Below, in pieces: positions 1 to 64,000 of a DNA stretch of 64,000 nt. Every line of letters starts with the position of its first letter. Positions within the stretch are counted from its first letter, which is position 1. Origin of the DNA: Gottfriedia acidiceleris (lineage in GTDB: Bacteria > Bacillota > Bacilli > Bacillales > Bacillaceae_G); NCBI RefSeq assembly GCF_002128425.1, contig NZ_NESS01000002.1, positions 124,001 through 188,000 on the forward strand. Reading direction: 5' to 3'. The translations under genes and the position numbers were made by a program. The notes below the pieces were generated by a model. The model was given only the letters and a program-made list of their open reading frames with translations. It searched no databases and was not told the DNA's origin.

Positions 1-99
1 GCAGAACAGTTCCCTAGTAACACCAAAGAATATCAATTAGGTAAAGAACAATTCGTAAATGAGTTATTAAGAAAAGTTAAAAAATGGAGTTCTAAATGA
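1..99 (+). CDS. C-terminal end of an unidentified protein (partial)
   Basis: An open frame runs from the first base to a TGA at 97-99 and gives the last 32 residues of a protein that begins before the window. The fragment is lysine-rich and ends in KKWSSK. It carries no recognisable motif, so no function is proposed. A copy of the palindromic repeat starts five bases after the stop and may serve as its transcription end. Confidence 0.6.
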   Translation, partial: AEQFPSNTKEYQLGKEQFVNELLRKVKKWSSK

Positions 100-103
100 A
101 CTT

Positions 104-190
104 CTTATTAAACTAACGCAATGTATTAGTGTAACAAAAAATAGAAGATGATCATTAATTGATCACCCTCTATTTATCTAGTTTAATAAG
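104..190. repeat. Dispersed palindromic repeat, copy A
   Basis: The element is bounded by a perfect 12-base inverted repeat, CTTATTAAACTA at 104-115 and TAGTTTAATAAG at 179-190. Inside is a second hairpin with TGATCA arms. The layout and terminal sequence match the copies near 12.6, 14.3, 17.4, 17.9 and 24.0 kb. It lies directly after a stop codon. Confidence 0.7.
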
Positions 191-319
191 GTAAAAGACT
201 CATTGTATAACAGATAGATTATATGTTGTTAGAGCTTAAATTATAAACAACATAAGATTTAGTTACATAAAATCTCAATTATTTATTGTTGTAGCTAAAA
301 AGGAGAGAGACTAGGTAGA

Positions 320-1225
320 ATGGATGGTTATCAATATATTTTAATAAATAACAATAAAATTGAAGTGTTATACAAAGGGAATAAAGGACCATTATTTGTC
401 ATACTTACTGGTATGGGATGTTCTTTTGATGAGTGGTATGAGATTATAAACATTTTAAGCCAAACTAATAGAGTTCTAACATTTCATCGTCAGGGGCTTG
501 GTAAAAGTGAAATTGGAGAAGGTGTTAAGAATACTGAATCGACAGTACGTGTTCTAGCTTCATTACTTGATCATTTTAAAATTGAAGAACCAATTTATTT
601 AATTGGGCATTCTTATGGTGGTCTATGTGCACAACACTTCGCTAAATCATATTCTAAAATTGTGGCTGGCGTGATTTTGGTTGATTCTACTTCTATTGAA
701 TTGAAAGAGTTGGATAATTTAAATCTACCTGTAATAGATCAAGAAACTGATAAAGATTGGATCGAAAAATGTTTAAATTATGCGCTTAAAGATTTAAAAC
801 AATTATCGAAAATACTTAATCCAACTTTGAATGATAAACATCGCCAATTACCAATTGATATTCAACAGAGATTATTGGATTTTCAAATAAATCCTTCATT
901 ATATAAGGCGATGGCATCGGAAATTAAAGAGTGGAAAAAGGATGCTGAAGTTATTAAAAATCTTGGGGATTTCCCTGATATTCCGTTAATCGTAATTGGA
1001 CGCGATAAAGATTTCACGATTAAGTCAGAATTGAAAACAGGAACTCCTTTATGGGAATTAAGAGTTTTTGAAGATAAGTGGTCGCAATTGATCACTAATC
1101 AAGTTAAATTATCTTCAAAGAGTGAATTGTTATTTGCAAGTAATTCAGGACATTCTGTATTTCTTGATCGTCCAGACCTAATAATTGAATGTGTACATAG
1201 AATTTCAAGTGAGCATCACAAGTAA
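320..1225 (+). CDS. Alpha/beta-fold hydrolase
   Basis: This 301-residue protein is a cytoplasmic alpha/beta hydrolase; no signal peptide or membrane segment is visible. The nucleophile elbow GHSYGG places the catalytic Ser near residue 98. A late Gly-His (SGHSVF, His about 278) fits the catalytic histidine, and an acidic residue near 230 (GRDKDF) could complete the triad. TGMGCS near residue 30 fits the oxyanion region. An AGGAGAGAG ribosome site precedes the ATG by about 10 bases. The family covers esterases, lipases, epoxide hydrolases and haloperoxidase-like enzymes, so the substrate cannot be assigned. The gene stands alone between a repeat element and the DUF2441 gene. Confidence 0.88.
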   Translation: MDGYQYILINNNKIEVLYKGNKGPLFVILTGMGCSFDEWYEIINILSQTNRVLTFHRQGLGKSEIGEGVKNTESTVRVLASLLDHFKIEEPIYLIGHSYGGLCAQHFAKSYSKIVAGVILVDSTSIELKELDNLNLPVIDQETDKDWIEKCLNYALKDLKQLSKILNPTLNDKHRQLPIDIQQRLLDFQINPSLYKAMASEIKEWKKDAEVIKNLGDFPDIPLIVIGRDKDFTIKSELKTGTPLWELRVFEDKWSQLITNQVKLSSKSELLFASNSGHSVFLDRPDLIIECVHRISSEHHK

Positions 1226-1304
1226 TTGTAATTGTTGAACAATGGACAAATTTTTTCTGGTAAAATAAGGTTAAATAATGATGTACTCAAGTAGGAGACG
1301 AGCC

Positions 1305-1898
1305 ATGAAAGATACCGAAATGTATGTTTATCACATTGTTACTAGAAAAAAAATGAACCTTGGGCAGATAATTGATTTCGACGGTGATCAAAAAAATACC
1401 TTATATAGCTTCTTTTTTGAAAAGGAGCAATTGAATAATAAAGGTGAAGATTTTATACAGATATTTTATAGACATTATACAGAAGTCGGGTTTAAACAGG
1501 ATGCAGAAAATGCTGAAGTTGCTAAGAAGTACGTAGGTCAAACTACTAGGGCAATTAGAGAAGTAATTTTAGAAATGGTTAGACTGCAAGAATATCCAGA
1601 ATATCCGTCTAGATTGTCTTGCTTATACGCTGCCAAAAGTTATGAGGATTCTTTGAAATGGAAGGAAATATTCGATTCGTTCAATCGAAAAGTTTTGCAG
1701 ATTGTTAAATTAAGAGTTAATGGGAGTTCTTTTGAGGGCGATGGAAATCTATTACCGAAAGAGGATGGGCTACCATTTGCAAAGAAAATTGAACAAGCTA
1801 GAGAATATTGGATGGGTAATGTTAAAAATGATCTTCCTGAGCTTTTAATTAATGGGAAAATTGAAGTGGTAGAAATTATTGATGATTTCGTAGTTTAA
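1305..1898 (+). CDS. DUF2441-family protein
   Basis: About 197 residues. The N-terminal stretch ([17 protein letters not shown]) and the following lysine-rich alpha/beta pattern resemble the DUF2441 family of uncharacterised Bacillus proteins, which is my recognition by eye. No signal peptide, membrane helix or enzymatic motif is visible. The frame is open from an ATG at 1278, but I prefer the ATG at 1305 because TAGGAGACG lies at the right distance in front of it, while 1278 has only a weak AAGG. The gene is monocistronic; no partner is suggested. Confidence 0.75.
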
Positions 1899-2031
1899 TT
1901 TCATCATTTTTTAAAATTGATTTCTAATCTTAACTAAAACAGACCATACGGAAAGTTCACTTTACAATATCGTTGTAACAATAATTCAAATCGGCAATTA
2001 TAATTAAGAAAAAAATAAATTTAAGAAAACT

Positions 2032-2060
2032 TTGACTTTTTATTAGTCGATGGATATAAT
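2032..2060 (+). promoter_or_regulatory. Sigma-A promoter of the T-box / ileS transcript
   Basis: TTGACT at 2032-2037 and a perfect TATAAT at 2055-2060 are separated by exactly 17 bases. Transcription would start about 2067, just before the T-box leader. Confidence 0.85.
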
Positions 2061-2084
2061 AAATAACAATTAAAGCACACAAAT

Positions 2085-2345
2085 GAATTCAATGACGAGA
2101 AAAGTAATTTTCGTTACTGTTCCACAGAGAGCCGGGGAAGCTGAAATCCGGTGAATGGTACTTAAATGAAGATCCTCTCCGAGAAGTCAAACTGAAAACA
2201 TAAGTAAGTTTGAACGGGTGTCTACCGTTAAAAGGAACGCGTATGATTGTACGTGACTAGAGTGCTATTGAAGAACGGACTTTTTTCAATAGAATTAGGG
2301 TGGTATCGCGGTTAAACCCGTCCCTTATTATAGGGACGGGTTTTT
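2085..2345 (+). ncRNA. T-box leader RNA (isoleucine specificity)
   Basis: The leader carries the invariant T-box motif AGGGTGGTATCGCG at 2297-2310, followed by an intrinsic terminator with 9-bp arms (2317-2325 and 2332-2340) and five Ts. The stem I region opens with GACGAGAAAAGTA and closes near CTCTCC at 2175-2180. A candidate specifier ATC (Ile) lies at 2172-2174, after GAAG and before CTCTCC. In this class, uncharged tRNA pairs with the specifier and with the T-box bulge and stops the terminator from forming. The downstream gene is an isoleucyl-tRNA synthetase, which agrees with an ATC specifier. Stem boundaries are by eye. Confidence 0.95.
2317..2345 (+). terminator. T-box regulated intrinsic terminator
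   Basis: CCCGTCCCT and AGGGACGGG form a perfect 9-bp GC-rich stem with a six-base loop, followed by TTTTT. It ends 34 bases before the ileS start codon and is the regulated off-state of the leader. Confidence 0.93.
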
Positions 2346-2379
2346 GTGTGCTTTAAAAAAAGAAGAGAGGCGATATCAT

Positions 2380-5300
2380 ATGAAGGAATCTGTACAAAGT
2401 CGTGAAAAAAGAATAAGTGAACTTTGGTCTAAAAATAACACGTTTGTAAAATCAATTGAACAAAGAGAAAATAATCAAACTTTTGTTTTTTATGAAGGCC
2501 CCCCAACTGCAAACGGTCTACCACATGTTGGTCACGCATTAGGTCGTACAATAAAAGATGTTGTAGCTAGATATAAAACGATGGCTGGTTTCCAAGTTGT
2601 TCGTAAAGCTGGATGGGACACTCATGGTTTACCGGTTGAACTTGGTGTTGAAAAGATGTTAGGCATTTCAGGTAAGGCAGAAATTGAACGTTATGGTGTA
2701 AAAGCCTTTCTTGATAAATGTAAGGAAAGTGTTTTTACTTACGAGAAACAATGGCGTGATTTTACTGAGCAGTTAGGTTATTGGGTTGATATGGATGATC
2801 CATATGTAACATTAGATAATTCTTATATTGAAAGTGTTTGGAATATTCTTGGGACAATTCATGAAAAAGGTTTACTTGTAAAAGGTCACCGTGTTTCACC
2901 TTATTGCCCTAGTTGTCAAACATCATTAAGCTCGCATGAAGTAGCACAAGGATATAAAGACGTTAAAGATTTATCTGCAACGGTTAAATTTAAATTGCAA
3001 AATGAAGATAATGTATATTTTCTTGGATGGACGACAACTCCGTGGACACTTCCAGCTAATGTAGCGTTAGCTGTAAATCCAACAATGGAATACGTTCGTG
3101 CTAAAAAAGGTAAGGAAGTATATATTCTTGCGAAGGCTTTATTAGATAAAGTATTAAAAGCTGATTATGTCGTAGTATCTGAATTTCTCGGGGCTGATCT
3201 AATCGGTACCAGCTATTTACCACCATTTAAATTCGTAAATGTTGAGGTCGGACATAAAGTTGTGAAAGCAGATTTTGTGACGGAAAGTAGTGGTACTGGG
3301 ATTGTTCATATAGCACCTGCATATGGAGAGGATGACTATAAGGTTGTTCAAGAAAATGGTTTATCTTTTGTAAATGTAGTGAATGAAAGAGGCCAATATA
3401 CGGATGAAGTACCTAATTTTCAAGGTCGTTTTGTTAAAGAGTGTGATGTAGATATAGTCAAGTATTTAGCTGAAAATGAATTATTATTTAGTAAAGAAAA
3501 ATATGTGCACAGCTATCCTCATTGTTGGCGTTGTGATTCACCTCTACTCTATTATGCGAATGAAAGTTGGTTTATCAAAACTACAGCATTAAGGGAACAG
3601 TTTATAAAAAATAATGAAGAAGTAACATGGCATCCAGAACATATAAAACATGGTCGATTTGGTAATTTTTTAGAACAAATGGTAGATTGGAATATTAGTC
3701 GAAAAAGGTATTGGGGCACACCATTAAATGTTTGGGAATGTGATTCATGTAATCATCAATTAGCACCGAAAAGTATAAATGAATTATGCAACTATTCAGT
3801 TGAAGAAATTGACGATTCAATTGAACTGCATAAACCTTTTGTTGATGATGTCACACTTAAATGTCCGAACTGTAACGGGAATATGAAAAGAACGTCTGAA
3901 GTAATTGATGTCTGGTTCGATAGTGGTTCGATGCCATTTGCCCAGTATCATTATCCTTTTGAAAATAAAGAGAAATTTGCAAAGCAATTTCCAGCAGATG
4001 TTGTCATTGAAGGAATTGATCAAACGAGAGGTTGGTTCTATAGTTTACTTGCTGTATCTACTTTATTTACTGGGAAAGTACCTTATAAACGAGTATTATC
4101 ACTAGGCCATGTATTAGATGAAAATGGACAAAAAATGTCTAAGAGTAAAGGGAATGCACTTGATCCAGTAGAATTAATTCAAAAATATGGTGCAGATTCA
4201 TTAAGATGGGCTTTATTAGTAGACAGTGCGCCTTGGAACCCGAAGCGTTTTTCTGAAAGAGTAGTTCAAGAGGCGAAATCGAAACTCATTGATACAATCG
4301 ACAATGTGTATAGTTTTTACAGTTTATATGCAAATTTAGATGGATTTAATTTAAAAAAACAATATGAGTATCAAACGAGTAAATTGGATCAATGGATCAT
4401 TTCACGTTTGCATAGCACAATCAAAAATGTAACTAACAAATTGGAGGACTATCAATTTACAAATGCTGCTAGAGACATCGCTAAATTAGTGGATGAAGTT
4501 AGCAATTGGTATGTAAGAAGGTCAAGAGAACGATTTTGGTCAAATGGGATGAATAAAGAGAAGGCAGCGGCTTACTACACACTGTTTGAAGTTTTAACAA
4601 AAGTAAGTCAATTATTAGCACCGTTTACGCCATTTTTAGCAGAAGATGTTTATGTTAATTTAACAAAACAAAGCGTCCATTTAGCTGACTTTCCAGTGTA
4701 CGATGACAAATTAATCGATTCTCAGCTAGAAAAGGAAATGGATGCGGTCCTAAAAGTTGTGGAACTTGGAAGAAGCATCCGAAATGCAAATTCATTAAAG
4801 ATTAAACAGCCTCTAGCTAGTTTAACTTTAGTTAGTAACAATGAGGCCATCGATTGGGAAGTATATAAAGAAATTGTCTTAGAAGAGTTAAACGTAAAAA
4901 AATTCCAACAAGTAAACAATGAAAATGAGTTTTCAATCTTAAAATTAAAATTGGATTTTAAAAAATCTGGAGCAAAATTTGGAAAGCTTTCAAATTTAGT
5001 CAATAAATCACTTCAAGCATTAACAAATGAAGAAGCAAAAAATGTGGTTGAGAGCGGGTACGTTAATTTATTAATTGAAACAGGAGAAACTGTTAAAGTC
5101 GATGTACTAGATATTTTAGTTGAAAAAAGTGCAAAAGAAGGTTATGCATCTGCGACGAATGGTGAATTTACAGTGACACTCGACACATTATTAACAGAAA
5201 ACCTGATCCAAGAAGGTACCGTAAGAGAACTAATACGGTCTATTCAAGAATATCGAAAAGAATTGAATTTACCAATCAATATGCGAGTAGACATCGGAAT

Positions 5301-5460
5301 TACAGCTAATCCGGAATTTATTGAAATCATTGAAAAGTTTAAAGAAATGCTTGAAGAAAACTTATTAATGAGAAAATTGGTTGTTAAAAATCAAGTGAAC
5401 GGAAAAGAAATTAAAGTTGGTGACTATCAATCAGAAATTGAATTAGTTGCTTCTAATTAA
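2380..5460 (+). CDS. ileS2: Isoleucyl-tRNA synthetase, type 2 (IleS2)
   Basis: Charges tRNA-Ile in the cytoplasm. The 1026-residue length and motif wording ([15 protein letters not shown] at about 41-55, a long editing domain, KMSKS at 585-589) match the eukaryote-like type 2 IleS of bacteria rather than the roughly 920-residue type 1 enzyme. Type 2 enzymes are known for lower mupirocin sensitivity. The signature is HVGH, the canonical order, not the swapped form reported for hyper-resistant variants. The ATG at 2380 is chosen because AGAAGAGAGG precedes it and because in-frame upstream codons lie inside the leader terminator. Expression is under the T-box. Whether the genome also has a type 1 ileS cannot be seen here. 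Confidence 0.96.
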
Positions 5461-5478
5461 TTGAATAGTTTAAGAAAT

Positions 5479-5515
5479 GACAGACTAATAACAAGATTTA
5501 GTCTGTCGTTTTTCT
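5479..5515 (+). terminator. Intrinsic terminator after ileS2
   Basis: GACAGACTAA (5479-5488) pairs perfectly with TTAGTCTGTC (5498-5507), followed by GTTTTTCT. Confidence 0.85.
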
Positions 5516-5567
5516 ATTTAAATGACAAGGAATATAGTGCAGAAATATAATATCCTCTAATGGACAA

Positions 5568-6170
5568 TTAAGTTAATCCAATTAAAAGATAAATGGCCGT
5601 TCCCCAAATAAACAAGGCGGAGCATTTGTTGAATATGTTCATTAAACTTCCTGTACTGTCTACCTTCTTCATGACTGAGCCTGCGATTGTTAATCCACAA
5701 AACCAAATCCAGGATACTGTAATACATGCGATCGTAAAGAAAACTTGTTCCTTTCCGACATATTTTAATGCACTTGTTCCAATTACCCCTACTGTATCTA
5801 AAATTGCATGTGGATTTAATAAGGAAACTGATAAAGCAAAAATGATTTGCTGACGGCCAGGTAATGCGCTGTTCGATTCATTTGCTACAGGTTTAGACCT
5901 CCAAATAACATACCCCATGTAAATTAAAAACAAAATACCAGCAATCATCAGGCTAATTCTTAGCCATTCAAATTGTAGAACGATAGTGGAAAGTCCAAAA
6001 ATAGCTAAAAGAATTAACAAAGTATCACATAGCGCAGCGGTAAAAGTCGCAGGAAGCGCTCGAATTAGTTTTGGCTGTGTTGCACCTTGTGAAAATATAA
6101 ATACATTCTGTACCCCTAAAGGTAAAATAAGTCCGAATGCTAAGACTAGGCCATGAATAATAGCTTCCAT
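5568..6170 (-). CDS. LysE/ArgO-family amino acid exporter (YisU-like)
   Basis: A 200-residue integral membrane protein with about six hydrophobic segments, which is the size and pattern of LysE/ArgO exporters that expel basic or other amino acids across the cytoplasmic membrane. The N-terminal GLILPLGVQNVFIFSQGA and the central LNPHAILDTVG are typical of the family. An AAGGGAG ribosome site lies 8 bases from the ATG. It is divergent from a MocR regulator, the arrangement of yisU and yisV in Bacillus subtilis, which suggests that the regulator controls it. The substrate is not known; the PLP-linked regulator hints at an amino acid or amino-group compound. Confidence 0.9.
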   Translation of the reverse strand: MEAIIHGLVLAFGLILPLGVQNVFIFSQGATQPKLIRALPATFTAALCDTLLILLAIFGLSTIVLQFEWLRISLMIAGILFLIYMGYVIWRSKPVANESNSALPGRQQIIFALSVSLLNPHAILDTVGVIGTSALKYVGKEQVFFTIACITVSWIWFCGLTIAGSVMKKVDSTGSLMNIFNKCSALFIWGTAIYLLIGLT

Positions 6171-6227
6171 GTAATCAACTCCCTTTCAATTACTATCGTA
6201 CTATGTTAAAACTAAAAGAAAACAACC

Positions 6228-6255
6228 AATTGGATGGTTTTATATCCACCCAATT
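6228..6255. promoter_or_regulatory. Inverted-repeat candidate operator between exporter and MocR regulator
   Basis: AATTGGATGG at 6228-6237 faces CCACCCAATT at 6246-6255. These 10-base arms have one mismatch and an eight-base AT spacer. The palindrome lies between the two divergent genes and ends just before the ribosome site of the regulator, where bound protein could block transcription in one or both directions. It is inferred as the site of the adjacent MocR protein. Confidence 0.5.
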
Positions 6256-6269
6256 TAAGGGGGAGTTAG

Positions 6270-7691
6270 ATGAAATGGAAACCAAATCGCGATTCTCATT
6301 TGACTGTTCAAGAGCAAATTGTAGATTGGATAAAATCTCGTATTGAACGAGGTGATTGGTCTGTAGGCACAAAGATTCCAACACAGCGTCAACTAGCAAC
6401 GCAATTTAATGTGAACCGCAGTACCATACAACTTGCACTTGATGAATTAAGGGCAGAGGGTTTGATTGAATCAAAAATGGGTTCAGGGGTATTTGTGACT
6501 AACAATTCTTGGAACGTACTTTTGAGCAAATATCAACCTAATTGGCAGAGACATATTGAATCAAGTATTCATAAACCAAACTACCATACGATTCAACTCA
6601 TAAATGAACATGAGCAAATGGATCATATCATACGTCTTGGAACAGGTGAATTATCACCTGAGTTACTACCAACTAAACAAATAGAAGATTCGTTAAGACA
6701 GATTACACTTGATTCCAAAGCAATCGGCTATTCATCTCCGCAAGGAAGTGAAAAGCTCCGCGGAATTTTAAGTAATTATTTAAAAAAACGTGGAATTGAA
6801 ACAGCACCAGAGAACATTTTAATTGTTTCGGGTGCACTTCAAGCACTTCAATTAATTGCAGTTGGATTATTAGAAGAGGGTTCCATTTTATTTCAAGAAC
6901 AATTTTCGTATTTGAATTCAGTACATCCCTTTCAATCTAATGGCATGCGAATGATTTCAGTTTCAAGGGAACATCAATTAAAAGATAATTTACGGGCACA
7001 TAAAGGGAAGAGGCAATCTTTATTCTACTGTGTTCCAACGCTAAACAATCCAACGGGTTATAATTGGACATTCAAAGAAAAGCAAAATCTATTTAATACA
7101 TGCAAAGAGCTACAAATTCCGATAATTGAAGATGATGTGTATCATGAATTGCTTTTTGAATCATCTTCACCAGCTATAAAATCGCTTGATACATCAGGAC
7201 AAGTTCTTTATATAGGGAGTGTATCAAAAACACTAAGCCCGGGATTAAGAATTGGTTGGGTTGTTGCACCTTCACCTGTAATTGAACGATTAGCTGATAT
7301 TAAAATGCAAACAGATTACGGTTCAAGTGCCTTTTCGCAAGAAATCGTATCACACTGGATCTCAAATGGTCTATACGAAAAGCATCTTGTTAACCTTCGT
7401 GAACAATTGCAAAGAAGAGCTAAATACGTAGAAGAAATTTTAGAAAAGGAATTTAAAAAAATAGCTTCATGGAAAAAGTCTGAAGGTGGTTTCTACATAT
7501 GGCTTAGGTTTCATAATCCAATTGTAAATAAGACTTTATTTTTAAAATTACTTAAACAAAATATATTGATAAATCCAGGTTATATTTATGAACCAAGAGA
7601 CTTACACCATATTCGTCTTTCTTATGCCTATGCGTCATTGGAAGATTTAAAAAAGGGATTAAATATTTTACTACAATTAAGCCAACTGTGA
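6270..7691 (+). CDS. MocR-family GntR/aminotransferase transcriptional regulator (YisV-like)
   Basis: This 473-residue fusion has an N-terminal GntR winged helix (about 10-75, with GTKIPTQRQLATQFNVNRSTIQ as the recognition region) and a type I PLP aminotransferase-like domain (about 115-470). The expected PLP features are present: NNPTGYN near 265, a conserved Asp in IIEDDVYHEL and the Schiff-base lysine in GSVSKTLSPG. MocR proteins use PLP and often an amino compound as effector. The start ATG has an AAGGGGGAG site. Its divergent partner is a LysE-type exporter, so it probably regulates that gene and itself through the inverted repeat just upstream. Confidence 0.94.
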   Translation: MKWKPNRDSHLTVQEQIVDWIKSRIERGDWSVGTKIPTQRQLATQFNVNRSTIQLALDELRAEGLIESKMGSGVFVTNNSWNVLLSKYQPNWQRHIESSIHKPNYHTIQLINEHEQMDHIIRLGTGELSPELLPTKQIEDSLRQITLDSKAIGYSSPQGSEKLRGILSNYLKKRGIETAPENILIVSGALQALQLIAVGLLEEGSILFQEQFSYLNSVHPFQSNGMRMISVSREHQLKDNLRAHKGKRQSLFYCVPTLNNPTGYNWTFKEKQNLFNTCKELQIPIIEDDVYHELLFESSSPAIKSLDTSGQVLYIGSVSKTLSPGLRIGWVVAPSPVIERLADIKMQTDYGSSAFSQEIVSHWISNGLYEKHLVNLREQLQRRAKYVEEILEKEFKKIASWKKSEGGFYIWLRFHNPIVNKTLFLKLLKQNILINPGYIYEPRDLHHIRLSYAYASLEDLKKGLNILLQLSQL

Positions 7692-7804
7692 TTTCATTTA
7701 GAATTTTATTACTTTGGTCCTTTTAATGAAGGATAAAACCATTGGAAAGTAGTTATGTTCATTTATCTGAAAGAGTTGATAATAAGAAACCGTTATTGAA
7801 CAGT

Positions 7805-7838
7805 AAAAAAGAGCACCGAAAATTCGATGCTCTTTTTT
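7805..7838. terminator. Bidirectional terminator between MocR and P450 genes
   Basis: A run of A, then GAGCACCGA, a short loop, TCGATGCTC and a T run. The A and T flanks allow it to end transcription from both converging genes. Confidence 0.88.
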
Positions 7839-7851
7839 ATTACTAGAAACT

Positions 7852-9057
7852 TCATTGGATATTTGCCTGAATCTTTAAACTTTCAAACCCACGAAATGCA
7901 ACATTTGCACGTCGAGTCGGCTCTTCAATTAGAACTGGATTAACTAAATGTCTAATCAGTTTTTCAATTGCAATTTGTCCTTCTAATCTAGCAAGAGGGG
8001 CACCTAAACAAAAATGCGGGCCAGATGAAAAGGATAAATGTTTTATATTTTTTCGAGTGATATCAAATGTTTCAGGATTAGTTGTGACTTTTGGGTCGTA
8101 ATTGGCTCCTCCTAAAGAAACCATAAAGTAATCGCCTTTTTTAATCGAATGTCCAGCGAACGCAAAGTCTTCTCTAGCCCACCTGGATGTAAAAATAACC
8201 GGTGATTCGTATCTTAATATTTCTTCAATTGCTGAAGGAATTAACGTTAAATCATTTTTTAATAGCTCAAACTGCTTAGGATGTTTTATTAAAAGATAAT
8301 AGCCATTCGTGATTAAATTTACCGTAGTTTCATGACCGGCAATTAATAAAAGAAGACAACTTGCAATCATTTCATCCTCACTTAATTTATCACCTGATTC
8401 CTCTGCTACAATTAAACTACTAATTAAATCCTCTTTTGGTTCTCTTCTTCTTTCTGATATAAGACTTCTAAAATAATTAGAAGCATCACGCAGATCCTTT
8501 GATACTAATTCTAAATCCTCCATAGTCGTATTAAAATCAATAAATTTAATAAATGCATCAGACCAATTACGAAATAAATCACGATCTTCTTTAGGAACAC
8601 CTAATAAGTCAGTTATGACAAATACAGGTAATAAATATGAAAAATCACGTATTAGTTCGTGGCTAATTTTTCCTTTCATATTTGCTATTAAATGATCAGC
8701 AATTTCATTTACCGTAGTTCGTAAATTTTCAACCATTCTTGGAGAAAAGGCTTTGTTCACAAGATTTCTCAATCTAGTATGATCAGGAGCATCTCGAAAT
8801 AACATCATTTTTCGATTTATTGCTATTGCAGGCATAACACTTTTTGGTAATTGTTCAGGTGGGGTAACTTTAGTTGCGTCTTTTATAAATCGTGGGTCTT
8901 TTAGCATGTTTTCTGCTTCTTTATAGCCTGTTACTAACCATCCAGTTCTCTGAAAAAGCTCTGTGTAAAGCACAGGACTTATTTTTCTAGCGTTTTTAAA
9001 ATACGAATATGGATCCTTGTAAAAATGCTGTGGATTTACTTTTAATTGATTGTTCAT
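7852..9057 (-). CDS. Cytochrome P450 monooxygenase (CypA/CYP107-like)
   Basis: A 401-residue soluble bacterial P450. The I-helix oxygen-activation motif reads AGHETT (near 240), the K-helix ExxR is EILR, and the haem-binding loop is FSSGPHFCLG with the thiolate Cys at about 350. There is no membrane anchor, so it is a cytoplasmic class I enzyme that needs ferredoxin or flavodoxin and a reductase; none is encoded next to it. Overall sequence style is close to the CYP107-like enzymes of Bacillus (CypA type). The substrate cannot be read from sequence. A good GGGAGAAC site lies upstream of the ATG. Confidence 0.95.
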   Translation of the reverse strand: MNNQLKVNPQHFYKDPYSYFKNARKISPVLYTELFQRTGWLVTGYKEAENMLKDPRFIKDATKVTPPEQLPKSVMPAIAINRKMMLFRDAPDHTRLRNLVNKAFSPRMVENLRTTVNEIADHLIANMKGKISHELIRDFSYLLPVFVITDLLGVPKEDRDLFRNWSDAFIKFIDFNTTMEDLELVSKDLRDASNYFRSLISERRREPKEDLISSLIVAEESGDKLSEDEMIASCLLLLIAGHETTVNLITNGYYLLIKHPKQFELLKNDLTLIPSAIEEILRYESPVIFTSRWAREDFAFAGHSIKKGDYFMVSLGGANYDPKVTTNPETFDITRKNIKHLSFSSGPHFCLGAPLARLEGQIAIEKLIRHLVNPVLIEEPTRRANVAFRGFESLKIQANIQ

Positions 9058-9282
9058 GTAAATGTTCTCCCTTGTGAATGAAATGAGTCTATTTATTTCT
9101 ATTTCTATGAAAATGGATTATTCCCAAATTTTGGATAACATAAAAAAAGAATACTTTTGTAAAGAATGATTTTCAAGAGGAAATAGGCTGAAAGAATAAG
9201 AAATAAATTGGGTAAAAATTAAGAAAATTAAATCATAATTTATGGTAAAATAAGGTACTTCAAGTATTAAGAAAGGGGTAAC

Positions 9283-9828
9283 ATGATGGATTTTCCAATT
9301 TTAGAAACAAAAAGATTATATTTAGTGCAAATTTCACCAAAAAATGTAGAAGAGATTTTTTCCATTTTTTCAAACGAAGAGGTAATTAAATACTACGGTA
9401 TGGACCCCTTTATTGAAAAAGATCAAGCGGTTAAAATGATAGATTCCTTTCAAACTAGATTTGAAAACCAACAAGGAATTCGATGGGGAATCGTTGAAAA
9501 AGATTCAAAAAAATTAATCGGAACAATTGGTTTAAATAATTTAGTCTTACACGCTAGAAGAACTGAAATTGGATATGATTTATTACCTGAATATTGGAGA
9601 AAAGGATTTATGTCAGAAGCAATTAAGGAAATTACAGCTTATTGCTTTGATAAACTAGGACTTTATCGAATTGGAGCGAATATTTTTCCAGATAATAAAG
9701 CCTCATCTACATTAGTTGAGAAGTTAGGCTTTCAAAAAGAAGGATTACTGAGAGGCTATTTAGTTCAAGGGAATCAGTCTCATGATTTAAACGTATTTTC
9801 ACTCATTAAACCTGATTGGCAAAAATAA
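9283..9828 (+). CDS. GNAT N-acetyltransferase (RimJ/RimL-like)
   Basis: The 181-residue protein has the Acetyltransf_3 pattern: an N-terminal LETKRLYLVQI strand, a central GTIGLNN strand, the acetyl-CoA pyrophosphate loop around YWRKGFMSEA, and the late conserved NIFPDNKASSTLVEKLGF segment. Members acetylate ribosomal protein N termini, aminoglycosides or small amines, so the substrate is open. Two adjacent ATGs are possible (9283, 9286). AAAGGGG lies four bases before the first, so the second may be used. It is monocistronic. Confidence 0.9.
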   Translation: MMDFPILETKRLYLVQISPKNVEEIFSIFSNEEVIKYYGMDPFIEKDQAVKMIDSFQTRFENQQGIRWGIVEKDSKKLIGTIGLNNLVLHARRTEIGYDLLPEYWRKGFMSEAIKEITAYCFDKLGLYRIGANIFPDNKASSTLVEKLGFQKEGLLRGYLVQGNQSHDLNVFSLIKPDWQK

Positions 9829-9961
9829 AACGAATTTTATAGAATCTTTTTAAGATAGATTTGACTCGTGAAACTAATAAATTTTGTTGCTCTAAAAATA
9901 TGGTAAACTGAAAAAACTATAAAATAGTAAAATTGTCCAATTAAGGAAAAGGAGACATGGA

Positions 9962-10618
9962 ATGATTAAAGCTGTAATATTTGATTTTGATGGGTTAATT
10001 GTCGATACGGAATCTGTTTGGTTCGAAGCATATAAAGAAGTACTACATCGCTATGAAGTGGAGTTAACTCTTCAAAAGTTTTCAGAAGTTGTGGGAACAA
10101 GTGATGAAATTCTATTCGATTTTATTAATTCAAATTTAAAAGAACCAATCGAAAAAGAACTGATTGAACAAATGGCTAAAGAGCTCGTTGATGCGAAACT
10201 ACTTGAGCCGGCATTAAGAGATAGTGTAGAAGACTATTTAATTTCAGCTAAAAATGCAGGATTACAAATAGCTTTGGCTTCTAGCTCTTCAAGAGAATGG
10301 GTAGAAAGCTTCTTGAAAAAGCTAAATATTTATGAATACTTTTCAGTAATAAAGACGAAAGATGATGTAAAGAAAGTTAAACCTGATCCGGAGCTATATT
10401 TAAAAGCAATTGAAGAAATTGGAGTTCAAGTAACAGAGGCAATCGCATTTGAAGATTCGTTGAATGGATTAATCGCTGCAACAAAAGCAGGATTACATTG
10501 TGTAATTGTTCCTAATTCTGTTACATCACATTTAGCGTTTGAGAATCATAGTTTAAGATTATCATCTATGGCAGAAAAATCTTTAGAAGATGTAATTAAG
10601 CATATAACAAACAAATAA
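9962..10618 (+). CDS. HAD-superfamily hydrolase (beta-phosphoglucomutase-like, YhcW type)
   Basis: This 218-residue cytoplasmic phosphatase or phosphomutase of HAD subfamily I has motif I DFDGLIVDTES (nucleophile Asp8, acid/base Asp10), motif II in ALASSSS near 105, a conserved Lys in VKPDPELY near 140, and motif IV FEDSLNG. A helical cap lies between motifs I and II, as in PgmB and YhcW proteins. GGAGACATGGA precedes the ATG. The substrate is unknown; family members hydrolyse sugar phosphates and similar small molecules. Confidence 0.92.
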   Translation: MIKAVIFDFDGLIVDTESVWFEAYKEVLHRYEVELTLQKFSEVVGTSDEILFDFINSNLKEPIEKELIEQMAKELVDAKLLEPALRDSVEDYLISAKNAGLQIALASSSSREWVESFLKKLNIYEYFSVIKTKDDVKKVKPDPELYLKAIEEIGVQVTEAIAFEDSLNGLIAATKAGLHCVIVPNSVTSHLAFENHSLRLSSMAEKSLEDVIKHITNK

Positions 10619-10634
10619 AATAAATTTAAAAAGT

Positions 10635-10667
10635 AAAACCATTCCAAAAAAATTGGAATGGTTTTTT
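10635..10667. terminator. Bidirectional terminator
   Basis: AAAACCATTCCAA pairs perfectly with TTGGAATGGTTTT and ends in a T run. It separates the converging HAD and MFS genes. Confidence 0.92.
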
Positions 10668-10669
10668 AG

Positions 10670-12184
10670 TTAAATAGAATTTACTTCTTTTACTTCACTT
10701 GCTTCATCTTTCTTTATTAAAATTTCCTTTTTCAGACCCCAACAAATTAAAAATGTTAAAATGGCAAGTACGAAAGATACCCAATATAAATCCTGGAATG
10801 CATGAGTAAAGACTGTTTTTACTTTTTCAAGTAAGTTAGGATCAAGATTAGATGGAATCATCCCGTTTTGTACATTTTTTAATTGTAGTAATTGATCCAC
10901 GGTAAGACTTCCAGCTAGTGATTTCATCCCTGATGTAATTTTAGAAGCTAATAGAGAACCAAATAAACTAAAGCCAATCGTCATCCCAATGGATTGAAAT
11001 AACATTACGGCAGATTGAGCAATCCCTACATTTTCTTTTTCAACTGATTCTTGAACAATTAATGCATTGTTAAATAATGCACCAAATCCTAGTCCGAGAA
11101 TAATGAAATAAATAACGAATGTAATAATTGATGTGTGAGCCGTAATACCTGTAAGTAAATAGAAACCGATTATTGGTATAATAAATGAAACACCGTAAAT
11201 ATTTCGATAGGGGAATTTATTCATTACTCGACCAGCAACTACACTTGCACCCATTGCACCAACCATAATTGGTAAATTTAAATAGCCAGATTCAGTAGGT
11301 GTTAAACCGAGTACATTTTGCGAGAAGAATGGGAAAGATGAAAGTGACCCCATTATCGCAAGAACAAATACAAATACAAGAGCCGAAATGACAACAAAGT
11401 TTCTATTTTTAAATAAGTGCAATGGGATAATTGGTTCTTTTGCTTTTGACTCGACAAAAATAAATAATCCAAGTAAAATGGTTCCTAAAATTAGTAAACC
11501 AATCATTTGAGGATCACTCCATGCATATCCTTCTGTTTGATGAAGAACAGGAGTGAGCAGATAACTGATTAATGTGGTAACTAGTAAGATCCCACCAAAC
11601 CAGTCGATATGGATTTTTTTCTCTACTTTCGTTTCGTTTAATCCTAAAGCTAATAAAATTGCAGCTAAAACTCCAACTGGAATATTTACTAAGAAGATCC
11701 AGTGCCATGAAATATGCTGTACAAAATACCCCCCAATAAGCGGTCCAAGTAATTGAGGTATAAACATAACAGCTCCGAAAATACCTTGTAGCTTAGCACG
11801 TTGTTCAACTGGGAAACTATCTCCGAAAATGACCATCGCAAGTGGCATTAACCCTCCTGCACCAATCCCTTGAATCCCACGTCCAATTAAAAGGACTTCC
11901 ATAGATTGGGCAGTACCACTAATAATTGAGCCAGCCATAAATAATCCCATACTAAATAAATATATTTTTTTTCGACCGTATAAATCCGCAAGTTTGCCGA
12001 GTATCGCCATAAAAGAGGTCATCGAAAGCATGTAAACTCCACCAACCCAGCCGTATAATGCTAAACCTCCTAAATCCCTAATAATTGTTGGCATAGCTGT
12101 TGAAACGACTGTTTCATCAAGCTCCGAGAAGATGACTCCAATCATTAGTCCTATTAAAATAAGAGTCTTGTTATTTTCTTTCAT
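10670..12184 (-). CDS. DHA2-family MFS multidrug exporter (14 TM)
   Basis: At 504 residues with about 14 hydrophobic helices, this is a proton-driven drug:H+ antiporter of the EmrB/QacA (DHA2) group in the cytoplasmic membrane. The N-terminal LDETVVSTAMPTIIRDLGG is the DHA2 motif D1 (LDxTIVNVALP-like), the loop 2-3 motif A is GKLADLYGRKK, and motif C-like GPLIGGYF is present. The Bmr3-like proteins of Bacillus are similar. GGGAGGTCAAGG precedes the ATG. No regulator gene is adjacent, but a perfect 8-bp inverted repeat lies about 30 bases upstream. Confidence 0.94.
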   Translation of the reverse strand: MKENNKTLILIGLMIGVIFSELDETVVSTAMPTIIRDLGGLALYGWVGGVYMLSMTSFMAILGKLADLYGRKKIYLFSMGLFMAGSIISGTAQSMEVLLIGRGIQGIGAGGLMPLAMVIFGDSFPVEQRAKLQGIFGAVMFIPQLLGPLIGGYFVQHISWHWIFLVNIPVGVLAAILLALGLNETKVEKKIHIDWFGGILLVTTLISYLLTPVLHQTEGYAWSDPQMIGLLILGTILLGLFIFVESKAKEPIIPLHLFKNRNFVVISALVFVFVLAIMGSLSSFPFFSQNVLGLTPTESGYLNLPIMVGAMGASVVAGRVMNKFPYRNIYGVSFIIPIIGFYLLTGITAHTSIITFVIYFIILGLGFGALFNNALIVQESVEKENVGIAQSAVMLFQSIGMTIGFSLFGSLLASKITSGMKSLAGSLTVDQLLQLKNVQNGMIPSNLDPNLLEKVKTVFTHAFQDLYWVSFVLAILTFLICWGLKKEILIKKDEASEVKEVNSI

Positions 12185-12212
12185 CCTTGACCTCCCTATT
12201 ACATTTCAATAT

Positions 12213-12234
12213 TATTCAATTGATTCATTGAATA
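12213..12234. promoter_or_regulatory. Perfect inverted repeat upstream of the DHA2 exporter
   Basis: TATTCAAT at 12213-12220 and ATTGAATA at 12227-12234 are exact complements with a six-base spacer. Their place just before the exporter's ribosome site fits a repressor operator. The regulator is not encoded here. Confidence 0.4.
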
Positions 12235-12492
12235 CTTAAAAAAGAAGAACTTTTATAAAATTTAAAAACTATTGCGAATGAAGCTATTATAGTTAATTTA
12301 ATTCTGAACTAAGCAAAGAGATTATGTGTTTGGATAACGGAAATTCTTTTTGATTCTTTATGCCCACATTTAAAGATGAAATCTAAATATCAAGAAAATT
12401 AATCAATTATATCATTTTTGTTCTATTTAATTTATTCTTTACTTCGTTTAAAAATCCTTTAGTTAGTATCAATCTTCTTTGTGGTTGTTTAA

Positions 12493-12621
12493 ATACCAGG
12501 TGATGCATGGGAAACCTTAGAATATGGTCCACTTTTTTCTAAAAAAATAGAAAATGTTTATAAAATATTTGTAATTAATTATTTTAAGCGTTTGTTAGTA
12601 GAAGGTGAAAGTAGGTTCTGA
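12493..12621 (+). pseudogene. Possible gene remnant in the 12.2-12.8 kb intergenic region
   Basis: An open frame of 42 codons without a start (begins IPGDAWETLEYGPLF, ends at TGA 12619-12621) has a protein-like composition in an otherwise AT-rich gap. I do not recognise the parent. The rest of 12185-12840 holds the exporter's upstream palindrome and a repeat element, and I see no other gene. Confidence 0.25.
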
Positions 12622-12732
12622 TTACAAAATACCCTATTTCTTATTCAACTAGTTCATACGTTAGGTGGACAACGTTTGACTGCTTCTGCGGTCGTTTTTA
12701 TTGAACGAAATGGCAGTATAGTTGAACAATTT
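12587..12732. repeat. Dispersed palindromic repeat, copy B (extended)
   Basis: The palindromic core starts at CTTATTCAACTA (12640) and ends near TAGTTGAACAA (12719-12729). About 50 bases before the core (AGCGTTTGTTAGTAGAAGG and on) also match the sequence before copy F at 23.92 kb, so the repeat unit is longer than the palindrome. Confidence 0.6.
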
Positions 12733-12840
12733 AATAATATCCTGGATCATTTTATAAAAACTTTTTGGAAATTCTACTTCAACTTGTAAACGAATATCAT
12801 TCTAATGAGACATATTCTAGAGCAAGAAGAGGTGATAGTT

Positions 12841-14304
12841 TTGATTCAAAAACTACTGCTATCAATGGATCAAATGATTTCCATCATTCAAAATGGATTA
12901 CAAAAAACGAACTCTCCAAAACATGTAACCATTATAGGTGCAGGAATTTCTGGTTTAGTTGCTGCTTCACTTTTAAAAGAAGCTGGACATCAGGTTATTA
13001 TTATTGAAGCAAATAACAGAATAGGGGGGAGAATTTACACAAAAAGGGAACCTTTTATTAATAATCAATATATAGACCTTGGTGCAATGCGTATACCTTC
13101 TTTTCATTATTTAGTTATGGAATATATAAAAAAATTCAATTTACAAGTAAATGAATTTATTAATAGTACTCCTAATGATTTGATTTTCATCAATAATGTA
13201 TTAACAAACCAAAAAAATTATGAAGCAAATCCAGACCAATTAAACTTTAAACTAACATCAAGTGAACAAGGAAAAACTGCAACAGAATTACTCTTATTAG
13301 CTATTGGCCCAGTTATTGATTTTATTAACCAAGATCCTGAGAAGAATTGGGATATCGTTATTAAATTATATGATCATTATTCAATGGCAAACTTTTTAAA
13401 ATATAACCCGGTTGGTGTATCACTATCAACTGAAGCTGTTAACCTAGTTGAAACATTTGTTGGATTAGAAGGATTTTCTGAACTTGCATTTACTGCAATA
13501 TTAAGAGAAGTTTTAGTACTCCTAACAAAGGATCTAAAACTTTATGAAATTACAGGAGGGACAGATCATCTTATTAATGGATTTTTACCACAGCTTAAAG
13601 ACGACATCGTTTCTAATCAAAGAGTAAAAAAAATTATACAACAAGAATCAAGTGTAACAATCTATACAGAAAATCAAATACTTAATACTGAGCATCAATT
13701 GTCTAGCGATTTTGTTATTTCAACAATTCCTTTTTCATTATTGAATTTTGTAGATTTACTTCCGTTTGAGTCTATTTCATATGAAAAGAGAAAAGTTATT
13801 AGAAAAATACATTATGCTAATTCTACTAAAATAGGTCTTCAATTTAAAACGAGATTTTGGGAAAAATATGGATTATATGGTGGGAAAATAACGACTGATT
13901 TACCAATCAAGTTTTCATATTTTCCTAGTCATGGTCAAGGGTCGTCGGTCAGTACGGGGATTATGTTAGCTAGTTACACATGGGAAGATGATTCTAGTAT
14001 CTGGGATAATATGACACAACATGAACGGATAAAAATTGCTTTGAATGATCTATCGTATATATTTGGAAATGAAGTGTTTTCGGAGTTTTTAATAGGATAT
14101 TCTCATAATTGGTCTGATTTTCCTTATTATGGTGGAGCTTTTGTCATGTTTAAACCCGACCAGGTAAAAGAATTAGGTCAATATATTAGTACTCCAGAAG
14201 GGAGAATTCATTTCGCAGGATCTCACTCGTCTACTACACCAGGTTGGATGCAAGGGGCGATTGAGGCTGGAATTAGAACAGCTTATGAAGTTAATAGTAG
14301 ATAA
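12841..14304 (+). CDS. Flavin-containing amine / L-amino acid oxidase (YobN-like)
   Basis: A 487-residue FAD enzyme. The dinucleotide-binding site VTIIGAGISGLVAASLL is followed by the ADP-ribose Glu/GG motif of monoamine oxidases (IIEANNRIGGRI), and the C-terminal FAD contact reads HFAGSHSSTTPGWMQGAIEAG. It should oxidatively deaminate an amine or L-amino acid, releasing ammonia and peroxide. I place the start at TTG 12841, because GAGGTG lies seven bases upstream and the protein then begins with the usual short helix before the Rossmann fold; an in-frame ATG at 12805 has no ribosome site. Copy C of the repeat, which contains a terminator-like hairpin, follows the stop. Confidence 0.93.
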   Translation: MIQKLLLSMDQMISIIQNGLQKTNSPKHVTIIGAGISGLVAASLLKEAGHQVIIIEANNRIGGRIYTKREPFINNQYIDLGAMRIPSFHYLVMEYIKKFNLQVNEFINSTPNDLIFINNVLTNQKNYEANPDQLNFKLTSSEQGKTATELLLLAIGPVIDFINQDPEKNWDIVIKLYDHYSMANFLKYNPVGVSLSTEAVNLVETFVGLEGFSELAFTAILREVLVLLTKDLKLYEITGGTDHLINGFLPQLKDDIVSNQRVKKIIQQESSVTIYTENQILNTEHQLSSDFVISTIPFSLLNFVDLLPFESISYEKRKVIRKIHYANSTKIGLQFKTRFWEKYGLYGGKITTDLPIKFSYFPSHGQGSSVSTGIMLASYTWEDDSSIWDNMTQHERIKIALNDLSYIFGNEVFSEFLIGYSHNWSDFPYYGGAFVMFKPDQVKELGQYISTPEGRIHFAGSHSSTTPGWMQGAIEAGIRTAYEVNSR

Positions 14305-14323
14305 ATTAAATATTATGGATTTC

Positions 14324-14414
14324 CTTATTCAACTAAACGCATTCGTTAGTTGAAAATCAAAAGCTACTTAATTGTAGCTTTTTTAATGAACTAAATGGAA
14401 GTAAGTTGAATAAG
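14324..14414. repeat. Dispersed palindromic repeat, copy C with terminator-like core
   Basis: Begins CTTATTCAACTAAACGCATT (14324) and ends AAGTTGAATAAG (14403-14414). An inner hairpin CGTTAGTTG mirrors the left end. AAGCTAC/GTAGCTT followed by six Ts in the centre would work as a terminator for the amine oxidase gene. Confidence 0.72.
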
Positions 14415-14542
14415 AATTCAAACTCATAGAAGGAACTGATAGTAATTTATTGAATTATTATAAAATAAATATTGGAGAAATTTGCCATATTTTCTTGGTT
14501 TTCCATAAAAATTATATGAGTTTTTTAGAAAGGGAGATTTAG

Positions 14543-14872
14543 TTGAAAAAGCTTATTTTTGCAATTATTACACTAGGAGTATTGTTTGGTCTTACGTGGT
14601 TTGTTTCTGATTTAATGCACGCTAAAATGATTGATTTTGCATTTTTTGTAGGATTAGTAGTAACGATAATCATCCGATTTTTCACAAGTAGTGGCGGATA
14701 TGCATCCAATAGCGTAAATTTAAGCACTCAAACTCAGACGGGGATGAAAGTAACGGGAGAGAATGCTAATCCTTTTACAGTGACTCAAAAATCATTTTCT
14801 TTTCTAGTGTCTTTAACATTTACAATAGTATCTTTGTTAATAACGTTAGCTTATTATTGGAAGGAATTTTAA
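14543..14872 (+). CDS. Small three-helix membrane protein
   Basis: A 109-residue protein with hydrophobic helices at about 3-24, 29-47 and 84-106, and a polar Ser/Thr/Asn-rich stretch between the second and third. The TTG start at 14543 has AAAGGGAG seven bases before it. I do not recognise a family. It is the first gene of a run that continues with a lipoprotein and two permeases (gaps of 31 and 2 bases, then an overlap), so it is probably part of the same membrane system. Confidence 0.75.
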   Translation: MKKLIFAIITLGVLFGLTWFVSDLMHAKMIDFAFFVGLVVTIIIRFFTSSGGYASNSVNLSTQTQTGMKVTGENANPFTVTQKSFSFLVSLTFTIVSLLITLAYYWKEF

Positions 14873-14903
14873 ATATAGAAAATAGATAAAGGGGATCTTT
14901 AGA

Positions 14904-15389
14904 ATGAAAAAGGGGATTGTTTTATTAATTGTTTTAATTGGTTTAATAAGCACTTTAATAGGGTGTTCGATTAAAAGACCATCACAAAAAATCGAACTAA
15001 ATGCAAATGGACTATACAATAATTCGAATATCCGTGTAAGTGGGAACACGAACCTACCAAAAGGAAGTATCTTGGTATTACAAATTAGTGAGATCGGTAA
15101 AAACGATTTAACTTATGATAAGAAGATCAAAGTGGAAGAAAAAGGTTACTTCAGCTGGCAGAATACAGATTTAGATACTTCTAAAGATTATAATGTCAAC
15201 CTACTGTTTGATCCAAGTAAGCAATCCGGTGAAATTCAAAAAAAATATGGTGAAAAAGGAGAATACATAAAAGATGGGGAGTACTCCGGTCTAATCAAAT
15301 CGAAAAAAGGTGTCCAAATTGTAAAAATATCAGGAACTATTGAAGGGAATAAAAAGGGTGATTTTTTTTACTTGCAGGGTCCTAAATAA
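14904..15389 (+). CDS. Small secreted lipoprotein
   Basis: The 161-residue precursor has a lipoprotein signal: MKK, a hydrophobic core, then the lipobox LIGC with the acylated Cys at 21. The mature part is short, basic and beta-rich (SGNTNLPKGSILVLQI, then later DGEYSGLIKSKKGVQI), and is too small for a peptide-binding protein of the Opp type. It sits two bases before an Opp-like permease gene, so it may be an accessory subunit at the outer face of that transporter. An AAGGGGAT site precedes the ATG. Confidence 0.85.
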   Translation: MKKGIVLLIVLIGLISTLIGCSIKRPSQKIELNANGLYNNSNIRVSGNTNLPKGSILVLQISEIGKNDLTYDKKIKVEEKGYFSWQNTDLDTSKDYNVNLLFDPSKQSGEIQKKYGEKGEYIKDGEYSGLIKSKKGVQIVKISGTIEGNKKGDFFYLQGPK

Positions 15390-15391
15390 AA

Positions 15392-16315
15392 ATGGAGGAG
15401 ACTCAAGTAGTTAATTCTTGGGTCGTTTTTAATATGAAAATCATTGGTTATATGTTTGAAAAACTTTTTCAATTTCTGCTAACGATCGTCATGATTGCCT
15501 TAATTCTTGCTTTTTCAGTTTCTTTACAAGGACCAAGAGAGGATTTGTTTTATACGTTTTGGGATCAGATTCAACTCTATCTGGGTAGTTTAGTATTTAT
15601 AAACGATATCTCAATTCAAGTTACCAAAACAAGTTATGATCTCTTAATCAACGTAATGGAAAATCCATATGTTTACTCATTAATAGTATTAGGAACTTCA
15701 TTTATAGCGTCTTTAGTGGTAGCAATTACTCTGTCGTTTTGTTCTTTTTTATTACCAATAAAACTCCGGAAATTTGTTCAAGAATGTCTATATTTTCTAC
15801 AAAGCATTCCAGATGTCATGTTTATTTTCGCGACTCAATTAATATTCATTGGAATTTATCATAAAACGGGTGTGATGATTCTTGATCCAATTGCTGGATT
15901 TGATAATGTCTATATTTTACCAATTTTGGTCGTTTCGATCCTCCCTGGCATGATGTTGTCTCAAATGACATTACTTGCGATAGAAGAGGAAAGTCAAAAA
16001 ACATATGTCGAATACGCAATTTCAAAAGGATTAACAAAGAAATGGATACTATTTAAACATATCTTTCGAAACGTGTTAGTAACAGTTTTCTCAAATATTC
16101 AATATTTGTTTTGGTTTTTACTTTCGAACCTGCTTGTACTCGAGTATTTGTTCAATATGAATGGATATTTTAAATTGCTATATTCCCTAATCGATCACCA
16201 TAACCCAGAAGCATTTTTTGTCTGTTTAGTTTTTTTATTTATACCATTCTACTTATTCGACGTGGTATCTAAATTATTCATTTTAAAATTAACGGGTAAG
16301 GAGCAGATAATTTGA
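15392..16315 (+). CDS. ABC transporter permease, OppB-like
   Basis: The 307-residue membrane protein has a BPD_transp_1 core: one N-terminal helix, an extracytoplasmic stretch, then about five helices. The cytoplasmic coupling loop reads YVEYAISKGLTKKWILFKH, the EAA loop that docks an ATPase. The start at 15392 lies two bases after the lipoprotein stop and has only a weak ribosome site. A GGAGGAG lies inside the first codons, so an ATG at 15434 is possible, though 34 bases away. The frame overlaps the next permease by 4 bases. No ATPase or full-size binding protein gene is nearby. Confidence 0.88.
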   Translation: MEETQVVNSWVVFNMKIIGYMFEKLFQFLLTIVMIALILAFSVSLQGPREDLFYTFWDQIQLYLGSLVFINDISIQVTKTSYDLLINVMENPYVYSLIVLGTSFIASLVVAITLSFCSFLLPIKLRKFVQECLYFLQSIPDVMFIFATQLIFIGIYHKTGVMILDPIAGFDNVYILPILVVSILPGMMLSQMTLLAIEEESQKTYVEYAISKGLTKKWILFKHIFRNVLVTVFSNIQYLFWFLLSNLLVLEYLFNMNGYFKLLYSLIDHHNPEAFFVCLVFLFIPFYLFDVVSKLFILKLTGKEQII

Positions 16316-17304
16316 AGAAGTATCTAAAGAGTAGTTCCTTTCTAATCGGCTCACTATTTATTGTAGGATTATTAATTGTCAGTTTCATATATTCGTTTTA
16401 TCTGAAAAAATTGATTCAACCTCCACCTACTTTTTTTTATAACGAGGAAGGTAGAGTGGTTGATACTTTCCCATTTCCTCCAAGTTTACGGTTTTTATTT
16501 GGTGTAGATCGGCACGGGAGAGATGTTTTTTGGTCTGTAATCGACGGTGCGAAATATACGATACTATTTGCGATCATTATTGGTTGCTTTCGTGTATTTT
16601 TTGGTATGCTTTTTGGCGTGATCTACGGGGTCTATTTACAAAAGTTCCGATTTCTTTTTCAAGCGTTCGAACGCGCTTTCCGATTTGTTCCGGCTGTCTT
16701 TCTAGTATTCATGTTTTTTAATGTGAATTTTTTCAGTCAAACTAGCAGTAGATTGACGTTGTTAATTTCACAAATAATGGTATTAACAATTGTTGCGTTA
16801 CCACCTATAACAAGTGTGATTGGAAATGAAGTGAATTTCTATCAAAAAAATGAGTTTATCACTTCAACTAGGATAATAGGAGGTAGTAAATTTTGGGTGA
16901 TTCGTAAGCATATCATTCCTTTTTTACGTTCTAGATTGCTTCTTATGTTTGTCCAACAAATTATACAAGTGCTGCTATTAATGGTTCACTTAGGTGTTTT
17001 TAAAATGGTAATTGGGGACAGTCAAATTGTAAACACAGGTGAAAGGGACGTTACTGTTTCATTATCAAATGAATGGTCTGGATTGATTGGCTTATCGTAC
17101 GCTGAATTAATGTTGGATAAATGGATCGTAATTGGGCCGAGTATTGGATTCGTATTAACTATCCTATCCTTTACCTTGATTAAAAAAGGAATTGAAAATC
17201 CAACAGTTGAAAATAAGGAGAAAAAGTTGTTACGTAGACGTTCGTCAAGGAAAGCGAAACATGAGATAATGATGGATTTTTCATTTGTCAACGAAGAGAG
17301 ATAA
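16312..17304 (+). CDS. ABC transporter permease, OppC-like
   Basis: A 330-residue partner of the previous permease, with the N-terminal helix, the long loop with FLFGVDRHGRDVFWSVIDG that is typical of OppC/DppC, and an EAA loop FITSTRIIGGSKFWVIRKH. The TTG start overlaps the upstream stop (TTGA), which indicates translational coupling, with GGTAAGGAG in front. A basic C-terminal tail (LLRRRSSRKAKH) is cytoplasmic. Together the two should form the channel of a peptide- or nickel-type importer, but the ATPases would have to come from elsewhere in the genome. Confidence 0.88.
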   Translation: MKKYLKSSSFLIGSLFIVGLLIVSFIYSFYLKKLIQPPPTFFYNEEGRVVDTFPFPPSLRFLFGVDRHGRDVFWSVIDGAKYTILFAIIIGCFRVFFGMLFGVIYGVYLQKFRFLFQAFERAFRFVPAVFLVFMFFNVNFFSQTSSRLTLLISQIMVLTIVALPPITSVIGNEVNFYQKNEFITSTRIIGGSKFWVIRKHIIPFLRSRLLLMFVQQIIQVLLLMVHLGVFKMVIGDSQIVNTGERDVTVSLSNEWSGLIGLSYAELMLDKWIVIGPSIGFVLTILSFTLIKKGIENPTVENKEKKLLRRRSSRKAKHEIMMDFSFVNEER

Positions 17305-17355
17305 AATCTTTAATCTATTCATAATCTGCTTTTTATAACCAACTTGTTGGATTTT

Positions 17356-17450
17356 CTTTATTGAACTAAGGCATACATTAATTGAAGATCAACGAGGTGT
17401 ATCGGCAGCTTGCTTTTTCGTATTCAAGCAAATGGCAGTTTAGGCATAAG
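17356..17450. repeat. Dispersed palindromic repeat, copy D (diverged)
   Basis: Starts CTTTATTGAACTAAGGCA and ends near GGCAGTTTAGGCATAAG. The inner part (TATTCAAGCAAATGGCAGTTT) matches copies B and C (AACGAAATGGCAGT and AACTAAATGGAAGT). It is more degenerate than copies C and E. Confidence 0.5.
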
Positions 17451-17524
17451 GATAAAGGTGATTTTTAGAAAAATGTCGAAATCTATAATTATAGAATAAA
17501 GGTATTTATCGTGGAGGAAATAAC

Positions 17525-17947
17525 ATGAAACAAGAATTAAAAAGTAAAATTGATATAAATGTTCGTCCTTATGTTGATGGTGACTTTTCTAAGATTCATA
17601 ATTTGAACGTACAGGAAAAATGGAATAATCTAGTTGAAAAAAGTGAGGATACTCAAAAAGCTTGGGAGAATTCAAATGTTAAATATGTAGCGTGTTTTAA
17701 CGAATCAATCATTGGATATATCCGAGGATTAACAGATGGTAATATCACTCTATTTGTATCAGAATTATTAATAGATGAAAATTATCGTGGGTTAGGAATA
17801 GGGACAAAATTGTTAAAACATGTTCATCAAATATATCCTAAAACTCGAATTGACCTTTTAGCGACAAGTTCATCTCATACCTACTATGAGACAAATAAGT
17901 TTAGAAGTTTTTATGGATTTAGAAAGACAATCTTAGAGTGGGATTAA
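17525..17947 (+). CDS. GNAT N-acetyltransferase
   Basis: A 140-residue protein with one GNAT fold: N-terminal IDINVRPYVDGDF, central ESIIGYIRG strand, VSELLIDENYRGLGIGTKLL as the acetyl-CoA motif A (R/Q-x-x-G-x-G form RGLGIG), and YYETNKFRSFYGF at the end. The substrate is unknown. A GTGGAGGAAA site precedes the ATG. It lies between repeat copies D and E. Confidence 0.88.
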   Translation: MKQELKSKIDINVRPYVDGDFSKIHNLNVQEKWNNLVEKSEDTQKAWENSNVKYVACFNESIIGYIRGLTDGNITLFVSELLIDENYRGLGIGTKLLKHVHQIYPKTRIDLLATSSSHTYYETNKFRSFYGFRKTILEWD

Positions 17948-17948
17948 C

Positions 17949-18020
17949 AAATTGAACTAACGCAGTCGTTAGTTCAATTTGAAGTCTCAAAGGCTAGCGA
18001 TACATTGCTAGTCTTTTTTT
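17949..18020. repeat. Dispersed palindromic repeat, copy E, with terminator
   Basis: A perfect 14-bp hairpin, AAATTGAACTAACG / CGTTAGTTCAATTT with loop CAGT (17949-17980), is followed by GGCTAGC / GCTAGTC and eight Ts (17992-18020). The second hairpin should terminate the GNAT gene. The far right arm seen in other copies is missing or degraded. Confidence 0.72.
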
Positions 18021-18153
18021 CATTCAATTCTGTTGTTAGATCAGCCTAAAATGGATGAAATTATTTTTTATATAAATTCGAAAAAAATAGAAGGTTTTGT
18101 TCTATTTTTATAGAATCATTAATTCCATAACATTTTTTTATGGAGGAAAGATT

Positions 18154-19203
18154 ATGCCAATGTTGGATTTGAGTTTAGAAAAACAATCATATTCTGTAAA
18201 AGTTTGTGCGTCATTACTATTTGAATGCGCTTTGGGAATAGCTGCTGTTACCTACACTGAAATTAGAGACACACTTGAACGAACAACGTCTGAATGGGAT
18301 GAAATAATTTTGAGATTACATCCTGAAGCTAAACATGAATTAGATTATTGTGCGAAGCATAATACATGGCAGGCATTGCTACGCCTTATTCATGGAAGTA
18401 ATAGTACGTATATAAACGAATTTCTGGATTATTTAAGCGCCATAACAGTTGAGGAATTTCGTTTTCAAGTGCTACCACCTCTTGAGGGGATACAAGAAAA
18501 AGATTTACGGCTTAAAGCTGCAAGGGGTGATAGGGATGCAGTAAACAAACTAATTGAGTTAGCAGCAAGTCATAGTTTCTTCTCAACCTATGTTCCTTTT
18601 TTCTTAAGTGAAGATGTAGAGAAGCTCAAAAAGCATTTGATTCTATTGATGGAAAGTTGGTTTGAAGCTGCCATTACGCCGAGAAAAGCAGAATGGGAAA
18701 ACATTTTGCAACGTGAGTTAACTTCAAAACAGGACATGCAAAGTCGCTTGTCTTTTGAAGCATTTATAGAATGGGCAATCGGTGCAACATATGTACCGGA
18801 ACCAGGTGAAAGAAATGTACTACTCGTACCTCATATTTCCTATAGACCATGGACTATTCAAGCAAATTTATCTGATACAAAAGTATTTTACTATCCAGTA
18901 AGTGATGAAAGTTTGTTTGGCATGAACGATCCATTTCGCCCTTCGGCTTCTCTTGTTTTACTTTATCGTGCGTTAGGTGACGAAAATCGTCTGCGTATTT
19001 TAAAGCTTTTACATGAAAAAGAACGTACTTTGCAGGAACTTACAGAAATCCTTGATCTTGCTAAATCAACCATTCATCACCATCTTGCACTATTGCGTTC
19101 TACTAGGTTAGTTAATTCAAATGGAACAACTTATGTATTGAAGTCTACTACACTACAACATGCGTACAAACAATTGGAAGCTTATTTTGAATGCAATGTT
19201 TAA
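18154..19203 (+). CDS. ArsR-type winged-helix regulator with DUF5937-like N-terminal region
   Basis: A 349-residue regulator. The C-terminal 80 residues form an ArsR-like winged helix: LLYRALGDENRLRILKLLHEKE, then TLQELTEILDLAKSTIHHHLALL as the recognition helix. The 260-residue N-terminal part is helical and resembles the DUF5937-type sensory region; I do not see a metal-binding cysteine motif. I choose the ATG at 18154 because TGGAGGAAAG precedes it. The earlier in-frame start at 18097 lies in a T-rich stretch without a ribosome site. The MFS exporter 56 bases downstream is the probable target. Confidence 0.88.
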   Translation: MPMLDLSLEKQSYSVKVCASLLFECALGIAAVTYTEIRDTLERTTSEWDEIILRLHPEAKHELDYCAKHNTWQALLRLIHGSNSTYINEFLDYLSAITVEEFRFQVLPPLEGIQEKDLRLKAARGDRDAVNKLIELAASHSFFSTYVPFFLSEDVEKLKKHLILLMESWFEAAITPRKAEWENILQRELTSKQDMQSRLSFEAFIEWAIGATYVPEPGERNVLLVPHISYRPWTIQANLSDTKVFYYPVSDESLFGMNDPFRPSASLVLLYRALGDENRLRILKLLHEKERTLQELTEILDLAKSTIHHHLALLRSTRLVNSNGTTYVLKSTTLQHAYKQLEAYFECNV

Positions 19204-19259
19204 ATTACTTACATTTCAAGGAGGATTGTAATTAATGAAATGAAAAGGGGGCTTCTTAC

Positions 19260-20525
19260 ATGACTTCATCTGTTTGGAAAAATAGAAATTTTATGTGGTT
19301 ATTTACAGGCAGAACAATCTCACAATTAGGTACATCGATTACAACATTTTCCATACCTTGGTTGTTATTAGAACTAACAAATTCCGCGGCACAAACTGGT
19401 CTAGCTTTTGCTGTAGGATTCATACCATATCTATTATTCTCATTACCAGCAGGTGTTTGGGCTGATCAATACAATCGTAAGACTTTAATGATTATGGCCG
19501 ATAGTTGCCGGATGCTTTTACTACTTTCCATTCCACTTATGCATTTATATAGTGGAGAGATTCCCATATTTTTATTGTATTTTGCACAAGCTGGTGTGAG
19601 CGTATTCTCGGCAATATTTGATGCTTCATATGGGGCTTGTTTACCTAATATTGTTAATCGCTCACAACTACAAGAAGGAAACAGTGCATTGCAGATGGGA
19701 TTTTCCTTAAGTAGAATTGGAGGCCCAATAGTCGCCGGTTTGTTGATTTCAATATTAGGTGCAGCGAATACGATTTCTCTTGATGTACTCTCATATGTAA
19801 TATCGATACTAACGGTCTTTTTTATTCGTGCATCTTTTTCAGTTCCAGTAAATAAAAATGATGAACCTAAACTTGAAACTAAATTACATAAAAAAGTTCG
19901 GGAAGGTTTGGAGTATGTATGGCAAATTAAAATATTACGAACGTTAGCATTATTTACAATGCTAGTAAATTTAGTTGGTCCTGGAATAGACATTGCTTTA
20001 CTATTCCATATTAAAACTGAATTACATCTAGCTTCAAATTGGGCTGGAATTATTATGGCGGGTTTAAGTTGTGGAATGCTCATTGGTGCGATTGCTATTG
20101 GTAGAATAAAAAAAGGTTTCAGTATGGGGATTTTACTTGCTTTTTCAACAATCGGACAAGTTATCCCGCCATTTTTATTAATAGTTTCCAAGGATCCATT
20201 CGTAATTTTATCTACCCAATTTATTGTTGGATTTTTACTTATAGCATGGAATATTCAAACAGTAACTCTAAGACAGTTAATTGTTCCTGATCAACTTTTA
20301 GGTAGATGTACAAGTCTATTCAGAATGATTGCTTGGATAACAATTCCGTTGGGTACAACTATTGCAGGTGTTATATCAGAAATATTTGGAGCATCTTATT
20401 ACTTTTTACTAGCAGGTTGTGTACTTGGAGTGGTGTGTTTAATTTTCATAAGTTCAAAGGTATATCGTTTAAATGCAGAGGATATTGAGGCGAGTACCAT
20501 ACAGACTGCATCAACTTATAATTGA
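19260..20525 (+). CDS. MFS exporter (MFS_3 / EntS-like)
   Basis: A 421-residue protein with 12 hydrophobic helices. The family signature GRTISQLGTSITTFSIPWLLLELT at the first helix and AGVWADQYNRKTLM as motif A place it with the macrolide and siderophore exporter-like MFS proteins. It probably expels a drug or metabolite through the cytoplasmic membrane. It follows the ArsR-type regulator on the same strand with an AAAAGGGGG site, so the two likely form one operon with local control. Confidence 0.92.
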   Translation: MTSSVWKNRNFMWLFTGRTISQLGTSITTFSIPWLLLELTNSAAQTGLAFAVGFIPYLLFSLPAGVWADQYNRKTLMIMADSCRMLLLLSIPLMHLYSGEIPIFLLYFAQAGVSVFSAIFDASYGACLPNIVNRSQLQEGNSALQMGFSLSRIGGPIVAGLLISILGAANTISLDVLSYVISILTVFFIRASFSVPVNKNDEPKLETKLHKKVREGLEYVWQIKILRTLALFTMLVNLVGPGIDIALLFHIKTELHLASNWAGIIMAGLSCGMLIGAIAIGRIKKGFSMGILLAFSTIGQVIPPFLLIVSKDPFVILSTQFIVGFLLIAWNIQTVTLRQLIVPDQLLGRCTSLFRMIAWITIPLGTTIAGVISEIFGASYYFLLAGCVLGVVCLIFISSKVYRLNAEDIEASTIQTASTYN

Positions 20526-20599
20526 TAGTATTAAATGCTTAAAAAGAACTAACTCATGTGTTATTTACATATCAATAGTATCTATAAGAAGGTGGAAAC

Positions 20600-21019
20600 T
20601 TGAAAAATATAGAACAAATTAATGTGCTTAATATGTTTCATGATGGTACAATTACTCAACTTTTAAAAGGTGCTAAAACGACTTCAATGGAAATTGAGAT
20701 TGAGTATTTAGCTGAGTTAATTAATAAAAATTTTACATCTTTTATATGTGAGTTTATCAACTTTGAAGAAATTAACTTCAAATTTTGGGAAGAAGATAAT
20801 TTTACTGTAATTGATTCAGAGTTACTGCAAAATTATGAGTTGGAAATCATAGAAGCAGAAGAAATAGATAATACAGTAGTTTTAAAGTGTTTAAGTAATA
20901 TAAAAAATGGTGGTAACTTCTATATACAAACAGAGACCATAAAAATTTATGATCAAGAAAAAAATGAAATTTCAATTAGCAAACTTGCAAGGAATAAGTC
21001 ATCAATATTGGAGTACTAA
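20600..21019 (+). CDS. Hypothetical acidic protein
   Basis: A 139-residue, Glu/Asn/Ile-rich cytoplasmic protein without signal peptide or membrane helix. Start is TTG at 20600, with AAGAAGGTGG in front. The N-terminal half is helical (EIEIEYLAELINKNF) and the C-terminal half alternates beta-type residues. I do not recognise it. Its size and acidity resemble contact-system immunity proteins, but no toxin gene is adjacent, so I make no functional claim. Confidence 0.65.
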   Translation: MKNIEQINVLNMFHDGTITQLLKGAKTTSMEIEIEYLAELINKNFTSFICEFINFEEINFKFWEEDNFTVIDSELLQNYELEIIEAEEIDNTVVLKCLSNIKNGGNFYIQTETIKIYDQEKNEISISKLARNKSSILEY

Positions 21020-21089
21020 ATAATTCATCTTCTCTATTTGTTGTGTATTGTCATAGCATTTTTAAAATAAAGTTATGGATTGCTTACAT

Positions 21090-21323
21090 TCAAGTCACTT
21101 TTTGGAAAATAGAAAAGAAAATTAAAAACAAACCAAAAATTAAATCGATAAGATTAGTTACTTTTTTATTTTTATAACTTAGAATTAAAGACTCTACTAT
21201 AAGAGAACCACCTAAAATGCACATTAAAATTATTTTTAAATCAACATTTTGAGGTTTAATCATAAAAATACTTCCTATTATAACTCCTATAAAAAAAGGT
21301 TTTATTTTTTTAAAATATGCCAT
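21090..21323 (-). CDS. Small two-helix membrane protein
   Basis: A 77-residue protein with hydrophobic segments at about 9-22, 28-46 and 56-73. The ATG at 21323 is preferred over the GTG nine bases upstream because AAGGTG lies six bases before it. No family is recognised. Confidence 0.55.
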   Translation of the reverse strand: MAYFKKIKPFFIGVIIGSIFMIKPQNVDLKIILMCILGGSLIVESLILSYKNKKVTNLIDLIFGLFLIFFSIFQKVT

Positions 21324-21633
21324 CGCAAACACCTTCTAAATCTGTAGTAATTATATAATTAGGGGGCAGACGATCAATATAAGTTTTCTTAAAAATATTG
21401 ATGTAACTCTTATTATACTAAAAAATAAATCACCAATATATTCAAAAATGAAATAAAGAATACCATCTTTGAAACATCATTCCATCTATTAATTGGTTAA
21501 CCTTATTAATAAGAATAAGTTTAGTTTTATAGAAATAAAGCTAGTTGTAGGTTTAGGAATTGAATAGAAGATCTAGATTAATATACGAATTCATGGATGT
21601 AGAGTAAAAAATACAAGACAGAGTTGCACTTAA

Positions 21634-21786
21634 AAAAGATATTTTACAAATAAAGGATTGTACTCTGAATTAGTGTATCAAGTTTTAATTGATACGCTGG
21701 ATAAATTGAATTTAGAAATTGACGAATTAAATTCTGATATTAATAACAATATTGGACCTATTAGATTAGATAAAAAGGATTTTTGA
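21634..21786 (+). pseudogene. Unidentified gene fragment
   Basis: A 50-codon open stretch without a credible start (TTG at 21658 lacks a ribosome site) ends at TGA 21784-21786. It encodes a helical segment containing SELVYQVLIDTLDKLNLEI. It lies in a 900-base gap without intact genes, next to an MFS remnant, so I read it as gene debris. Confidence 0.3.
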
Positions 21787-21834
21787 ACTGTTTAGACAAG
21801 TTAATACACTATTTTATTTGCATTGATTCATTAA

Positions 21835-21975
21835 TTGTTAATTGGTTCCAAGTTTGGTGGCTTTATGACCGATCGTATCGGTAACCCTAAAACTCTTGTC
21901 GGATGTTTGATAATCCACGTTATCGCTTTAGTATTGCTAGCACCTATCGCTAAGACAGTCTTCGTTAATGTTTAA
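21835..21975 (+). pseudogene. C-terminal remnant of an MFS transporter
   Basis: The frame encodes about 46 residues, including GSKFGGFMTDRIGNPKTLVG, the GG-x-x-x-D-R-x-G motif A loop of drug-type MFS permeases, then one hydrophobic helix and a stop at 21973-21975. Other helices are absent and an in-frame stop lies just upstream at 21832-21834. This is a decayed or partly deleted gene. Confidence 0.55.
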
Positions 21976-22024
21976 ATTAAAACTTAACCCACTAATTAAT
22001 CAAATTTCTTATTATAAATTCAGT

Positions 22025-22050
22025 AGTCGTAGTTGTTCGACGACTTTTTT
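22025..22050 (+). terminator. Terminator after the MFS remnant
   Basis: AGTCGT and ACGACT flank a nine-base loop and are followed by six Ts. It was probably the original terminator of the lost transporter gene. Confidence 0.6.
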
Positions 22051-22238
22051 ATACCTAAGAAGTGTTTCATTAAAAAAGCAGTTTTCTTTTGTCGTTTGAA
22101 AAAACAGCAGTATTTATTAATAATTAAAGGATTTTTTTATCTAAAATGGAATTACATAAATTAATTAATGGTGTTATGCTGGATATTTTTCACCAACGGG
22201 ATTATCCAGTTAAGAGATTAAATAGGGGGGATTAGAAA

Positions 22239-22733
22239 TTGGATGTAAAAACACTTTTGTTACAGCAATGGGAAAGCTGCTTAGATGCAGAAGACTGGTT
22301 TCCACCACTTGAAAAAGTACTAGAGAATATCACTTATGAACAGGCGATTTGGAAACCGGCTGATGGGGCAATGAATTCCATTTGGGAATTAGTTTGTCAT
22401 TTGCTTTTCTATGAAAAGAGATTTCTGATGCGATTTCTTGGTGAAACAGAAAATGAACCACAGGCAGAAAATAATGATTCTACATTTCAATTACCAACTC
22501 AGACGGTAGAAAATTGGAAGGAAACTAAACAAGAATACTTTTATGTTCATCGTGAACTTGGAAAAATACTAGCAAAATCAGATCATGAAGATTTGTATAG
22601 AGAAGTCCCTGGAGAAGATAATTCATTAGTTCTTGAATTAAAGAGTTTAGCAATGCACGACGCATATCATATTGGGCAAATAGTATTAATAAGTAAAATG
22701 CAAGGTGCTTGGGCAAGGAAACGCAGCTTTTAA
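22239..22733 (+). CDS. DinB-family protein
   Basis: A 164-residue four-helix-bundle protein of the DinB/YfiT superfamily. The three-histidine metal site fits His54 (LVCHLLFYE), His140 and His144 (MHDAYHIGQI). Family members are metal-dependent thiol transferases or of unknown function. The TTG start at 22239 follows AGGGGGGAT. A second DinB protein lies 1.5 kb downstream; the two differ clearly in sequence, so this is not a recent duplication. Confidence 0.88.
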   Translation: MDVKTLLLQQWESCLDAEDWFPPLEKVLENITYEQAIWKPADGAMNSIWELVCHLLFYEKRFLMRFLGETENEPQAENNDSTFQLPTQTVENWKETKQEYFYVHRELGKILAKSDHEDLYREVPGEDNSLVLELKSLAMHDAYHIGQIVLISKMQGAWARKRSF

Positions 22734-22983
22734 AATGCTTTTTTAGCTATACACATATTACCCTATAGAGGGCTTTATAAAGGAATATTACTATTGTGTA
22801 ATTCCTTTTTTAATTGAATGAACACATGCGATAGTTTAATAATACTTGGAGCTATAACGATAATCGACTTCTATTTTACTATCTGGCAGGAGGTTTTTTA
22901 TTGAATAAAATTCCAGATTAGTTCATTGAAGGATTTAAGATATTGAAAATATTGTAAAGTGAGTTTGAAAAGGAGAGCGTAAA

Positions 22984-23160
22984 ATGGATCATATAAGTCT
23001 AATCATTACGTTAGTACAATTAATAATTCTATTTGCAGTAGTGTATATCTTGATTAAGAGTGTTAAAAAAGTAAGCTTATTTGCAACAAAAAATTTGTTT
23101 GTTTCAAATAAAAAAATTGAAGAATTAGAGCAAAGAATAAGTAATTTAGAGAAAAAATAG
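22984..23160 (+). CDS. Small membrane-anchored coiled-coil protein (58 aa)
   Basis: The ATG at 22984 has AAAGGAGAGC nine bases upstream. The product has one hydrophobic helix (about 5-25) and a charged C-terminal helix with heptad spacing (KIEELEQRISNLEKK). Such single-helix proteins with a short coiled coil are common small membrane proteins in Bacillus. The strong ribosome site and clean domain layout support it as real. Function unknown. Confidence 0.65.
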   Translation: MDHISLIITLVQLIILFAVVYILIKSVKKVSLFATKNLFVSNKKIEELEQRISNLEKK

Positions 23161-23298
23161 GGATACCACTTATACAAACATGCTTGCGTTCGTTAAATAA
23201 TAATGGACTTTTAATTAGCCGAATTTATTAGTTAATCTATTTCTTTTGATGACAATTTGATAAATCATAACTATATTGATAAAATTGAACTATTACAA

Positions 23299-23321
23299 TG
23301 TGTGTAAGTCACACAGGGAGG
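23299..23321 (+). promoter_or_regulatory. Hairpin abutting the csp Shine-Dalgarno
   Basis: TGTGTG (23299-23304) pairs with CACACA (23310-23315) over a five-base loop, immediately before the GGGAGG ribosome site of the cold-shock gene. It could influence ribosome access with temperature. This is an inference from position only. Confidence 0.35.
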
Positions 23322-23328
23322 TAACAAA

Positions 23329-23529
23329 ATGGAACATGGTAAAGTAAAATGGTTTAATGCTGAAAAAGGATTTGGATTTATTGAGCGTGAAAATGGTGAT
23401 GATGTATTCGTACACTTCTCAGCAATTCAAACTGATGGATTTAAATCATTAGACGAAGGTCAAGCTGTTACGTTTGAAGTAGAACAAGGACAACGCGGAC
23501 CACAAGCAACTAATGTTAAAAAGGCTTAG
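23329..23529 (+). CDS. Cold-shock protein (CspA family)
   Basis: A 66-residue single cold-shock domain. RNP1 reads KGFGFIE and RNP2 reads VFVHF, with the usual opening [14 protein letters not shown] and closing GPQATNV. It binds single-stranded RNA and DNA and prevents mRNA structure in the cytoplasm. GGGAGGTAAC precedes the ATG. A strong terminator follows seven bases after the stop, so it is a single-gene transcript. Confidence 0.97.
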
Positions 23530-23535
23530 TTGACT

Positions 23536-23577
23536 AAAAAGAGTCGGATTCTATCAAGTAGAATCTGACTCTTTTTA
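23536..23577 (+). terminator. Intrinsic terminator of csp
   Basis: AAAAAGAGTCGGATTCTA pairs with TAGAATCTGACTCTTTTT, with one G/T pair and a five-base loop. Confidence 0.92.
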
Positions 23578-23590
23578 TGTCGTGTAAATT

Positions 23591-23622
23591 AAAAAGCCCC
23601 TATTCGTAAAAAAATAAGGGTA
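23591..23622 (-). terminator. Probable terminator of the DUF3934-type gene
   Basis: On the minus strand CCCTTATT pairs imperfectly with AATAGGGG and is followed by CTTTTT. It lies about 85 bases after the small gene's stop. Confidence 0.4.
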
Positions 23623-23705
23623 AAATCTTAAGTGGATCTTGGTAAAGAAAATGGTTAAGTATTTAGCCCATAGAAAATGATGATAAAAATAACCATTAAT
23701 TATTA

Positions 23706-23873
23706 TTAGATATTTGAATTATTATTAGTTGTTTTGGAACTGCCATTTTTTTTAGTACCCTTGCTAACATATGGCTTCGCGTTTTTTGCTTTCTTTGCAC
23801 TAGCTTGCCACCTATTCCAACCCTTCTTATCTGTACCTCTACCTGTACCGCCTTTAGCTTTAGCTTTACTCAT
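23706..23873 (-). CDS. DUF3934-type small basic protein (55 aa)
   Basis: The frame from ATG 23873 to TAA encodes 55 residues, opening SKAKAKGGTGRGTDKKGWNR and continuing with lysine- and alanine-rich sequence (WQASAKKAKNAKPYVSKGTKK). This is the pattern of the DUF3934 small proteins of the Bacillus cereus group, as I recall it. GAGGTG lies five bases before the ATG. The protein is very basic, soluble and probably disordered. Function unknown. Confidence 0.75.
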   Translation of the reverse strand: MSKAKAKGGTGRGTDKKGWNRWQASAKKAKNAKPYVSKGTKKNGSSKTTNNNSNI

Positions 23874-23918
23874 ATAAACACCTCATACCTATTATACACT
23901 AAGTATCATATAGTTTTT

Positions 23919-24054
23919 AGCGTTTGTTTTAGTAGAAGGGAAAAGTCTATTCTGAATACAAAATATTTTAATTCTTATTCAACTAACGCATTCCATTTGT
24001 TGAATAGGAGAATCGACTGTTTTGTGGGTCTTTTTTGAAGGGTAGTTCAATAAG
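23919..24054. repeat. Dispersed palindromic repeat, copy F (extended)
   Basis: The core runs from CTTATTCAACTAACGCATTC (23974) to TAGTTCAATAAG (24043-24054), with terminal arms differing at one base. The 55 bases before the core match the sequence before copy B. Confidence 0.65.
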
Positions 24055-24222
24055 CAGGAATTGAAACTAAATACATAGAATACGAACAACAAAGTATATT
24101 CCTAAATTAACAGGGGGGCAAATGTATGTTAAATAATTAGGAGTAGCTTCCCCGTAACGATAACAAAAATAAAAAATAATTTTAATAGAATGTAAGTTTT
24201 TTAATTAAAGGAGGTTGTCCCA

Positions 24223-24741
24223 TTGGAAAGAAGAAAGTTACTGGTAAATTCATTACCAGGATATGAAGAAGAAATTGGCAGATGGCTATGGTGTTTAGAA
24301 GATGTTCGCCACTCTCTTATTAAAAAATTAACTGCAATCAACCAAAGTTTACTCGACACAAAAATTGATGAGAGACAAACGATTGGCTCGTTGCTATATC
24401 ACATAGCGTTAATTGAGGCAGATTGGTTATATGTAGAAGTCCTTGGTACTGAATGGGATACCGAAATACGCTCTTTGTTTCCGTTAGAAGACCGGTCTGA
24501 AGAGGGTGCTTTAATTCACATTAGTGGTCAAAGTTTAGAAGAACATTTTTACCGCCTTAATAAAGTGCGTGAAGTATTTCTTTCTCACTTTCAAACAATG
24601 GACTTAAAGGATTGGCGTAAACCGAGAGTACTTGAACAATATGACGTCACACCTGAGTGGGTTGTTTACCATTTAATTGAACATGAATCACATCATAGAG
24701 GTCAAATTTTTCAAATGCTAAGGGAATTACAAAATGATTAA
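24223..24741 (+). CDS. DinB-family protein
   Basis: A 172-residue four-helix DinB/YfiT protein. Metal-site histidines fit His60 (SLLYHIALIE), His154 and His158 (LIEHESHHRGQI). The TTG start has an ideal AAGGAGGT site. It may be a bacillithiol-dependent transferase or a hydrolase; the family does not predict the substrate. A bidirectional terminator follows. Confidence 0.9.
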   Translation: MERRKLLVNSLPGYEEEIGRWLWCLEDVRHSLIKKLTAINQSLLDTKIDERQTIGSLLYHIALIEADWLYVEVLGTEWDTEIRSLFPLEDRSEEGALIHISGQSLEEHFYRLNKVREVFLSHFQTMDLKDWRKPRVLEQYDVTPEWVVYHLIEHESHHRGQIFQMLRELQND

Positions 24742-24784
24742 AATGTTAAATAAAGGGAACTTTTATTCCCTTACATTAGTTAAA

Positions 24785-24817
24785 CAAAAATAGCAGCCAT
24801 AGACTGCTATTTTTTTA
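24785..24817. terminator. Bidirectional terminator
   Basis: AAAAATAGCAG and CTGCTATTTTT form an 11-bp stem with a seven-base loop between the converging DinB and ABC-ATPase genes. Confidence 0.88.
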
Positions 24818-24833
24818 ATTATTTATGTCGCAA

Positions 24834-26465
24834 TTAGAGTTGTTCAGAAGGCTCGGGCTGTATAAAATTTAAATTTTTCATTCGATTTATGACTGATAAT
24901 ACTTCATTAATTCTAGGTAATTCAAGCCATCTTTCGAAACCAGGAAAAAAGGAAGAAAATACGATATCTACTCCTTCTCTTTCCATTTCTTCGAGAGCTT
25001 TTTGAATCTTTTCATGTAGAAAGATGGTACGATCCTGATTTCTTATAGCTATTTTTCGAATTAAAAAGGCAATTGCTGCAAGCTGTGCGTGTGATGTGAT
25101 ATTGTAAAGCCCTCTGATATCAATTTGTTCATCACCTATCATCATGTATCCCATGGTTGAAACGATCAGCTTTTCTGTACCACTGCCATTTGGATAGCTC
25201 GAAAAGTGATCGGTAGTTATTTTTCTCTCTATATCCCATTTGGTATGGGCGATACGCTCGCGAGGTATTTCGTGTTCACATAAATTTTTTGCTTCCTGGG
25301 TTACGTTTTTTGGAACAAAATTGTCCATCAGGATGATTTGATCGGCTACTGATAAAAATTCACTGCTACCTCCAATAACAAGAATGGAAGATACGCCTAC
25401 AGCCTCATAAAGCTCCCTGACACGTTCCGTAAAAGGTGTAATAGGTTCACGCTTAATTAATGTACGCATTTTAAAGTCTTGAATCATAAAATTGGTTGCA
25501 CTTCTGTCTTCATCTATAAGAAGAAGCTTACATCCGTAGTTGATTGCCTCCATAATATTTGCGGCTTGAGATGTGGAACCGGAGGCGTAGTCTGTCGAAA
25601 ACTGTTCAGCCGAACTATTTGGTATCCATTTTATGAAAGGTGTTATATTGATATTTTTGATAGAACGGCCTTCTTCTGCAGATATTTCCATTGCACTTTG
25701 ATCTGTAATTACAAATTCTCGTCCGTCGCCTTTGATGTGATTGTAAATCCCTGAATTTAGTGCATCCAGCAAAGTACTTTTACCCGAATAACCACCACCT
25801 GTGATGACCGTCACACCTTGTTTTATTCCCATTCCTCGCAAACCACAAATTTCAATTTCAACATCTTCCGTGGATTTAAAAGGCAAGGCACTCTCGAGTG
25901 GTCCGCTATGGTCTTTATTTCTTGGCAAAATACTGCCATTTCCAATAAACGCACAATAACCACTGGATTTTAGCCATTCGCGAATCATATTTTGTTTTTT
26001 TACTAATTCATAGGCAGCATTTAATTTAATGAGATCAAACTTGGTAATAAACTTCTCCACTTCTTTTGGGAGCATTTTGCAGAGCATGCGCATCGCTTTA
26101 TTATTATCCTTAAATGGAAGTTGAACGGTAATCATTATGCATAAATACCATTTATCCGAGATGACTTCGACAAAGGATGCATTACGTTGCAACAACACAT
26201 TGGTTGGACGAAAACAATAAAAAGCACCATTTTCTTTATCAGAACGTGACCGGTTATAAATCACTTCATTTAATGTCTCAATATGATCAACCCATTCTCT
26301 TAATGCAAAATCTGAGAGAACAACTTGATTCATATTTTCATATAAGCCGAGACGGTCAAATGGAATTTTTATGGTGATACATGGTTTATCGAGTGTGAGT
26401 TTATGTGTCCTTTCAATGTAATAGGCAACATCATTATTCCAATACGTTGGGTCTTCATAAATCAT
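24834..26465 (-). CDS. Predicted ABC-class ATPase (COG3044-type)
   Basis: A soluble protein of 543 residues from this ATG, recognised as the stand-alone 'predicted ATPase of the ABC class' family rather than a transporter subunit. Walker A is GGGYSGKST (about 223-231), Walker B is LLLIDEDRSATNFM, and an ABC-like signature region (TDYASGSTSQAANIM) precedes it. The N-terminal 200 residues and the C-terminal 130 are family-specific. The start is uncertain: upstream codons stay open for 19 more codons with family-like sequence (KRLAQYFRSLQ) before an ATT at 26522, and no ATG/GTG/TTG occurs there. Function in the family is unknown, possibly RNA- or nucleotide-related. Confidence 0.88.
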   Translation of the reverse strand: MIYEDPTYWNNDVAYYIERTHKLTLDKPCITIKIPFDRLGLYENMNQVVLSDFALREWVDHIETLNEVIYNRSRSDKENGAFYCFRPTNVLLQRNASFVEVISDKWYLCIMITVQLPFKDNNKAMRMLCKMLPKEVEKFITKFDLIKLNAAYELVKKQNMIREWLKSSGYCAFIGNGSILPRNKDHSGPLESALPFKSTEDVEIEICGLRGMGIKQGVTVITGGGYSGKSTLLDALNSGIYNHIKGDGREFVITDQSAMEISAEEGRSIKNINITPFIKWIPNSSAEQFSTDYASGSTSQAANIMEAINYGCKLLLIDEDRSATNFMIQDFKMRTLIKREPITPFTERVRELYEAVGVSSILVIGGSSEFLSVADQIILMDNFVPKNVTQEAKNLCEHEIPRERIAHTKWDIERKITTDHFSSYPNGSGTEKLIVSTMGYMMIGDEQIDIRGLYNITSHAQLAAIAFLIRKIAIRNQDRTIFLHEKIQKALEEMEREGVDIVFSSFFPGFERWLELPRINEVLSVINRMKNLNFIQPEPSEQL

Positions 26466-26528
26466 ACTGTAAGATGATTGACCAGATTGTAATGAGCGAA
26501 AATATTGAGCAAGTCTTTTAATAAAGCA

Positions 26529-26741
26529 TCATCCTTTCATATTTGGAAAGCGGTGTATAACGGAAAACGATTCCGAATTTGAAACAAAATCCGAAGAAGG
26601 GGGGCCTTTATCCTTTGGAACAGGGTAACGACTAACCAGATAGGCCCATAATCCCCTGGTATAAACCTGTTCAAACATAAACCAGCATTGTTTGAAATTT
26701 TCCGTGGAAAATGAATTCCATCCTAAGTAATTTAAATTCAA
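26529..26741 (-). pseudogene. Truncated RsgA-like N-terminus (70-codon frame)
   Basis: The TTG at 26741 has AGGGGGA seven bases upstream. The first 11 residues, MNLNYLGWNSF, closely match the opening of the RsgA-like GTPase at 51.7 kb (MNLRQLGWNEAF). After about 18 residues the similarity ends, no GTPase motif follows, and the frame stops after 70 codons, next to the ABC-class ATPase gene. I read this as a deleted RsgA paralogue still carrying its leader and ribosome site. A short unrelated protein is the alternative. Confidence 0.4.
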
Positions 26742-26846
26742 TAAATATCCCCCTAATAGAGTTCAGATCAATTTGTAAAAAAAAAGATTAATCTAAACCA
26801 ACTTCAAAATAAAACCAATATTATTGCCTTGAACAAGCTTTTATCC

Positions 26847-26882
26847 AAAAAAAATGACAGCCACTCTGTAAGTGGCTGTCAT
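26847..26882 (-). terminator. Strong intrinsic terminator in the attenuator leader
   Basis: ATGACAGCCACT (26854-26865) and AGTGGCTGTCAT (26871-26882) form a perfect 12-bp stem with a five-base loop. On the minus strand it is followed by eight Ts. It stands between the leader peptide and the truncated downstream frame. Confidence 0.88.
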
Positions 26883-26923
26883 AGGTCGGCAAGAAAGTTT
26901 GCTCTTTCTACCAAAATATAAAA

Positions 26924-26952
26924 GCTCTGAGAGTGAATCCTACCCTCAGAGC
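26924..26952 (-). promoter_or_regulatory. First hairpin of the attenuator leader
   Basis: GCTCTGAG (26924-26931) and CTCAGAGC (26945-26952) form a perfect 8-bp stem 24 bases after the leader peptide's stop codon, at the position of a pause or anti-terminator hairpin. Confidence 0.6.
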
Positions 26953-26975
26953 CTAATGTATTAGTAAAAGAATAA

Positions 26976-27023
26976 CTAAAAAGCAATATGATGAGGATAA
27001 AATGTATATTTTTTTGTATTCAT
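26976..27023 (-). CDS. Leader peptide MNTKKYTFYPHHIAF
   Basis: A 15-codon frame starts at ATG 27023 and ends at TAG. It has an ideal GAGGTGAGG ribosome site four bases before the start and a promoter upstream. It is followed within 100 bases by two hairpins and a T tract. This layout is that of leader peptides whose ribosome stalling controls termination before antibiotic-response or translation-factor genes. The aromatic, Pro and His content (TFYPHH) would suit drug- or stall-dependent arrest; the inducer is not known. Confidence 0.65.
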   Translation of the reverse strand: MNTKKYTFYPHHIAF

Positions 27024-27061
27024 TTTCCTCACCTCGTTATGATTTATTTTAAAGCAAAGCA

Positions 27062-27090
27062 ATCGTAACATTAATTTAACTATTTGACAA
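27062..27090 (-). promoter_or_regulatory. Promoter of the attenuator leader
   Basis: On the minus strand TTGTCA (27090-27085) and TACGAT (27067-27062) are separated by 17 bases. Transcription would start about 30 bases before the leader-peptide ATG. Confidence 0.6.
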
Positions 27091-27246
27091 TAGGTCATTG
27101 TAGCATGTTTATTTCAAAAAAATTTATAACTTAGTATCAGTACCCAGTATTTGTAGGATTAATTTATAGAATAAATCTGCAATAATATACTATATAGCAT
27201 TTAAATTTAAGATGTAAGATGAGAATAACTTGAAAGGAGTTACCTC

Positions 27247-27822
27247 ATGAATTTTACATCTTTTATAGTTTATTGTTTTATTGTTACTTTTACACCAGGG
27301 CCTACTAATATCGTAATATTATCGACAGTGCATAATAATGGGACAAAAAAGGCATTGGAATATACGTATGGTGCAACGCTTGCTTTTGGATTATTACTTT
27401 TAATTTCTGCAATGGTAAACACTATGCTGATTGAGATAATTCCCAAAATTTTAATTTTTATGCAGGTAATAGGAAGCTTTTATATGATCTATCTTGCTTA
27501 TCAAATTTACAAAATGGATTCATCCAAATCATCCGAAAAGCAATCAGGTACTTTTTTGTCAGGCTTTTTTATGCAGTTTTTAAATCCAAAGGTAGTATTA
27601 TTTACAATGACAGTTATTCCTAGCTATATATTGCCATATTATGTCGCAATGCCTGCTGTTACAATTAGTGTTATGGTGATCACAATGATTGGATTTTTAG
27701 CATTTATTACTTGGGTTCTTTTCGGTTCAATCTTCAAAGTGTTTTTACAGAAACACAAAAAGACTGTTAATATCGTGATGGCCTTATTTTTAGTTTATGC
27801 TGCAGTTATGATATGGATGTAA
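27247..27822 (+). CDS. LysE/RhtB-family amino acid exporter
   Basis: The 191-residue membrane protein has six hydrophobic segments. The opening FTPGPTNIVILST is the characteristic RhtB/LysE motif and FMQFLNPKVVLF the central one. It should export an amino acid or derivative such as a homoserine lactone. AAAGGAGT precedes the ATG. The AraC-type regulator starting 25 bases downstream is frameshifted, so local control may be lost. Confidence 0.92.
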   Translation: MNFTSFIVYCFIVTFTPGPTNIVILSTVHNNGTKKALEYTYGATLAFGLLLLISAMVNTMLIEIIPKILIFMQVIGSFYMIYLAYQIYKMDSSKSSEKQSGTFLSGFFMQFLNPKVVLFTMTVIPSYILPYYVAMPAVTISVMVITMIGFLAFITWVLFGSIFKVFLQKHKKTVNIVMALFLVYAAVMIWM

Positions 27823-27847
27823 GTAAGCTTTTAAAGAGGTGAATTTA

Positions 27848-28625
27848 ATGGAGAAATTTATCTATAAAAAATCATCAGGTATTACGGCGCTATCAGCAAG
27901 AATTACTGATTTTAAGTATAAGAAACACTCCCACAAGGAGTATGCAATAGGTGTTACATTACGAGGTATTCAACAGTATAATCTGGATGGAAGTTTACAG
28001 TCATCACATCAAAATGGTGTCATGCTTTTTAATCCAGAACAAGCTCATGACGGAATGGCATATGATGAGTCTGGCATTGATTATGTAATGCTATATATTG
28101 ATCCACAATTGCTATTAGAAGTTAATGAAAACAAGGGTTTAGTACGTTTTTCAAACCCTATTGTGTATGATCATATTCTTGAACAAAAAATAGTAAAGTC
28201 TTTCTAATGCAATATTAAGTGAAAAAGATGAGGCATTTTGTAGTGAATTACTAGTATCTCTTACAGATGGTCTAATTAGAACTAATCTTTCAACAAATTT
28301 TAAGAAAGATAACGCACTAATGAAAAAAGCGAAGAATTTGATCCATACCAATTTGGAAAATGTTCTTAAGCTTGATGAGATAAGTAAAGAACTAAATTTA
28401 TCGAAATTTAAGTTTATTAGATACTTCAAGACTCATTCTGGAATATCACCGTACCAATACTATCTTAACTGTAAGATCGAACGCGCAAAGCAGCTGATAG
28501 AAAAAAATAGAGGTATTTATTCAGCAGTTTTGGAATGTGGCTTTGTAGATTTAACCCATTTAAATAAACATTTTAAGAGCGTATATGGAACAACAGCATA
28601 TGAGTATATGTCATATTTAAATTAA
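27848..28625 (+). pseudogene. AraC-family regulator, frameshifted
   Basis: The N-terminal cupin-like sensor (about 120 residues, with KKHSHKEYAIGVTLRGIQQY) ends early at TAA 28205-28207. The remainder continues in another frame through SNAILSEKDEAFCSELL to a normal AraC double helix-turn-helix (LDEISKELNLSKFKFIRYF, then GFVDLTHLNKHFKSVYG) ending at 28625. Removing one T from the TTT near 28201 restores a single frame of about 258 residues. The second half also has an internal ATG at 28320 but no ribosome site. It is either a recent inactivation or a sequencing error. Confidence 0.85.
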
Positions 28626-28710
28626 GGAGAACGGATGATTGTCCTTTTGATATTATTTTAAGTGGGAAAGAACGAAAGCATATTTATCTTATAGAAAACA
28701 AGTATAATAT

Positions 28711-28760
28711 AAAAAGCCTGAATCTATGATTACCAAGTAATTGTAGATTCAGGCTTTTTT
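28711..28760. terminator. Bidirectional terminator
   Basis: AAAAAGCCTGAATCTA pairs with TAGATTCAGGCTTTTT, with flanking A and T runs. Confidence 0.9.
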
Positions 28761-28858
28761 AATATGTTAATTCAATTATGGGCTATGCATTAGCTGAACA
28801 ATAGTTACATGATATCGATTTTTAGATCGTTCACTTTAACCTACAACTGGATAACATT

Positions 28859-29782
28859 TTATGCAGGAGATTTCATTGCTTTCTTTATAATCCGTTTGTT
28901 TTTAGAAATTCCATTTGTTTTAAAGTAAGTGAATAAGAAACTACCTACAATAACAATTATGCTCCCAAGTGCTTGAACCCATGTCATTTTTTCATTTAAT
29001 AAGAAAAACGCTAAAATGGCTGTGAAAATGGGATTGAAGTTTAAGAAAATACCTGCTGAAGTTGCCCCAATTTTTTGGACACCAATATTCCAAAAGAGCA
29101 TACATAAGACAGTTGAAATAATCCCAGTATATAAAATTGAGAAAATAAATGAGCCATTTATATTTACGAGTGTAAAATTTGAGAGATTAAAAGGGATGAT
29201 TGTAACAAGCCCAAATATGCCCGAATATAGTGTAGACAGCATAGGTGATACCAACCTCGTTGCCCATCTACTACATACCGAATAGATTCCCCATATACAT
29301 ACGGCAATGACCATCCATAAATCACCTAAATTAAACTTCATTGAGAATAGTAGATTCATATCTCCTTTTGAAAGCACAAGAATAACTCCTAAGAAGGAAA
29401 TAAACATCGAAAATATTTGTAAAAAGTTCATTCTTTCTTTTAAAAATAAAGATGAGAATAAAGCAATGGAGATTGTATTTAAGGTTGAAATTAAACCAAC
29501 ATTCGTTGCAGATGTCTTTTCTAATGCCATAAATTGAAAAAGATTGAAAAGAACAACACCTGTTACTCCCATCATGATTAATGGGAGAATAGCTTTACGT
29601 GGAGGTAAAATCTTCTTTTCTTTCCACCATACTATTGGTAATAATACGATAATTGCAATCCCCCATCTAAGAGTCGTCAAAGTCATTGGTGAAGCATGAC
29701 CAACAAGTGATTTTCCAACGACAAAATTTCCTCCCCATAACAAACTTGTTAATAATAACAACAGTATATATAAAATTGGCAT
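28859..29782 (-). CDS. EamA/DMT-family transporter
   Basis: A protein of about 307 residues with ten hydrophobic helices in two EamA repeats (LLWGGNFVVGKSL at the first, ICVWGIYSVCSRWATR opening the second), i.e. a drug/metabolite exporter of the cytoplasmic membrane. A basic tail (KNKRIIKKAMK) is cytoplasmic. I prefer the ATG at 29782, seven bases after AGGGGG, over the TTG at 29788. It is divergent from an Lrp-type regulator, which suggests control by it and export of an amino acid or related metabolite. Confidence 0.9.
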   Translation of the reverse strand: MPILYILLLLLTSLLWGGNFVVGKSLVGHASPMTLTTLRWGIAIIVLLPIVWWKEKKILPPRKAILPLIMMGVTGVVLFNLFQFMALEKTSATNVGLISTLNTISIALFSSLFLKERMNFLQIFSMFISFLGVILVLSKGDMNLLFSMKFNLGDLWMVIAVCIWGIYSVCSRWATRLVSPMLSTLYSGIFGLVTIIPFNLSNFTLVNINGSFIFSILYTGIISTVLCMLFWNIGVQKIGATSAGIFLNFNPIFTAILAFFLLNEKMTWVQALGSIIVIVGSFLFTYFKTNGISKNKRIIKKAMKSPA

Positions 29783-30010
29783 ATCCAAACCCCCTATTTC
29801 ACTGTTCTTAAGGTTTAAAAAGACTTTACACAGTGATTCCTTACTTTTTTTAAATAGTTTAACATAATTGTTTATTTTACCGTGTATTATTTTGTATAAT
29901 GGTCTAAATACAAAATAATCTTAATTTAAAGAGGTGTTTTAAGAAAAAAAATTCAATTTAAATGTTGAATTCAAACTATTTTCCGAATAATTGAAAGGGA
30001 GTAGATAATA

Positions 30011-30493
30011 GTGGAATACCAAGGAAGTAAAGTGTTAGATGAAGTAGATCTTAAAATTTTAGATAAGCTACAAAAGGAAAGCCAAATAAGCAATACGGAA
30101 CTAGCGCGACATGTAAACTTGTCACCACCAGCTACACATGCAAGGGTTAAACGATTAGAAAATGAAGGGTATATCGATCGGCAAGTTGCGATTTTAAATC
30201 AAGAAAAGCTAGGCTTTGACTTACTTTGTTTTATATTTATCAATACAAATATCCATCAAGCTAATAAGTTAGAAGTGTTAGAGAAAGAGTTAAAATCCAT
30301 GCCTGAAGTTTTAGAGTGCCACTTATTAACAGGAGAGTATGACTATCTATTAAAAGTTGCGAACAGAGAACGAAAGGAATTGGAGAACTTTATCCGGAAG
30401 CTAAATCAGCTTGGAATTACAAGAATACAAACAAGTTTAGCTTTAAGAGAAATTAAATATTCTACCGTTTTGCCGATATGTGAAGAAGAATAA
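30011..30493 (+). CDS. Lrp/AsnC-family transcriptional regulator
   Basis: A 160-residue regulator. The N-terminal helix-turn-helix (LDEVDLKILDKLQKES, then SNTELARHVNLSPPATHARV) precedes a RAM/AsnC ligand-binding domain (about 70-155, with LLTGEYDYLLKV). Such proteins form octamers and sense amino acids. The start is GTG at 30011 with AAAGGGAG upstream. The divergent EamA exporter 230 bases away is the natural target. Some members also act as feast/famine regulators of wider regulons. Confidence 0.92.
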   Translation: MEYQGSKVLDEVDLKILDKLQKESQISNTELARHVNLSPPATHARVKRLENEGYIDRQVAILNQEKLGFDLLCFIFINTNIHQANKLEVLEKELKSMPEVLECHLLTGEYDYLLKVANRERKELENFIRKLNQLGITRIQTSLALREIKYSTVLPICEEE

Positions 30494-30597
30494 TATTTTT
30501 CTAATTCTCAATCTGTGGTTGTGATTACACAAGGGAAAAGTTTATTAAAAAAGGTTAATGTGTGCCTATGTTGAATAAAATTATCAGAGGTGATCAT

Positions 30598-30918
30598 ATG
30601 AAAAATTATATTATAGCTATATCGATATTTCTTTTAGGAGTATGCATTGTGATCGGAAGTTGGATGATTTCTAGTGGATTGAAAACAAAAGTTTCAACCA
30701 AACAAGTTATACAACATCAACTATTAACACAGTCAGAATTAGTTGAATATTTAGGATTAAGTAAGGAAGAAATTCAAAAACTAACAGAGTTATATGATGG
30801 AGATGGTAGTTATACGAGTGAACTCCCACATATAAAAATTGGATCTGAATTTTACTATCCTAAATCAGCAATCGATAAATGGTTATTAAATGTACAATTA
30901 ACAACGATCCCTAACTAA
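30598..30918 (+). CDS. Membrane-anchored protein with excisionase-like HTH domain
   Basis: 106 residues from ATG 30598, chosen for AGAGGTGA at the right spacing. One hydrophobic helix (about 4-26) precedes a domain like HTH_17/excisionase: LTQSELVEYLGLSKEEIQKL, then LPHIKIGSEFYYPKSAIDKWL. In this fold the helix normally contacts DNA and the wing carries the I-G-x-x-x-x-Y/F pattern seen here. The topology would place the domain outside if the helix acts as an export signal, so DNA binding is not certain. No mobile-element genes lie near. Confidence 0.7.
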   Translation: MKNYIIAISIFLLGVCIVIGSWMISSGLKTKVSTKQVIQHQLLTQSELVEYLGLSKEEIQKLTELYDGDGSYTSELPHIKIGSEFYYPKSAIDKWLLNVQLTTIPN

Positions 30919-31209
30919 GTAATGTTTCAATTACTGTATGTGGCCGGTATTTTTTATTACTGTATTTTTATAGAGGTAGAAGTTATTGCAGCTGCTTAAA
31001 TGCGGCTTTTATTATTGCATTAAAGATAAAGTTAAGGAATATATATAACAAAATTTAGTTTATTTAAAGCTCGATATTAATAGCCCAAGAAATGATTGAT
31101 TTTAAGTGCCAATTTCAGTTAGGTTTTTTTTTATGTCATTTTTTTGCTTTTGTATATATACTCTCGATTGGGAGTGAACGTAAGCAAAACAAATGAAAGG
31201 ATGTTTAAA

Positions 31210-32475
31210 ATGAAAAAAAAAGCATTCGTGACCATTCCGTTTTGTATCGTTTTGGCCATCTTAATCGCTACATCGCTTGTGCTCATTTCGACTAAACCAG
31301 CTGCCCCTAGCGTACTCAAACCTCAACGATTAGCTGAAACCACAAAACCTGCGGTTGTCCGAATTGTTGATTATGCGATTGTGAAATGGACGATTACTTT
31401 AGATGATGAACGTGTAACGTGTGTGTTGAAGAAATGGGATTATAAAACCGAACTGGACGGTTTTGGATCAGGCGCAATCATTAATTCTGATGGCTACATT
31501 GTCACAAACGCTCATGTTCTCGTTTATTCACAGCAATTGTCAGATAAAGATATTGTCTCTGAGGCATTTTCATTTCTAGTGGATGATGTTGCAACGGCAA
31601 ACAAATGGACACACAAATTCACTGATGCGTACTTGAAACAGTATACTAGTTACGAAATTTTCGAAAAAGGCGTCGATGTATATTTACCGACTATAGATGA
31701 TCCTATTAGCGCAGTCGTCAAAAGTTATCAACAACCTACCGATCATGGAAAAGATGTCGCGCTCTTAAAAATAGATGGCTCCAACTATCCAACGATTCCA
31801 CTTGGAAACAGTGACTCCATTTTAAATCAAGACAATATTTGGGTGATTGGATACCCAGCCGCGGCAGATTCTGAGTTGTTATCTATGCATAGTTATGTAA
31901 TCCCAACGATGAATAAAGGGCAAATCTCAGCCATCTCAAAAACAACCTTAGCTGGTAGCCCAGTACTTCAAATCAATGCAGCATCTACCCATGGAAATAG
32001 TGGCGGACCGATCATTAACAACAAAGGAGAATTGATTGGCTTACTCACGTTTAGAGGGGATACGGTGAATGACCAAGAAGTGCAAGGATTTCATTTTGCG
32101 GTACCTGTGAACACGATGAAAAAAGTTGTCAAAAAAGCGGATGTACACTTCACAGAAAGCCAAACTGATAAATTGTTCCAAGAAGGGTTAACTTTCTATT
32201 GGTCGGGCTATTACAAAGATGCTCTGTCGAAATTCGAAGCTCTCCAACAAATCTATCCAAAACACCCAGAAGTAAAGCGTTACATTCGTGAATCAAAAGA
32301 AAAAATGGGCTCAAGCAAAACACTTTGGGCTGATCACAAAACTAGTTTTTACATTCAAGATACTATCGCATGTATACTGATCCTCATTCTTCTTCTTTAC
32401 ACTTTCATGTTTAACAGCAAACGACAACTAATTACCAAACCGAATCCAACATCTTCCGAAAATGTATCCGACTAA
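31210..32475 (+). CDS. Membrane-anchored trypsin-like serine protease (HtrA-like, no PDZ)
   Basis: 421 residues from ATG 31210 (AAAGG upstream). An N-terminal signal anchor (about 5-27) leads to a trypsin-like domain with a complete triad: His102 in TNAHVL, Asp182 in DVALLKI, Ser264 in GNSGGPI. The PDZ domain expected of HtrA/DegP is absent. Instead a short TPR-like stretch follows (FYWSGYYKDALSKFEALQQ) and a second hydrophobic helix near the C terminus (about 373-392), so the protease would be held at both ends at the outer face. The DNA of this gene is visibly less AT-biased and uses more C/G-ending codons than its neighbours. Confidence 0.9.
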   Translation: MKKKAFVTIPFCIVLAILIATSLVLISTKPAAPSVLKPQRLAETTKPAVVRIVDYAIVKWTITLDDERVTCVLKKWDYKTELDGFGSGAIINSDGYIVTNAHVLVYSQQLSDKDIVSEAFSFLVDDVATANKWTHKFTDAYLKQYTSYEIFEKGVDVYLPTIDDPISAVVKSYQQPTDHGKDVALLKIDGSNYPTIPLGNSDSILNQDNIWVIGYPAAADSELLSMHSYVIPTMNKGQISAISKTTLAGSPVLQINAASTHGNSGGPIINNKGELIGLLTFRGDTVNDQEVQGFHFAVPVNTMKKVVKKADVHFTESQTDKLFQEGLTFYWSGYYKDALSKFEALQQIYPKHPEVKRYIRESKEKMGSSKTLWADHKTSFYIQDTIACILILILLLYTFMFNSKRQLITKPNPTSSENVSD

Positions 32476-32679
32476 ACGCATCGTAAATGGTTCTTGATAT
32501 TCCGGTCCCCAATAGCATTGTTGACATTCATTATAGTCACAATGAATGAAACGGCTCCATTTTGTTGAATGTAGATTGCAATTGGCATTAAAAAGATTGA
32601 TAAAAAACTAGCAAAACAAATTGTAGAGGGATAAACAAAATGAGCCGTTTATTATTTATAGCAAAGAAGAGGATTGGTT

Positions 32680-32766
32680 ATGAACTTATCAAAAATCCAC
32701 CCGGTTAAATGGAAAATCAAGGATGTATCTAACCAAAACCAAAATAGTAAGCAATTAATCTTGTAA
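32680..32766 (+). CDS. Possible 28-residue peptide
   Basis: The ATG at 32680 has AGAAGAGG seven bases upstream and encodes 28 residues opening MNLSKIHPVKWKIKDV. It may be the N-terminal stub of a longer lost gene, or noise. The rest of the 32476-32958 gap holds the promoter and operator of the acyl-CoA cluster, and I see no other gene. Confidence 0.3.
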   Translation: MNLSKIHPVKWKIKDVSNQNQNSKQLIL

Positions 32767-32815
32767 ATATGAATATGGATAAAAAGTAACATAAAAAAAT
32801 AAACAGTATTTAATA

Positions 32816-32844
32816 TTGAATATTCAGAATTTATCTAGTATTAT
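32816..32844 (+). promoter_or_regulatory. Promoter of the acyl-CoA cluster
   Basis: TTGAAT (32816-32821) and TATTAT (32839-32844) are spaced by 17 bases. The predicted start site is about 32851, directly in front of the palindromic operator. Confidence 0.6.
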
Positions 32845-32857
32845 CTAATTAACAAAC

Positions 32858-32875
32858 ATACCGACTGGTTAGTAT
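32858..32875. promoter_or_regulatory. TetR operator, copy 1
   Basis: ATACCGACTGGTTAGTAT is an imperfect palindrome that differs by one base from the site at 39045-39062. Its place just after the predicted transcription start fits repression of the cluster by the TetR protein encoded within it. Confidence 0.7.
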
Positions 32876-32958
32876 CTGAATCGTTTGTTTAAATGAGTCT
32901 AAAGTTTTGAGTAAAATAGGGGTTTTGTATAATAAATACTATTTTAGGAGGTTTTGAA

Positions 32959-33732
32959 ATGCACGTAAAAGAGTTATTTGATTTAACCGGGAAAGTAGCA
33001 ATTATAACTGGTGGTGGACGAGGTCTAGGTGAACAAATTGCGAAAGGATTTGCTGAAGCAGGAGCAAATGTAGTACTTTGTTCTCGAAATGTAGAAGCAT
33101 GCCAGGAAATAAGTGAAGAATTGAAAAGTTTAGGTGTGGAATCTTTCGCTCTCAAGTGTGATGTAACAAACAAAGAGAATGTGCAAAGAGTAGTAGATGT
33201 AACGAAGGAGAAATTTGGTCGAATTGATATTTTAGTAAATAACAGTGGTGCTTCTTGGGGGGCTCCAGCTGAAGAGATGCCATTAGAAGCATGGAATAAA
33301 GTAATGAATGTTAATGTGACCGGTACGTTTTTAATGTCTCAAGCAGTAGGAAAAATAATGTTAGAACAAAAGAGCGGAAAAATTATAAATATTGCTTCAA
33401 TTGCTGGTTTAGTAGGAACGAATCCAAAAGTATTGAATGCTGTTGGTTATAGTGCTAGTAAAGGAGCAGTGATCAGCTTTACAAAAGATTTAGCTGCGAA
33501 ATGGGGTTCAAGTGGCATTTATGTAAATGCATTAGCTCCTGGATTTTTTCCAACAAAAATGACTAAAGATGTTATTTCTCATGGTACAGCTGAAATGTTA
33601 GAAACGATTCCACTTAAGAAATTTGGGAATGAAGATGAGTTAAAAGGAGCGGCTTTATTTTTAGCAGCGCCAGCTTCAAATTATGTGACTGGATCTGTCC
33701 TTGTTGTTGATGGTGGAACATCAATCGTGTAA
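32959..33732 (+). CDS. SDR-family dehydrogenase (first gene of the acyl-CoA cluster)
   Basis: A 257-residue classical short-chain dehydrogenase. The NAD(P)-binding glycine motif is TGGGRGLG near 18-25, the structural NNSGA motif is near 94, and the catalytic Tyr-x-x-x-Lys is in GYSASKGAV (about 163-167). It would interconvert a hydroxyacyl-CoA (or alcohol) and its ketone. An AGGAGG site precedes the ATG. It heads the first half of the cluster, under the TetR-type palindrome. Cofactor and stereochemistry cannot be assigned. Confidence 0.9.
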   Translation: MHVKELFDLTGKVAIITGGGRGLGEQIAKGFAEAGANVVLCSRNVEACQEISEELKSLGVESFALKCDVTNKENVQRVVDVTKEKFGRIDILVNNSGASWGAPAEEMPLEAWNKVMNVNVTGTFLMSQAVGKIMLEQKSGKIINIASIAGLVGTNPKVLNAVGYSASKGAVISFTKDLAAKWGSSGIYVNALAPGFFPTKMTKDVISHGTAEMLETIPLKKFGNEDELKGAALFLAAPASNYVTGSVLVVDGGTSIV

Positions 33733-33767
33733 TGTTTCAAACTTCATAATCAAAAGGAGTTTTGTAA

Positions 33768-34517
33768 ATGGGCAAACTTCATCTTTTGATGAAAAAAGAG
33801 GAAATTGATGATCAAAAACTAAACGATGAAAAGTTAGTAGTCGTTTTTGATATATTGCTTGCTACTTCAACGATTACAGCCGCATTAGCCTTTGGTGCTA
33901 AAGAGGTCATTCCAGTTATGAGTGGACAAGAAGCAGTTCAATATACAAACAAAAATAAGAGCAAAGAATATTTATTAATAGGTGAATATGAAGGGAATAC
34001 AATTGAAGGTTTTCTTTCACCGAATCCATTAACGCTAAAGAAAGTTGTTTCCAATCAGTCAATTGTATTATCAACAACAAATGGAACAGTGGCGTTAAAA
34101 AATTCTCAAAATGCAAAGAGAGTCTACGCTGCATCGATTTTGAATGCAAACGCAGTTGCAAATCATTTAAGACAATCCTATAAAGATGAGTCTGTTATTT
34201 TAATATGTTCTGGATCGTCTGGACAATTTAATATGGAAGATTTTTATGGGGCAGGTTATTTTATTGATTGCCTATTAAATGAATCATATCATTTAGAATT
34301 ATCTGATGCAGCTAGATCTGCCCATCATTTTTACTTAGGTTTAAAAGAAAAATGTAATGATATTTTAGCTGAATCGAATGTCGGTAAAATGTTAATTCGC
34401 TATGGATTTGAAGAGGAATTAAAATTTGTAAGTAATAAAAGTATTTTTGAAGTAGTACCGATATTTATAGATGGTATAAGCGTAGTTAATGCTAATTTTT
34501 CAGAGGAAACTATTTAA
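33768..34517 (+). CDS. 2-phosphosulfolactate phosphatase-family protein (ComB-like)
   Basis: 249 residues of the ComB fold. Recognisable blocks are VVVFDILLATSTITAALAFGA (nucleophile region), LSTTNGTVAL and CSGSSGQFNMEDFYGAG. The founding enzyme removes phosphate from 2-phosphosulfolactate in coenzyme M synthesis; bacilli have homologues in sulfolactate or unknown roles. Here no sulfonate gene is adjacent and the gene is 35 bases after one SDR and 63 before an acyl-CoA dehydrogenase. With a kinase in the same cluster, the substrate may be a phosphorylated acyl intermediate. That last point is inference. Confidence 0.8.
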   Translation: MGKLHLLMKKEEIDDQKLNDEKLVVVFDILLATSTITAALAFGAKEVIPVMSGQEAVQYTNKNKSKEYLLIGEYEGNTIEGFLSPNPLTLKKVVSNQSIVLSTTNGTVALKNSQNAKRVYAASILNANAVANHLRQSYKDESVILICSGSSGQFNMEDFYGAGYFIDCLLNESYHLELSDAARSAHHFYLGLKEKCNDILAESNVGKMLIRYGFEEELKFVSNKSIFEVVPIFIDGISVVNANFSEETI

Positions 34518-34580
34518 CTATTTCTATATAAAACACTGTAACTTGTTAGGCGAAAACAAAATAGTGAAAGGGATGATTAA

Positions 34581-35819
34581 ATGGATTTTTTATATTCGCA
34601 AAAAAGTAAAGAGCTTCAATTAAAATTAACTAAATTTATGGAAACTTATGTTTATCCTAATGAGCGAAAATATGAGGAGCAGTTGAATACTCAAGAAACT
34701 CGGTGGAGTGATGTTCCTCCAATTATGGAAGAATTAAAACAAAAAGCAAAACAAGCAGGATTATGGAATTTATTTTTACCTGAAAGTGATCTAGGAGCAG
34801 GATTAACGAATTTAGAATACGCTCCATTATGCGAAATTATGGGACGATCTATGATTGGACCAGAAGTGTTTAATTGTAGCGCACCAGATACAGGGAATAT
34901 GGAAGTATTAGAAAGATATGGTACGAAAGAGCAGAAGGAAAAATGGTTGATGCCACTTTTAAATGGTGAAATTCGCTCATGCTTTTCAATGACAGAGCCT
35001 GAAGTCGCTTCATCTGATGCAACAAATATTGAGGCAAGTATCAAAAAAGATGGCGATTATTATATCATCAATGGTCGAAAATGGTGGTCATCAGGAGCGG
35101 GGGATCCTAGATGCAAAATTGCAATATTTATGGGCAAAACGAACCCCGATGCACCGAAGTATGAACAGCAATCTATGATTCTAGTACCGTTAAATACACC
35201 TGGTGTAAAAATCGAAAGGGTATTACCAGTATTCGGTTATGATCATGCACCGCATGGACATGCAGAAATTACGTTTACAAATGTAAAAGTTCCTGCAAGC
35301 AATATTTTATGGGGAGAAGGAAAAGGATTTGCAATTGCACAAGGTAGACTAGGACCAGGTCGAATCCACCATTGTATGAGATTGATCGGGGCTGCCGAAC
35401 GGGCACTCGAAGAAATGTGTAAGCGTGTTCAAAACCGAGAAACATTTGGTAAACCTATTTCAAATCAAGGCGTAGTTCAAGAATGGATTGCTAATTCAAG
35501 AATAGAAATTGAGCAAGCTAGATTACTAACCTTAAAAGCTGCATATATGATGGATACTGTTGGTAATAAAGAGGCGAAAGCAGAAATTGCTATGATAAAA
35601 GTCGTCGCGCCTTCAATGGCTTTACGAGTGATTGACCGTGCTATTCAAGCTTTTGGAGCTGCAGGTGTATCTGATGACTATACGTTAGCAGCTCAATGGG
35701 CTAATGCTCGAACGTTAAGATTAGCCGATGGTCCAGATGAAGTACATCGGGCACAGTTAGCAAGATTAGAATTAAAAAAACATGCCTCAGAAAAAAACTT
35801 CTCTACAATAAAAAGTTAA
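34581..35819 (+). CDS. Acyl-CoA dehydrogenase, ACAD10/11 type
   Basis: A 412-residue FAD enzyme. The acyl-CoA dehydrogenase blocks are [18 protein letters not shown] (about 131-149), the [10 protein letters not shown] region, and the C-terminal [19 protein letters not shown] (about 380-398). The DGPDEVH ending, with Asp where classical enzymes have Glu in YEGT, is characteristic of the ACAD10/11 group. In animals these domains act on 4-phosphoacyl-CoA made by a fused kinase. Here a separate APH-fold kinase lies 3.7 kb downstream. The gene follows the ComB-like gene closely and probably shares its transcript. Confidence 0.93.
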
Positions 35820-35852
35820 TAAAATTAAATGACAGATTGAGAGAGGATCAAA

Positions 35853-36605
35853 ATGAGACTAAAAGATAAAATTGCAGTTATTACAGGTGGAGCTAGTGGA
35901 ATCGGACGTGCTACTGCTATTCGCTTCGCAAAAGAAGGAGCAAAAATTGTTATAGCTGACATTAATGAAGTTACTGGTGAAGAAACACTAGGTGTAATAA
36001 AAGAACAAAATCCAGAAGCTATTTTTGTTAAAACTAATGTTGCAAAGAGCAAAAGCATTCAAAATTTGATTCAGCAAGCTGTCGAACATTTTGGTAGAAT
36101 TGATATTTTATTTAACAATGCTGGAATAGGAAACTCCGAAGTAAGAAGTGTAGACTTAGAGGAAGAGGAGTGGGATCAGGTAATTGATATAAATTTAAAG
36201 AGTGTTTTTTTAGGGATAAAGTATGCAATTCCTGAGCTAATAAAATCTGGCAATGGTGTAATTATTAATACAGCAAGTTTACTAGGCTTAAAAGGAAGAA
36301 AATATGTAAGTGCTTACAATGCTTCTAAAGGTGGAGTAGTATTATTAACGCAAAATGCAGCATTAGAGTACGGAAAATATAATATTCGAGTAAATGCAAT
36401 TGCTCCAGGAATAATTGATACAAACATTATTGAAGAATGGAAAAAAGATGAAAGAAAGTGGTCAATTTTATCTCGTGCAAATGCATTAGGTAGAATTGGA
36501 ACTCCAGATGAAATTGCATCAGCAGCATTATTTTTAGCATCTGATGAAGCATCGTTCGTGACTGGAGCAACGTTATCAGTTGATGGTGGAGGATTAATAT
36601 TCTAA
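35853..36605 (+). CDS. SDR-family dehydrogenase
   Basis: The 250-residue classical SDR has TGGASGIGRAT near 12-22, LFNNAGIG near 87-94, and the active-site YNASKGGVV with Tyr near 155. The C-terminal SVDGGG is typical of 3-oxoacyl reductases and related dehydrogenases. It probably oxidises a hydroxyacyl-CoA in this pathway. GAGAGGATC precedes the ATG, 33 bases after the dehydrogenase gene. Confidence 0.9.
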   Translation: MRLKDKIAVITGGASGIGRATAIRFAKEGAKIVIADINEVTGEETLGVIKEQNPEAIFVKTNVAKSKSIQNLIQQAVEHFGRIDILFNNAGIGNSEVRSVDLEEEEWDQVIDINLKSVFLGIKYAIPELIKSGNGVIINTASLLGLKGRKYVSAYNASKGGVVLLTQNAALEYGKYNIRVNAIAPGIIDTNIIEEWKKDERKWSILSRANALGRIGTPDEIASAALFLASDEASFVTGATLSVDGGGLIF

Positions 36606-36665
36606 TCTATTAGCTTTGAATAGTAGTTTTAAACAATATTCATGATCTGAAATGGAGAGTTATGT

Positions 36666-38288
36666 ATGCTGACAAATAAAGTTTGGTTATCTCACTATCC
36701 TGAATATATTGCAAAAGAACTATCAATTCCGAGAAAATCAATTCCTGAAATGTTTAACGAAACCGTCGAAACCTATCCTAATCATTCATGTCTATCATTT
36801 TATGGTAACAAAAAGACTTATAAAGAAGTACAGTCGGCAGTAAATTCATTTGCTTCTGCTTTGCAAAAAAACGGAATTCAAAAAGGTGACCGTGTAGCAA
36901 TCATGCTTCCAAACTGTCCACAATATGTTGTTTCATATTATGGAATTCTTACGATAGGTGGAATCGTAACCCAAGTAAATCCAATGTCCGTTGAAAGAGA
37001 ACTAAAAGATTTATTAAATGACTCAGGTACTGAAACGATTGTAGTATTAAACAGTTTGTACCCTACCGTCAAATCGTTAGTAGAAGAAACGAATGTACGA
37101 AAAATTATTGTCGTAAATTTAAATGGTACAGAAGAGAATTATAACGTAGGGATATCATTTGAAAAATTTTTACAAAGTGGAGATCAAGAATTGAAGCCAG
37201 TCACAATTGATTCTCATGAAGATGTTGCAATTCTTCAATATACTGGGGGAACAACTGGACATTCAAAAGGAGTAATGCTAACGCACCGAAATCTATATGC
37301 AAACATAATGCAGCAAGCAGAATTTTTTAAAGGCGCATTTGATCCTGGTCGCGAGCGGGTCTTATCAATCATACCGTTTTTCCATGTTTATGGAATGACA
37401 GTATGTATTAATTTAAGTGTTTTTATGGCAAATGAAATGATCATCCTTCCTCGTTTTGAAATTGAAGAAGTTTTAAATACGATAAAAAATGAACAACCTA
37501 CGCTATTTCCAGGAGTTCCAACAATGTATGTTGCATTAATAAATCATCCTGAATCTGAAAAATATGGAATAGATGCAATAAAACTTTGCAATAGCGGCAG
37601 TGCACCGATGCCAGTAGAACTAATGAAGCAATTCGAAAAAAAGACAGGTGCTACAATATTAGAGGGTTATGGATTATCTGAAGCATCTCCAACGACTCAT
37701 AGTAACCCAGCATTTGCAGCAAGAAAGCCTGGCACAGTCGGTATTCCTTATCCATCTACTGATTCCAAAATCGTTGACCTAGCTAGCGGATTACACGAAG
37801 TTCCAGTAGGTGAAATTGGTGAATTAATTATTAAAGGTCCACAAGTGATGAAAGGTTATTGGAACTTGCCGGAAGAAACTGCAAATACAATTAGAGATGG
37901 ATGGTTATATACTGGTGATATTGCGAGCGTCGATGAAGAAGGATACGTGTCAATTTTAGACCGAAAAAAGGATATGATTATCGCTAGTGGCTTTAATGTG
38001 TATCCTCGCGAAATCGAAGAAGTAATTTATGAACATCCTTACGTAAAAGAAGCTGTTGTAATAGGTGTACCCGACACGTATCGAGGGGAAACAGTGAAAG
38101 CAGTGATTGTACTTAAAGAGGATAAACATCTTACTGTAGAAGAAATGAAGGAATACTGTAAAAATAATTTAGCGACATATAAAGTTCCACGATTGATTGA
38201 ATTCCGAAAAGAACTACCAAAAACAAATGTTGGCAAAATATTAAGAAGAACTATTAGAGAAATAGAAAGTACGATAAAGCAGGGGTAA
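36666..38288 (+). CDS. AMP-forming acyl-CoA ligase (long-chain fatty acid-CoA ligase-like)
   Basis: 540 residues of the ANL superfamily. The P-loop YTGGTTGHSKGVMLTH lies near 192-207, GYGLSEASP near 337, the hinge region YTGDIASVDEEGYV near 417, KDMIIASGFNVYPREIEEV near 437-455, and the catalytic lysine in NVGKILRR near 522. It activates a carboxylic acid to acyl-CoA at the expense of ATP and would feed the cluster. It resembles FadD-type ligases with a medium or long chain preference. It is the last gene of the first half; a hairpin follows. Confidence 0.94.
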   Translation: MLTNKVWLSHYPEYIAKELSIPRKSIPEMFNETVETYPNHSCLSFYGNKKTYKEVQSAVNSFASALQKNGIQKGDRVAIMLPNCPQYVVSYYGILTIGGIVTQVNPMSVERELKDLLNDSGTETIVVLNSLYPTVKSLVEETNVRKIIVVNLNGTEENYNVGISFEKFLQSGDQELKPVTIDSHEDVAILQYTGGTTGHSKGVMLTHRNLYANIMQQAEFFKGAFDPGRERVLSIIPFFHVYGMTVCINLSVFMANEMIILPRFEIEEVLNTIKNEQPTLFPGVPTMYVALINHPESEKYGIDAIKLCNSGSAPMPVELMKQFEKKTGATILEGYGLSEASPTTHSNPAFAARKPGTVGIPYPSTDSKIVDLASGLHEVPVGEIGELIIKGPQVMKGYWNLPEETANTIRDGWLYTGDIASVDEEGYVSILDRKKDMIIASGFNVYPREIEEVIYEHPYVKEAVVIGVPDTYRGETVKAVIVLKEDKHLTVEEMKEYCKNNLATYKVPRLIEFRKELPKTNVGKILRRTIREIESTIKQG

Positions 38289-38328
38289 GTAATAGTATCC
38301 TACTCTTAAGGAACCATAGTATATTTTA

Positions 38329-38371
38329 AAAGGAGCATCCATATATATAGTAAGATGTGATGTCCTTTTAT
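38329..38371 (+). terminator. Terminator after the CoA ligase gene
   Basis: AAAAGGAGCATC and GATGTCCTTTT pair with one bulge around an AT-rich loop. It separates the first half of the cluster from the TetR gene. Confidence 0.5.
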
Positions 38372-38410
38372 TGAATTAATTAGATTATTATAAAAACTTC
38401 CTTGTACTAT

Positions 38411-38418
38411 GATATAAT
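38411..38418 (+). promoter_or_regulatory. Extended -10 promoter element of the TetR gene
   Basis: A perfect TATAAT at 38413-38418 is preceded by TGA, forming the extended -10 TGnTATAAT. No good -35 is seen. It lies 34 bases before the TetR start codon. Confidence 0.5.
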
Positions 38419-38451
38419 TCTATTGAATTTTTAAGATTGCGAGGACATCAA

Positions 38452-39021
38452 ATGAAACAAAAGATAAAGGAACATTCAATACAGCTATTTGATAAAAAAG
38501 GATTTACAAGTACATCCATTCAAGATATCGTCGAATCGATCGGAGTTACAAAAGGAACATTTTACTATTATTATACTAGTAAAGAACAGCTTCTAATGGA
38601 AATTCACCTTCAATTTATTGATGAAGTATTAAATGAGCAGGAAGACGTTATTAATGATTCAAAGAAAAGCTTTTCAGATAAGCTGTTTGAAGTCATTTAT
38701 TTAAGCTTAATGGACATTAAAAAGCAAGGTCCAAGTGCAAAAGTGTTTTATCGTGAAATGAGACATTTAAATCCAGAAAGTTTAACAGAAATTAAAGCAA
38801 AAAGGGATTTATACAGATTTAATATTGAGAAACTTCTTAATGAAGGAATTAAAAATGGTGATTTAAGATCAGATTTAGACGTACCAATCGTTACATTCGG
38901 TATTTTAGGAGTTATGAACTGGAGTTATGAATGGTATAACGCTGAAGGTGAAAAAAATGCATTTGAAATAGCGAAGTCATTCCAAGAAATGATCTTAAAA
39001 GGGATTAAAGTAGGAGAGTAG
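38452..39021 (+). CDS. TetR-family transcriptional repressor
   Basis: 189 residues from ATG 38452 (GCGAGGA upstream; the in-frame TTG at 38437 is too early). The N-terminal TetR helix-turn-helix is complete: TSTSIQDIVESIGVTKGTFYYYYTSKEQL. The helical ligand domain (about 75-185) would bind an inducer. Similar regulators (FadR/YsiA, PfmR types) respond to acyl-CoA in fatty-acid gene control. It lies in the middle of the acyl-CoA cluster. The same 18-bp palindrome occurs upstream of both halves, so it most likely represses both until an acyl-CoA accumulates. Confidence 0.92.
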   Translation: MKQKIKEHSIQLFDKKGFTSTSIQDIVESIGVTKGTFYYYYTSKEQLLMEIHLQFIDEVLNEQEDVINDSKKSFSDKLFEVIYLSLMDIKKQGPSAKVFYREMRHLNPESLTEIKAKRDLYRFNIEKLLNEGIKNGDLRSDLDVPIVTFGILGVMNWSYEWYNAEGEKNAFEIAKSFQEMILKGIKVGE

Positions 39022-39035
39022 CCTATTGTCTCCTA
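39011..39035. terminator. Inverted repeat after the TetR gene
   Basis: TAGGAGA (39011-39017) and TCTCCTA (39029-39035) pair, with further matches between GGGAT and ATCCC outside. A T tract is lacking, so it is a weak terminator or a regulatory hairpin. Confidence 0.3.
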
Positions 39036-39044
39036 ATCCCTTAC

Positions 39045-39062
39045 ATACCGACTAGTTAGTAT
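39045..39062. promoter_or_regulatory. TetR operator, copy 2
   Basis: ATACCGACTAGTTAGTAT matches 17 of 18 bases of the site at 32858-32875. It lies between the TetR stop and the thioesterase start, in position to control the second half of the cluster. Confidence 0.7.
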
Positions 39063-39103
39063 TGGTAAATACAAAATAATTTTGAAAAAGGTAGGTAGTT
39101 TTT

Positions 39104-39505
39104 ATGGAAAAATTCACCGTTACCCCTAGATTTTGTGAAACCGATGCATTAGGTCATATTAACAATACTAGTTACTTTATTTATTTAGAAGAAGCGCGAA
39201 TTAAATTCTTCCAATCGCTTGGCTATTCAATGAATCTAGATGATTGGAAGTTTATTCTAGCATCTACAAAGTGTGATTTTGTTAATCAAGGTCACTTTAA
39301 TCAAAAAATGACAGTATCTACCTATATATCAAAAATAGGAAATAAAAGCTTTCATCTCGAACATGAAATTTGTTGTGAAGAGACAAATCAATTAATCGCA
39401 ACCGGTAATGCGATTATCGTATTTTTTAATTTTAAAGAGCAGCGTAGTGAAGTACTTCCTAAGTTATTTAGAGAACAGTTAGAAAGGCATTTAGTTGTAA
39501 AATAA
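39104..39505 (+). CDS. Acyl-CoA thioesterase (4HBT/YbgC-like hotdog)
   Basis: A 133-residue single hotdog domain. The 4HBT active-site pattern is present: FCETDALGHINNTSYF with Asp14 as the probable catalytic residue. It would hydrolyse an acyl-CoA to free acid and CoA in the cytoplasm. It heads the second half of the cluster directly behind the second operator. In this setting it may release CoA from dead-end intermediates. Confidence 0.9.
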   Translation: MEKFTVTPRFCETDALGHINNTSYFIYLEEARIKFFQSLGYSMNLDDWKFILASTKCDFVNQGHFNQKMTVSTYISKIGNKSFHLEHEICCEETNQLIATGNAIIVFFNFKEQRSEVLPKLFREQLERHLVVK

Positions 39506-39535
39506 ACTGAATTTTCTTAATAAAGGAGGGTTAAA

Positions 39536-40603
39536 ATGGCTGAAAAAATAGAATTAGAAACGATTCAAGTTCGTAAAGGTGAAGAGTTAAATCCTCATGT
39601 TTTACATAAATTTTTAGAAAAAAATATTGATGATCTTCCAGATGGAGAATTAACGATTAGTCAGTTCTCAGCGGGTCATTCAAACTTAACTTATTTATTA
39701 AAAATTGGAGAATGGGAAGTTGTGTTAAGACGTCCGCCACTTGGCCCAGTTGCTCCAAAAGCACATGATATGAAAAGAGAATTTCGTATTTTATCAGAAA
39801 TACATCCTCACTTTTCGGCTGCACCTAAGCCAATTTTATATTCAGAGAATGAAGTAATTGTTGGTAGTCCATTTTTCATAATGGAAAGAAAAAATGGTGA
39901 AGTATTTGACTCATCATTTCCTCCACATTTAAACGTAACGATTGAAGATCGTAAAAGGCTATCTACTGTAATGGTAAATAAGCTAGTAGAATTACACTCC
40001 ATTGATTATACGAAAACGACACTTCTAGAAATAACTAAACCTGAAAATTTTATGGAAAGACAAATTAACGGCTGGATTGGGCGTTATAACAGGGCAAAGA
40101 CTAGTGATATTGCTGAGGTTGATCGACTAATGAGTTGGTTGATCAATAATGTACCAAAGATGCATGACTCATCAATCATTCATTATGATTTTAAATTGAA
40201 TAATTCGATGTTTAGTCAAGATTTAAAAGAAATGATTGGCCTATTTGATTGGGAAATGACAACAATAGGCGATCCATTGGCTGATTTAGGCGTGGCTTTA
40301 TGCTATTGGATTCAAAATGATGATCCAGATTTATTAAAATATGGATTAGGTAAACCACCTGTTACGATTCAAGAAGGATTTATGACAAGAAATCAATTGA
40401 TTGAGGCATATGCAAAGAAAAGTGGCAGAGATTTATCAAACATTAATTACTACATGGCTTTCGCCTATTTTAAATTAGCAGTAATTGTTCAACAAATCTT
40501 CTATCGATTTAAAGCTGGACAAACAAGTGATCAGCGTTTTGCGAAGTTTGACCAATTCGCAGAAAATTTGATTAGAATTGCGAATGAGTTAGCAGTTAAA
40601 TAG
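39536..40603 (+). CDS. APH-fold kinase, ACAD10/11 N-domain / LvaA-like
   Basis: 355 residues of the aminoglycoside phosphotransferase fold. The catalytic loop is HYDFKLNN (His216, Asp218, Asn223) and the metal-binding Asp238 is in LFDWEMTTIGDPLADLG; the opening FSAGHSNLTYLL is the nucleotide loop. All kinase residues are intact. Its close relatives are the kinase domains of ACAD10/11 and LvaA, which phosphorylate 4-hydroxyacyl-CoA; drug resistance is unlikely in this context. An AAAGGAGGG site precedes the ATG, 30 bases after the thioesterase. Confidence 0.88.
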   Translation: MAEKIELETIQVRKGEELNPHVLHKFLEKNIDDLPDGELTISQFSAGHSNLTYLLKIGEWEVVLRRPPLGPVAPKAHDMKREFRILSEIHPHFSAAPKPILYSENEVIVGSPFFIMERKNGEVFDSSFPPHLNVTIEDRKRLSTVMVNKLVELHSIDYTKTTLLEITKPENFMERQINGWIGRYNRAKTSDIAEVDRLMSWLINNVPKMHDSSIIHYDFKLNNSMFSQDLKEMIGLFDWEMTTIGDPLADLGVALCYWIQNDDPDLLKYGLGKPPVTIQEGFMTRNQLIEAYAKKSGRDLSNINYYMAFAYFKLAVIVQQIFYRFKAGQTSDQRFAKFDQFAENLIRIANELAVK

Positions 40604-40627
40604 ATTCATATAAAGGGAGTGTTATAA

Positions 40628-41407
40628 ATGAGTAATCAACATTTATTAGTAGACGTTAATGAGCGGATTTTGACTTTAACGTTAAATAGGCCCGAAAGTT
40701 TAAATTCTTTTAGTTATGAAATGTTAATTGGTATTACAGAGGCGCTTAATCAAGCTAAAATGAATCCGGAAATCAAAGCAATTGTATTAACGGGAGCTGG
40801 TCGCTCGTTTTCAGCAGGTGGAGATGTGAAAACGATGGGAAACGTCACTCCCAATGCTGTATACGAGCATATCGGAATCTTAAACACAGTAATTAAAACG
40901 ATTCGAGAGATTGAAAAGCCAGTAATCGCTTCAGTTCATGGTTTTGCAGCTGGTGCTGGTTTTAACTTGGCTTTAGCATGTGATTTAATCATCGCAGCAG
41001 ATAATAGTAAATTTGCATTAAGTTTTTCTCAAGTTGGATTAATTTCAGATGGTGGAGGTTCTTATTTCCTACCAAGGTTAATCGGTCCATATTTAGCAAA
41101 ACAGTTTTTCTTTACTGCAGAGCCAGTTCCTGCTGAAAGAATGTATCAGCTAGGTATTATTAATACACTCGTATCACCTGAAAATTTAGCTGCAGAAACA
41201 GTAAAATTTGCGAATAAAATAGCCGCAGGACCTGGAAAAGCAAATGGCATGATGAAAAAATTAATTGATCAATCTTTTACATCCACATTAGATGAAATGC
41301 TAGAGCTTGAAAGAATTACTCAGCCATTAATGGTAGCAACTGAAGACCACCTGGAAGGTGTTGCTGCATTTAAAGAAAAAAGAAAAGCGATTTTTACTGG
41401 AAAATAA
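40628..41407 (+). CDS. Enoyl-CoA hydratase/isomerase (PaaG-like)
   Basis: A 259-residue crotonase-fold protein. The oxyanion-hole segments are GRSFSAGGDVKTM (near 58-70) and HGFAAGAGFNLALACDL (near 99-115). The catalytic region reads FSQVGLISDGGGSYFLPR: the hydratase Glu of the second position is replaced by Asp, as in PaaG-type isomerases. It should add water to, or shift the double bond of, an enoyl-CoA. AAGGGAGTG precedes the ATG, 24 bases after the kinase gene. Confidence 0.92.
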   Translation: MSNQHLLVDVNERILTLTLNRPESLNSFSYEMLIGITEALNQAKMNPEIKAIVLTGAGRSFSAGGDVKTMGNVTPNAVYEHIGILNTVIKTIREIEKPVIASVHGFAAGAGFNLALACDLIIAADNSKFALSFSQVGLISDGGGSYFLPRLIGPYLAKQFFFTAEPVPAERMYQLGIINTLVSPENLAAETVKFANKIAAGPGKANGMMKKLIDQSFTSTLDEMLELERITQPLMVATEDHLEGVAAFKEKRKAIFTGK

Positions 41408-41428
41408 AAAGCTGAAAGGAAGTTTACG

Positions 41429-42412
41429 ATGAAATCAATTCAATTTAAACAATTTGGCGGCCCTGAGGTATTAGAAAAAGTCGAACTTGAAAGACCAGTA
41501 CCAAAGGGGAAAGAAGTATTAATTGAAGTACATGCAGCAGGTGTTAATTATGCTGATACAGCGCGAAGAGAAAATCAATATGTCGTCAAGACTACTTTGC
41601 CATATGTACCTGGTGCTGAGGTTGCCGGAGTCGTAGTGGAAATTGGAGAAGAGGTTACTTCAGTTAAAATTGGTGATCGAGTTGTTTCAATGCTTGAGTG
41701 TGGTGGTTATTCAGATTTTGCATTGACAGATGAGCGCTCGATTATTCATTTACCAAACGAAATGGATTTTAAAATAGCCGCCGCATTACCTGTCCAAGGA
41801 TTAAGCGCTTATCATATTTTAAAAACGATGGGTATGTTAGAACCAGGTGAAACCGTTTTAGTTCATGCTGCAGCAGGTGGTCTCGGTACTTTAGCAGTGC
41901 AATTAGCGAAGCTTTTTGGAGCTGGCAAGGTAATCGCAACAGCAAGTACGGCTGATAAATTACAGCTAGCGAAAGAGATGGGTGCAGATGTATTAATCAA
42001 TTACACAGAAGAAGGCTGGGATCAAAAAGTATTAGAAGCTACAAACGGAAAAGGTGTAGATGTTGCCTTAGAGATGGCTGGTGGCGATGTTTTTTATAAA
42101 ACGTTAGATTGCCTAGCTTATTTCGGAAGATTAGTTATTTATGGTGTAGCAAGTGGCCAGCAAAGTAAGTTTTACCCATCATCTTTAATGGCAAAAAATC
42201 AATCAGTAATCGGCTTTTTCTTACCACCACTTTTGAGAAAAAAGGCATTAATTAAACAAAGCTTAGAAGAGTTATTTACTTATTTAGCTGAAGATAAATT
42301 AAAAATCACGATTGGAGAAGTATTTCCATTAAGTGAAGCAGCCAATGTCCATACGATATTGCAATCAAGAAAAACAGTTGGAAAAGTGATTTTAGAACCG
42401 AGAAAATATTGA
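41429..42412 (+). CDS. NADPH:quinone oxidoreductase-like MDR enzyme
   Basis: 327 residues of the medium-chain dehydrogenase/reductase superfamily, zinc-free quinone oxidoreductase group: an N-terminal GroES-like domain with GVNYADTARRENQY and a Rossmann domain with HAAAGGLGTLAVQLAKLFGA near 145-164. The zinc-ligand cysteines are absent. Possible reactions are reduction of a quinone or an enoyl thioester. In the cluster it may reduce an unsaturated acyl-CoA. GAAAGGAAG lies before the ATG. Confidence 0.9.
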   Translation: MKSIQFKQFGGPEVLEKVELERPVPKGKEVLIEVHAAGVNYADTARRENQYVVKTTLPYVPGAEVAGVVVEIGEEVTSVKIGDRVVSMLECGGYSDFALTDERSIIHLPNEMDFKIAAALPVQGLSAYHILKTMGMLEPGETVLVHAAAGGLGTLAVQLAKLFGAGKVIATASTADKLQLAKEMGADVLINYTEEGWDQKVLEATNGKGVDVALEMAGGDVFYKTLDCLAYFGRLVIYGVASGQQSKFYPSSLMAKNQSVIGFFLPPLLRKKALIKQSLEELFTYLAEDKLKITIGEVFPLSEAANVHTILQSRKTVGKVILEPRKY

Positions 42413-42459
42413 ATTTTTGATTTGAAAAATTTGATTTGATCGAAACGGGGGAAATTTAA

Positions 42460-43638
42460 ATGCATTTACGCCTGACTGACGAACAAAAAATGATCCAAAA
42501 AACAATTCGAAAATTTGTTGAAAAAGAATTAATCCCTTTAGAGAATGAAGTACTTAGAAATGAGCGTGAAGGTAGACCAAGCTTAGATCCTGCAGTTGAA
42601 AAAGAACTTCAATTAAAAGCGAAAAAAGCTGGTTTCTGGGGAATTAATACACCTGCTGAATATGGTGGTGCTGATTTAGGTCAAATGATGTTAGCGATTA
42701 TTTATATGGAAATTTCAAAAACATTCGTTCCTTTTAAATTTGGTGGATATGCTGATAATATTTTATTTTATTGTAACGAAGAACAAAAAAAGAAATACTT
42801 GATTCCAACTATAAATGGCGAAAAAAAATCTTGTTTTGCGATGACGGAGCCTAATGCGGGCTCTGATACGCAAAATATTAAAATGACCGCTGTAAAGGAT
42901 GGAAATGAATGGGTATTAAACGGTGAAAAAACATTTATTACAGGTGGAAACGAAGCAGATTTTGTAATGGTCATTGCAATTACGGATAAAGAAAGGCATC
43001 AAAAAACTGGTGGTAGAGATGGTGTAACTTGTTTTATTGTCGACCGGGACATGGGGTGGAGGTCTGAATTTATCCATACAATGGGTGAATGGGGGCCAGC
43101 TGGTTTAGTATTTGATAATGTCCGTGTGCCTGAAGAAAATATTTTAGGTGAATTAAATGGTGGATATAATTTAGGTCTTGAATGGATTGGCTTTGCGAGA
43201 TGGATTGTAGGAGCGACAGCGGTTGGAGCAGCTGAACGTTTATTACAAATGGCAATTGATTATTCAAAAGAAAGAGAAACATTTGGAAAACCAATTGCCG
43301 AACGACAAGCTATTCAATGGCAAATTGCAGACTCTGCTGTTGAAATCGAAGCTGCAAAATGGCTTGTATTAAATGCAGCGTATACACTCGATCAAGGTGA
43401 AGACAACAGACATTTAGCATCAATGGCAAAACTATATGGTTCAAATATGGGTAATCGAGTTGTTGACCGTGTACTTCAAATTCATGGTGGAATCGGTTAT
43501 ACAAAAGAACTTCCAATTGAAAGATGGTACCGCGAAGCAAGACTATGGAGAATATACGACGGTACTGATGAAATTCAACGCTTAATCATCTCACGTAATT
43601 TACTAAAAGGACATGTTAAATTAGGACAGTACGTTTAA
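42460..43638 (+). CDS. Acyl-CoA dehydrogenase
   Basis: The 392-residue FAD enzyme has CFAMTEPNAGSDTQNIKM near 127-144, [33 protein letters not shown], and the end block IHGGIGYTKELPIERWYREARLWRIYDGTDEIQR. At the place of the catalytic Glu of medium-chain enzymes (YEGT) this protein has Asp (YDGT), judged by eye. It would form the 2,3-double bond of an acyl-CoA and pass electrons to ETF, which is not encoded nearby. A GGGGGAAA site precedes the ATG. Confidence 0.93.
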   Translation: MHLRLTDEQKMIQKTIRKFVEKELIPLENEVLRNEREGRPSLDPAVEKELQLKAKKAGFWGINTPAEYGGADLGQMMLAIIYMEISKTFVPFKFGGYADNILFYCNEEQKKKYLIPTINGEKKSCFAMTEPNAGSDTQNIKMTAVKDGNEWVLNGEKTFITGGNEADFVMVIAITDKERHQKTGGRDGVTCFIVDRDMGWRSEFIHTMGEWGPAGLVFDNVRVPEENILGELNGGYNLGLEWIGFARWIVGATAVGAAERLLQMAIDYSKERETFGKPIAERQAIQWQIADSAVEIEAAKWLVLNAAYTLDQGEDNRHLASMAKLYGSNMGNRVVDRVLQIHGGIGYTKELPIERWYREARLWRIYDGTDEIQRLIISRNLLKGHVKLGQYV

Positions 43639-43656
43639 AAGAGAGGAGAGAGGAAA

Positions 43657-44415
43657 ATGGCAGGAAGATTTGAAGGTAGAGTAGCCTTTATAACAGGTGG
43701 TAGTCGAGGAATCGGAAAAGGAATCGTAGAATTATTTGCAAAAGAAGGAGCAAAAGTAGCCATTATTGATGTGAACGAAGAAGCGCTATCACAAACTTCT
43801 TCTGAATTTAAACAGTATGAAATATTCACAAAAGTTGCAAACGTTACAAATTCCAATGAAGTTGAAACTGCTATGAAAGAAGTACATGATACATTTGGTT
43901 CAATCGATATTATAGTCAATAACGCAGGTGTTATTCGCGATAATTTATTATTTAAAATGACAGACTCAGACTGGGATACTGTTATGGATGTTCACTTGAA
44001 AGGTTCTTTTAATGTTGTACGTGCTGCACAAGCCTATATGGTTAAACAAAAATATGGAAGAATCATTAATATTTCTTCAACTTCTGCGCTTGGTAATCGT
44101 GGACAATCAAATTATGCAACTGCAAAGGCTGGTTTACAAGGTTTAACGAAAACACTTGCAATTGAACTCGGTAAATATGGAATCACATCTAACGCTGTGG
44201 CACCAGGGTTTATCGAAACTGAAATGACGAAAGAAACAGCAAAACGAATCGGTATTACGTTTGAACAACTTGTTGAAGCAAGTTTAAGTCAAATACCAGC
44301 AGGAAGAACAGGTAAACCAGAGGATATTGCAAATGCGGTTGCTTTCTTTGCTGATGAAAAGTCTTCCTATGTAAATGGTCAAGTTTTATATGTTGCAGGT
44401 GGACCTAAAGCATAA
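43657..44415 (+). CDS. SDR-family 3-oxoacyl reductase (FabG-like)
   Basis: 252 residues with TGGSRGIGKG near 13-22, IVNNAGVIRDN near 87, catalytic Ser in NISSTSALGNRGQSNYATAKAGL with Tyr near 152 and Lys near 156, and the FabG-like closing ending YVNGQVLYVAGGP. Of the three SDRs in the cluster this is the closest to FabG. Placed directly before two MaoC hydratases, it may handle (R)-3-hydroxyacyl-CoA. GAGAGGAGAGAGG precedes the ATG, 18 bases after the dehydrogenase gene. Confidence 0.9.
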   Translation: MAGRFEGRVAFITGGSRGIGKGIVELFAKEGAKVAIIDVNEEALSQTSSEFKQYEIFTKVANVTNSNEVETAMKEVHDTFGSIDIIVNNAGVIRDNLLFKMTDSDWDTVMDVHLKGSFNVVRAAQAYMVKQKYGRIINISSTSALGNRGQSNYATAKAGLQGLTKTLAIELGKYGITSNAVAPGFIETEMTKETAKRIGITFEQLVEASLSQIPAGRTGKPEDIANAVAFFADEKSSYVNGQVLYVAGGPKA

Positions 44416-44435
44416 AAAAAATTGAGGTGAATTAT

Positions 44436-44885
44436 ATGTTTAAATCTTTTATTGGTAAACGGTCTAAATCAGTAAAAAATACAGTGGAACGTGGTGCTGT
44501 GAAAAAATTTGCTGAAGCAATTGGTGATTTACATCCAATTTATGTTGACGAAGAATACGGAAAACAATCTAGATATGGACAAAATATTGCGCCGCCCACA
44601 TTTCCTAGAGTATTTGACTATGGGAAAATAGAGAATTTTAACTTACCTAATGTTGGTCTAATTCATGGTGAGCAAACATTTGAATATAAAAGGCCACTTT
44701 TAGTTGGTGAAACCATTAATTGTTTTACAGAGATAAAGGATTATTATGAAAAACGTGGTGGACATGGGTTTATGGGTTTTCTAGTACTGTCAGATAACGG
44801 AGAAGATCAAGCAGGCAATATTGTATTTACTGCGAAATCAGTAGTTATCATAACAGAAGAGGTTAGGAAGGTGCTATCGGTATGA
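44436..44885 (+). CDS. MaoC-family dehydratase, N-terminal (FAS1-type) subunit
   Basis: 149 residues from ATG 44436, with GAGGTG seven bases upstream; the GTG at 44427 overlaps the ribosome site. The hotdog fold is of the MaoC_dehydrat_N type: AEAIGDLHPIYVDEEYGK, then APPTFPRVFDY and HGEQTFEYKRPLLVGE. The full hydratase-2 motif is not conserved, as in the non-catalytic HadA-like partner of mycobacterial pairs. The stop overlaps the start of the next MaoC gene, which suggests a heterodimer. Confidence 0.85.
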   Translation: MFKSFIGKRSKSVKNTVERGAVKKFAEAIGDLHPIYVDEEYGKQSRYGQNIAPPTFPRVFDYGKIENFNLPNVGLIHGEQTFEYKRPLLVGETINCFTEIKDYYEKRGGHGFMGFLVLSDNGEDQAGNIVFTAKSVVIITEEVRKVLSV

Positions 44886-45286
44886 CGGAATTATTAGATT
44901 TGCAAATTGGCGATTCGTTGAAACCAGTCGTACTTGAACCAGTATCTCGAATTGATCTAATAAAATACGCAGGAGCTTCAGGTGATTTTAATCCAATTCA
45001 TACAATTGATGAAGAAGCAAAGAAAGCTGGTTTACCTGGAATAATTGCACATGGCATGTGGACAATGGGGAATTTAGCGAAGCTTTTTTCAGATTATGTA
45101 GAAGTCGGCTTTATTGAAAATTACTCCATTAGATTTAAAAATATGGTATTTCTAAATGATGTAATTACATTAAATTCAACATTCGAAAAAGTTGATGAAA
45201 ACATACTACATTTTAAAGTAAACGCAAAAAACCAGAACGATGTATCTGTTATTACTGGTAAAATTTTATTTAAATTATATGAATGA
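44882..45286 (+). CDS. MaoC-family dehydratase, catalytic subunit
   Basis: A 134-residue hotdog protein with the (R)-hydratase motif: YAGASGDFNPIHTIDEEAK, where Asp and His are the catalytic pair, and PGIIAHGMWTMG later. The ATG overlaps the preceding stop (ATGA), so translation is coupled. With its neighbour it would hydrate or dehydrate an acyl-CoA, giving the (R) isomer. The pairing recalls HadAB and ChsH1/ChsH2. A terminator follows, ending the cluster. Confidence 0.9.
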   Translation: MTELLDLQIGDSLKPVVLEPVSRIDLIKYAGASGDFNPIHTIDEEAKKAGLPGIIAHGMWTMGNLAKLFSDYVEVGFIENYSIRFKNMVFLNDVITLNSTFEKVDENILHFKVNAKNQNDVSVITGKILFKLYE

Positions 45287-45300
45287 TACGCAATGTAATT

Positions 45301-45328
45301 GGGACTTCTAAAAGGAGTCCCTTTTTTA
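45301..45328 (+). terminator. Terminator of the acyl-CoA cluster
   Basis: GGGACTTCT and AGGAGTCCC pair with one wobble around a three-base loop, then six Ts. Confidence 0.9.
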
Positions 45329-45428
45329 TTTTAAAAATTGGACTATGACTAATGTTAATTTTACATTAAATACGATTTGGATACAGTGTATTTACACATA
45401 ATATTAAAAAACGAAATAGGTGAGAAAA

Positions 45429-46271
45429 ATGGATCTTTCATTTGATAAATTATTAGAGCAATTTGATTTAAAAAAAAATGAACACCAAAAAAATATGCAT
45501 AAGGTTAACAAAAGAATAGATGAAATAGAGTCTCATATGGAAGAAATTAAAAAGCAATTACATAATTTTGACCATCAAATTGTTAATATAGAAAAAGAAT
45601 TAAAAACGACTTTATCAATGATTAGCAGTGAAAATGAATCTGGTTCACATCACAATATAGATCAAAGTAAAGGACATGAACATAAGGAACATAAAGAGCA
45701 TCATGAACAGCACAAACACCACAATCATCAAAAAGATCATGAACACCATCTTGATCATCCTAATTGGGCTGAAAATCTAATAAATAATGTAGAAGAATTT
45801 TCTGCAAGTATATTTGAACCTAACCAGGAAGGTCATAAAGAACATAAAGAACATCAAGAACATCAAGAGCATAAAGAATATCAAGAGCAACAAGTCCATG
45901 AACATCACGAGGAAAAGTCAAGTAACTCAAGAGTAGCTAATAGGAAAAAGTATAATAATCAAAATATAGAAAATATGAACCAGTATTCTGCAAGTACAAT
46001 GGACGAAATTCAAACGAGCGGACTAACTACAGGATTAACGAGTCTGAACGAAAAAAATTATACGGAATTAACTTCTATTACAAATCATAATAACGAGCAA
46101 CATCAAAATCACAATCATAGTTACAATCAAGAAAATCTCTCTAGTCAAAAGACATCTGAACAATTATTAGAAACGGATTTTTCTGATTTATCGATTGATG
46201 ATTGGGAAGACACAACTACGAACTTATCAATGTCAGAATGGTTTGAAGTTGATCCTAATGATAAAAGATAG
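45429..46271 (+). CDS. Histidine/glutamate-rich coiled-coil protein
   Basis: 280 residues from ATG 45429 (AGGTGAG in front). An N-terminal coiled coil (about 14-65) is followed by a His/Glu/Lys-rich tract at 83-110 with about a dozen His, and a second at 136-160 built of HKE and HQE triplets. The rest is Asn/Ser/Gln-rich and probably disordered, ending in an acidic segment (DFSDLSIDDWEDT). There is no signal peptide or membrane helix. The tracts suggest binding of zinc, nickel or copper, or a role in spore layers, where His-rich proteins are common. I do not recognise a family. Confidence 0.75.
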   Translation: MDLSFDKLLEQFDLKKNEHQKNMHKVNKRIDEIESHMEEIKKQLHNFDHQIVNIEKELKTTLSMISSENESGSHHNIDQSKGHEHKEHKEHHEQHKHHNHQKDHEHHLDHPNWAENLINNVEEFSASIFEPNQEGHKEHKEHQEHQEHKEYQEQQVHEHHEEKSSNSRVANRKKYNNQNIENMNQYSASTMDEIQTSGLTTGLTSLNEKNYTELTSITNHNNEQHQNHNHSYNQENLSSQKTSEQLLETDFSDLSIDDWEDTTTNLSMSEWFEVDPNDKR

Positions 46272-46352
46272 TATTAGTTGTTTGACTCTTGAATTTGGGA
46301 GCGCTAAGTCCTAATCTATTCGATACATTAGGTAAATATCTGATAACAGAGA

Positions 46353-46391
46353 AAATGCATTACTTCTAAAAAGTGAAGTAATGCATTTTTG
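46353..46391 (+). terminator. Terminator of the His-rich protein gene
   Basis: AATGCATTACTTC pairs with GAAGTAATGCATT, followed by TTTTGCTTTTT. Confidence 0.88.
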
Positions 46392-46521
46392 CTTTTTAGA
46401 GGAAATACAGCCTGATTTGGTGAATTTATCTAGACAATATGTTACCTAACTATGCATTTTTTAGCTATAAAGGTTCATAAAGATAAAATTGAGTTTAAAT
46501 AGAAAATAGTGGAGGGCGAAA

Positions 46522-46953
46522 ATGATTATTAGGGAATCAAAAGAGAGAGATATACCTGATTTATCAAGATTAATGAACCAGTTAGGCTATCCTACCACTG
46601 AAGAAGAAATGGTGATTCGATATAATAAAATAAAAAATGATTCACATTATTTTACTTTTGTAGCTGAAATTAATGGTAAAATGACTGGAATGATTGGGAT
46701 TTTTAAAGGTCATTTCTATGAAAAAAACGAAGTAAGTATTAGGATTGTTGCTTTTGTTGTTGATGACCGATATCGAAACATTGGTATAGGGAAAAAATTA
46801 ATTCATTACGCTGAAAAATGGGCTAAAGAACAAGGTGCTTTAGGAATTGGATTAACAAGTGGTAAAAGAGAGGAAAGGAAAGTTGCACATCATTTTTATA
46901 AGCGTTTAGGCTTCTGTGATAGTAGTATCGGATTTGTTAAAACTTTGGAGTAA
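46522..46953 (+). CDS. GNAT N-acetyltransferase
   Basis: The 143-residue protein opens IIRESKERDIPDLSRLMNQLGYP, as in many single-domain GNATs. The acetyl-CoA loop RYRNIGIGKKLIHYAEKWA is complete and the end HHFYKRLGF is typical. Substrate unknown. GTGGAGGGC precedes the ATG. It is 34 bases before the MurG-like gene and may be co-transcribed with it. Confidence 0.9.
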   Translation: MIIRESKERDIPDLSRLMNQLGYPTTEEEMVIRYNKIKNDSHYFTFVAEINGKMTGMIGIFKGHFYEKNEVSIRIVAFVVDDRYRNIGIGKKLIHYAEKWAKEQGALGIGLTSGKREERKVAHHFYKRLGFCDSSIGFVKTLE

Positions 46954-46987
46954 ATAAAAGTACTTAATTAAATAGATAGGAGTTAAT

Positions 46988-48052
46988 ATGTCTAAGAAAA
47001 AAATTGTTTTTACCGGTGGTGGCTCTGCAGGGCATGTAACACCAAATATCGCCATTATAAATGAGTTAAATAAAAATGATTGGGATATACATTATATTGG
47101 ATCAAAAAAAGGAATTGAAAAGGAACTAATAAATAAAATCGATGTACCTTATAACGGGATCTCAAGCGGAAAATTAAGACGATATATAGATTTCGAAAAT
47201 ATTATTGATTTGTTTCGTGTAGTAAAAGGATGCTTTGACGCAAGAAAAGTATTAAAAAAGATTAAGCCGAGTTTAGTTTTTTCAAAGGGTGGTTTTGTTT
47301 CTGTACCAGTTATCATTGCTGCTAGCACTTTGAAAATTCCAATTTTTATACATGAAAGTGATATGACACCTGGACTTGCAAATAAAATTTCTCAGCGATT
47401 TGCGACGAAAATTTTTACTTCATTTGAAGAAGCAAAAAATTATTTTCCAAAAAATAAAACAACAGTAATTGGTTCACCAATTAGAAAGGAACTATTAAAT
47501 GGCTCAAGAAAAAAGGGCTTAGAATACCTTAATTTTAAAAGCTATATACCTATATTAACGATTATGGGTGGAAGTTTAGGAGCAAAGAAAATCAATGAAA
47601 CTGTTAGAGAATCGATACAGGACCTAACGAAAAAGTATCAGATTGTTCACTTATGTGGTAAAGGAAATGTTGATGAAAGTTTAAAAAATATAAAGGGATA
47701 TAAGCAATTTGAATATGTTCATGACGAGCTAGCGGACGTGTTGGCCTCATCCAGAATCATTATTACAAGAGGCGGTTCAAATGCAATATTTGAATTTTTA
47801 GCGCTACATAAACCGATGTTAATCATCCCACTTACAAAAAATCAAAGTAGGGGAGACCAAATATTAAATGCACAATCTTTTAAAGAAAAAGGCTTTGCAT
47901 TAATGCTAGAAGAAGAGGATTTAACGATCAAAACACTTCAAGAATCAATTGAAGAACTTCAAACTAACCAAGACTTTTTCATTAACAATATGAAATCCTC
48001 TAATCAAAGTAATGCATTAGAAATACTTATTGAAGAAATAAATAGAAATTGA
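46988..48052 (+). CDS. MurG-type UDP-GlcNAc:lipid I N-acetylglucosaminyltransferase (paralogue)
   Basis: A 354-residue GT28 enzyme. The glycine-rich loops IVFTGGGSAGHVTPN (near 6-20) and IMGGSLGAKKIN, the HESDMTPGLANK segment, and the UDP-GlcNAc region TRGGSNAIFEFLALHKPMLIIPL with NQSRGDQ are all present. It would add GlcNAc to lipid I at the inner membrane face. No division or murein genes surround it, unlike the usual murG, so it is probably the second MurG type known in the Bacillus cereus group. The TAGGAG site precedes the ATG. Confidence 0.92.
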   Translation: MSKKKIVFTGGGSAGHVTPNIAIINELNKNDWDIHYIGSKKGIEKELINKIDVPYNGISSGKLRRYIDFENIIDLFRVVKGCFDARKVLKKIKPSLVFSKGGFVSVPVIIAASTLKIPIFIHESDMTPGLANKISQRFATKIFTSFEEAKNYFPKNKTTVIGSPIRKELLNGSRKKGLEYLNFKSYIPILTIMGGSLGAKKINETVRESIQDLTKKYQIVHLCGKGNVDESLKNIKGYKQFEYVHDELADVLASSRIIITRGGSNAIFEFLALHKPMLIIPLTKNQSRGDQILNAQSFKEKGFALMLEEEDLTIKTLQESIEELQTNQDFFINNMKSSNQSNALEILIEEINRN

Positions 48053-48060
48053 TTATTTTA

Positions 48061-48096
48061 AAGCATTCTTCTAAATAAAGGAAGAAATGCTTTTTT
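48061..48096 (+). terminator. Terminator of the MurG-like gene
   Basis: AAGCATTCTTC and GAAGAAATGCTT pair with one bulge around an AT-rich loop, followed by a T run. Confidence 0.8.
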
Positions 48097-48151
48097 GTTG
48101 AATATAGCTAATTGGGACTAAAGACATAATTGTAAGAAGAAGGTGGAAAAA

Positions 48152-48976
48152 TTGATTACAGAAAAGCAATTAAACGAAATTAAAGTATTACAAGATGAAT
48201 GCGAAAAATTTGAAGAAATTACTTTAAAGTTAAATTGGGAGATGTTAAGAAATCGACGAAATGATGTAAAGGAAGATTTCTTTTACTATGAGGAGGATCA
48301 ATTAGTTGGCTTTTTAGCAACCTATTATTTTGGTGAAAAAGTTGAAATCTGCGGCATGGTCTATCCGAATTTTCGCCGAAAAGGTATTTTTGCTAGTTTA
48401 TTAAATGAAGCACTAAATTCAATATCCTCTGTCACGACTATTTTATTAAATACACCTGAAGCTTCAAATTCAGCGAAGGAGTTTATTAAAAATCAAAATA
48501 AGTGTACATATTCTTTTTCTGAATATCAAATGGTTTGGAAAAACCAAGAAGTAAAAGAATTTACACCAATTGTTAATTTCACAAAGGCAGAGCAATTAGA
48601 TTTCTCATTTATTTCATATTTAGATGTTGTATGTTTTGGATTTGAAAAAAATGATGCAAAGAAGTACAATCAACGTATATTAAATGAACCAGATCGTGAT
48701 TTATTTATATTAGATGTAAATGATGAAAAAATTGGTAAAATGAGTTTGCTTCGTGAACATAATGAGAGCTGGATTTATGGATTTGCAATACTGCCAGAAT
48801 ACCAAGGTAAGGGTTATGGAAAAAATGCATTACTTCAAACCATTCAAAAAGAAAATGAGATTGGGAACGAAATTCATTTAGAAGTTGCCCTAGAAAATAG
48901 TAACGCGAAGAAATTATATCTAGATTGTGGATTTAAACAATATAACACGCAAGATTACTATAAAATTAGTCAATAG
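48152..48976 (+). CDS. Tandem GNAT acetyltransferase
   Basis: About 274 residues from TTG 48152, for which AAGGTGG is the ribosome site; a GTG at 48143 overlaps that site. Two GNAT-like halves are visible. The first (about 40-125) has YPNFRRKGIFASLL; the second (about 150-270) has LPEYQGKGYGKNALL and SNAKKLYLDCGFKQY, with an intact acetyl-CoA loop. Two-domain GNATs of this size occur widely in bacilli without known substrates. Confidence 0.85.
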   Translation: MITEKQLNEIKVLQDECEKFEEITLKLNWEMLRNRRNDVKEDFFYYEEDQLVGFLATYYFGEKVEICGMVYPNFRRKGIFASLLNEALNSISSVTTILLNTPEASNSAKEFIKNQNKCTYSFSEYQMVWKNQEVKEFTPIVNFTKAEQLDFSFISYLDVVCFGFEKNDAKKYNQRILNEPDRDLFILDVNDEKIGKMSLLREHNESWIYGFAILPEYQGKGYGKNALLQTIQKENEIGNEIHLEVALENSNAKKLYLDCGFKQYNTQDYYKISQ

Positions 48977-48989
48977 AGGTAAGTATTTC

Positions 48990-49027
48990 AAGAGGCCGTC
49001 TGTTAAGTTAAGACTGTCTCTTTTTTT
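48990..49027 (+). terminator. Intrinsic terminator
   Basis: AAGAGGCCGTCT and AGACTGTCTCTT pair imperfectly, followed by seven Ts. Confidence 0.75.
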
Positions 49028-49094
49028 ACATCCTATAATAAAAAAAATTTCTATGTTACACTATAGATGGATTAAATGGTAAAGGGTGAAAGTT

Positions 49095-49544
49095 TTGGAA
49101 AAAATAAGAGGATTTGAAGTAGCAAAAGGATTTGAGAACTGTGGAGTGAATCTTCCAAAAAGAGCAACAACTCATGCAGCTGGTTATGATATCGAATGTA
49201 TTGAAGAGACAATTATCAATCCAAACGAGATCAAACTTGTTGCAACTGGATTAAAAGCGTATATGCAAAGAGACGAATTTTTAGCATTATTTGTACGTTC
49301 GTCTACTCCGTTAAAGAAAGGTTTAATGAAAGGGAATGGGGTAGGGGTTATCGATTCAGACTACTACAGCAATCCTTCAAACGATGGCCATATCATGATG
49401 CAATTAATAAATGTATCAAAGGAGCCTGTTATCATTCAAAAAGGTGAGAGAATTGGACAAGCTGTTTTCCAAAAATTCTTATTGGCTGATGATGATTTAG
49501 CAGGAGAAGAAAGAGTAAGTGGATTTGGAAGTACTGGCAAATAA
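49095..49544 (+). CDS. dUTP diphosphatase (trimeric-type dUTPase)
   Basis: 149 residues from TTG 49095, with AAGGGTGA in front; the GTG at 49086 overlaps that site. The dUTPase motifs are in order: AGYDIE (motif 1), VRSSTPLKKGLMKGNGVGVIDSDYY covering motifs 2 and 3, an unusually loop-rich SNPSNDGHIMMQL, KGERIGQAVF (motif 4) and RVSGFGSTGK (motif 5). It hydrolyses dUTP to dUMP and pyrophosphate, which keeps uracil out of DNA. Homologues occur in SP-beta-like prophages (YosS) and chromosomes; no phage genes lie here. Confidence 0.93.
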   Translation: MEKIRGFEVAKGFENCGVNLPKRATTHAAGYDIECIEETIINPNEIKLVATGLKAYMQRDEFLALFVRSSTPLKKGLMKGNGVGVIDSDYYSNPSNDGHIMMQLINVSKEPVIIQKGERIGQAVFQKFLLADDDLAGEERVSGFGSTGK

Positions 49545-49558
49545 AAAGTTGTAGAAAT

Positions 49559-49588
49559 AAAAAAAGAACTCGATTGCTCGAGTTCTTT
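49559..49588. terminator. Bidirectional terminator
   Basis: AAAAAAGAACTCGA and TCGAGTTCTTTT pair perfectly around a short loop between the converging dUTPase and peptide transporter genes. Confidence 0.92.
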
Positions 49589-49599
49589 TAATTTTGTAA

Positions 49600-50994
49600 T
49601 TAGTCTAACATTTTTGCAAGTTTTGGTGATAATGCAAGTAAGATTAAGCCTGCAACGATTGCTGCGCCACCTACTACTAAGAATACTTGTAACATACCAA
49701 GTGTAGTTGTAAATGCAGCTAATTGACCACCAACTAAGTTTGCAATGAAACTTGAAGATAACCATACACCCATTAATAATGAAGCTAGTTTAGCTGGTGC
49801 ATAACGAGATACTGCTGATAAACCAACTGGTGAAAGTACTAGCTCAGCAATTGTATGGAAGAAATATGTCATAACCATGAATAACATGTTTGCTTTTACA
49901 GTAATATGATTTGGATCAGAACCTGTCTTCATAACTGCCATAATTGTGAAAGCGAAACCAACACCTAATAGGATAAGACCCATTGCCATTTTCGCAGGAA
50001 CACTAATGTTTTTGCCATTTCGTGCCATTTTAATCCAGATCATAGAAAGAACTGGAGCGAAAAGCATAATGAATAATGGGTTAACAGATTGGAACCAAGC
50101 AGATGGTACATTGAAGCTTCCAACTTTAAGATCTAAGAAACGCTCTGTATAAAGTGTTAATGATGAACCAGCTTGTTCAAATCCAGCCCAGAAAAATACT
50201 ACGAATGCAGCTAAGATAAAGATAACTGTAGTACGTTGTTTTTCTTTTTTAGTAAGAGGAATATCTTTAACTGAAGCGCTGTTACCCTCTTTTACAACTT
50301 TTGCATTAGGTTTTGTACCTAAATCTCCTAAATATTTAGAAGCTAATAAGTTGAAAATAATTTGTCCAATAATCATACCGATTGCAGCTGCTAAGAAACC
50401 ATAACGGTAACCGAATAAATCATCACCAGCAGCATTTTTAGACATAAATAAAGTTTGTGCTAAATAACCAGTAACAAGTGGAGCAAAGAATGCACCTAAG
50501 TTGATACCCATGTAGAAGATTGTGAATGCACCATCACGACGTGGGTCATCTCCTTCATAAAGTTCACCAACAATTGTTGAAATGTTTGGCTTGAAGAAAC
50601 CATTACCGATAATCATTAAAATTAAACCAAGGTATAAACCAGTTGAAGAATGAATACCGAATAATGCGATATTACCAGCTGCCATGATTATACCACCAAG
50701 AGTTATAGCAGCTCGCTTTGCAAGGAAATTATCTGTAATCCAACCACCAATGATTGGCGTGAAATATACAAGTCCAGTAAATAATCCATAAAGTTGTAGT
50801 GCCCAAGCATCTTTAAATCCAAGTCCACCTTGAACGACTGAAGTTGTCAAATAAAGAACTAAAAGTGCACGCATTCCATAATAACTAAAGCGCTCCCAAG
50901 CCTCTGTTGCAAAAAGTAAGTAAAGGCCAGGTGGGTGTTTCGTTTTTTGATTTTGCTCGTTTGATGAAACGTTTTGTTTTGCTGCTACGCTCAT
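49600..50994 (-). CDS. POT-family proton:peptide symporter (DtpT-like)
   Basis: 464 residues with 12 or more hydrophobic helices. The PTR2 signatures are visible: ATEAWERFSYYGMRALLVLYL with the E-x-x-E-R motif on helix 1, and FTIFYMGINLGAFFAPLVTGYL (helix 5 motif). It imports di- and tripeptides with protons. GGGAGGAATT precedes the ATG. The gene has a 580-base upstream region without genes, which suggests elaborate control, possibly by CodY. Confidence 0.95.
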   Translation of the reverse strand: MSVAAKQNVSSNEQNQKTKHPPGLYLLFATEAWERFSYYGMRALLVLYLTTSVVQGGLGFKDAWALQLYGLFTGLVYFTPIIGGWITDNFLAKRAAITLGGIIMAAGNIALFGIHSSTGLYLGLILMIIGNGFFKPNISTIVGELYEGDDPRRDGAFTIFYMGINLGAFFAPLVTGYLAQTLFMSKNAAGDDLFGYRYGFLAAAIGMIIGQIIFNLLASKYLGDLGTKPNAKVVKEGNSASVKDIPLTKKEKQRTTVIFILAAFVVFFWAGFEQAGSSLTLYTERFLDLKVGSFNVPSAWFQSVNPLFIMLFAPVLSMIWIKMARNGKNISVPAKMAMGLILLGVGFAFTIMAVMKTGSDPNHITVKANMLFMVMTYFFHTIAELVLSPVGLSAVSRYAPAKLASLLMGVWLSSSFIANLVGGQLAAFTTTLGMLQVFLVVGGAAIVAGLILLALSPKLAKMLD

Positions 50995-51576
50995 TCAAAT
51001 TCCTCCCTCATAAGTGCTATTCTGTGTAATTTTCTGTTTGAATATTTATTGTCGCTAATTCATATACTATTCTGTCAATTTACTGTAAAAAATAATTTCC
51101 GAATTCAACAAATTTCGACAATTTAAGTTAAAAAAAATTTCTAACTTTTTTCAACAGAACATTGCTACTAATTTTTTATCTAGATCGGCCAAATTAACTT
51201 GGGGCCAATTTACTATCTTAGTATAACACACAACAGCATAATTCTGTAAAGTTTTTTATATTGTCAGACAAATCTTGCAATACTGATTTTTCTTATTAAA
51301 CTAGTATTTTTAGACTTTGTCGATTGACCTGTATTAGTACAGTCTAAACATAAAGACCTATATTTAAATAATAATAAGTTTTTGAAATATTTCAAGGGTT
51401 TTTATTATTTTTTATATTAATATTAAAAAAGTTTAATTAAACAAAAAAATAAGAATTGTCAAAATTTGTCGAAATAGAAAATAGAATGTTTTGTCCTTTT
51501 TTAATATTCAATTAATTCGTATGGACGATTTTCTAAAATTTGGATATACTAAATGTACTATATATGAAACGGAGTG
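50995..51576. other. AT-rich intergenic region between dtpT-like and rsgA-like genes
   Basis: No gene is seen. It should hold the promoter of the transporter on the minus strand and that of the rsgA-like transcript on the plus strand (TGGACG at 51522-51527, TATACT at 51545-51550, 17-base spacing). AATTTACTGTAAAAA at 51077-51091 matches 11 of 15 bases of the CodY consensus, which is suggestive only. Confidence 0.4.
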
Positions 51577-51645
51577 ATGAATATGGGAAAGTTAATTAAT
51601 TTAGTTCAGAAGAAAGTAAATATCAGAGGACAAAAAATGGAGTAA
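51577..51645 (+). CDS. Short upstream ORF / leader peptide of the rsgA-like gene (22 aa)
   Basis: ATG 51577 (or 51583) to TAA encodes 22 residues opening MNMGKLINLVQKK. An ACGGAGTG site stands directly before the first ATG, five bases before the second. The end of this frame contains AGGACAA (51627-51633), which can pair with TTGTCCT (51656-51662). The same TTGTCCT can pair with the AGGACAA at the ribosome site of the next gene. It fits a translated control element. Confidence 0.5.
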   Translation: MNMGKLINLVQKKVNIRGQKME

Positions 51646-51680
51646 ATCTTCATTATTGTCCTTATATAATTGGAGGACAA
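51627..51680 (+). promoter_or_regulatory. Mutually exclusive hairpins at the rsgA-like ribosome site
   Basis: Segment 1 AGGACAA (51627-51633), segment 2 TTGTCCT (51656-51662) and segment 3 AGGACAA (51674-51680) allow either a 1:2 hairpin (ribosome site free) or a 2:3 hairpin (GGAGG trapped). Segment 1 is inside the short upstream ORF, so ribosomes on it would decide the fold. Pairing is 7 bp in each case. Confidence 0.5.
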
Positions 51681-51681
51681 A

Positions 51682-52728
51682 ATGAATTTAAGACAATTAG
51701 GTTGGAATGAAGCGTTCGGAGAAAAGGATCAACATACTGTAGTTGCAAGAGTAATTTCTGAACAAAGACAAATTTATAAATTGCATGATGGAGAAAATGA
51801 ACTAACTGGTGAAGTTTCAGGGAAATTTCAATACCAAGCAAAAGTAAAAAGTGATTATCCATCCGTTGGAGATTGGGTTGTTATTGAACCGTTAAAAGGT
51901 GAAAACAAAGCAATTATTCAAAAGGTATTGCCGAGAATAAGTCAATTCTCAAGGCAATCTGCAGGTGAAAAAACTGAAGAACAAATAGTAGCAGCTAATA
52001 TAGATTACGTGTTTTTAGTAATGGCATTAAATAACGATTTTAATATAAGAAGATTAGAACGTTATTTACTTGTTGCATATGATAGTGGAGCAAGTCCAAT
52101 TATTGTTTTAACAAAGAAGGATTTATGCACTGACCTACCAACCAAAATTGCAGCAGTCGAAGAGATTGCATTTGGTGTACCGATTTATTCAGTAAATAGT
52201 ACAAATGGAGAAGGAATTGAAGAATTGAAACAGCTCATTTCAGAAGGGAAAACTGTTTCTCTACTTGGTTCTTCAGGTGTTGGTAAATCTACATTATTAA
52301 ACGCGTTAATCGGTGAATCAATTCAAATAACCCAGGACGTACGTGAAGGTGACGATCGTGGTAAACACACCACTACACACCGCGAATTATTTTTCCTACC
52401 AACTGGCGGAATGGTCATCGATACACCAGGCATGCGGGAATTACAGTTATGGGGCGGAGAAGAACATATAAGTTCGACATTTACAGATGTAGAAGATTTA
52501 GCTAAATCCTGTAAATTCTCTGATTGTACACACGAAAACGAACCAGGATGTGCAGTCAATCAAGCAATCGAAAACGGCGAACTAGACCAACAAAGACTCA
52601 CAAGCTATCGTAAATTAATGAGAGAACTAGCGTATGCAGAACGTAAACAAGACGCATCTCTAGCTAGACAAGAAAAAGATAAGTGGAAAAAAATTAGTAA
52701 AATGATGAATACTAAGTCTTATAAATAA
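51682..52728 (+). CDS. RsgA-like ribosome small-subunit GTPase (paralogue)
   Basis: 348 residues from ATG 51682, preceded by TTGGAGGAC. An OB-like N-terminal domain leads to a circularly permuted GTPase with the order G4 (VLTKKD near 151), G5-like (YSVNSTNG), G1 GSSGVGKST near 196-204, G2 (RGKHTTTHRE), G3 DTPGM, and a C-terminal zinc site with Cys/His residues (CKFSDCTHENEPGCAV). RsgA proteins check late 30S subunits. It is longer than B. subtilis YloQ (298) and is not next to prpC/prkC, so it is probably an additional copy. Confidence 0.93.
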   Translation: MNLRQLGWNEAFGEKDQHTVVARVISEQRQIYKLHDGENELTGEVSGKFQYQAKVKSDYPSVGDWVVIEPLKGENKAIIQKVLPRISQFSRQSAGEKTEEQIVAANIDYVFLVMALNNDFNIRRLERYLLVAYDSGASPIIVLTKKDLCTDLPTKIAAVEEIAFGVPIYSVNSTNGEGIEELKQLISEGKTVSLLGSSGVGKSTLLNALIGESIQITQDVREGDDRGKHTTTHRELFFLPTGGMVIDTPGMRELQLWGGEEHISSTFTDVEDLAKSCKFSDCTHENEPGCAVNQAIENGELDQQRLTSYRKLMRELAYAERKQDASLARQEKDKWKKISKMMNTKSYK

Positions 52729-52731
52729 GAG

Positions 52732-52760
52732 AGAAGAGTATTTATACTCTTCTTTTTCTT
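52732..52760 (+). terminator. Terminator of the rsgA-like gene
   Basis: AGAAGAGTAT pairs with ATACTCTTCT over a two-base loop, followed by TTTTCTTTT. Confidence 0.85.
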
Positions 52761-52770
52761 TTGAAATTTT

Positions 52771-53210
52771 GTAACTCATAAAGGGTTGTTGAGTAAGTAA
52801 AAAGGCAAGAAAACGAAATATAGTAACTCATGAAGGGCTCATGAGTAAGTAAAAAGGCAAAAAAAAGAAATATAGTAACTCATAAAGGGTTCATGAGTAA
52901 GTAAAAAGGCAAGAAGTTGAGATATCGTAACTCATAAAGCTTTCATGAGTAAGTAAAAAGGCAAAAAGATGAAATATAGTAACTCATAAAGGGTTCATGA
53001 GTAAGTAACAAGGCAAAAAGATCAGATATAGTAACTCATAGAGAGTTCATGAGTAAGTAACAAGGCAAGAAAACGAAATATTGTAACTCATAAAGGGTTT
53101 ATGAGTAAGTAAAAAGGCAAAAAGATGAAATATAGTAACTCATAAAGGGTTCATGAGTAATTTAAAAAGCAAAAAAATGAAATTAACTAACTCACAAAGA
53201 GTCCAAGAGA
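52771..53210. repeat. Eight 52-bp tandem repeats plus a degenerate ninth
   Basis: Units start at 52771, 52823, 52875, 52927, 52979, 53031, 53083 and 53135, each exactly 52 bases, beginning GTAACTCATAAAGGGTTCAT. A ninth, worn unit follows to about 53210. Each unit has the inverted pair ACTCAT / ATGAGT around nine bases, and ends in AAAAGGCAAAAAGATGAAAT or similar. As 52 is not a multiple of three and stops occur in all frames, it is not coding. No unique spacers separate the units. Confidence 0.95.
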
Positions 53211-53233
53211 TAGTTGCTTAATTTATTAAAAAA

Positions 53234-53255
53234 ATCTCAGTCTTAAGACCGAGAT
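53234..53255. promoter_or_regulatory. 22-bp palindrome upstream of the lia-like operon
   Basis: ATCTCAGTCTTAAGACCGAGAT is symmetric except for one A/C pair. No T tract follows, so it is not a terminator. It lies 124 bases before the liaF-like start, where a LiaR-type operator for autoregulation would be expected. Confidence 0.45.
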
Positions 53256-53378
53256 AAGACAATACTTAAGTTTGTATCAAAACGAACTAAAAATAGATAA
53301 ACTACATAGTAGAATAGTTAATAACAAAAGCTTTCAATTGCTATTAACAAGCTAGTTTAGTGAATAGAGGAGAGCTAT

Positions 53379-54116
53379 ATGAAGCGATTTAGACGATTGT
53401 CTAGCAATGAATTAACTGGATTATTATTCATAATTGCAGGCATAGGATTATTATTTGATCTATTTTTAAATCCTTTTGCAATAATCGCAGCTGGAGTAGG
53501 TATTTATTTATTTCAATATGGTGCAAAAAAACGTAAAGTTTACCCATCTACATCTGCGAATATCGCGTTTTTTGGAGGAATTATTTTATTCATTAGTAAC
53601 GTATTTCAATTGAAATCAATCTTAGGAGTATTATCTTTTATTGTGATTTATGTTGGATATTTGATATTCGTTAATTCTAAATTTAATGCAAAAGTCATTA
53701 TACCAAACATAGTTGAAACAACGAATACAGGTGTCTTTGAAACAAATTCTCTTATTTCAAATCGATTTTTTACAAATATCCATCTAAAGAATGATTCATT
53801 TGAGTTAGAAGATGTCGATTATTATTTTGGAATTGGAGATGTCATAATCGATCTTTCAGAGTCATTTATTCCTGAGGGAGAGACTGTGTTGGTATTAAAT
53901 GGAATCATCGGTAATATTACTTTGTATGTGCCGTATGATTTAGAAGTCTCAATCCAGCATTCAACTTTATTTGGCAAAATTAATATCCTTAAAAATAAAT
54001 TAAACGGGTTTAATAAAAATTGTAAGTTCACTTCTAATGATTATAAAGAAGCTTCAAGAAAGTTAAAAATTGTTACTTCTTTAGCAATCGGAAATATAGA
54101 GGTGACAAATAAATGA
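53379..54116 (+). CDS. liaF: LiaF-like membrane regulator
   Basis: 245 residues. Four hydrophobic segments (about 13-30, 32-46, 61-75 and 80-97) precede a soluble domain of the LiaF/DUF2154 'cell-wall-active antibiotic response' type (YYFGIGDVIIDLSE, then GETVLVLNGIIGNITLYVPYDLEV). LiaF inhibits the LiaS kinase in the absence of cell-envelope stress. The stop overlaps the kinase start (ATGA). AGGAGAGC precedes the ATG. It is first in a liaFSR-like operon; the liaIH effector genes are not seen in the window. Confidence 0.9.
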   Translation: MKRFRRLSSNELTGLLFIIAGIGLLFDLFLNPFAIIAAGVGIYLFQYGAKKRKVYPSTSANIAFFGGIILFISNVFQLKSILGVLSFIVIYVGYLIFVNSKFNAKVIIPNIVETTNTGVFETNSLISNRFFTNIHLKNDSFELEDVDYYFGIGDVIIDLSESFIPEGETVLVLNGIIGNITLYVPYDLEVSIQHSTLFGKINILKNKLNGFNKNCKFTSNDYKEASRKLKIVTSLAIGNIEVTNK

Positions 54117-55129
54117 AAATCGACAAAGGTATCTTTTTATCAATTTGTCTTGCTGCATTTACATCAAGTATTTTAATCTGTGGAGTTGTTTATTATTTCA
54201 TAGATCATACTTTCCTTGATAAAATGTTTCTGTATAAAATTGGGAATTTTCCTTTACTGTTAATACTATTTGTAGCAATCATAATCATATCAATTGTTTA
54301 TAGTACTGCTGTTTTGAGCACGATTCGTCATAATGAAAAAGCTTTATTGGATGGCATCGTAAAGGCAGAAAATGGAATTTATCATAAAGAATCAGATCAT
54401 TCAATTCGATCAATTGATAACGAAATCGAATTACAACTTCAAAAAATATCGAAACAAATAGAAGATTCCAGGAAGACCGTTCAAAAACTTGTAGATGAAA
54501 AGAAATTAATTGAATCACAGACAATTGAAGATGTCGTAACGAAAGAGCGACATAGATTAGCAAGGGAACTACATGACTCAGTTAGCCAACAATTATTTGC
54601 AATTTCGATGATGATTTCTGCGATTAATGAACTTGGTGAAACTACGTTTAAAGAACAATTACAATATATTGAAAAAATGGCGATTAATGCCCAATCAGAA
54701 ATGCGTGCACTTTTACTACATTTAAGACCAGTTCAGTTAGAAGGAAAAAGCTTAAAAGAAGGTGTAGAAAAGCTTCTAACTGAACTAACAAATCGTCAGG
54801 CTCTTCAATTAAAATGGAAAATCGACGATATCTCACTGTCAAAAGGTGTAGAGGATCATTTATTTAGGATTATTCAAGAAGCATTATCAAATACTTTAAG
54901 GCATGCAAATGCAAAAACTTTTGAAATAAGAATTAGAAAAATTGAAGATTTTGTATTAGTTCGAATGATTGATGATGGAATTGGATTTGATGTCGAGAAC
55001 CGAAAAACTGGTTCGTATGGATTGCAATCAATAAGTGAACGTTCTTCTGAAATTGGTGGAACGGCAAAAATAGTAAGTATACCAAAAAGAGGAACCCAGA
55101 TTGAAGTAAAAGTTCCGGTAATTGAATAG
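54113..55129 (+). CDS. liaS: LiaS-like sensor histidine kinase
   Basis: A 338-residue kinase of the HisKA_3/NarL-partner group. Two N-terminal helices (about 7-30, 43-65) with a very short outer loop make it an intramembrane-sensing kinase. A coiled linker follows, then the phospho-acceptor region [19 protein letters not shown] with His154, and a HATPase_c domain ([30 protein letters not shown]). It would sense lipid II-cycle inhibition and phosphorylate the next gene product. Confidence 0.94.
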
Positions 55130-55140
55130 AGGTGCGAAAC

Positions 55141-55779
55141 TTGATTAAAGTCGTGTTAGTTGATGATCATGAGATGGTAAGAATGGGTGTTTCTACATAT
55201 TTAAGTACTCAATCTGATATTGAAGTGGTTGCTCAAGCAAGTAATGGAAAAGAAGGCGTAGAACTTGTATTAGAAAAACGTCCTGATATTGTTTTAATGG
55301 ACTTAGTTATGGAAGTTATGGATGGAATTGAAGCGACGAAACAAATTATTTCAAAATGGCCAGAAGCAAAAATCATTATTGTAACAAGCTTTATTGATGA
55401 TGAAAATGTTTATCCAGCAATTGATGCAGGTGCAATTAGTTATATGCTAAAAACTTCTAGAGCTAGTGATATCGCAAATGCAATACGAACCACACATAAA
55501 GGTGGCTCAGTGTTAGAACCAGTTGTAACCGGTAAAATGATGAATAGAATGAGAAAATCTACTCAACGAGAATTACATGATGATTTAACAGCCAGAGAAC
55601 AAGAAGTGCTGCACTTAATGACTGAAGGTAAATCAAATCAAGAAATCGCAGATACATTGTTTGTTTCATTAAAAACGGTAAAAACGCATGTAAGTAATAT
55701 TTTAACGAAATTAGAAGTAGTCGATCGAACTCAGGCCGTGATTTATGCTTTTAGACATGGGATTGTAGAGCAGAAATAA
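55141..55779 (+). CDS. liaR: LiaR-like NarL-type response regulator
   Basis: 212 residues from TTG 55141 (AGAGGTG six bases before; the GTG at 55132 overlaps it). The receiver domain has Asp8/Asp9 and the phospho-acceptor Asp54 in VLMDLVME, and the C-terminal LuxR helix-turn-helix is [36 protein letters not shown]. The usual VMPGMDG is VMEVMDG here. It is transcribed with the kinase (11-base gap) and is expected to activate envelope-stress genes and its own operon. Confidence 0.94.
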
Positions 55780-55789
55780 ATTTATGTTC

Positions 55790-55822
55790 AAAAAGAAGTC
55801 AAAAATGGCTTCTTTTTTTTCT
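55790..55822 (+). terminator. Terminator of the lia-like operon
   Basis: AAAGAAGTC and GGCTTCTTT pair around AAAAAT, followed by a T run. Confidence 0.8.
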
Positions 55823-55915
55823 ATTTCCTAAGATTTATAGCAATTCTTTAGATAAATAATTAATTAATGGTAAGATAGATATATTCGTTTTATTTATTTT
55901 GGAAGGAGCAGTTCA

Positions 55916-58900
55916 TTGAAGAGTAAATTAAATCATAAAATCATAAAAGAACGCTGCGGTACAGTCTCCTTCAAAAGGGGGGACTCTTTTTATCGCGCAA
56001 ATAAAGTAAAGATTGAAAAATATAATGATGATGCTTGTACAGCAACAGTTATAGGAAATGAAGATTTTACCGTTAATGTCATAAACCAAGAAAATGGTGA
56101 TTTTTATTGTAAGTGCACTTGTCCAAAACTATCATCAATCAAAACGGATTGCCAACATATAGCTGCAGTTTTAATTTCGATTTTTGAACGTCAGAAAATA
56201 GAAGAAAAACCTACAGAAATAGATGTTTTTATAGAAAACTCCGAATTGAATAGGTCAAATGGTATTTTAGAGCTTTTTCATGAAAAAACGTTCAGTAAAA
56301 GTGGACAATTAAGACATTTTGACAATCGGCAAATAATTGATTTCGAGTTTATTTGTGAAGTAAATGAAATGAATGAAGGATATAAAATCCTTGGAATTGC
56401 AATGAAATTTGGAAAAAAGAAAGTAGAAAATCTACGCAAGTTTTTAAGGGATGTTAAAGAGGGGAAACCAAGTGAAATTTCATCTGATCTTATTTTTGAC
56501 CCTATTTTGCATTGCGTTCGAAATGAAGTTAATCGTATTTGGGAGCTTTTAATTAAGTTATTAGATGATGAAAAAATGTTTAATGATCCTCTAACAAAGA
56601 AAAATGAATACATGTTCATTTCTCCAACAATTTGGAGCCAATTAATTAATTTATTAACCGTTACAGAAAACGTCAATATAATTGAAAACGGAGTTACATT
56701 TAATGGAATTTCATTTACCGAAGATAAATTACCATTGGAATTTGAAATTGAGCATTTAAATGGTCAATACTTTTTGACTGCAAAAGGAATTGAACAATTA
56801 ACGATATTAGAAGCTTATTCAACTGTCTTATATCATGGAAGAATTTTTAATCTTAAAACTGAGGAATTTAATCGTCTTGTTGAATTAAAGCAAATTTTTA
56901 AAAACTCAGCACATGAAAAAATAACGATTCCAACAGACCAAATCCATCTTTATGTTGAGAAAGTAATTCCAGGACTTATAAAACTTGGTAAGTTACAAAT
57001 ACCTTCATCACTATCAAAACAATATTCAGATACCCCGTTAAGAGCAAAGCTATATTTAGATCGTATAAAAAATAAATTACTTGCAGGGCTTGAATTTCAT
57101 TATGATCGCATTGTGATTAATCCGTTAAATAAAAGAGAAATACAACTTAGTAAAACATTAATTAGAGATGAAGAACAAGAATTAGAAATATTACAATTAA
57201 TGGAAGATAGCTCGTTTTCAAAAACAGAAGGCGGCTATTTCTTACAAAATGAAGAACTTGAATACGAGTTTTTAAGAAATAGATTACCGAAACTTGAAAA
57301 ACTCACTGAAATTTATGCAACTACCGCAGTTCGGAATCGAATTTTTAAAGAAAATAAGAAACCTCAAATACGTGTTAATTTAAAAAGAGAACGAACGAAT
57401 TGGTTGGAATTTAAATTTGAATTAGACATTCCTGAACAACAAATAAAAGAAGTATTATTAGCACTAAAAGAGAAACGGAAATATTATCGGTTAAATGATG
57501 GTACGTTGTACTCGCTTGAAACGAGAGAATTACAAGAAATCAGGCGATTTTTAAATGCAGTACCTGAGCAAGAATTTGATTATGAAAGTGTATTAAACTT
57601 ACCGATAAAAAATAGTCTATATTTATTAGATTCTGGGGAAGAAACTAGTTTATTTAAAATTGAAGAACGTTTGAATCATTTTTATAAGAGTTTAATAAAC
57701 CCAAATGAAGAAGTTGAAAAAGTACCTAAAACATTGAAAAATCTGTTAAAGGACTACCAAATATTTGGGTATAAATGGATGAAAAACTTAGCTAAATTCG
57801 GATTTGGAGGGATCTTGGCGGATGATATGGGGTTAGGTAAAACAATTCAAAGTCTTACTTATATTCAATCCGTTTTAAACGAAATCCGTTCATATAATGC
57901 ACCAGTCTTAATTGTTTGTCCTACTGCATTAACTTATAACTGGTTAAGCGAAGTATTCAAATTTACACCTGAAATTCAAGCGCTTGTCATTGATGGTAAT
58001 AAAAATGAGAGGTTGAAAATACAAAAAGAACTAGACAATATTGATGTATTGATTACCTCTTATTCATTGTTAAGAAATGACATAAAGTGGTACGAAAAGC
58101 AAAAGTTTCATACTGTATTTTTTGATGAGGCTCAGAATTTTAAAAATCCTTTTACTCAAACAGCTAAAGTCGCAAAAAGGATAAATGCTGATCAACGGTT
58201 TGCATTAACAGGTACGCCAATTGAAAATTCACTTGAAGAACTTTGGGCAATTTATCATGTGGTTTTTCCTGAATTATTTGGAGGATTAAAAGAATTTAGC
58301 AATTTGACTAGGAAAACAATTTCTAAAAGAGTTCGACCTTTCTTATTAAGAAGATTAAAAGAAGATGTTCTTAAAGAACTCCCAGAAAAAATCGAATCGA
58401 AGGAATCCGTCGAATTACTACCAGAACAAAAAAAGTTATATGCTGCCTATTTAGCAAAACTATGTCACGATACATTAAAGCATTTAGCAGTTGATAAATT
58501 TACATTAGGCAAAAATCACATAAAAATTTTAGCCGGTTTAACGCGTTTAAGACAAATTTGTTGCCATCCTGCTTTGTTTATAGATGGTTACGAAGGTAGT
58601 TCTGCTAAGTTTGAACAATTATTTCAAATAATTGAAGCTTCAAAAATAGCCGGTAGGAGAGTATTGATTTTCTCTCAATTTACGAAAATGTTAGATTTAA
58701 TTGGTAAAGAACTATCGATAATGGGAGAGCAATTTTTCTATCTAGATGGACAAACTCCTTCAGAAGAACGTCTATCTATATGCAATCGATTTAATTCTGG
58801 TGAACATAATTTCTTTTTAATTTCATTAAAGGCTGGGGGAGTTGGTCTTAATTTAACAGGAGCTGATACAGTTATTCTTTATGATAATTGGTGGAATCCT

Positions 58901-59113
58901 GCAGTTGAAAACCAGGCAACAGACCGAGCATATCGTTTCGGTCAAATGAATGATGTTCAAGTGATCAAGCTGATTGCTAAAGGAACGATTGAAGAAAAAA
59001 TGAATGAACTACAAGAGAAGAAAAAACAATTAATAGAAGAAATCATTGAAACGAATGAAAAACCTTCATTTAATTTAACAGAAGAAGATATTCGTGAATT
59101 ATTAATGTTTTAA
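55916..59113 (+). CDS. SWIM-zinc-finger SNF2-family DNA-dependent ATPase (YwqA-like)
   Basis: 1065 residues. An N-terminal SWIM zinc finger has Cys-x-Cys (CKCTCPKLS, from about residue 64) and Cys-x-His (DCQH). A long middle region follows, then the SNF2 ATPase: motif I DDMGLGKTIQSL near 635, motif II FFDEAQNFKNP, motif III LTGTPIENSLEELW, and the C-terminal helicase motifs GGVGLNLTGAD and QATDRAYRFGQ. It is a cytoplasmic double-stranded DNA translocase; the role of bacterial members is poorly known. The TTG start has GGAAGGAGC upstream. It is close to YwqA of B. subtilis. Confidence 0.95.
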   Translation: MKSKLNHKIIKERCGTVSFKRGDSFYRANKVKIEKYNDDACTATVIGNEDFTVNVINQENGDFYCKCTCPKLSSIKTDCQHIAAVLISIFERQKIEEKPTEIDVFIENSELNRSNGILELFHEKTFSKSGQLRHFDNRQIIDFEFICEVNEMNEGYKILGIAMKFGKKKVENLRKFLRDVKEGKPSEISSDLIFDPILHCVRNEVNRIWELLIKLLDDEKMFNDPLTKKNEYMFISPTIWSQLINLLTVTENVNIIENGVTFNGISFTEDKLPLEFEIEHLNGQYFLTAKGIEQLTILEAYSTVLYHGRIFNLKTEEFNRLVELKQIFKNSAHEKITIPTDQIHLYVEKVIPGLIKLGKLQIPSSLSKQYSDTPLRAKLYLDRIKNKLLAGLEFHYDRIVINPLNKREIQLSKTLIRDEEQELEILQLMEDSSFSKTEGGYFLQNEELEYEFLRNRLPKLEKLTEIYATTAVRNRIFKENKKPQIRVNLKRERTNWLEFKFELDIPEQQIKEVLLALKEKRKYYRLNDGTLYSLETRELQEIRRFLNAVPEQEFDYESVLNLPIKNSLYLLDSGEETSLFKIEERLNHFYKSLINPNEEVEKVPKTLKNLLKDYQIFGYKWMKNLAKFGFGGILADDMGLGKTIQSLTYIQSVLNEIRSYNAPVLIVCPTALTYNWLSEVFKFTPEIQALVIDGNKNERLKIQKELDNIDVLITSYSLLRNDIKWYEKQKFHTVFFDEAQNFKNPFTQTAKVAKRINADQRFALTGTPIENSLEELWAIYHVVFPELFGGLKEFSNLTRKTISKRVRPFLLRRLKEDVLKELPEKIESKESVELLPEQKKLYAAYLAKLCHDTLKHLAVDKFTLGKNHIKILAGLTRLRQICCHPALFIDGYEGSSAKFEQLFQIIEASKIAGRRVLIFSQFTKMLDLIGKELSIMGEQFFYLDGQTPSEERLSICNRFNSGEHNFFLISLKAGGVGLNLTGADTVILYDNWWNPAVENQATDRAYRFGQMNDVQVIKLIAKGTIEEKMNELQEKKKQLIEEIIETNEKPSFNLTEEDIRELLMF

Positions 59114-59116
59114 CAT

Positions 59117-59139
59117 AAAAGCCGCTCACCTGAGTGGCT
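59117..59139 (+). terminator. Hairpin after the SNF2 gene
   Basis: AAAGCCGCTCA and TGAGTGGCTT pair with one bulge around a short loop; only a weak T tract follows. Confidence 0.5.
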
Positions 59140-59282
59140 TCTTCCCCTCCCCTCGAAAAGCTCTTAGCTTAATATTATTTCATTCTTAAATGTTTAAAAG
59201 CGAGTATATTAGTAAAGAAGCTAATAATTTAATAATTTTATAGATAGAAAATGAAATTATTTCTATGAGAGGGAGAGTTAAC

Positions 59283-60647
59283 ATGAGCAATAATCGAAAA
59301 TTTGTTAATGTCTCGGCAGGGGTTCCAGGACCAAAGGGGAAAGAACTTATTGAATTACGTAGTCAGTTTGTTCCAAATGGAGTTGGAAATAATACACCTG
59401 TTTTTGTAGAAAAAGCAAATGGTACGATCGTTGAGGATGTTGATGGAAATAAATTTTTAGATTTTGCTGGAGCGATTGGTACATTAAATGTAGGACATAC
59501 ACCAAAGAATGTTGTACAAGCGATTAAAGATCAATCAGAGCGGTTAATCCACTCTTGTTTTCATGTAGGAATGTATAAGTCTTATATTGATTTAGCTAAA
59601 AAATTAACTGAAATAACGCCTGGGGATTTTTCCAAAAAAACAATTCTATTAAATAGCGGTGCTGAAGCCGTTGAAAATGCTGTTAAAATTGCGAGGAAGT
59701 ACACTGGTCGTTCAGGAATTGTTTCGTTTACTCGAGGATTTCACGGGCGAACTTTATTAGGGATGTCTTTAACAAGTAAAGTGAAACCTTATAAATATAA
59801 AATGGGACCATATGCTCCTGCTACATATAAAGCTAAATTCCCTTATTTATCAAATCGACCAAAAGAGTTATCAGAGGAAGAGTATATTAATTTTTGTATT
59901 TCTCAATTTAAGGATTTTCTTTTAACAGATGTGTCACCTGAAGAAGTGGCTGCGGTTATTATGGAGCCTGTCCAAGGAGAAGGGGGATTCATCGTTCCTC
60001 CAAAGAAATTTGTAAAAGAAGTATATAATATTTGTAAGTCACATGGAATTCTGTTTATTGCGGATGAAATTCAAACTGGATTTGGTCGAACGGGTGAATT
60101 ATTTGCTTCAACGATTTTTGAAATTGAACCAGATTTAATTACAATGTCAAAATCAATCGCAGCGGGTGTACCAATTAGTGCGGTGACCGGTCGTACTGAA
60201 ATAATGGATGCTGCATCACCTGGCGAACTAGGCGGAACTTATGGTGGAAGTCCTTTAGGCTGTGTAGCAGCACTCGAGGTGATTGAAAACATTCAAAGTG
60301 AAAAATTATGGATTCGAGCTAGATCAATTGGAGAAAAAATTAAATCATTCTTTGACGAATTGAAAAATGATTTTCCAATTTTTAATGATATTAGAGGACT
60401 AGGCGCAATGATAGGGATCGAATTTATTGATCCTACTTCTAATCAACCAGCAAAAGAGTTTGTAGCAGCATTAACAAAGAAATGTTGTGAAAATGGAGTC
60501 ATTATTCTTAGTGCAGGTGTTCATAGTAATGTGCTTCGTTTTTTAACGCCCTTAATTATTTCTGACGAGGAATTAGATGAAGGTCTGGATATTATAAAAC
60601 AATCAATACATCAAGTTGCAAGTCAGCTTGTAACAGAGGTGAATTAA
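59283..60647 (+). CDS. gabT: Class III aminotransferase (4-aminobutyrate transaminase-like)
   Basis: 454 residues from ATG 59283 (GAGGGAGAG before it). A PLP fold I enzyme: LNSGAEAVENAVKIARKYTGR near 121-141, FTRGFHGRTLLGMSL, ADEIQTGFGRTGELFA near 260-275, and the Schiff-base Lys290 in TMSKSIAAGVPI. It transfers an amino group from GABA or a similar omega-amino acid to 2-oxoglutarate. One base separates its stop from the aldehyde dehydrogenase start, as in gabTD operons. Confidence 0.92.
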   Translation: MSNNRKFVNVSAGVPGPKGKELIELRSQFVPNGVGNNTPVFVEKANGTIVEDVDGNKFLDFAGAIGTLNVGHTPKNVVQAIKDQSERLIHSCFHVGMYKSYIDLAKKLTEITPGDFSKKTILLNSGAEAVENAVKIARKYTGRSGIVSFTRGFHGRTLLGMSLTSKVKPYKYKMGPYAPATYKAKFPYLSNRPKELSEEEYINFCISQFKDFLLTDVSPEEVAAVIMEPVQGEGGFIVPPKKFVKEVYNICKSHGILFIADEIQTGFGRTGELFASTIFEIEPDLITMSKSIAAGVPISAVTGRTEIMDAASPGELGGTYGGSPLGCVAALEVIENIQSEKLWIRARSIGEKIKSFFDELKNDFPIFNDIRGLGAMIGIEFIDPTSNQPAKEFVAALTKKCCENGVIILSAGVHSNVLRFLTPLIISDEELDEGLDIIKQSIHQVASQLVTEVN

Positions 60648-60648
60648 A

Positions 60649-62073
60649 ATGAAAAAACAATTTTATATAGATGGAAACTGGGTTGAAGGGATAAAACATG
60701 AAAATCTTCTTGCCCCTCATTCTGGTGAAATTTTAGCCGAAATACCAATTGCAACAAAAGAGAATTTGGAAGAAGCGATTAGAGCTGCTAATAACGCAAG
60801 TGCTCAAATGGAAAAGCTCAGCTCATACGAGAGAAGTATCATTTTAGAGCAATTAGTTGAACAGTTTAAAGAAAATCGTTCAAAACTTGCTGAGATTTTA
60901 GCATTAGAAGCGTCCAAACCATTAAAGGCTGCTTTAGGTGAAATTGATCGAACGATTGCAACTTATAAAATAGCGGCCGAAGAAGCAAAAAGAATATACG
61001 GAGAAACAATCCCTCTTGATGCAGTAGCAGGTGGCGAAGGTCGATTCACTTATACTGTTAGAGAGCCAGTAGGTGTAATAGGTGCAATTACACCGTTTAA
61101 TTTCCCGTTTAATTTAGTAGCACATAAAGTAGGTCCAGCAATCGCTGCAGGAAATACGATCGTTTTAAAACCTGCAAGTCAGACGCCACTGTGTGCGATT
61201 GCATTAGCTGAAATGATTGATAAGACAGATTTACCTAAAGGTGCGTTTAATTTAATTACTGGAAAGGGCTCCGAAATTGGCGATGCTTTAGTAAAACATC
61301 CTGAAGTAAAAGCAATTACATTTACCGGCAGTCCTGAAGTAGGCATCTCATTAAAAAGTAAAGCAGGATTAAAAAAGGTAACTTTAGAACTAGGTTCAAA
61401 CTCTGCATTGATCATCGATGAAGGAGTCAAGCTAACTGATGAATTAATTAATCGTTGTGTATGGGGAGCCTTTATTTATAACGGCCAAGTATGTATTTCA
61501 TTACAGAGAATTTTTGTTCATCATACGCTTTATAATGAATTCCTAGTGAAGATGAAAAATGCTACCGAATTATTAAAGATAAGTTCTCCATTAGATATTC
61601 AAACAGATATTAGTGCACTTATTTCTAAAAAAGATGTTAATAGAATAGATGAATGGGTTAAGCAATCAATAAAAGATGGAGCCGATCTAGTAACTGGTGG
61701 CGATAAAATAGATGAACGTCTTTATAAACCAACTATTTTAACAAACGTAAAGAATAGTAGCAATGTATCTTGTAAGGAAATTTTTGGTCCTGTTGTAGTC
61801 ATCAATTCATATGAACAGTTTGATGAAGCAATAAATGAAGTAAACAACAGTCGATTCGGATTACAAGCTGGTGTATACACAGACAACTTACAAAGAGCAT
61901 TATATGCTACTAAAAAATTACATGTAGGTGGCGTGCTAGTAAACGATGTTCCTACATTTAGAGTTGATTTAATGCCTTATGGTGGAGTAAAAGAAAGCGG
62001 CTATGGAAGAGAAGGCATAAAGTATGCAATACTAGAGATGACTGAATTGAAATTAGTTTCTATTAAACTTTAA
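60649..62073 (+). CDS. NAD(P)-dependent aldehyde dehydrogenase (succinate-semialdehyde-type)
   Basis: A 474-residue ALDH. The Rossmann and catalytic features are present: TPFNFPFNLVAHKVGPA near 146-163, TFTGSPEVG near 225, general base Glu247 in LELGSN, and nucleophile Cys282 in NGQVCISLQR. The usual F-x-x-x-G-Q-x-C context differs slightly. As the partner of the transaminase it should oxidise the resulting semialdehyde, for GABA succinate semialdehyde, to the acid. Sequence also resembles phosphonoacetaldehyde and sulfoacetaldehyde types, so the substrate is not certain. Confidence 0.92.
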   Translation: MKKQFYIDGNWVEGIKHENLLAPHSGEILAEIPIATKENLEEAIRAANNASAQMEKLSSYERSIILEQLVEQFKENRSKLAEILALEASKPLKAALGEIDRTIATYKIAAEEAKRIYGETIPLDAVAGGEGRFTYTVREPVGVIGAITPFNFPFNLVAHKVGPAIAAGNTIVLKPASQTPLCAIALAEMIDKTDLPKGAFNLITGKGSEIGDALVKHPEVKAITFTGSPEVGISLKSKAGLKKVTLELGSNSALIIDEGVKLTDELINRCVWGAFIYNGQVCISLQRIFVHHTLYNEFLVKMKNATELLKISSPLDIQTDISALISKKDVNRIDEWVKQSIKDGADLVTGGDKIDERLYKPTILTNVKNSSNVSCKEIFGPVVVINSYEQFDEAINEVNNSRFGLQAGVYTDNLQRALYATKKLHVGGVLVNDVPTFRVDLMPYGGVKESGYGREGIKYAILEMTELKLVSIKL

Positions 62074-62084
62074 TTTTTTTGCAA

Positions 62085-62121
62085 GGACTTATCATGTTTA
62101 AAGACGATAAGTCTTTTTTTA
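62085..62121 (+). terminator. Terminator of the transaminase operon
   Basis: GACTTATC and GATAAGTC pair perfectly, with a loop of about 14 bases, followed by seven Ts. Confidence 0.85.
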
Positions 62122-62293
62122 TGGATAAGAAGGTATTTTGGAAGGTGTACCTTGATCAACCTATTGGTAGATTAGTTGAAATTTAAAAAATCAATGTCTC
62201 TTGTAATTGTATGGATTTTTCACATCTGAAATATGTTATGATGAGAATGTACGTTCGTTTTTAATGGTATATACATATTAGGGGAGGTAACTT

Positions 62294-64000
62294 ATGGGGA
62301 AAACAAGCTATCCAAAAGAGTGGAATCTAGATAAGGTTTTTATGGGCGGAAGCAAATCAATTCAATTTTTCGATCATATTAATCGATTAGAATCTCTTGT
62401 ACATGAACTAGAAGGTACTGTTGAATCATTTATTACTCCACTTTCAATAAATGAACTAATTAAAGTGGTGAATTTAGTAGAAAACATTGGAAACATTCGA
62501 TTGTACTTAACGCAAGCAAATTCGTTTATCACTTGTCTCCTTGCAGAAAATCCAAAGGATCAAGATGCAGCGGTTTTACGAGGAAAAGTTGCTCAAAAAG
62601 AATCCCGTTTTGAAAAAGAATTATCGAAAGTAAAGAAAATATTACGAAATACAAAGGAAGATGTTTGGGAAAGCATACTAGAAACCGAAGAATTACACGA
62701 ATATAAATTTATTCTAAACGAATGGCGTGAAAACGCAGATAAAAATTTGTCAGAAGAAGTGCTTAATTTGATTTTTGATTTAATGATTGATGGGTACCAT
62801 GCTTGGGGACATTTCTATAAGGATTTAGTAAGTAGTATTAATTTAAAGATTCAAATTAACGGAAAAGAAGAAACTGTATCAGTTGGACAAGCCATTAACT
62901 TGCGTTCACACCATAATGAAGAAGTGAGAAAGGAAGCTCACTATTTATTAGAATCTACATGGAAAGAGAAAGAAGATTTATTTAGTAAAATAATAAATCA
63001 CATTGTTGGCTTTCGTATACAAGTGAATAACAAACTCGGGATAAAAAGTGGAATAGATGAACCTTTGAAAAAGAACAGAATGAAGGAAGAAACACTGAAA
63101 ACGATTTGGACAGTGGTCAATAAGTATAAAAAACCTTTCTCGGATTACTTAAAGCAAAAAGCTGAAATGATAGGCGATTCTAGTATGAAGGCTTATCATT
63201 TTTGGGCTCCCATTAAAAAAAGTCATCAAGAGATAAAATTCGAGGAAGCTGCTTCACTTATTACGGAACATTTTAGTCAGTTTGGAACTGAATTAGAAGG
63301 TTTCGTTAGGCAAGCATTCAAAGAAGGTTGGGTAGAGGCCGAAAATCGTCCAAATAAGTCTGCTATTCCGTTTTGTGCTAGTTTTCCACTAACAGGTGAA
63401 TCAAGAGTATTTATGACATTTAGTGGTACTTTTTTAAATGTGTTAACTCTTGTCCATGAACTGGGGCACGCTTTCCATAATTATGCCATGAAGTCGGTTA
63501 ATGGGTTGAATAAGCGTTATCCGTTAAGTATTGCTGAAACTGCTTCAACCTTTTCCGAAATGATTATTTTTGATGCGGCTATGAAAAAGGCAAAGTCAAA
63601 AGAAGAAAAATTATTTATACTGGATGAAAAATTAAAACGCAGTGTAATGAACTTTATGAATATCCATTCGAGATTCTTATTTGAGCAGAGATTTTACAAG
63701 GAACGGAATGAAGGTATTGTTTCAGCCAATCGACTTAATCAGTTAATGGAAGAATCAATAAATGAGGCGTATGCTGGTTCATTAGAACAACCCTCAATTT
63801 ATTCTTGGATTTGGACACCACACTACTACATAACACAATCACCTTTTTATAATTTCCCATATACTTTTGGGTATTTATTTGCTTTGGGAATATATGCAAA
63901 GGCAAAAGAGAAAGGAAAAGATTTTGAGAAAGATTATTTGAATATACTTCGTGATTCTGGAAGTATGACTGTAGAAGATTTAGTTATGAAACATTTAGGA
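62294..64000 (+). CDS. M3-family oligoendopeptidase (PepF-like), cut by window end
   Basis: 569 codons from ATG 62294 (GGGGAGGTAAC in front) run open to the window edge. The M3 zinc site HELGH is in TLVHELGHAFHNYAM (about 391-405) and the third ligand region SIAETASTFSEMI follows, so the active site is complete. Oligoendopeptidases hydrolyse short peptides in the cytoplasm. PepF proteins are about 600 residues, so roughly 25-30 residues are missing. No partner gene is visible. Confidence 0.93.
   Translation, partial: MGKTSYPKEWNLDKVFMGGSKSIQFFDHINRLESLVHELEGTVESFITPLSINELIKVVNLVENIGNIRLYLTQANSFITCLLAENPKDQDAAVLRGKVAQKESRFEKELSKVKKILRNTKEDVWESILETEELHEYKFILNEWRENADKNLSEEVLNLIFDLMIDGYHAWGHFYKDLVSSINLKIQINGKEETVSVGQAINLRSHHNEEVRKEAHYLLESTWKEKEDLFSKIINHIVGFRIQVNNKLGIKSGIDEPLKKNRMKEETLKTIWTVVNKYKKPFSDYLKQKAEMIGDSSMKAYHFWAPIKKSHQEIKFEEAASLITEHFSQFGTELEGFVRQAFKEGWVEAENRPNKSAIPFCASFPLTGESRVFMTFSGTFLNVLTLVHELGHAFHNYAMKSVNGLNKRYPLSIAETASTFSEMIIFDAAMKKAKSKEEKLFILDEKLKRSVMNFMNIHSRFLFEQRFYKERNEGIVSANRLNQLMEESINEAYAGSLEQPSIYSWIWTPHYYITQSPFYNFPYTFGYLFALGIYAKAKEKGKDFEKDYLNILRDSGSMTVEDLVMKHLG

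Follow-up and report, generated by a model that had tools for sequence, protein, structure and literature searches.

A TetR-linked Bacilli gene cluster with an ACAD11-type dehydrogenase, an APH-fold kinase and a ComB-family phosphatase: a candidate route for 4-hydroxy acid breakdown

A 14-gene cluster with candidate enzymes for 4-oxo and 4-hydroxy acids

Do members of the Bacilli break down 4-hydroxy acids by phosphorylation and phosphate elimination, and why would such loci keep a phosphatase beside the kinase, a question that has been overlooked? Both questions are raised by a cluster of 14 genes (positions 32858 to 45286, intergenic gaps of at most 148 bp) in the window analyzed here, a 64,000-nucleotide stretch of the Gottfriedia acidiceleris genome (Table 1). 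Profile searches bore out the CoA ligase, the three SDRs, and the hydratases (an enoyl-CoA hydratase and a FAS1_DH/MaoC pair) named in a first-pass annotation made from the sequence alone. That annotation had omitted the ComB-family phosphatase, the TetR regulator, the 4HBT thioesterase, the second acyl-CoA dehydrogenase (ACAD), and the quinone oxidoreductase-like gene. No thiolase was found among the cluster's genes, a point against the catabolic reading proposed below. Since the first ACAD matches human ACAD11 with an E value of 1.1e-142 and the same cluster is conserved among relatives, the cluster is not a product of chance. Terminator-like sites in the region barely exceed expectation (7 found versus 5.8 expected), so the case for the hairpin listed in Table 1 rests on its position after the last gene.

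The cluster is probably a TetR-controlled catabolic unit for 4-oxo and 4-hydroxy acids, working by 4-phosphorylation and phosphate elimination, with a phosphatase that may recycle the stalled intermediate. The CoA ligase would convert the acid to its CoA ester, SDR1 (or SDR2) would reduce 4-oxoacyl-CoA to 4-hydroxyacyl-CoA, and the APH-fold kinase would phosphorylate the 4-hydroxyl. In the ACAD11-type enzyme, an Arg/His/Arg pocket is predicted to hold the phosphate while an Asp takes the alpha proton and phosphate is expelled, yielding 2-enoyl-CoA with no net oxidation. The hydratases, SDR3, and the second ACAD could then carry the 2-enoyl-CoA through beta-oxidation, and the ComB-family phosphatase, perhaps together with the 4HBT thioesterase, may dephosphorylate any intermediate that had not undergone elimination for re-use.

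Table 1. Features of the cluster and its flanks (window positions)
Feature	Position	Strand	Basis or remark
TetR operator copy 1, ATACCGACTGGTTAGTAT, before SDR1	32858..32875	.	putative binding site
SDR1	32959..33732	+	candidate 4-oxoacyl-CoA reductase; putative LvaD-like role
ComB-family (PF04029) phosphatase, kinase-linked clade	33768..34517	+	Pfam, AF2 model, linkage
ACAD10/11-type dehydrogenase	34581..35819	+	predicted phosphate elimination from 4-phosphoacyl-CoA
SDR2	35853..36605	+	profile search
Acyl-CoA ligase, long-chain type	36666..38288	+	one long-chain subfamily model, NF004837, over cut-off
TetR-family regulator	38437..39021	+	TetR_N and TetR_C_24; weaker YsiA-like match
TetR operator copy 2, ATACCGACTAGTTAGTAT, before 4HBT-kinase operon	39045..39062	.	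putative binding site
4HBT-type thioesterase	39104..39505	+	Pfam profile search
APH-fold kinase	39536..40603	+	candidate 4-hydroxyacyl-CoA kinase; profile, catalytic residues, structure search
Enoyl-CoA hydratase family	40628..41407	+	profile search
Quinone oxidoreductase-like	41429..42412	+	PIG3-like; just under the PIG3-like model's cut-off
Second acyl-CoA dehydrogenase	42460..43638	+	profile search; residue alignment
SDR3, FabG-like	43657..44415	+	profile search
FAS1_DH-type hydratase subunit	44427..44885	+	profile search
MaoC-type hydratase subunit	44882..45286	+	profile search
Terminator-like hairpin, 3' of last gene	45301..45321	+	9 pairs, T-rich tail

The dehydrogenase belongs to the ACAD10/11 group

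Judged by its sequence, the first ACAD is of the ACAD10/11 type. It is 55.6% identical to human ACAD11 and 54.1% to mouse ACAD11, compared with 31.8% to FadE3 and 32.2% to the second ACAD of the window, and the first chain outside the ACAD10/11 group is matched at 5e-43. It is the one ACAD11-type gene in this genome, the next best being only 33% identical. Phylogeny had been proposed beforehand as a test of this assignment, and the dehydrogenase fell within a 39-row clade that includes human and mouse ACAD11 (support 100/99; the tool warned of long outgroup branches). For this tree, the Bacilli were thinned to 22 of 77 rows, LvaC was not among the rows, and Rhodococcus L103 was left out because its ACAD lacks the motif. 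Neither the ACAD, nor the kinase, nor the ComB-family protein exceeded the cut-off of any NCBIfam equivalog.

The residues expected for phosphate elimination are also retained. R626, R631, H634, R637, and D753 (mouse ACAD11 numbering) are conserved in 79/79 Bacilli rows, all of which carry both the catalytic Asp and the RxxxxRxxHCMR phosphate pocket; among seven outgroup rows, R626 and H634 occur in none, and R637 and an Asp at D753 in one each. The second ACAD lacks R626, H634, and R637 and has an Asp at the catalytic position as well. According to the available text of PMC12440821, substitutions of R626, H634, and R637 disrupted the activity of the ACAD domain of ACAD10/11, and these enzymes were inactive on unsubstituted C6 to C22 acyl-CoAs under the conditions used. 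Although an ordinary acyl-CoA dehydrogenase would have the same fold and belong to the same family, the presence of the Asp and the pocket, together with this reported inactivity, makes it extremely unlikely that the cluster's enzyme is one. The DGPDEVH motif, described previously as the end of the protein, is present but is followed by about 30 further residues.

The kinase shares its superfamily, but not its lineage, with the ACAD11 kinase

Alignment and a structure search with the kinase model both indicated an APH fold with the HxDxxxxN motif and a second Asp. The residues claimed in the first-pass annotation (H216, D218, N223, and D238) are all present and are invariant in 23 aligned kinases. 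The protein shares 32% sequence identity with the ACAD11 kinase and 29% with 3dxp. In the structure search, 3dxp was followed directly by 25-hydroxy steroid kinase (9ft5 and 9fsg, named by entry titles), with ACAD11 at rank 9. This order would suit a kinase acting on another hydroxylated lipid, such as a steroid or isoprenoid side chain, in the manner of the 25-hydroxysteroid kinase, with the ACAD using its product. However, the sequence match to 25-hydroxysteroid kinase is weak (1.6e-12) and that to the ACAD11 kinase far stronger (1e-43), the partner ACAD retains a complete pocket for 4-phosphoacyl-CoA, and a minimal ACAD11-SDR-kinase core of three genes occurs on its own in Lysinibacillus and Deinococcus. 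We therefore consider such a substrate very unlikely and retain 4-hydroxyacyl-CoA as the candidate.

In the kinase tree, for which the Bacilli were thinned to 22 of 80, the protein grouped with 9o56, Deinococcus, Rhodococcus L103, and the histidine-phosphatase-linked kinases described below (94/96, just below the tool's star), with ACAD11 and 3dxp apart. The suggestion of an ACAD11-like kinase thus holds at the level of the superfamily, which includes 3dxp, but not at that of the lineage, in which no row is a characterised 4-hydroxyacyl-CoA kinase. A literature search for the nearest kinase of solved structure, PDB entry 9o56, found no paper.

A kinase-linked clade of ComB-family proteins

The phosphatase gene encodes a PF04029 member with a predicted ComB fold, its AF2 model superposing on the 2-phosphosulfolactate phosphatase ComB (1vr0) with a TM score of 0.89-0.94 and an rmsd of 1.6. 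The acidic residues D28, E73, E157, and D158 are shared with 1vr0 and invariant. Family membership and fold would thus agree with the production of sulfolactate that the family name implies. Against this, the Arg, Asn, and Cys positions common to 1vr0 and 2yyv are replaced: R31, the Arg of DxLRA[ST], is Leu in 54 of 55 sequences and Met in the other, whereas 12 other PF04029 proteins have R (8), S (3), or K (1) at this position; N85 has become P and C221 V, A, or I, and other Arg positions are lost. In addition, ComA (PF02679) had no match in this genome (the B. subtilis control was positive) and was not found in 24 of 31 sampled genomes carrying the kinase-linked gene. In the eight sampled genomes with ComA, another PF04029 gene lies within 0.2 kb of it in five and at about 2.1 kb in two, with none in one. 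We give practically no credence to a role in sulfolactate synthesis. The ComB tree was built with 23 of 53 linked sequences and left out the two PF04029 proteins located about 2.1 kb from ComA (L122/L157 and L129/L158).

Is the phosphatase part of the pathway? Of 80 loci, 52 have its gene linked to that of the kinase, and in 28, including those of Rossellomorea and Lysinibacillus, it was not found. The pathway consequently does not need the protein everywhere, as would be the case for a passenger or a general phosphatase acting elsewhere. Its placement argues otherwise: the aligned start of the gene lies 3-92 bp past the aligned kinase end in 45 loci, and in the other 7 it has been relocated within the cluster to sit between SDR1 and ACAD11. 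The residue changes are, moreover, specific to the kinase-linked clade, and two further copies of this clade adjoin an enoyl-CoA hydratase gene, one of them also with a kinase. A passenger therefore seems rather unlikely to us. We tentatively propose, at slightly less than even confidence, that the kinase-linked ComB-fold proteins form a new family of phosphatases acting on 4-phosphoacyl-CoA or the free 4-phospho acid, which would control the balance between kinase and phosphatase in the breakdown of 4-hydroxy acids. Co-travel of the 4HBT thioesterase with the ComB-family gene was considered separately and rejected (both in 31 loci, 4HBT only in 14, ComB only in 21, neither in 14).

Distribution and comparison with known systems

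Among 121 sampled genomes of the class Bacilli, 31 carried both ACAD11 and the kinase, 4 the kinase only, none ACAD11 only, and 86 neither; three kinase loci without a nearby ACAD11 had one elsewhere in the genome. Of 14 plasmid loci opened with both genes, 5 have a non-homologous histidine phosphatase directly 3' of the kinase instead of the ComB fold. These proteobacterial megaplasmid loci (L093, L095, L096, L117, and L118) resemble the cluster in combining an ACAD11-type dehydrogenase, an SDR, a kinase, and a phosphatase; they differ in having a LysR gene upstream in 4/5 and, in L093, an SDR that comes after the phosphatase. Since their kinases form one clade and their ACADs another, together with M. 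abscessus 4hr3, the histidine-phosphatase link reflects one lineage rather than five independent events. If the proposed phosphatase family is real, unrelated folds would have been placed at this step at least two times, the ComB fold in Bacilli and a histidine phosphatase in Proteobacteria; a third case, now regulatory, might be the HAD domain of ACAD10.

Compared with mammalian ACAD11/ACAD10, the cluster has a closely similar dehydrogenase with the complete residue set and a kinase of the same fold and catalytic residues. In contrast to the single mammalian polypeptide, kinase and dehydrogenase are encoded here by separate genes 3.7 kb apart, and the cluster has no gene for a HAD domain. The split arrangement emphasized at first is therefore real but not new, as it is already known in bacteria from Pseudomonas LvaA/LvaC and from Burkholderia, whose separate orthologues replace the ACAD10 domains in vitro according to the available text of PMC11342911. 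The same text describes the HAD domain of ACAD10 as restraining the kinase, a puzzle that could be addressed in a simple bacterium in which the genes are separate. Literature searches found no earlier report of a Firmicute or Bacilli version, to which the present cluster would extend the phosphate-elimination route for 4-hydroxy acids.

The lva operons of Pseudomonas putida and P. citronellolis likewise have a separate kinase, ACAD, SDR, and CoA ligase, a likeness of enzyme kind (LvaA, C, D, and E). As the available part of PMC6692424 describes it, the P. citronellolis cluster brings kinase, phosphatase, ACAD, and SDR together, lacks lvaB, and has a histidine phosphatase gene adjoining lvaA, whereas the phosphatase here is of the ComB fold. 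The apparent lack of LvaB noted earlier was confirmed within our cluster, whose small gaps leave no room for this 12-kDa protein; given the P. citronellolis arrangement, it is no objection. These parallels could point to a short-chain levulinate pathway rather than to longer 4-hydroxy fatty acids. We find this doubtful, as the ligase scores as a long-chain type and the cluster contains extra beta-oxidation genes, including the second ACAD. Regulation differs too, with TetR here versus LvaR.

Among the SDRs, SDR1 is present in 79 of 80 loci and, in 67 of 77, separated from ACAD11 by no more than 200 bp; its best NCBIfam model, over cut-off, is a subfamily named gluconate 5-dehydrogenase, which counts against the proposed route. 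The SDR encoded in the ACAD-kinase interval outside Bacilli was recovered in four loci (L092, L095, L117, and L118), where its identity to a window SDR is only 31-34%; in L096 and L098 it was missed by the ORF finder. On this basis, we rejected the idea of one SDR orthologue conserved across phyla.

A repeated operator-like site

Searches with FadR-box patterns (TGAATGANNNNTCATTCA and a shortened version) gave no signal above chance, and these patterns were rejected. Reading of the upstream DNA exposed a repeated site, whose copies at 32858 and 39045 differ by one base and are the sole exact matches in 4.77 Mb. This repeat suggests that both operons are tied to the local TetR. Sites like this pair are also found in relatives, and an operator-like site accompanies this TetR gene in 64 of 69 loci, as against 1 of 11 loci that lack the gene.

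The cluster and its gene content

The cluster comprises 14 genes, all in the same direction, within a 4.77-Mb genome, and it extends from an operator-like site to a terminator-like hairpin. The kinase, the acyl-CoA dehydrogenase (ACAD) with DGPDEVH, the CoA ligase, the three SDRs, and the hydratases listed in the first-pass annotation were all found in it, along with genes left unmentioned there: a PF04029 phosphatase, a TetR regulator, a 4HBT thioesterase, a second ACAD (ACAD2), and a quinone-oxidoreductase-like gene. The closest named records come from Gottfriedia and unclassified Bacillus strains (loci L012 to L017), with kinases 90 to 95% identical to that of the window. The ACAD2-SDR3-FAS1_DH-MaoC segment forms a stand-alone module in relatives L039, L050, and L061. 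Directly past the cluster, also in the seven nearest relatives (L012 to L018), lies a His/Glu-rich protein (HEHKEHKEH...) without a Pfam match.

Coordinates of the features discussed in the text
Feature	Record	Position
Operator-like near-palindrome, first copy	window	32858
SDR1	window	32959-33732
PF04029 phosphatase	window	33768-34517
ACAD11-type dehydrogenase	window	34581-35819
tetR	window	38437-39021
Operator-like near-palindrome, second copy	window	39045
Kinase	window	39536-40603
ACAD2-SDR3-FAS1_DH-MaoC module	window	42460-45286
ACAD2	window	42460-43638
SDR3	window	43657-44415
Terminator-like hairpin	window	45301-45321
His/Glu-rich protein	window	45420-46271
PF04029 protein, linked group	L163 (Planococcus)	2321-3124
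PF04029 protein, linked group	L164 (Alkalihalobacillus)	2011-2748
Divergent PF04029 protein	L105 (G000:C23)	1462-2226
Low-identity kinase-linked ACAD	L116	4788-5981
Low-identity kinase-linked ACAD	L120	3784-4965

A probable separate-protein version of the ACAD10/11 route

Among solved structures, the window ACAD matched 4hr3 and the human and mouse ACAD11 best (human 1.1e-142, mouse about 1e-139), with the next chain beyond this group at 5e-43. In BLAST, human ACAD11 shared 55.6% identity with the window ACAD and mouse ACAD11 54.1%, compared to 31.8% for FadE3 and 32.2% for ACAD2; no second ACAD11-type gene was found in the genome, where the next best match is 33% identical. Mouse ACAD11 is described in PMC12440821 as using R626, H634, R637, and D753 for its 4-phosphoacyl substrate, R631 being common to ACADs generally. 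All five residues are present in 79/79 aligned sequences (the window, 77 loci, and one Cytobacillus plasmid), whereas seven outgroup rows have R626 in none, H634 in none, R637 in one, and Asp at D753 in one, ACAD2. The placement within the ACAD10/11 group proposed in the first-pass annotation held in a 48-row tree (22 of 77 Bacilli loci in, Rhodococcus L103 dropped): 39 rows, including the window ACAD and human and mouse ACAD11, form one clade (support 100/99), although the tool warned of long outgroup branches coming together and of a bootstrap not yet fully settled. Two other kinase-linked ACADs (L116 and L120), 30 to 34% identical to that of the window, retain the R/R/H/R/D set (RLSPARLSHCMR, DGPTEV) despite this low identity and, judging from these motifs, possibly represent a second subfamily of phosphate-eliminating dehydrogenases.

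The kinase clearly belongs to the APH-fold superfamily, with H216, D218, N223, and D238 invariant across 23 aligned rows. Its identity to 9o56 (deposited as "aminoglycoside phosphotransferase"; no paper on this entry was found in the literature searched) is 59.8%, against 32.3% for the kinase of mouse ACAD11 and 28.9% for 3dxp. The kinase tree places it in a group (94/96) with 9o56, Deinococcus, Rhodococcus L103, and proteobacterial kinases linked to histidine phosphatases; the ACAD11 kinase and 3dxp lie outside this group. Its structural model (mean pLDDT 89.6) matched 3dxp best and 25-hydroxysteroid kinase next; ACAD11 came ninth. 4-Hydroxyacyl-CoA is a candidate substrate.

We then considered how the genes are paired across 121 Bacilli-class genomes, the window's own among them, calling the ACAD11-type gene at E up to 1e-120 and the kinase at E up to 1e-70. 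Both genes occur in 31 genomes, about a quarter, the kinase alone in 4, and neither in 86; all 31 genomes with the ACAD11-type gene thus carry the kinase (Fisher 8e-25, a statistic that ignores kinship). By manual reading of two tables, the genes lie within 10 kb on one contig in 26 of the 31. Among the nearest 80 of 159 loci found by kinase similarity, ACAD11 (at least 60% identity) is present in 77 and SDR1 (at least 55%) in 79, and the three loci without ACAD11 nearby have it elsewhere in the genome. Nine Lysinibacillus loci contain, of the query genes, just ACAD11, SDR1, and the kinase; a LysR gene lies upstream in the two read gene by gene (confirmed by Pfam in L075). In the one Deinococcus region opened, ACAD, SDR, and kinase are overlapping genes. 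The SDR slot recurs outside Bacilli, but in four loci the SDRs are only distantly alike (31 to 34%); the best profile for SDR1 is a model named gluconate 5-dehydrogenase. The core of the cluster is a genuine form of the ACAD10/11 route built from separate proteins, with its reactions predicted. Homologues of lvaABCD are found in Alpha-, Beta-, and Gammaproteobacteria, according to a paper citing Rand et al. 2017. No report of a Firmicute version or of a ComB link was found in the literature searched, most subscription papers lying outside its coverage. The novelty of this variant rests mainly on its ComB-fold phosphatase.

A probable phosphatase of ComB fold linked to the kinase

Of the best 80 of 159 loci, 52 carry a gene for a PF04029 (ComB-family) protein in linkage with the kinase, and none was found at the other 28. 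The aligned start of the PF04029 gene falls 3 to 92 bp past the aligned end of the kinase in 45 loci; in seven (L012 to L018) the gene sits between SDR1 and ACAD11, as in the window. ComA, the sulfolactate-pathway partner, had no match in the window's genome (the B. subtilis control was positive). It was detected in 8 of 41 genomes hand-picked from the 80, and not in 24 of the 31 of these that carry a linked PF04029 gene. In the eight ComA genomes, a PF04029 gene lies within 0.2 kb of ComA in five, at about 2.1 kb in two, and is absent in one; none is the kinase-linked copy.

The predicted structure of the window's PF04029 protein (pLDDT 94.4) shows the ComB fold (TM 0.89 to 0.94, rmsd 1.6 to 1vr0). 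Across 55 sequences of the linked group (the window, 52 loci, L163, and L164), D28, E73, N105, N126, E157, and D158 are invariant, while the DxLRA[ST] motif carries Leu (54/55) or Met (1/55) in place of its Arg, N85 is changed to Pro (55/55), and Cys 221 to V, A, or I (55/55). In 12 other PF04029 proteins the Arg position is R (8), S (3), or K (1). From these residues, we read the linked protein as a probable phosphatase with an intact core and an altered, less basic pocket. In the 37-row ComB tree, 25 rows belong to the linked group (support 93/88, under the tool's star). Its members L163 and L164, from the genomes of L046 and L045, lie outside the main locus; each adjoins an enoyl-CoA hydratase gene, one of the two also with an APH kinase. 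These two loci also hold TRAP-transporter-like and acyl-CoA genes. The window's genome encodes a second, highly divergent PF04029 protein (L105), in which SFSSTV replaces LRATS; similar proteins occur in several relatives.

Phosphatase genes also accompany the kinase in other systems. Of 19 plasmid regions opened, 14 carry kinase and ACAD by annotation or BLAST, and in 5 of these a histidine phosphatase (PF00300 confirmed in 5/5) lies directly 3' of the kinase; the five kinases form one clade. In P. citronellolis, PMC6692424 describes a histidine phosphatase gene adjoining the lvaA homologue, in a levulinate gene region without lvaB, and suggests that it may strip phosphate from 4-phosphovaleryl-CoA; for Pseudomonas, credit for proposing that a phosphatase acts here therefore goes to those authors. 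The HAD domain of ACAD10 restrains its own kinase and has negligible phosphatase activity, according to PMC11342911.

A putative TetR operator

An 18-bp near-palindrome occurs twice in the cluster, and these are its only exact copies genome-wide. If as many as 3 mismatches are tolerated, chance predicts 0.03 matches in the window; two copies arose in 0/100 shuffles. With 3 mismatches, the whole genome gave 5 matches versus 10 for the reversed control, so the weaker sites carry no meaning. We infer that TetR binds the two sites. Scanning with a consensus derived from the scanned loci themselves placed a site in 64 of 69 tetR-bearing loci and in 1 of the 11 that lack a tetR match; these 11 are not independent, since 9 are Lysinibacillus. 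The sites totaled 100, versus 0 when each locus was shuffled once.
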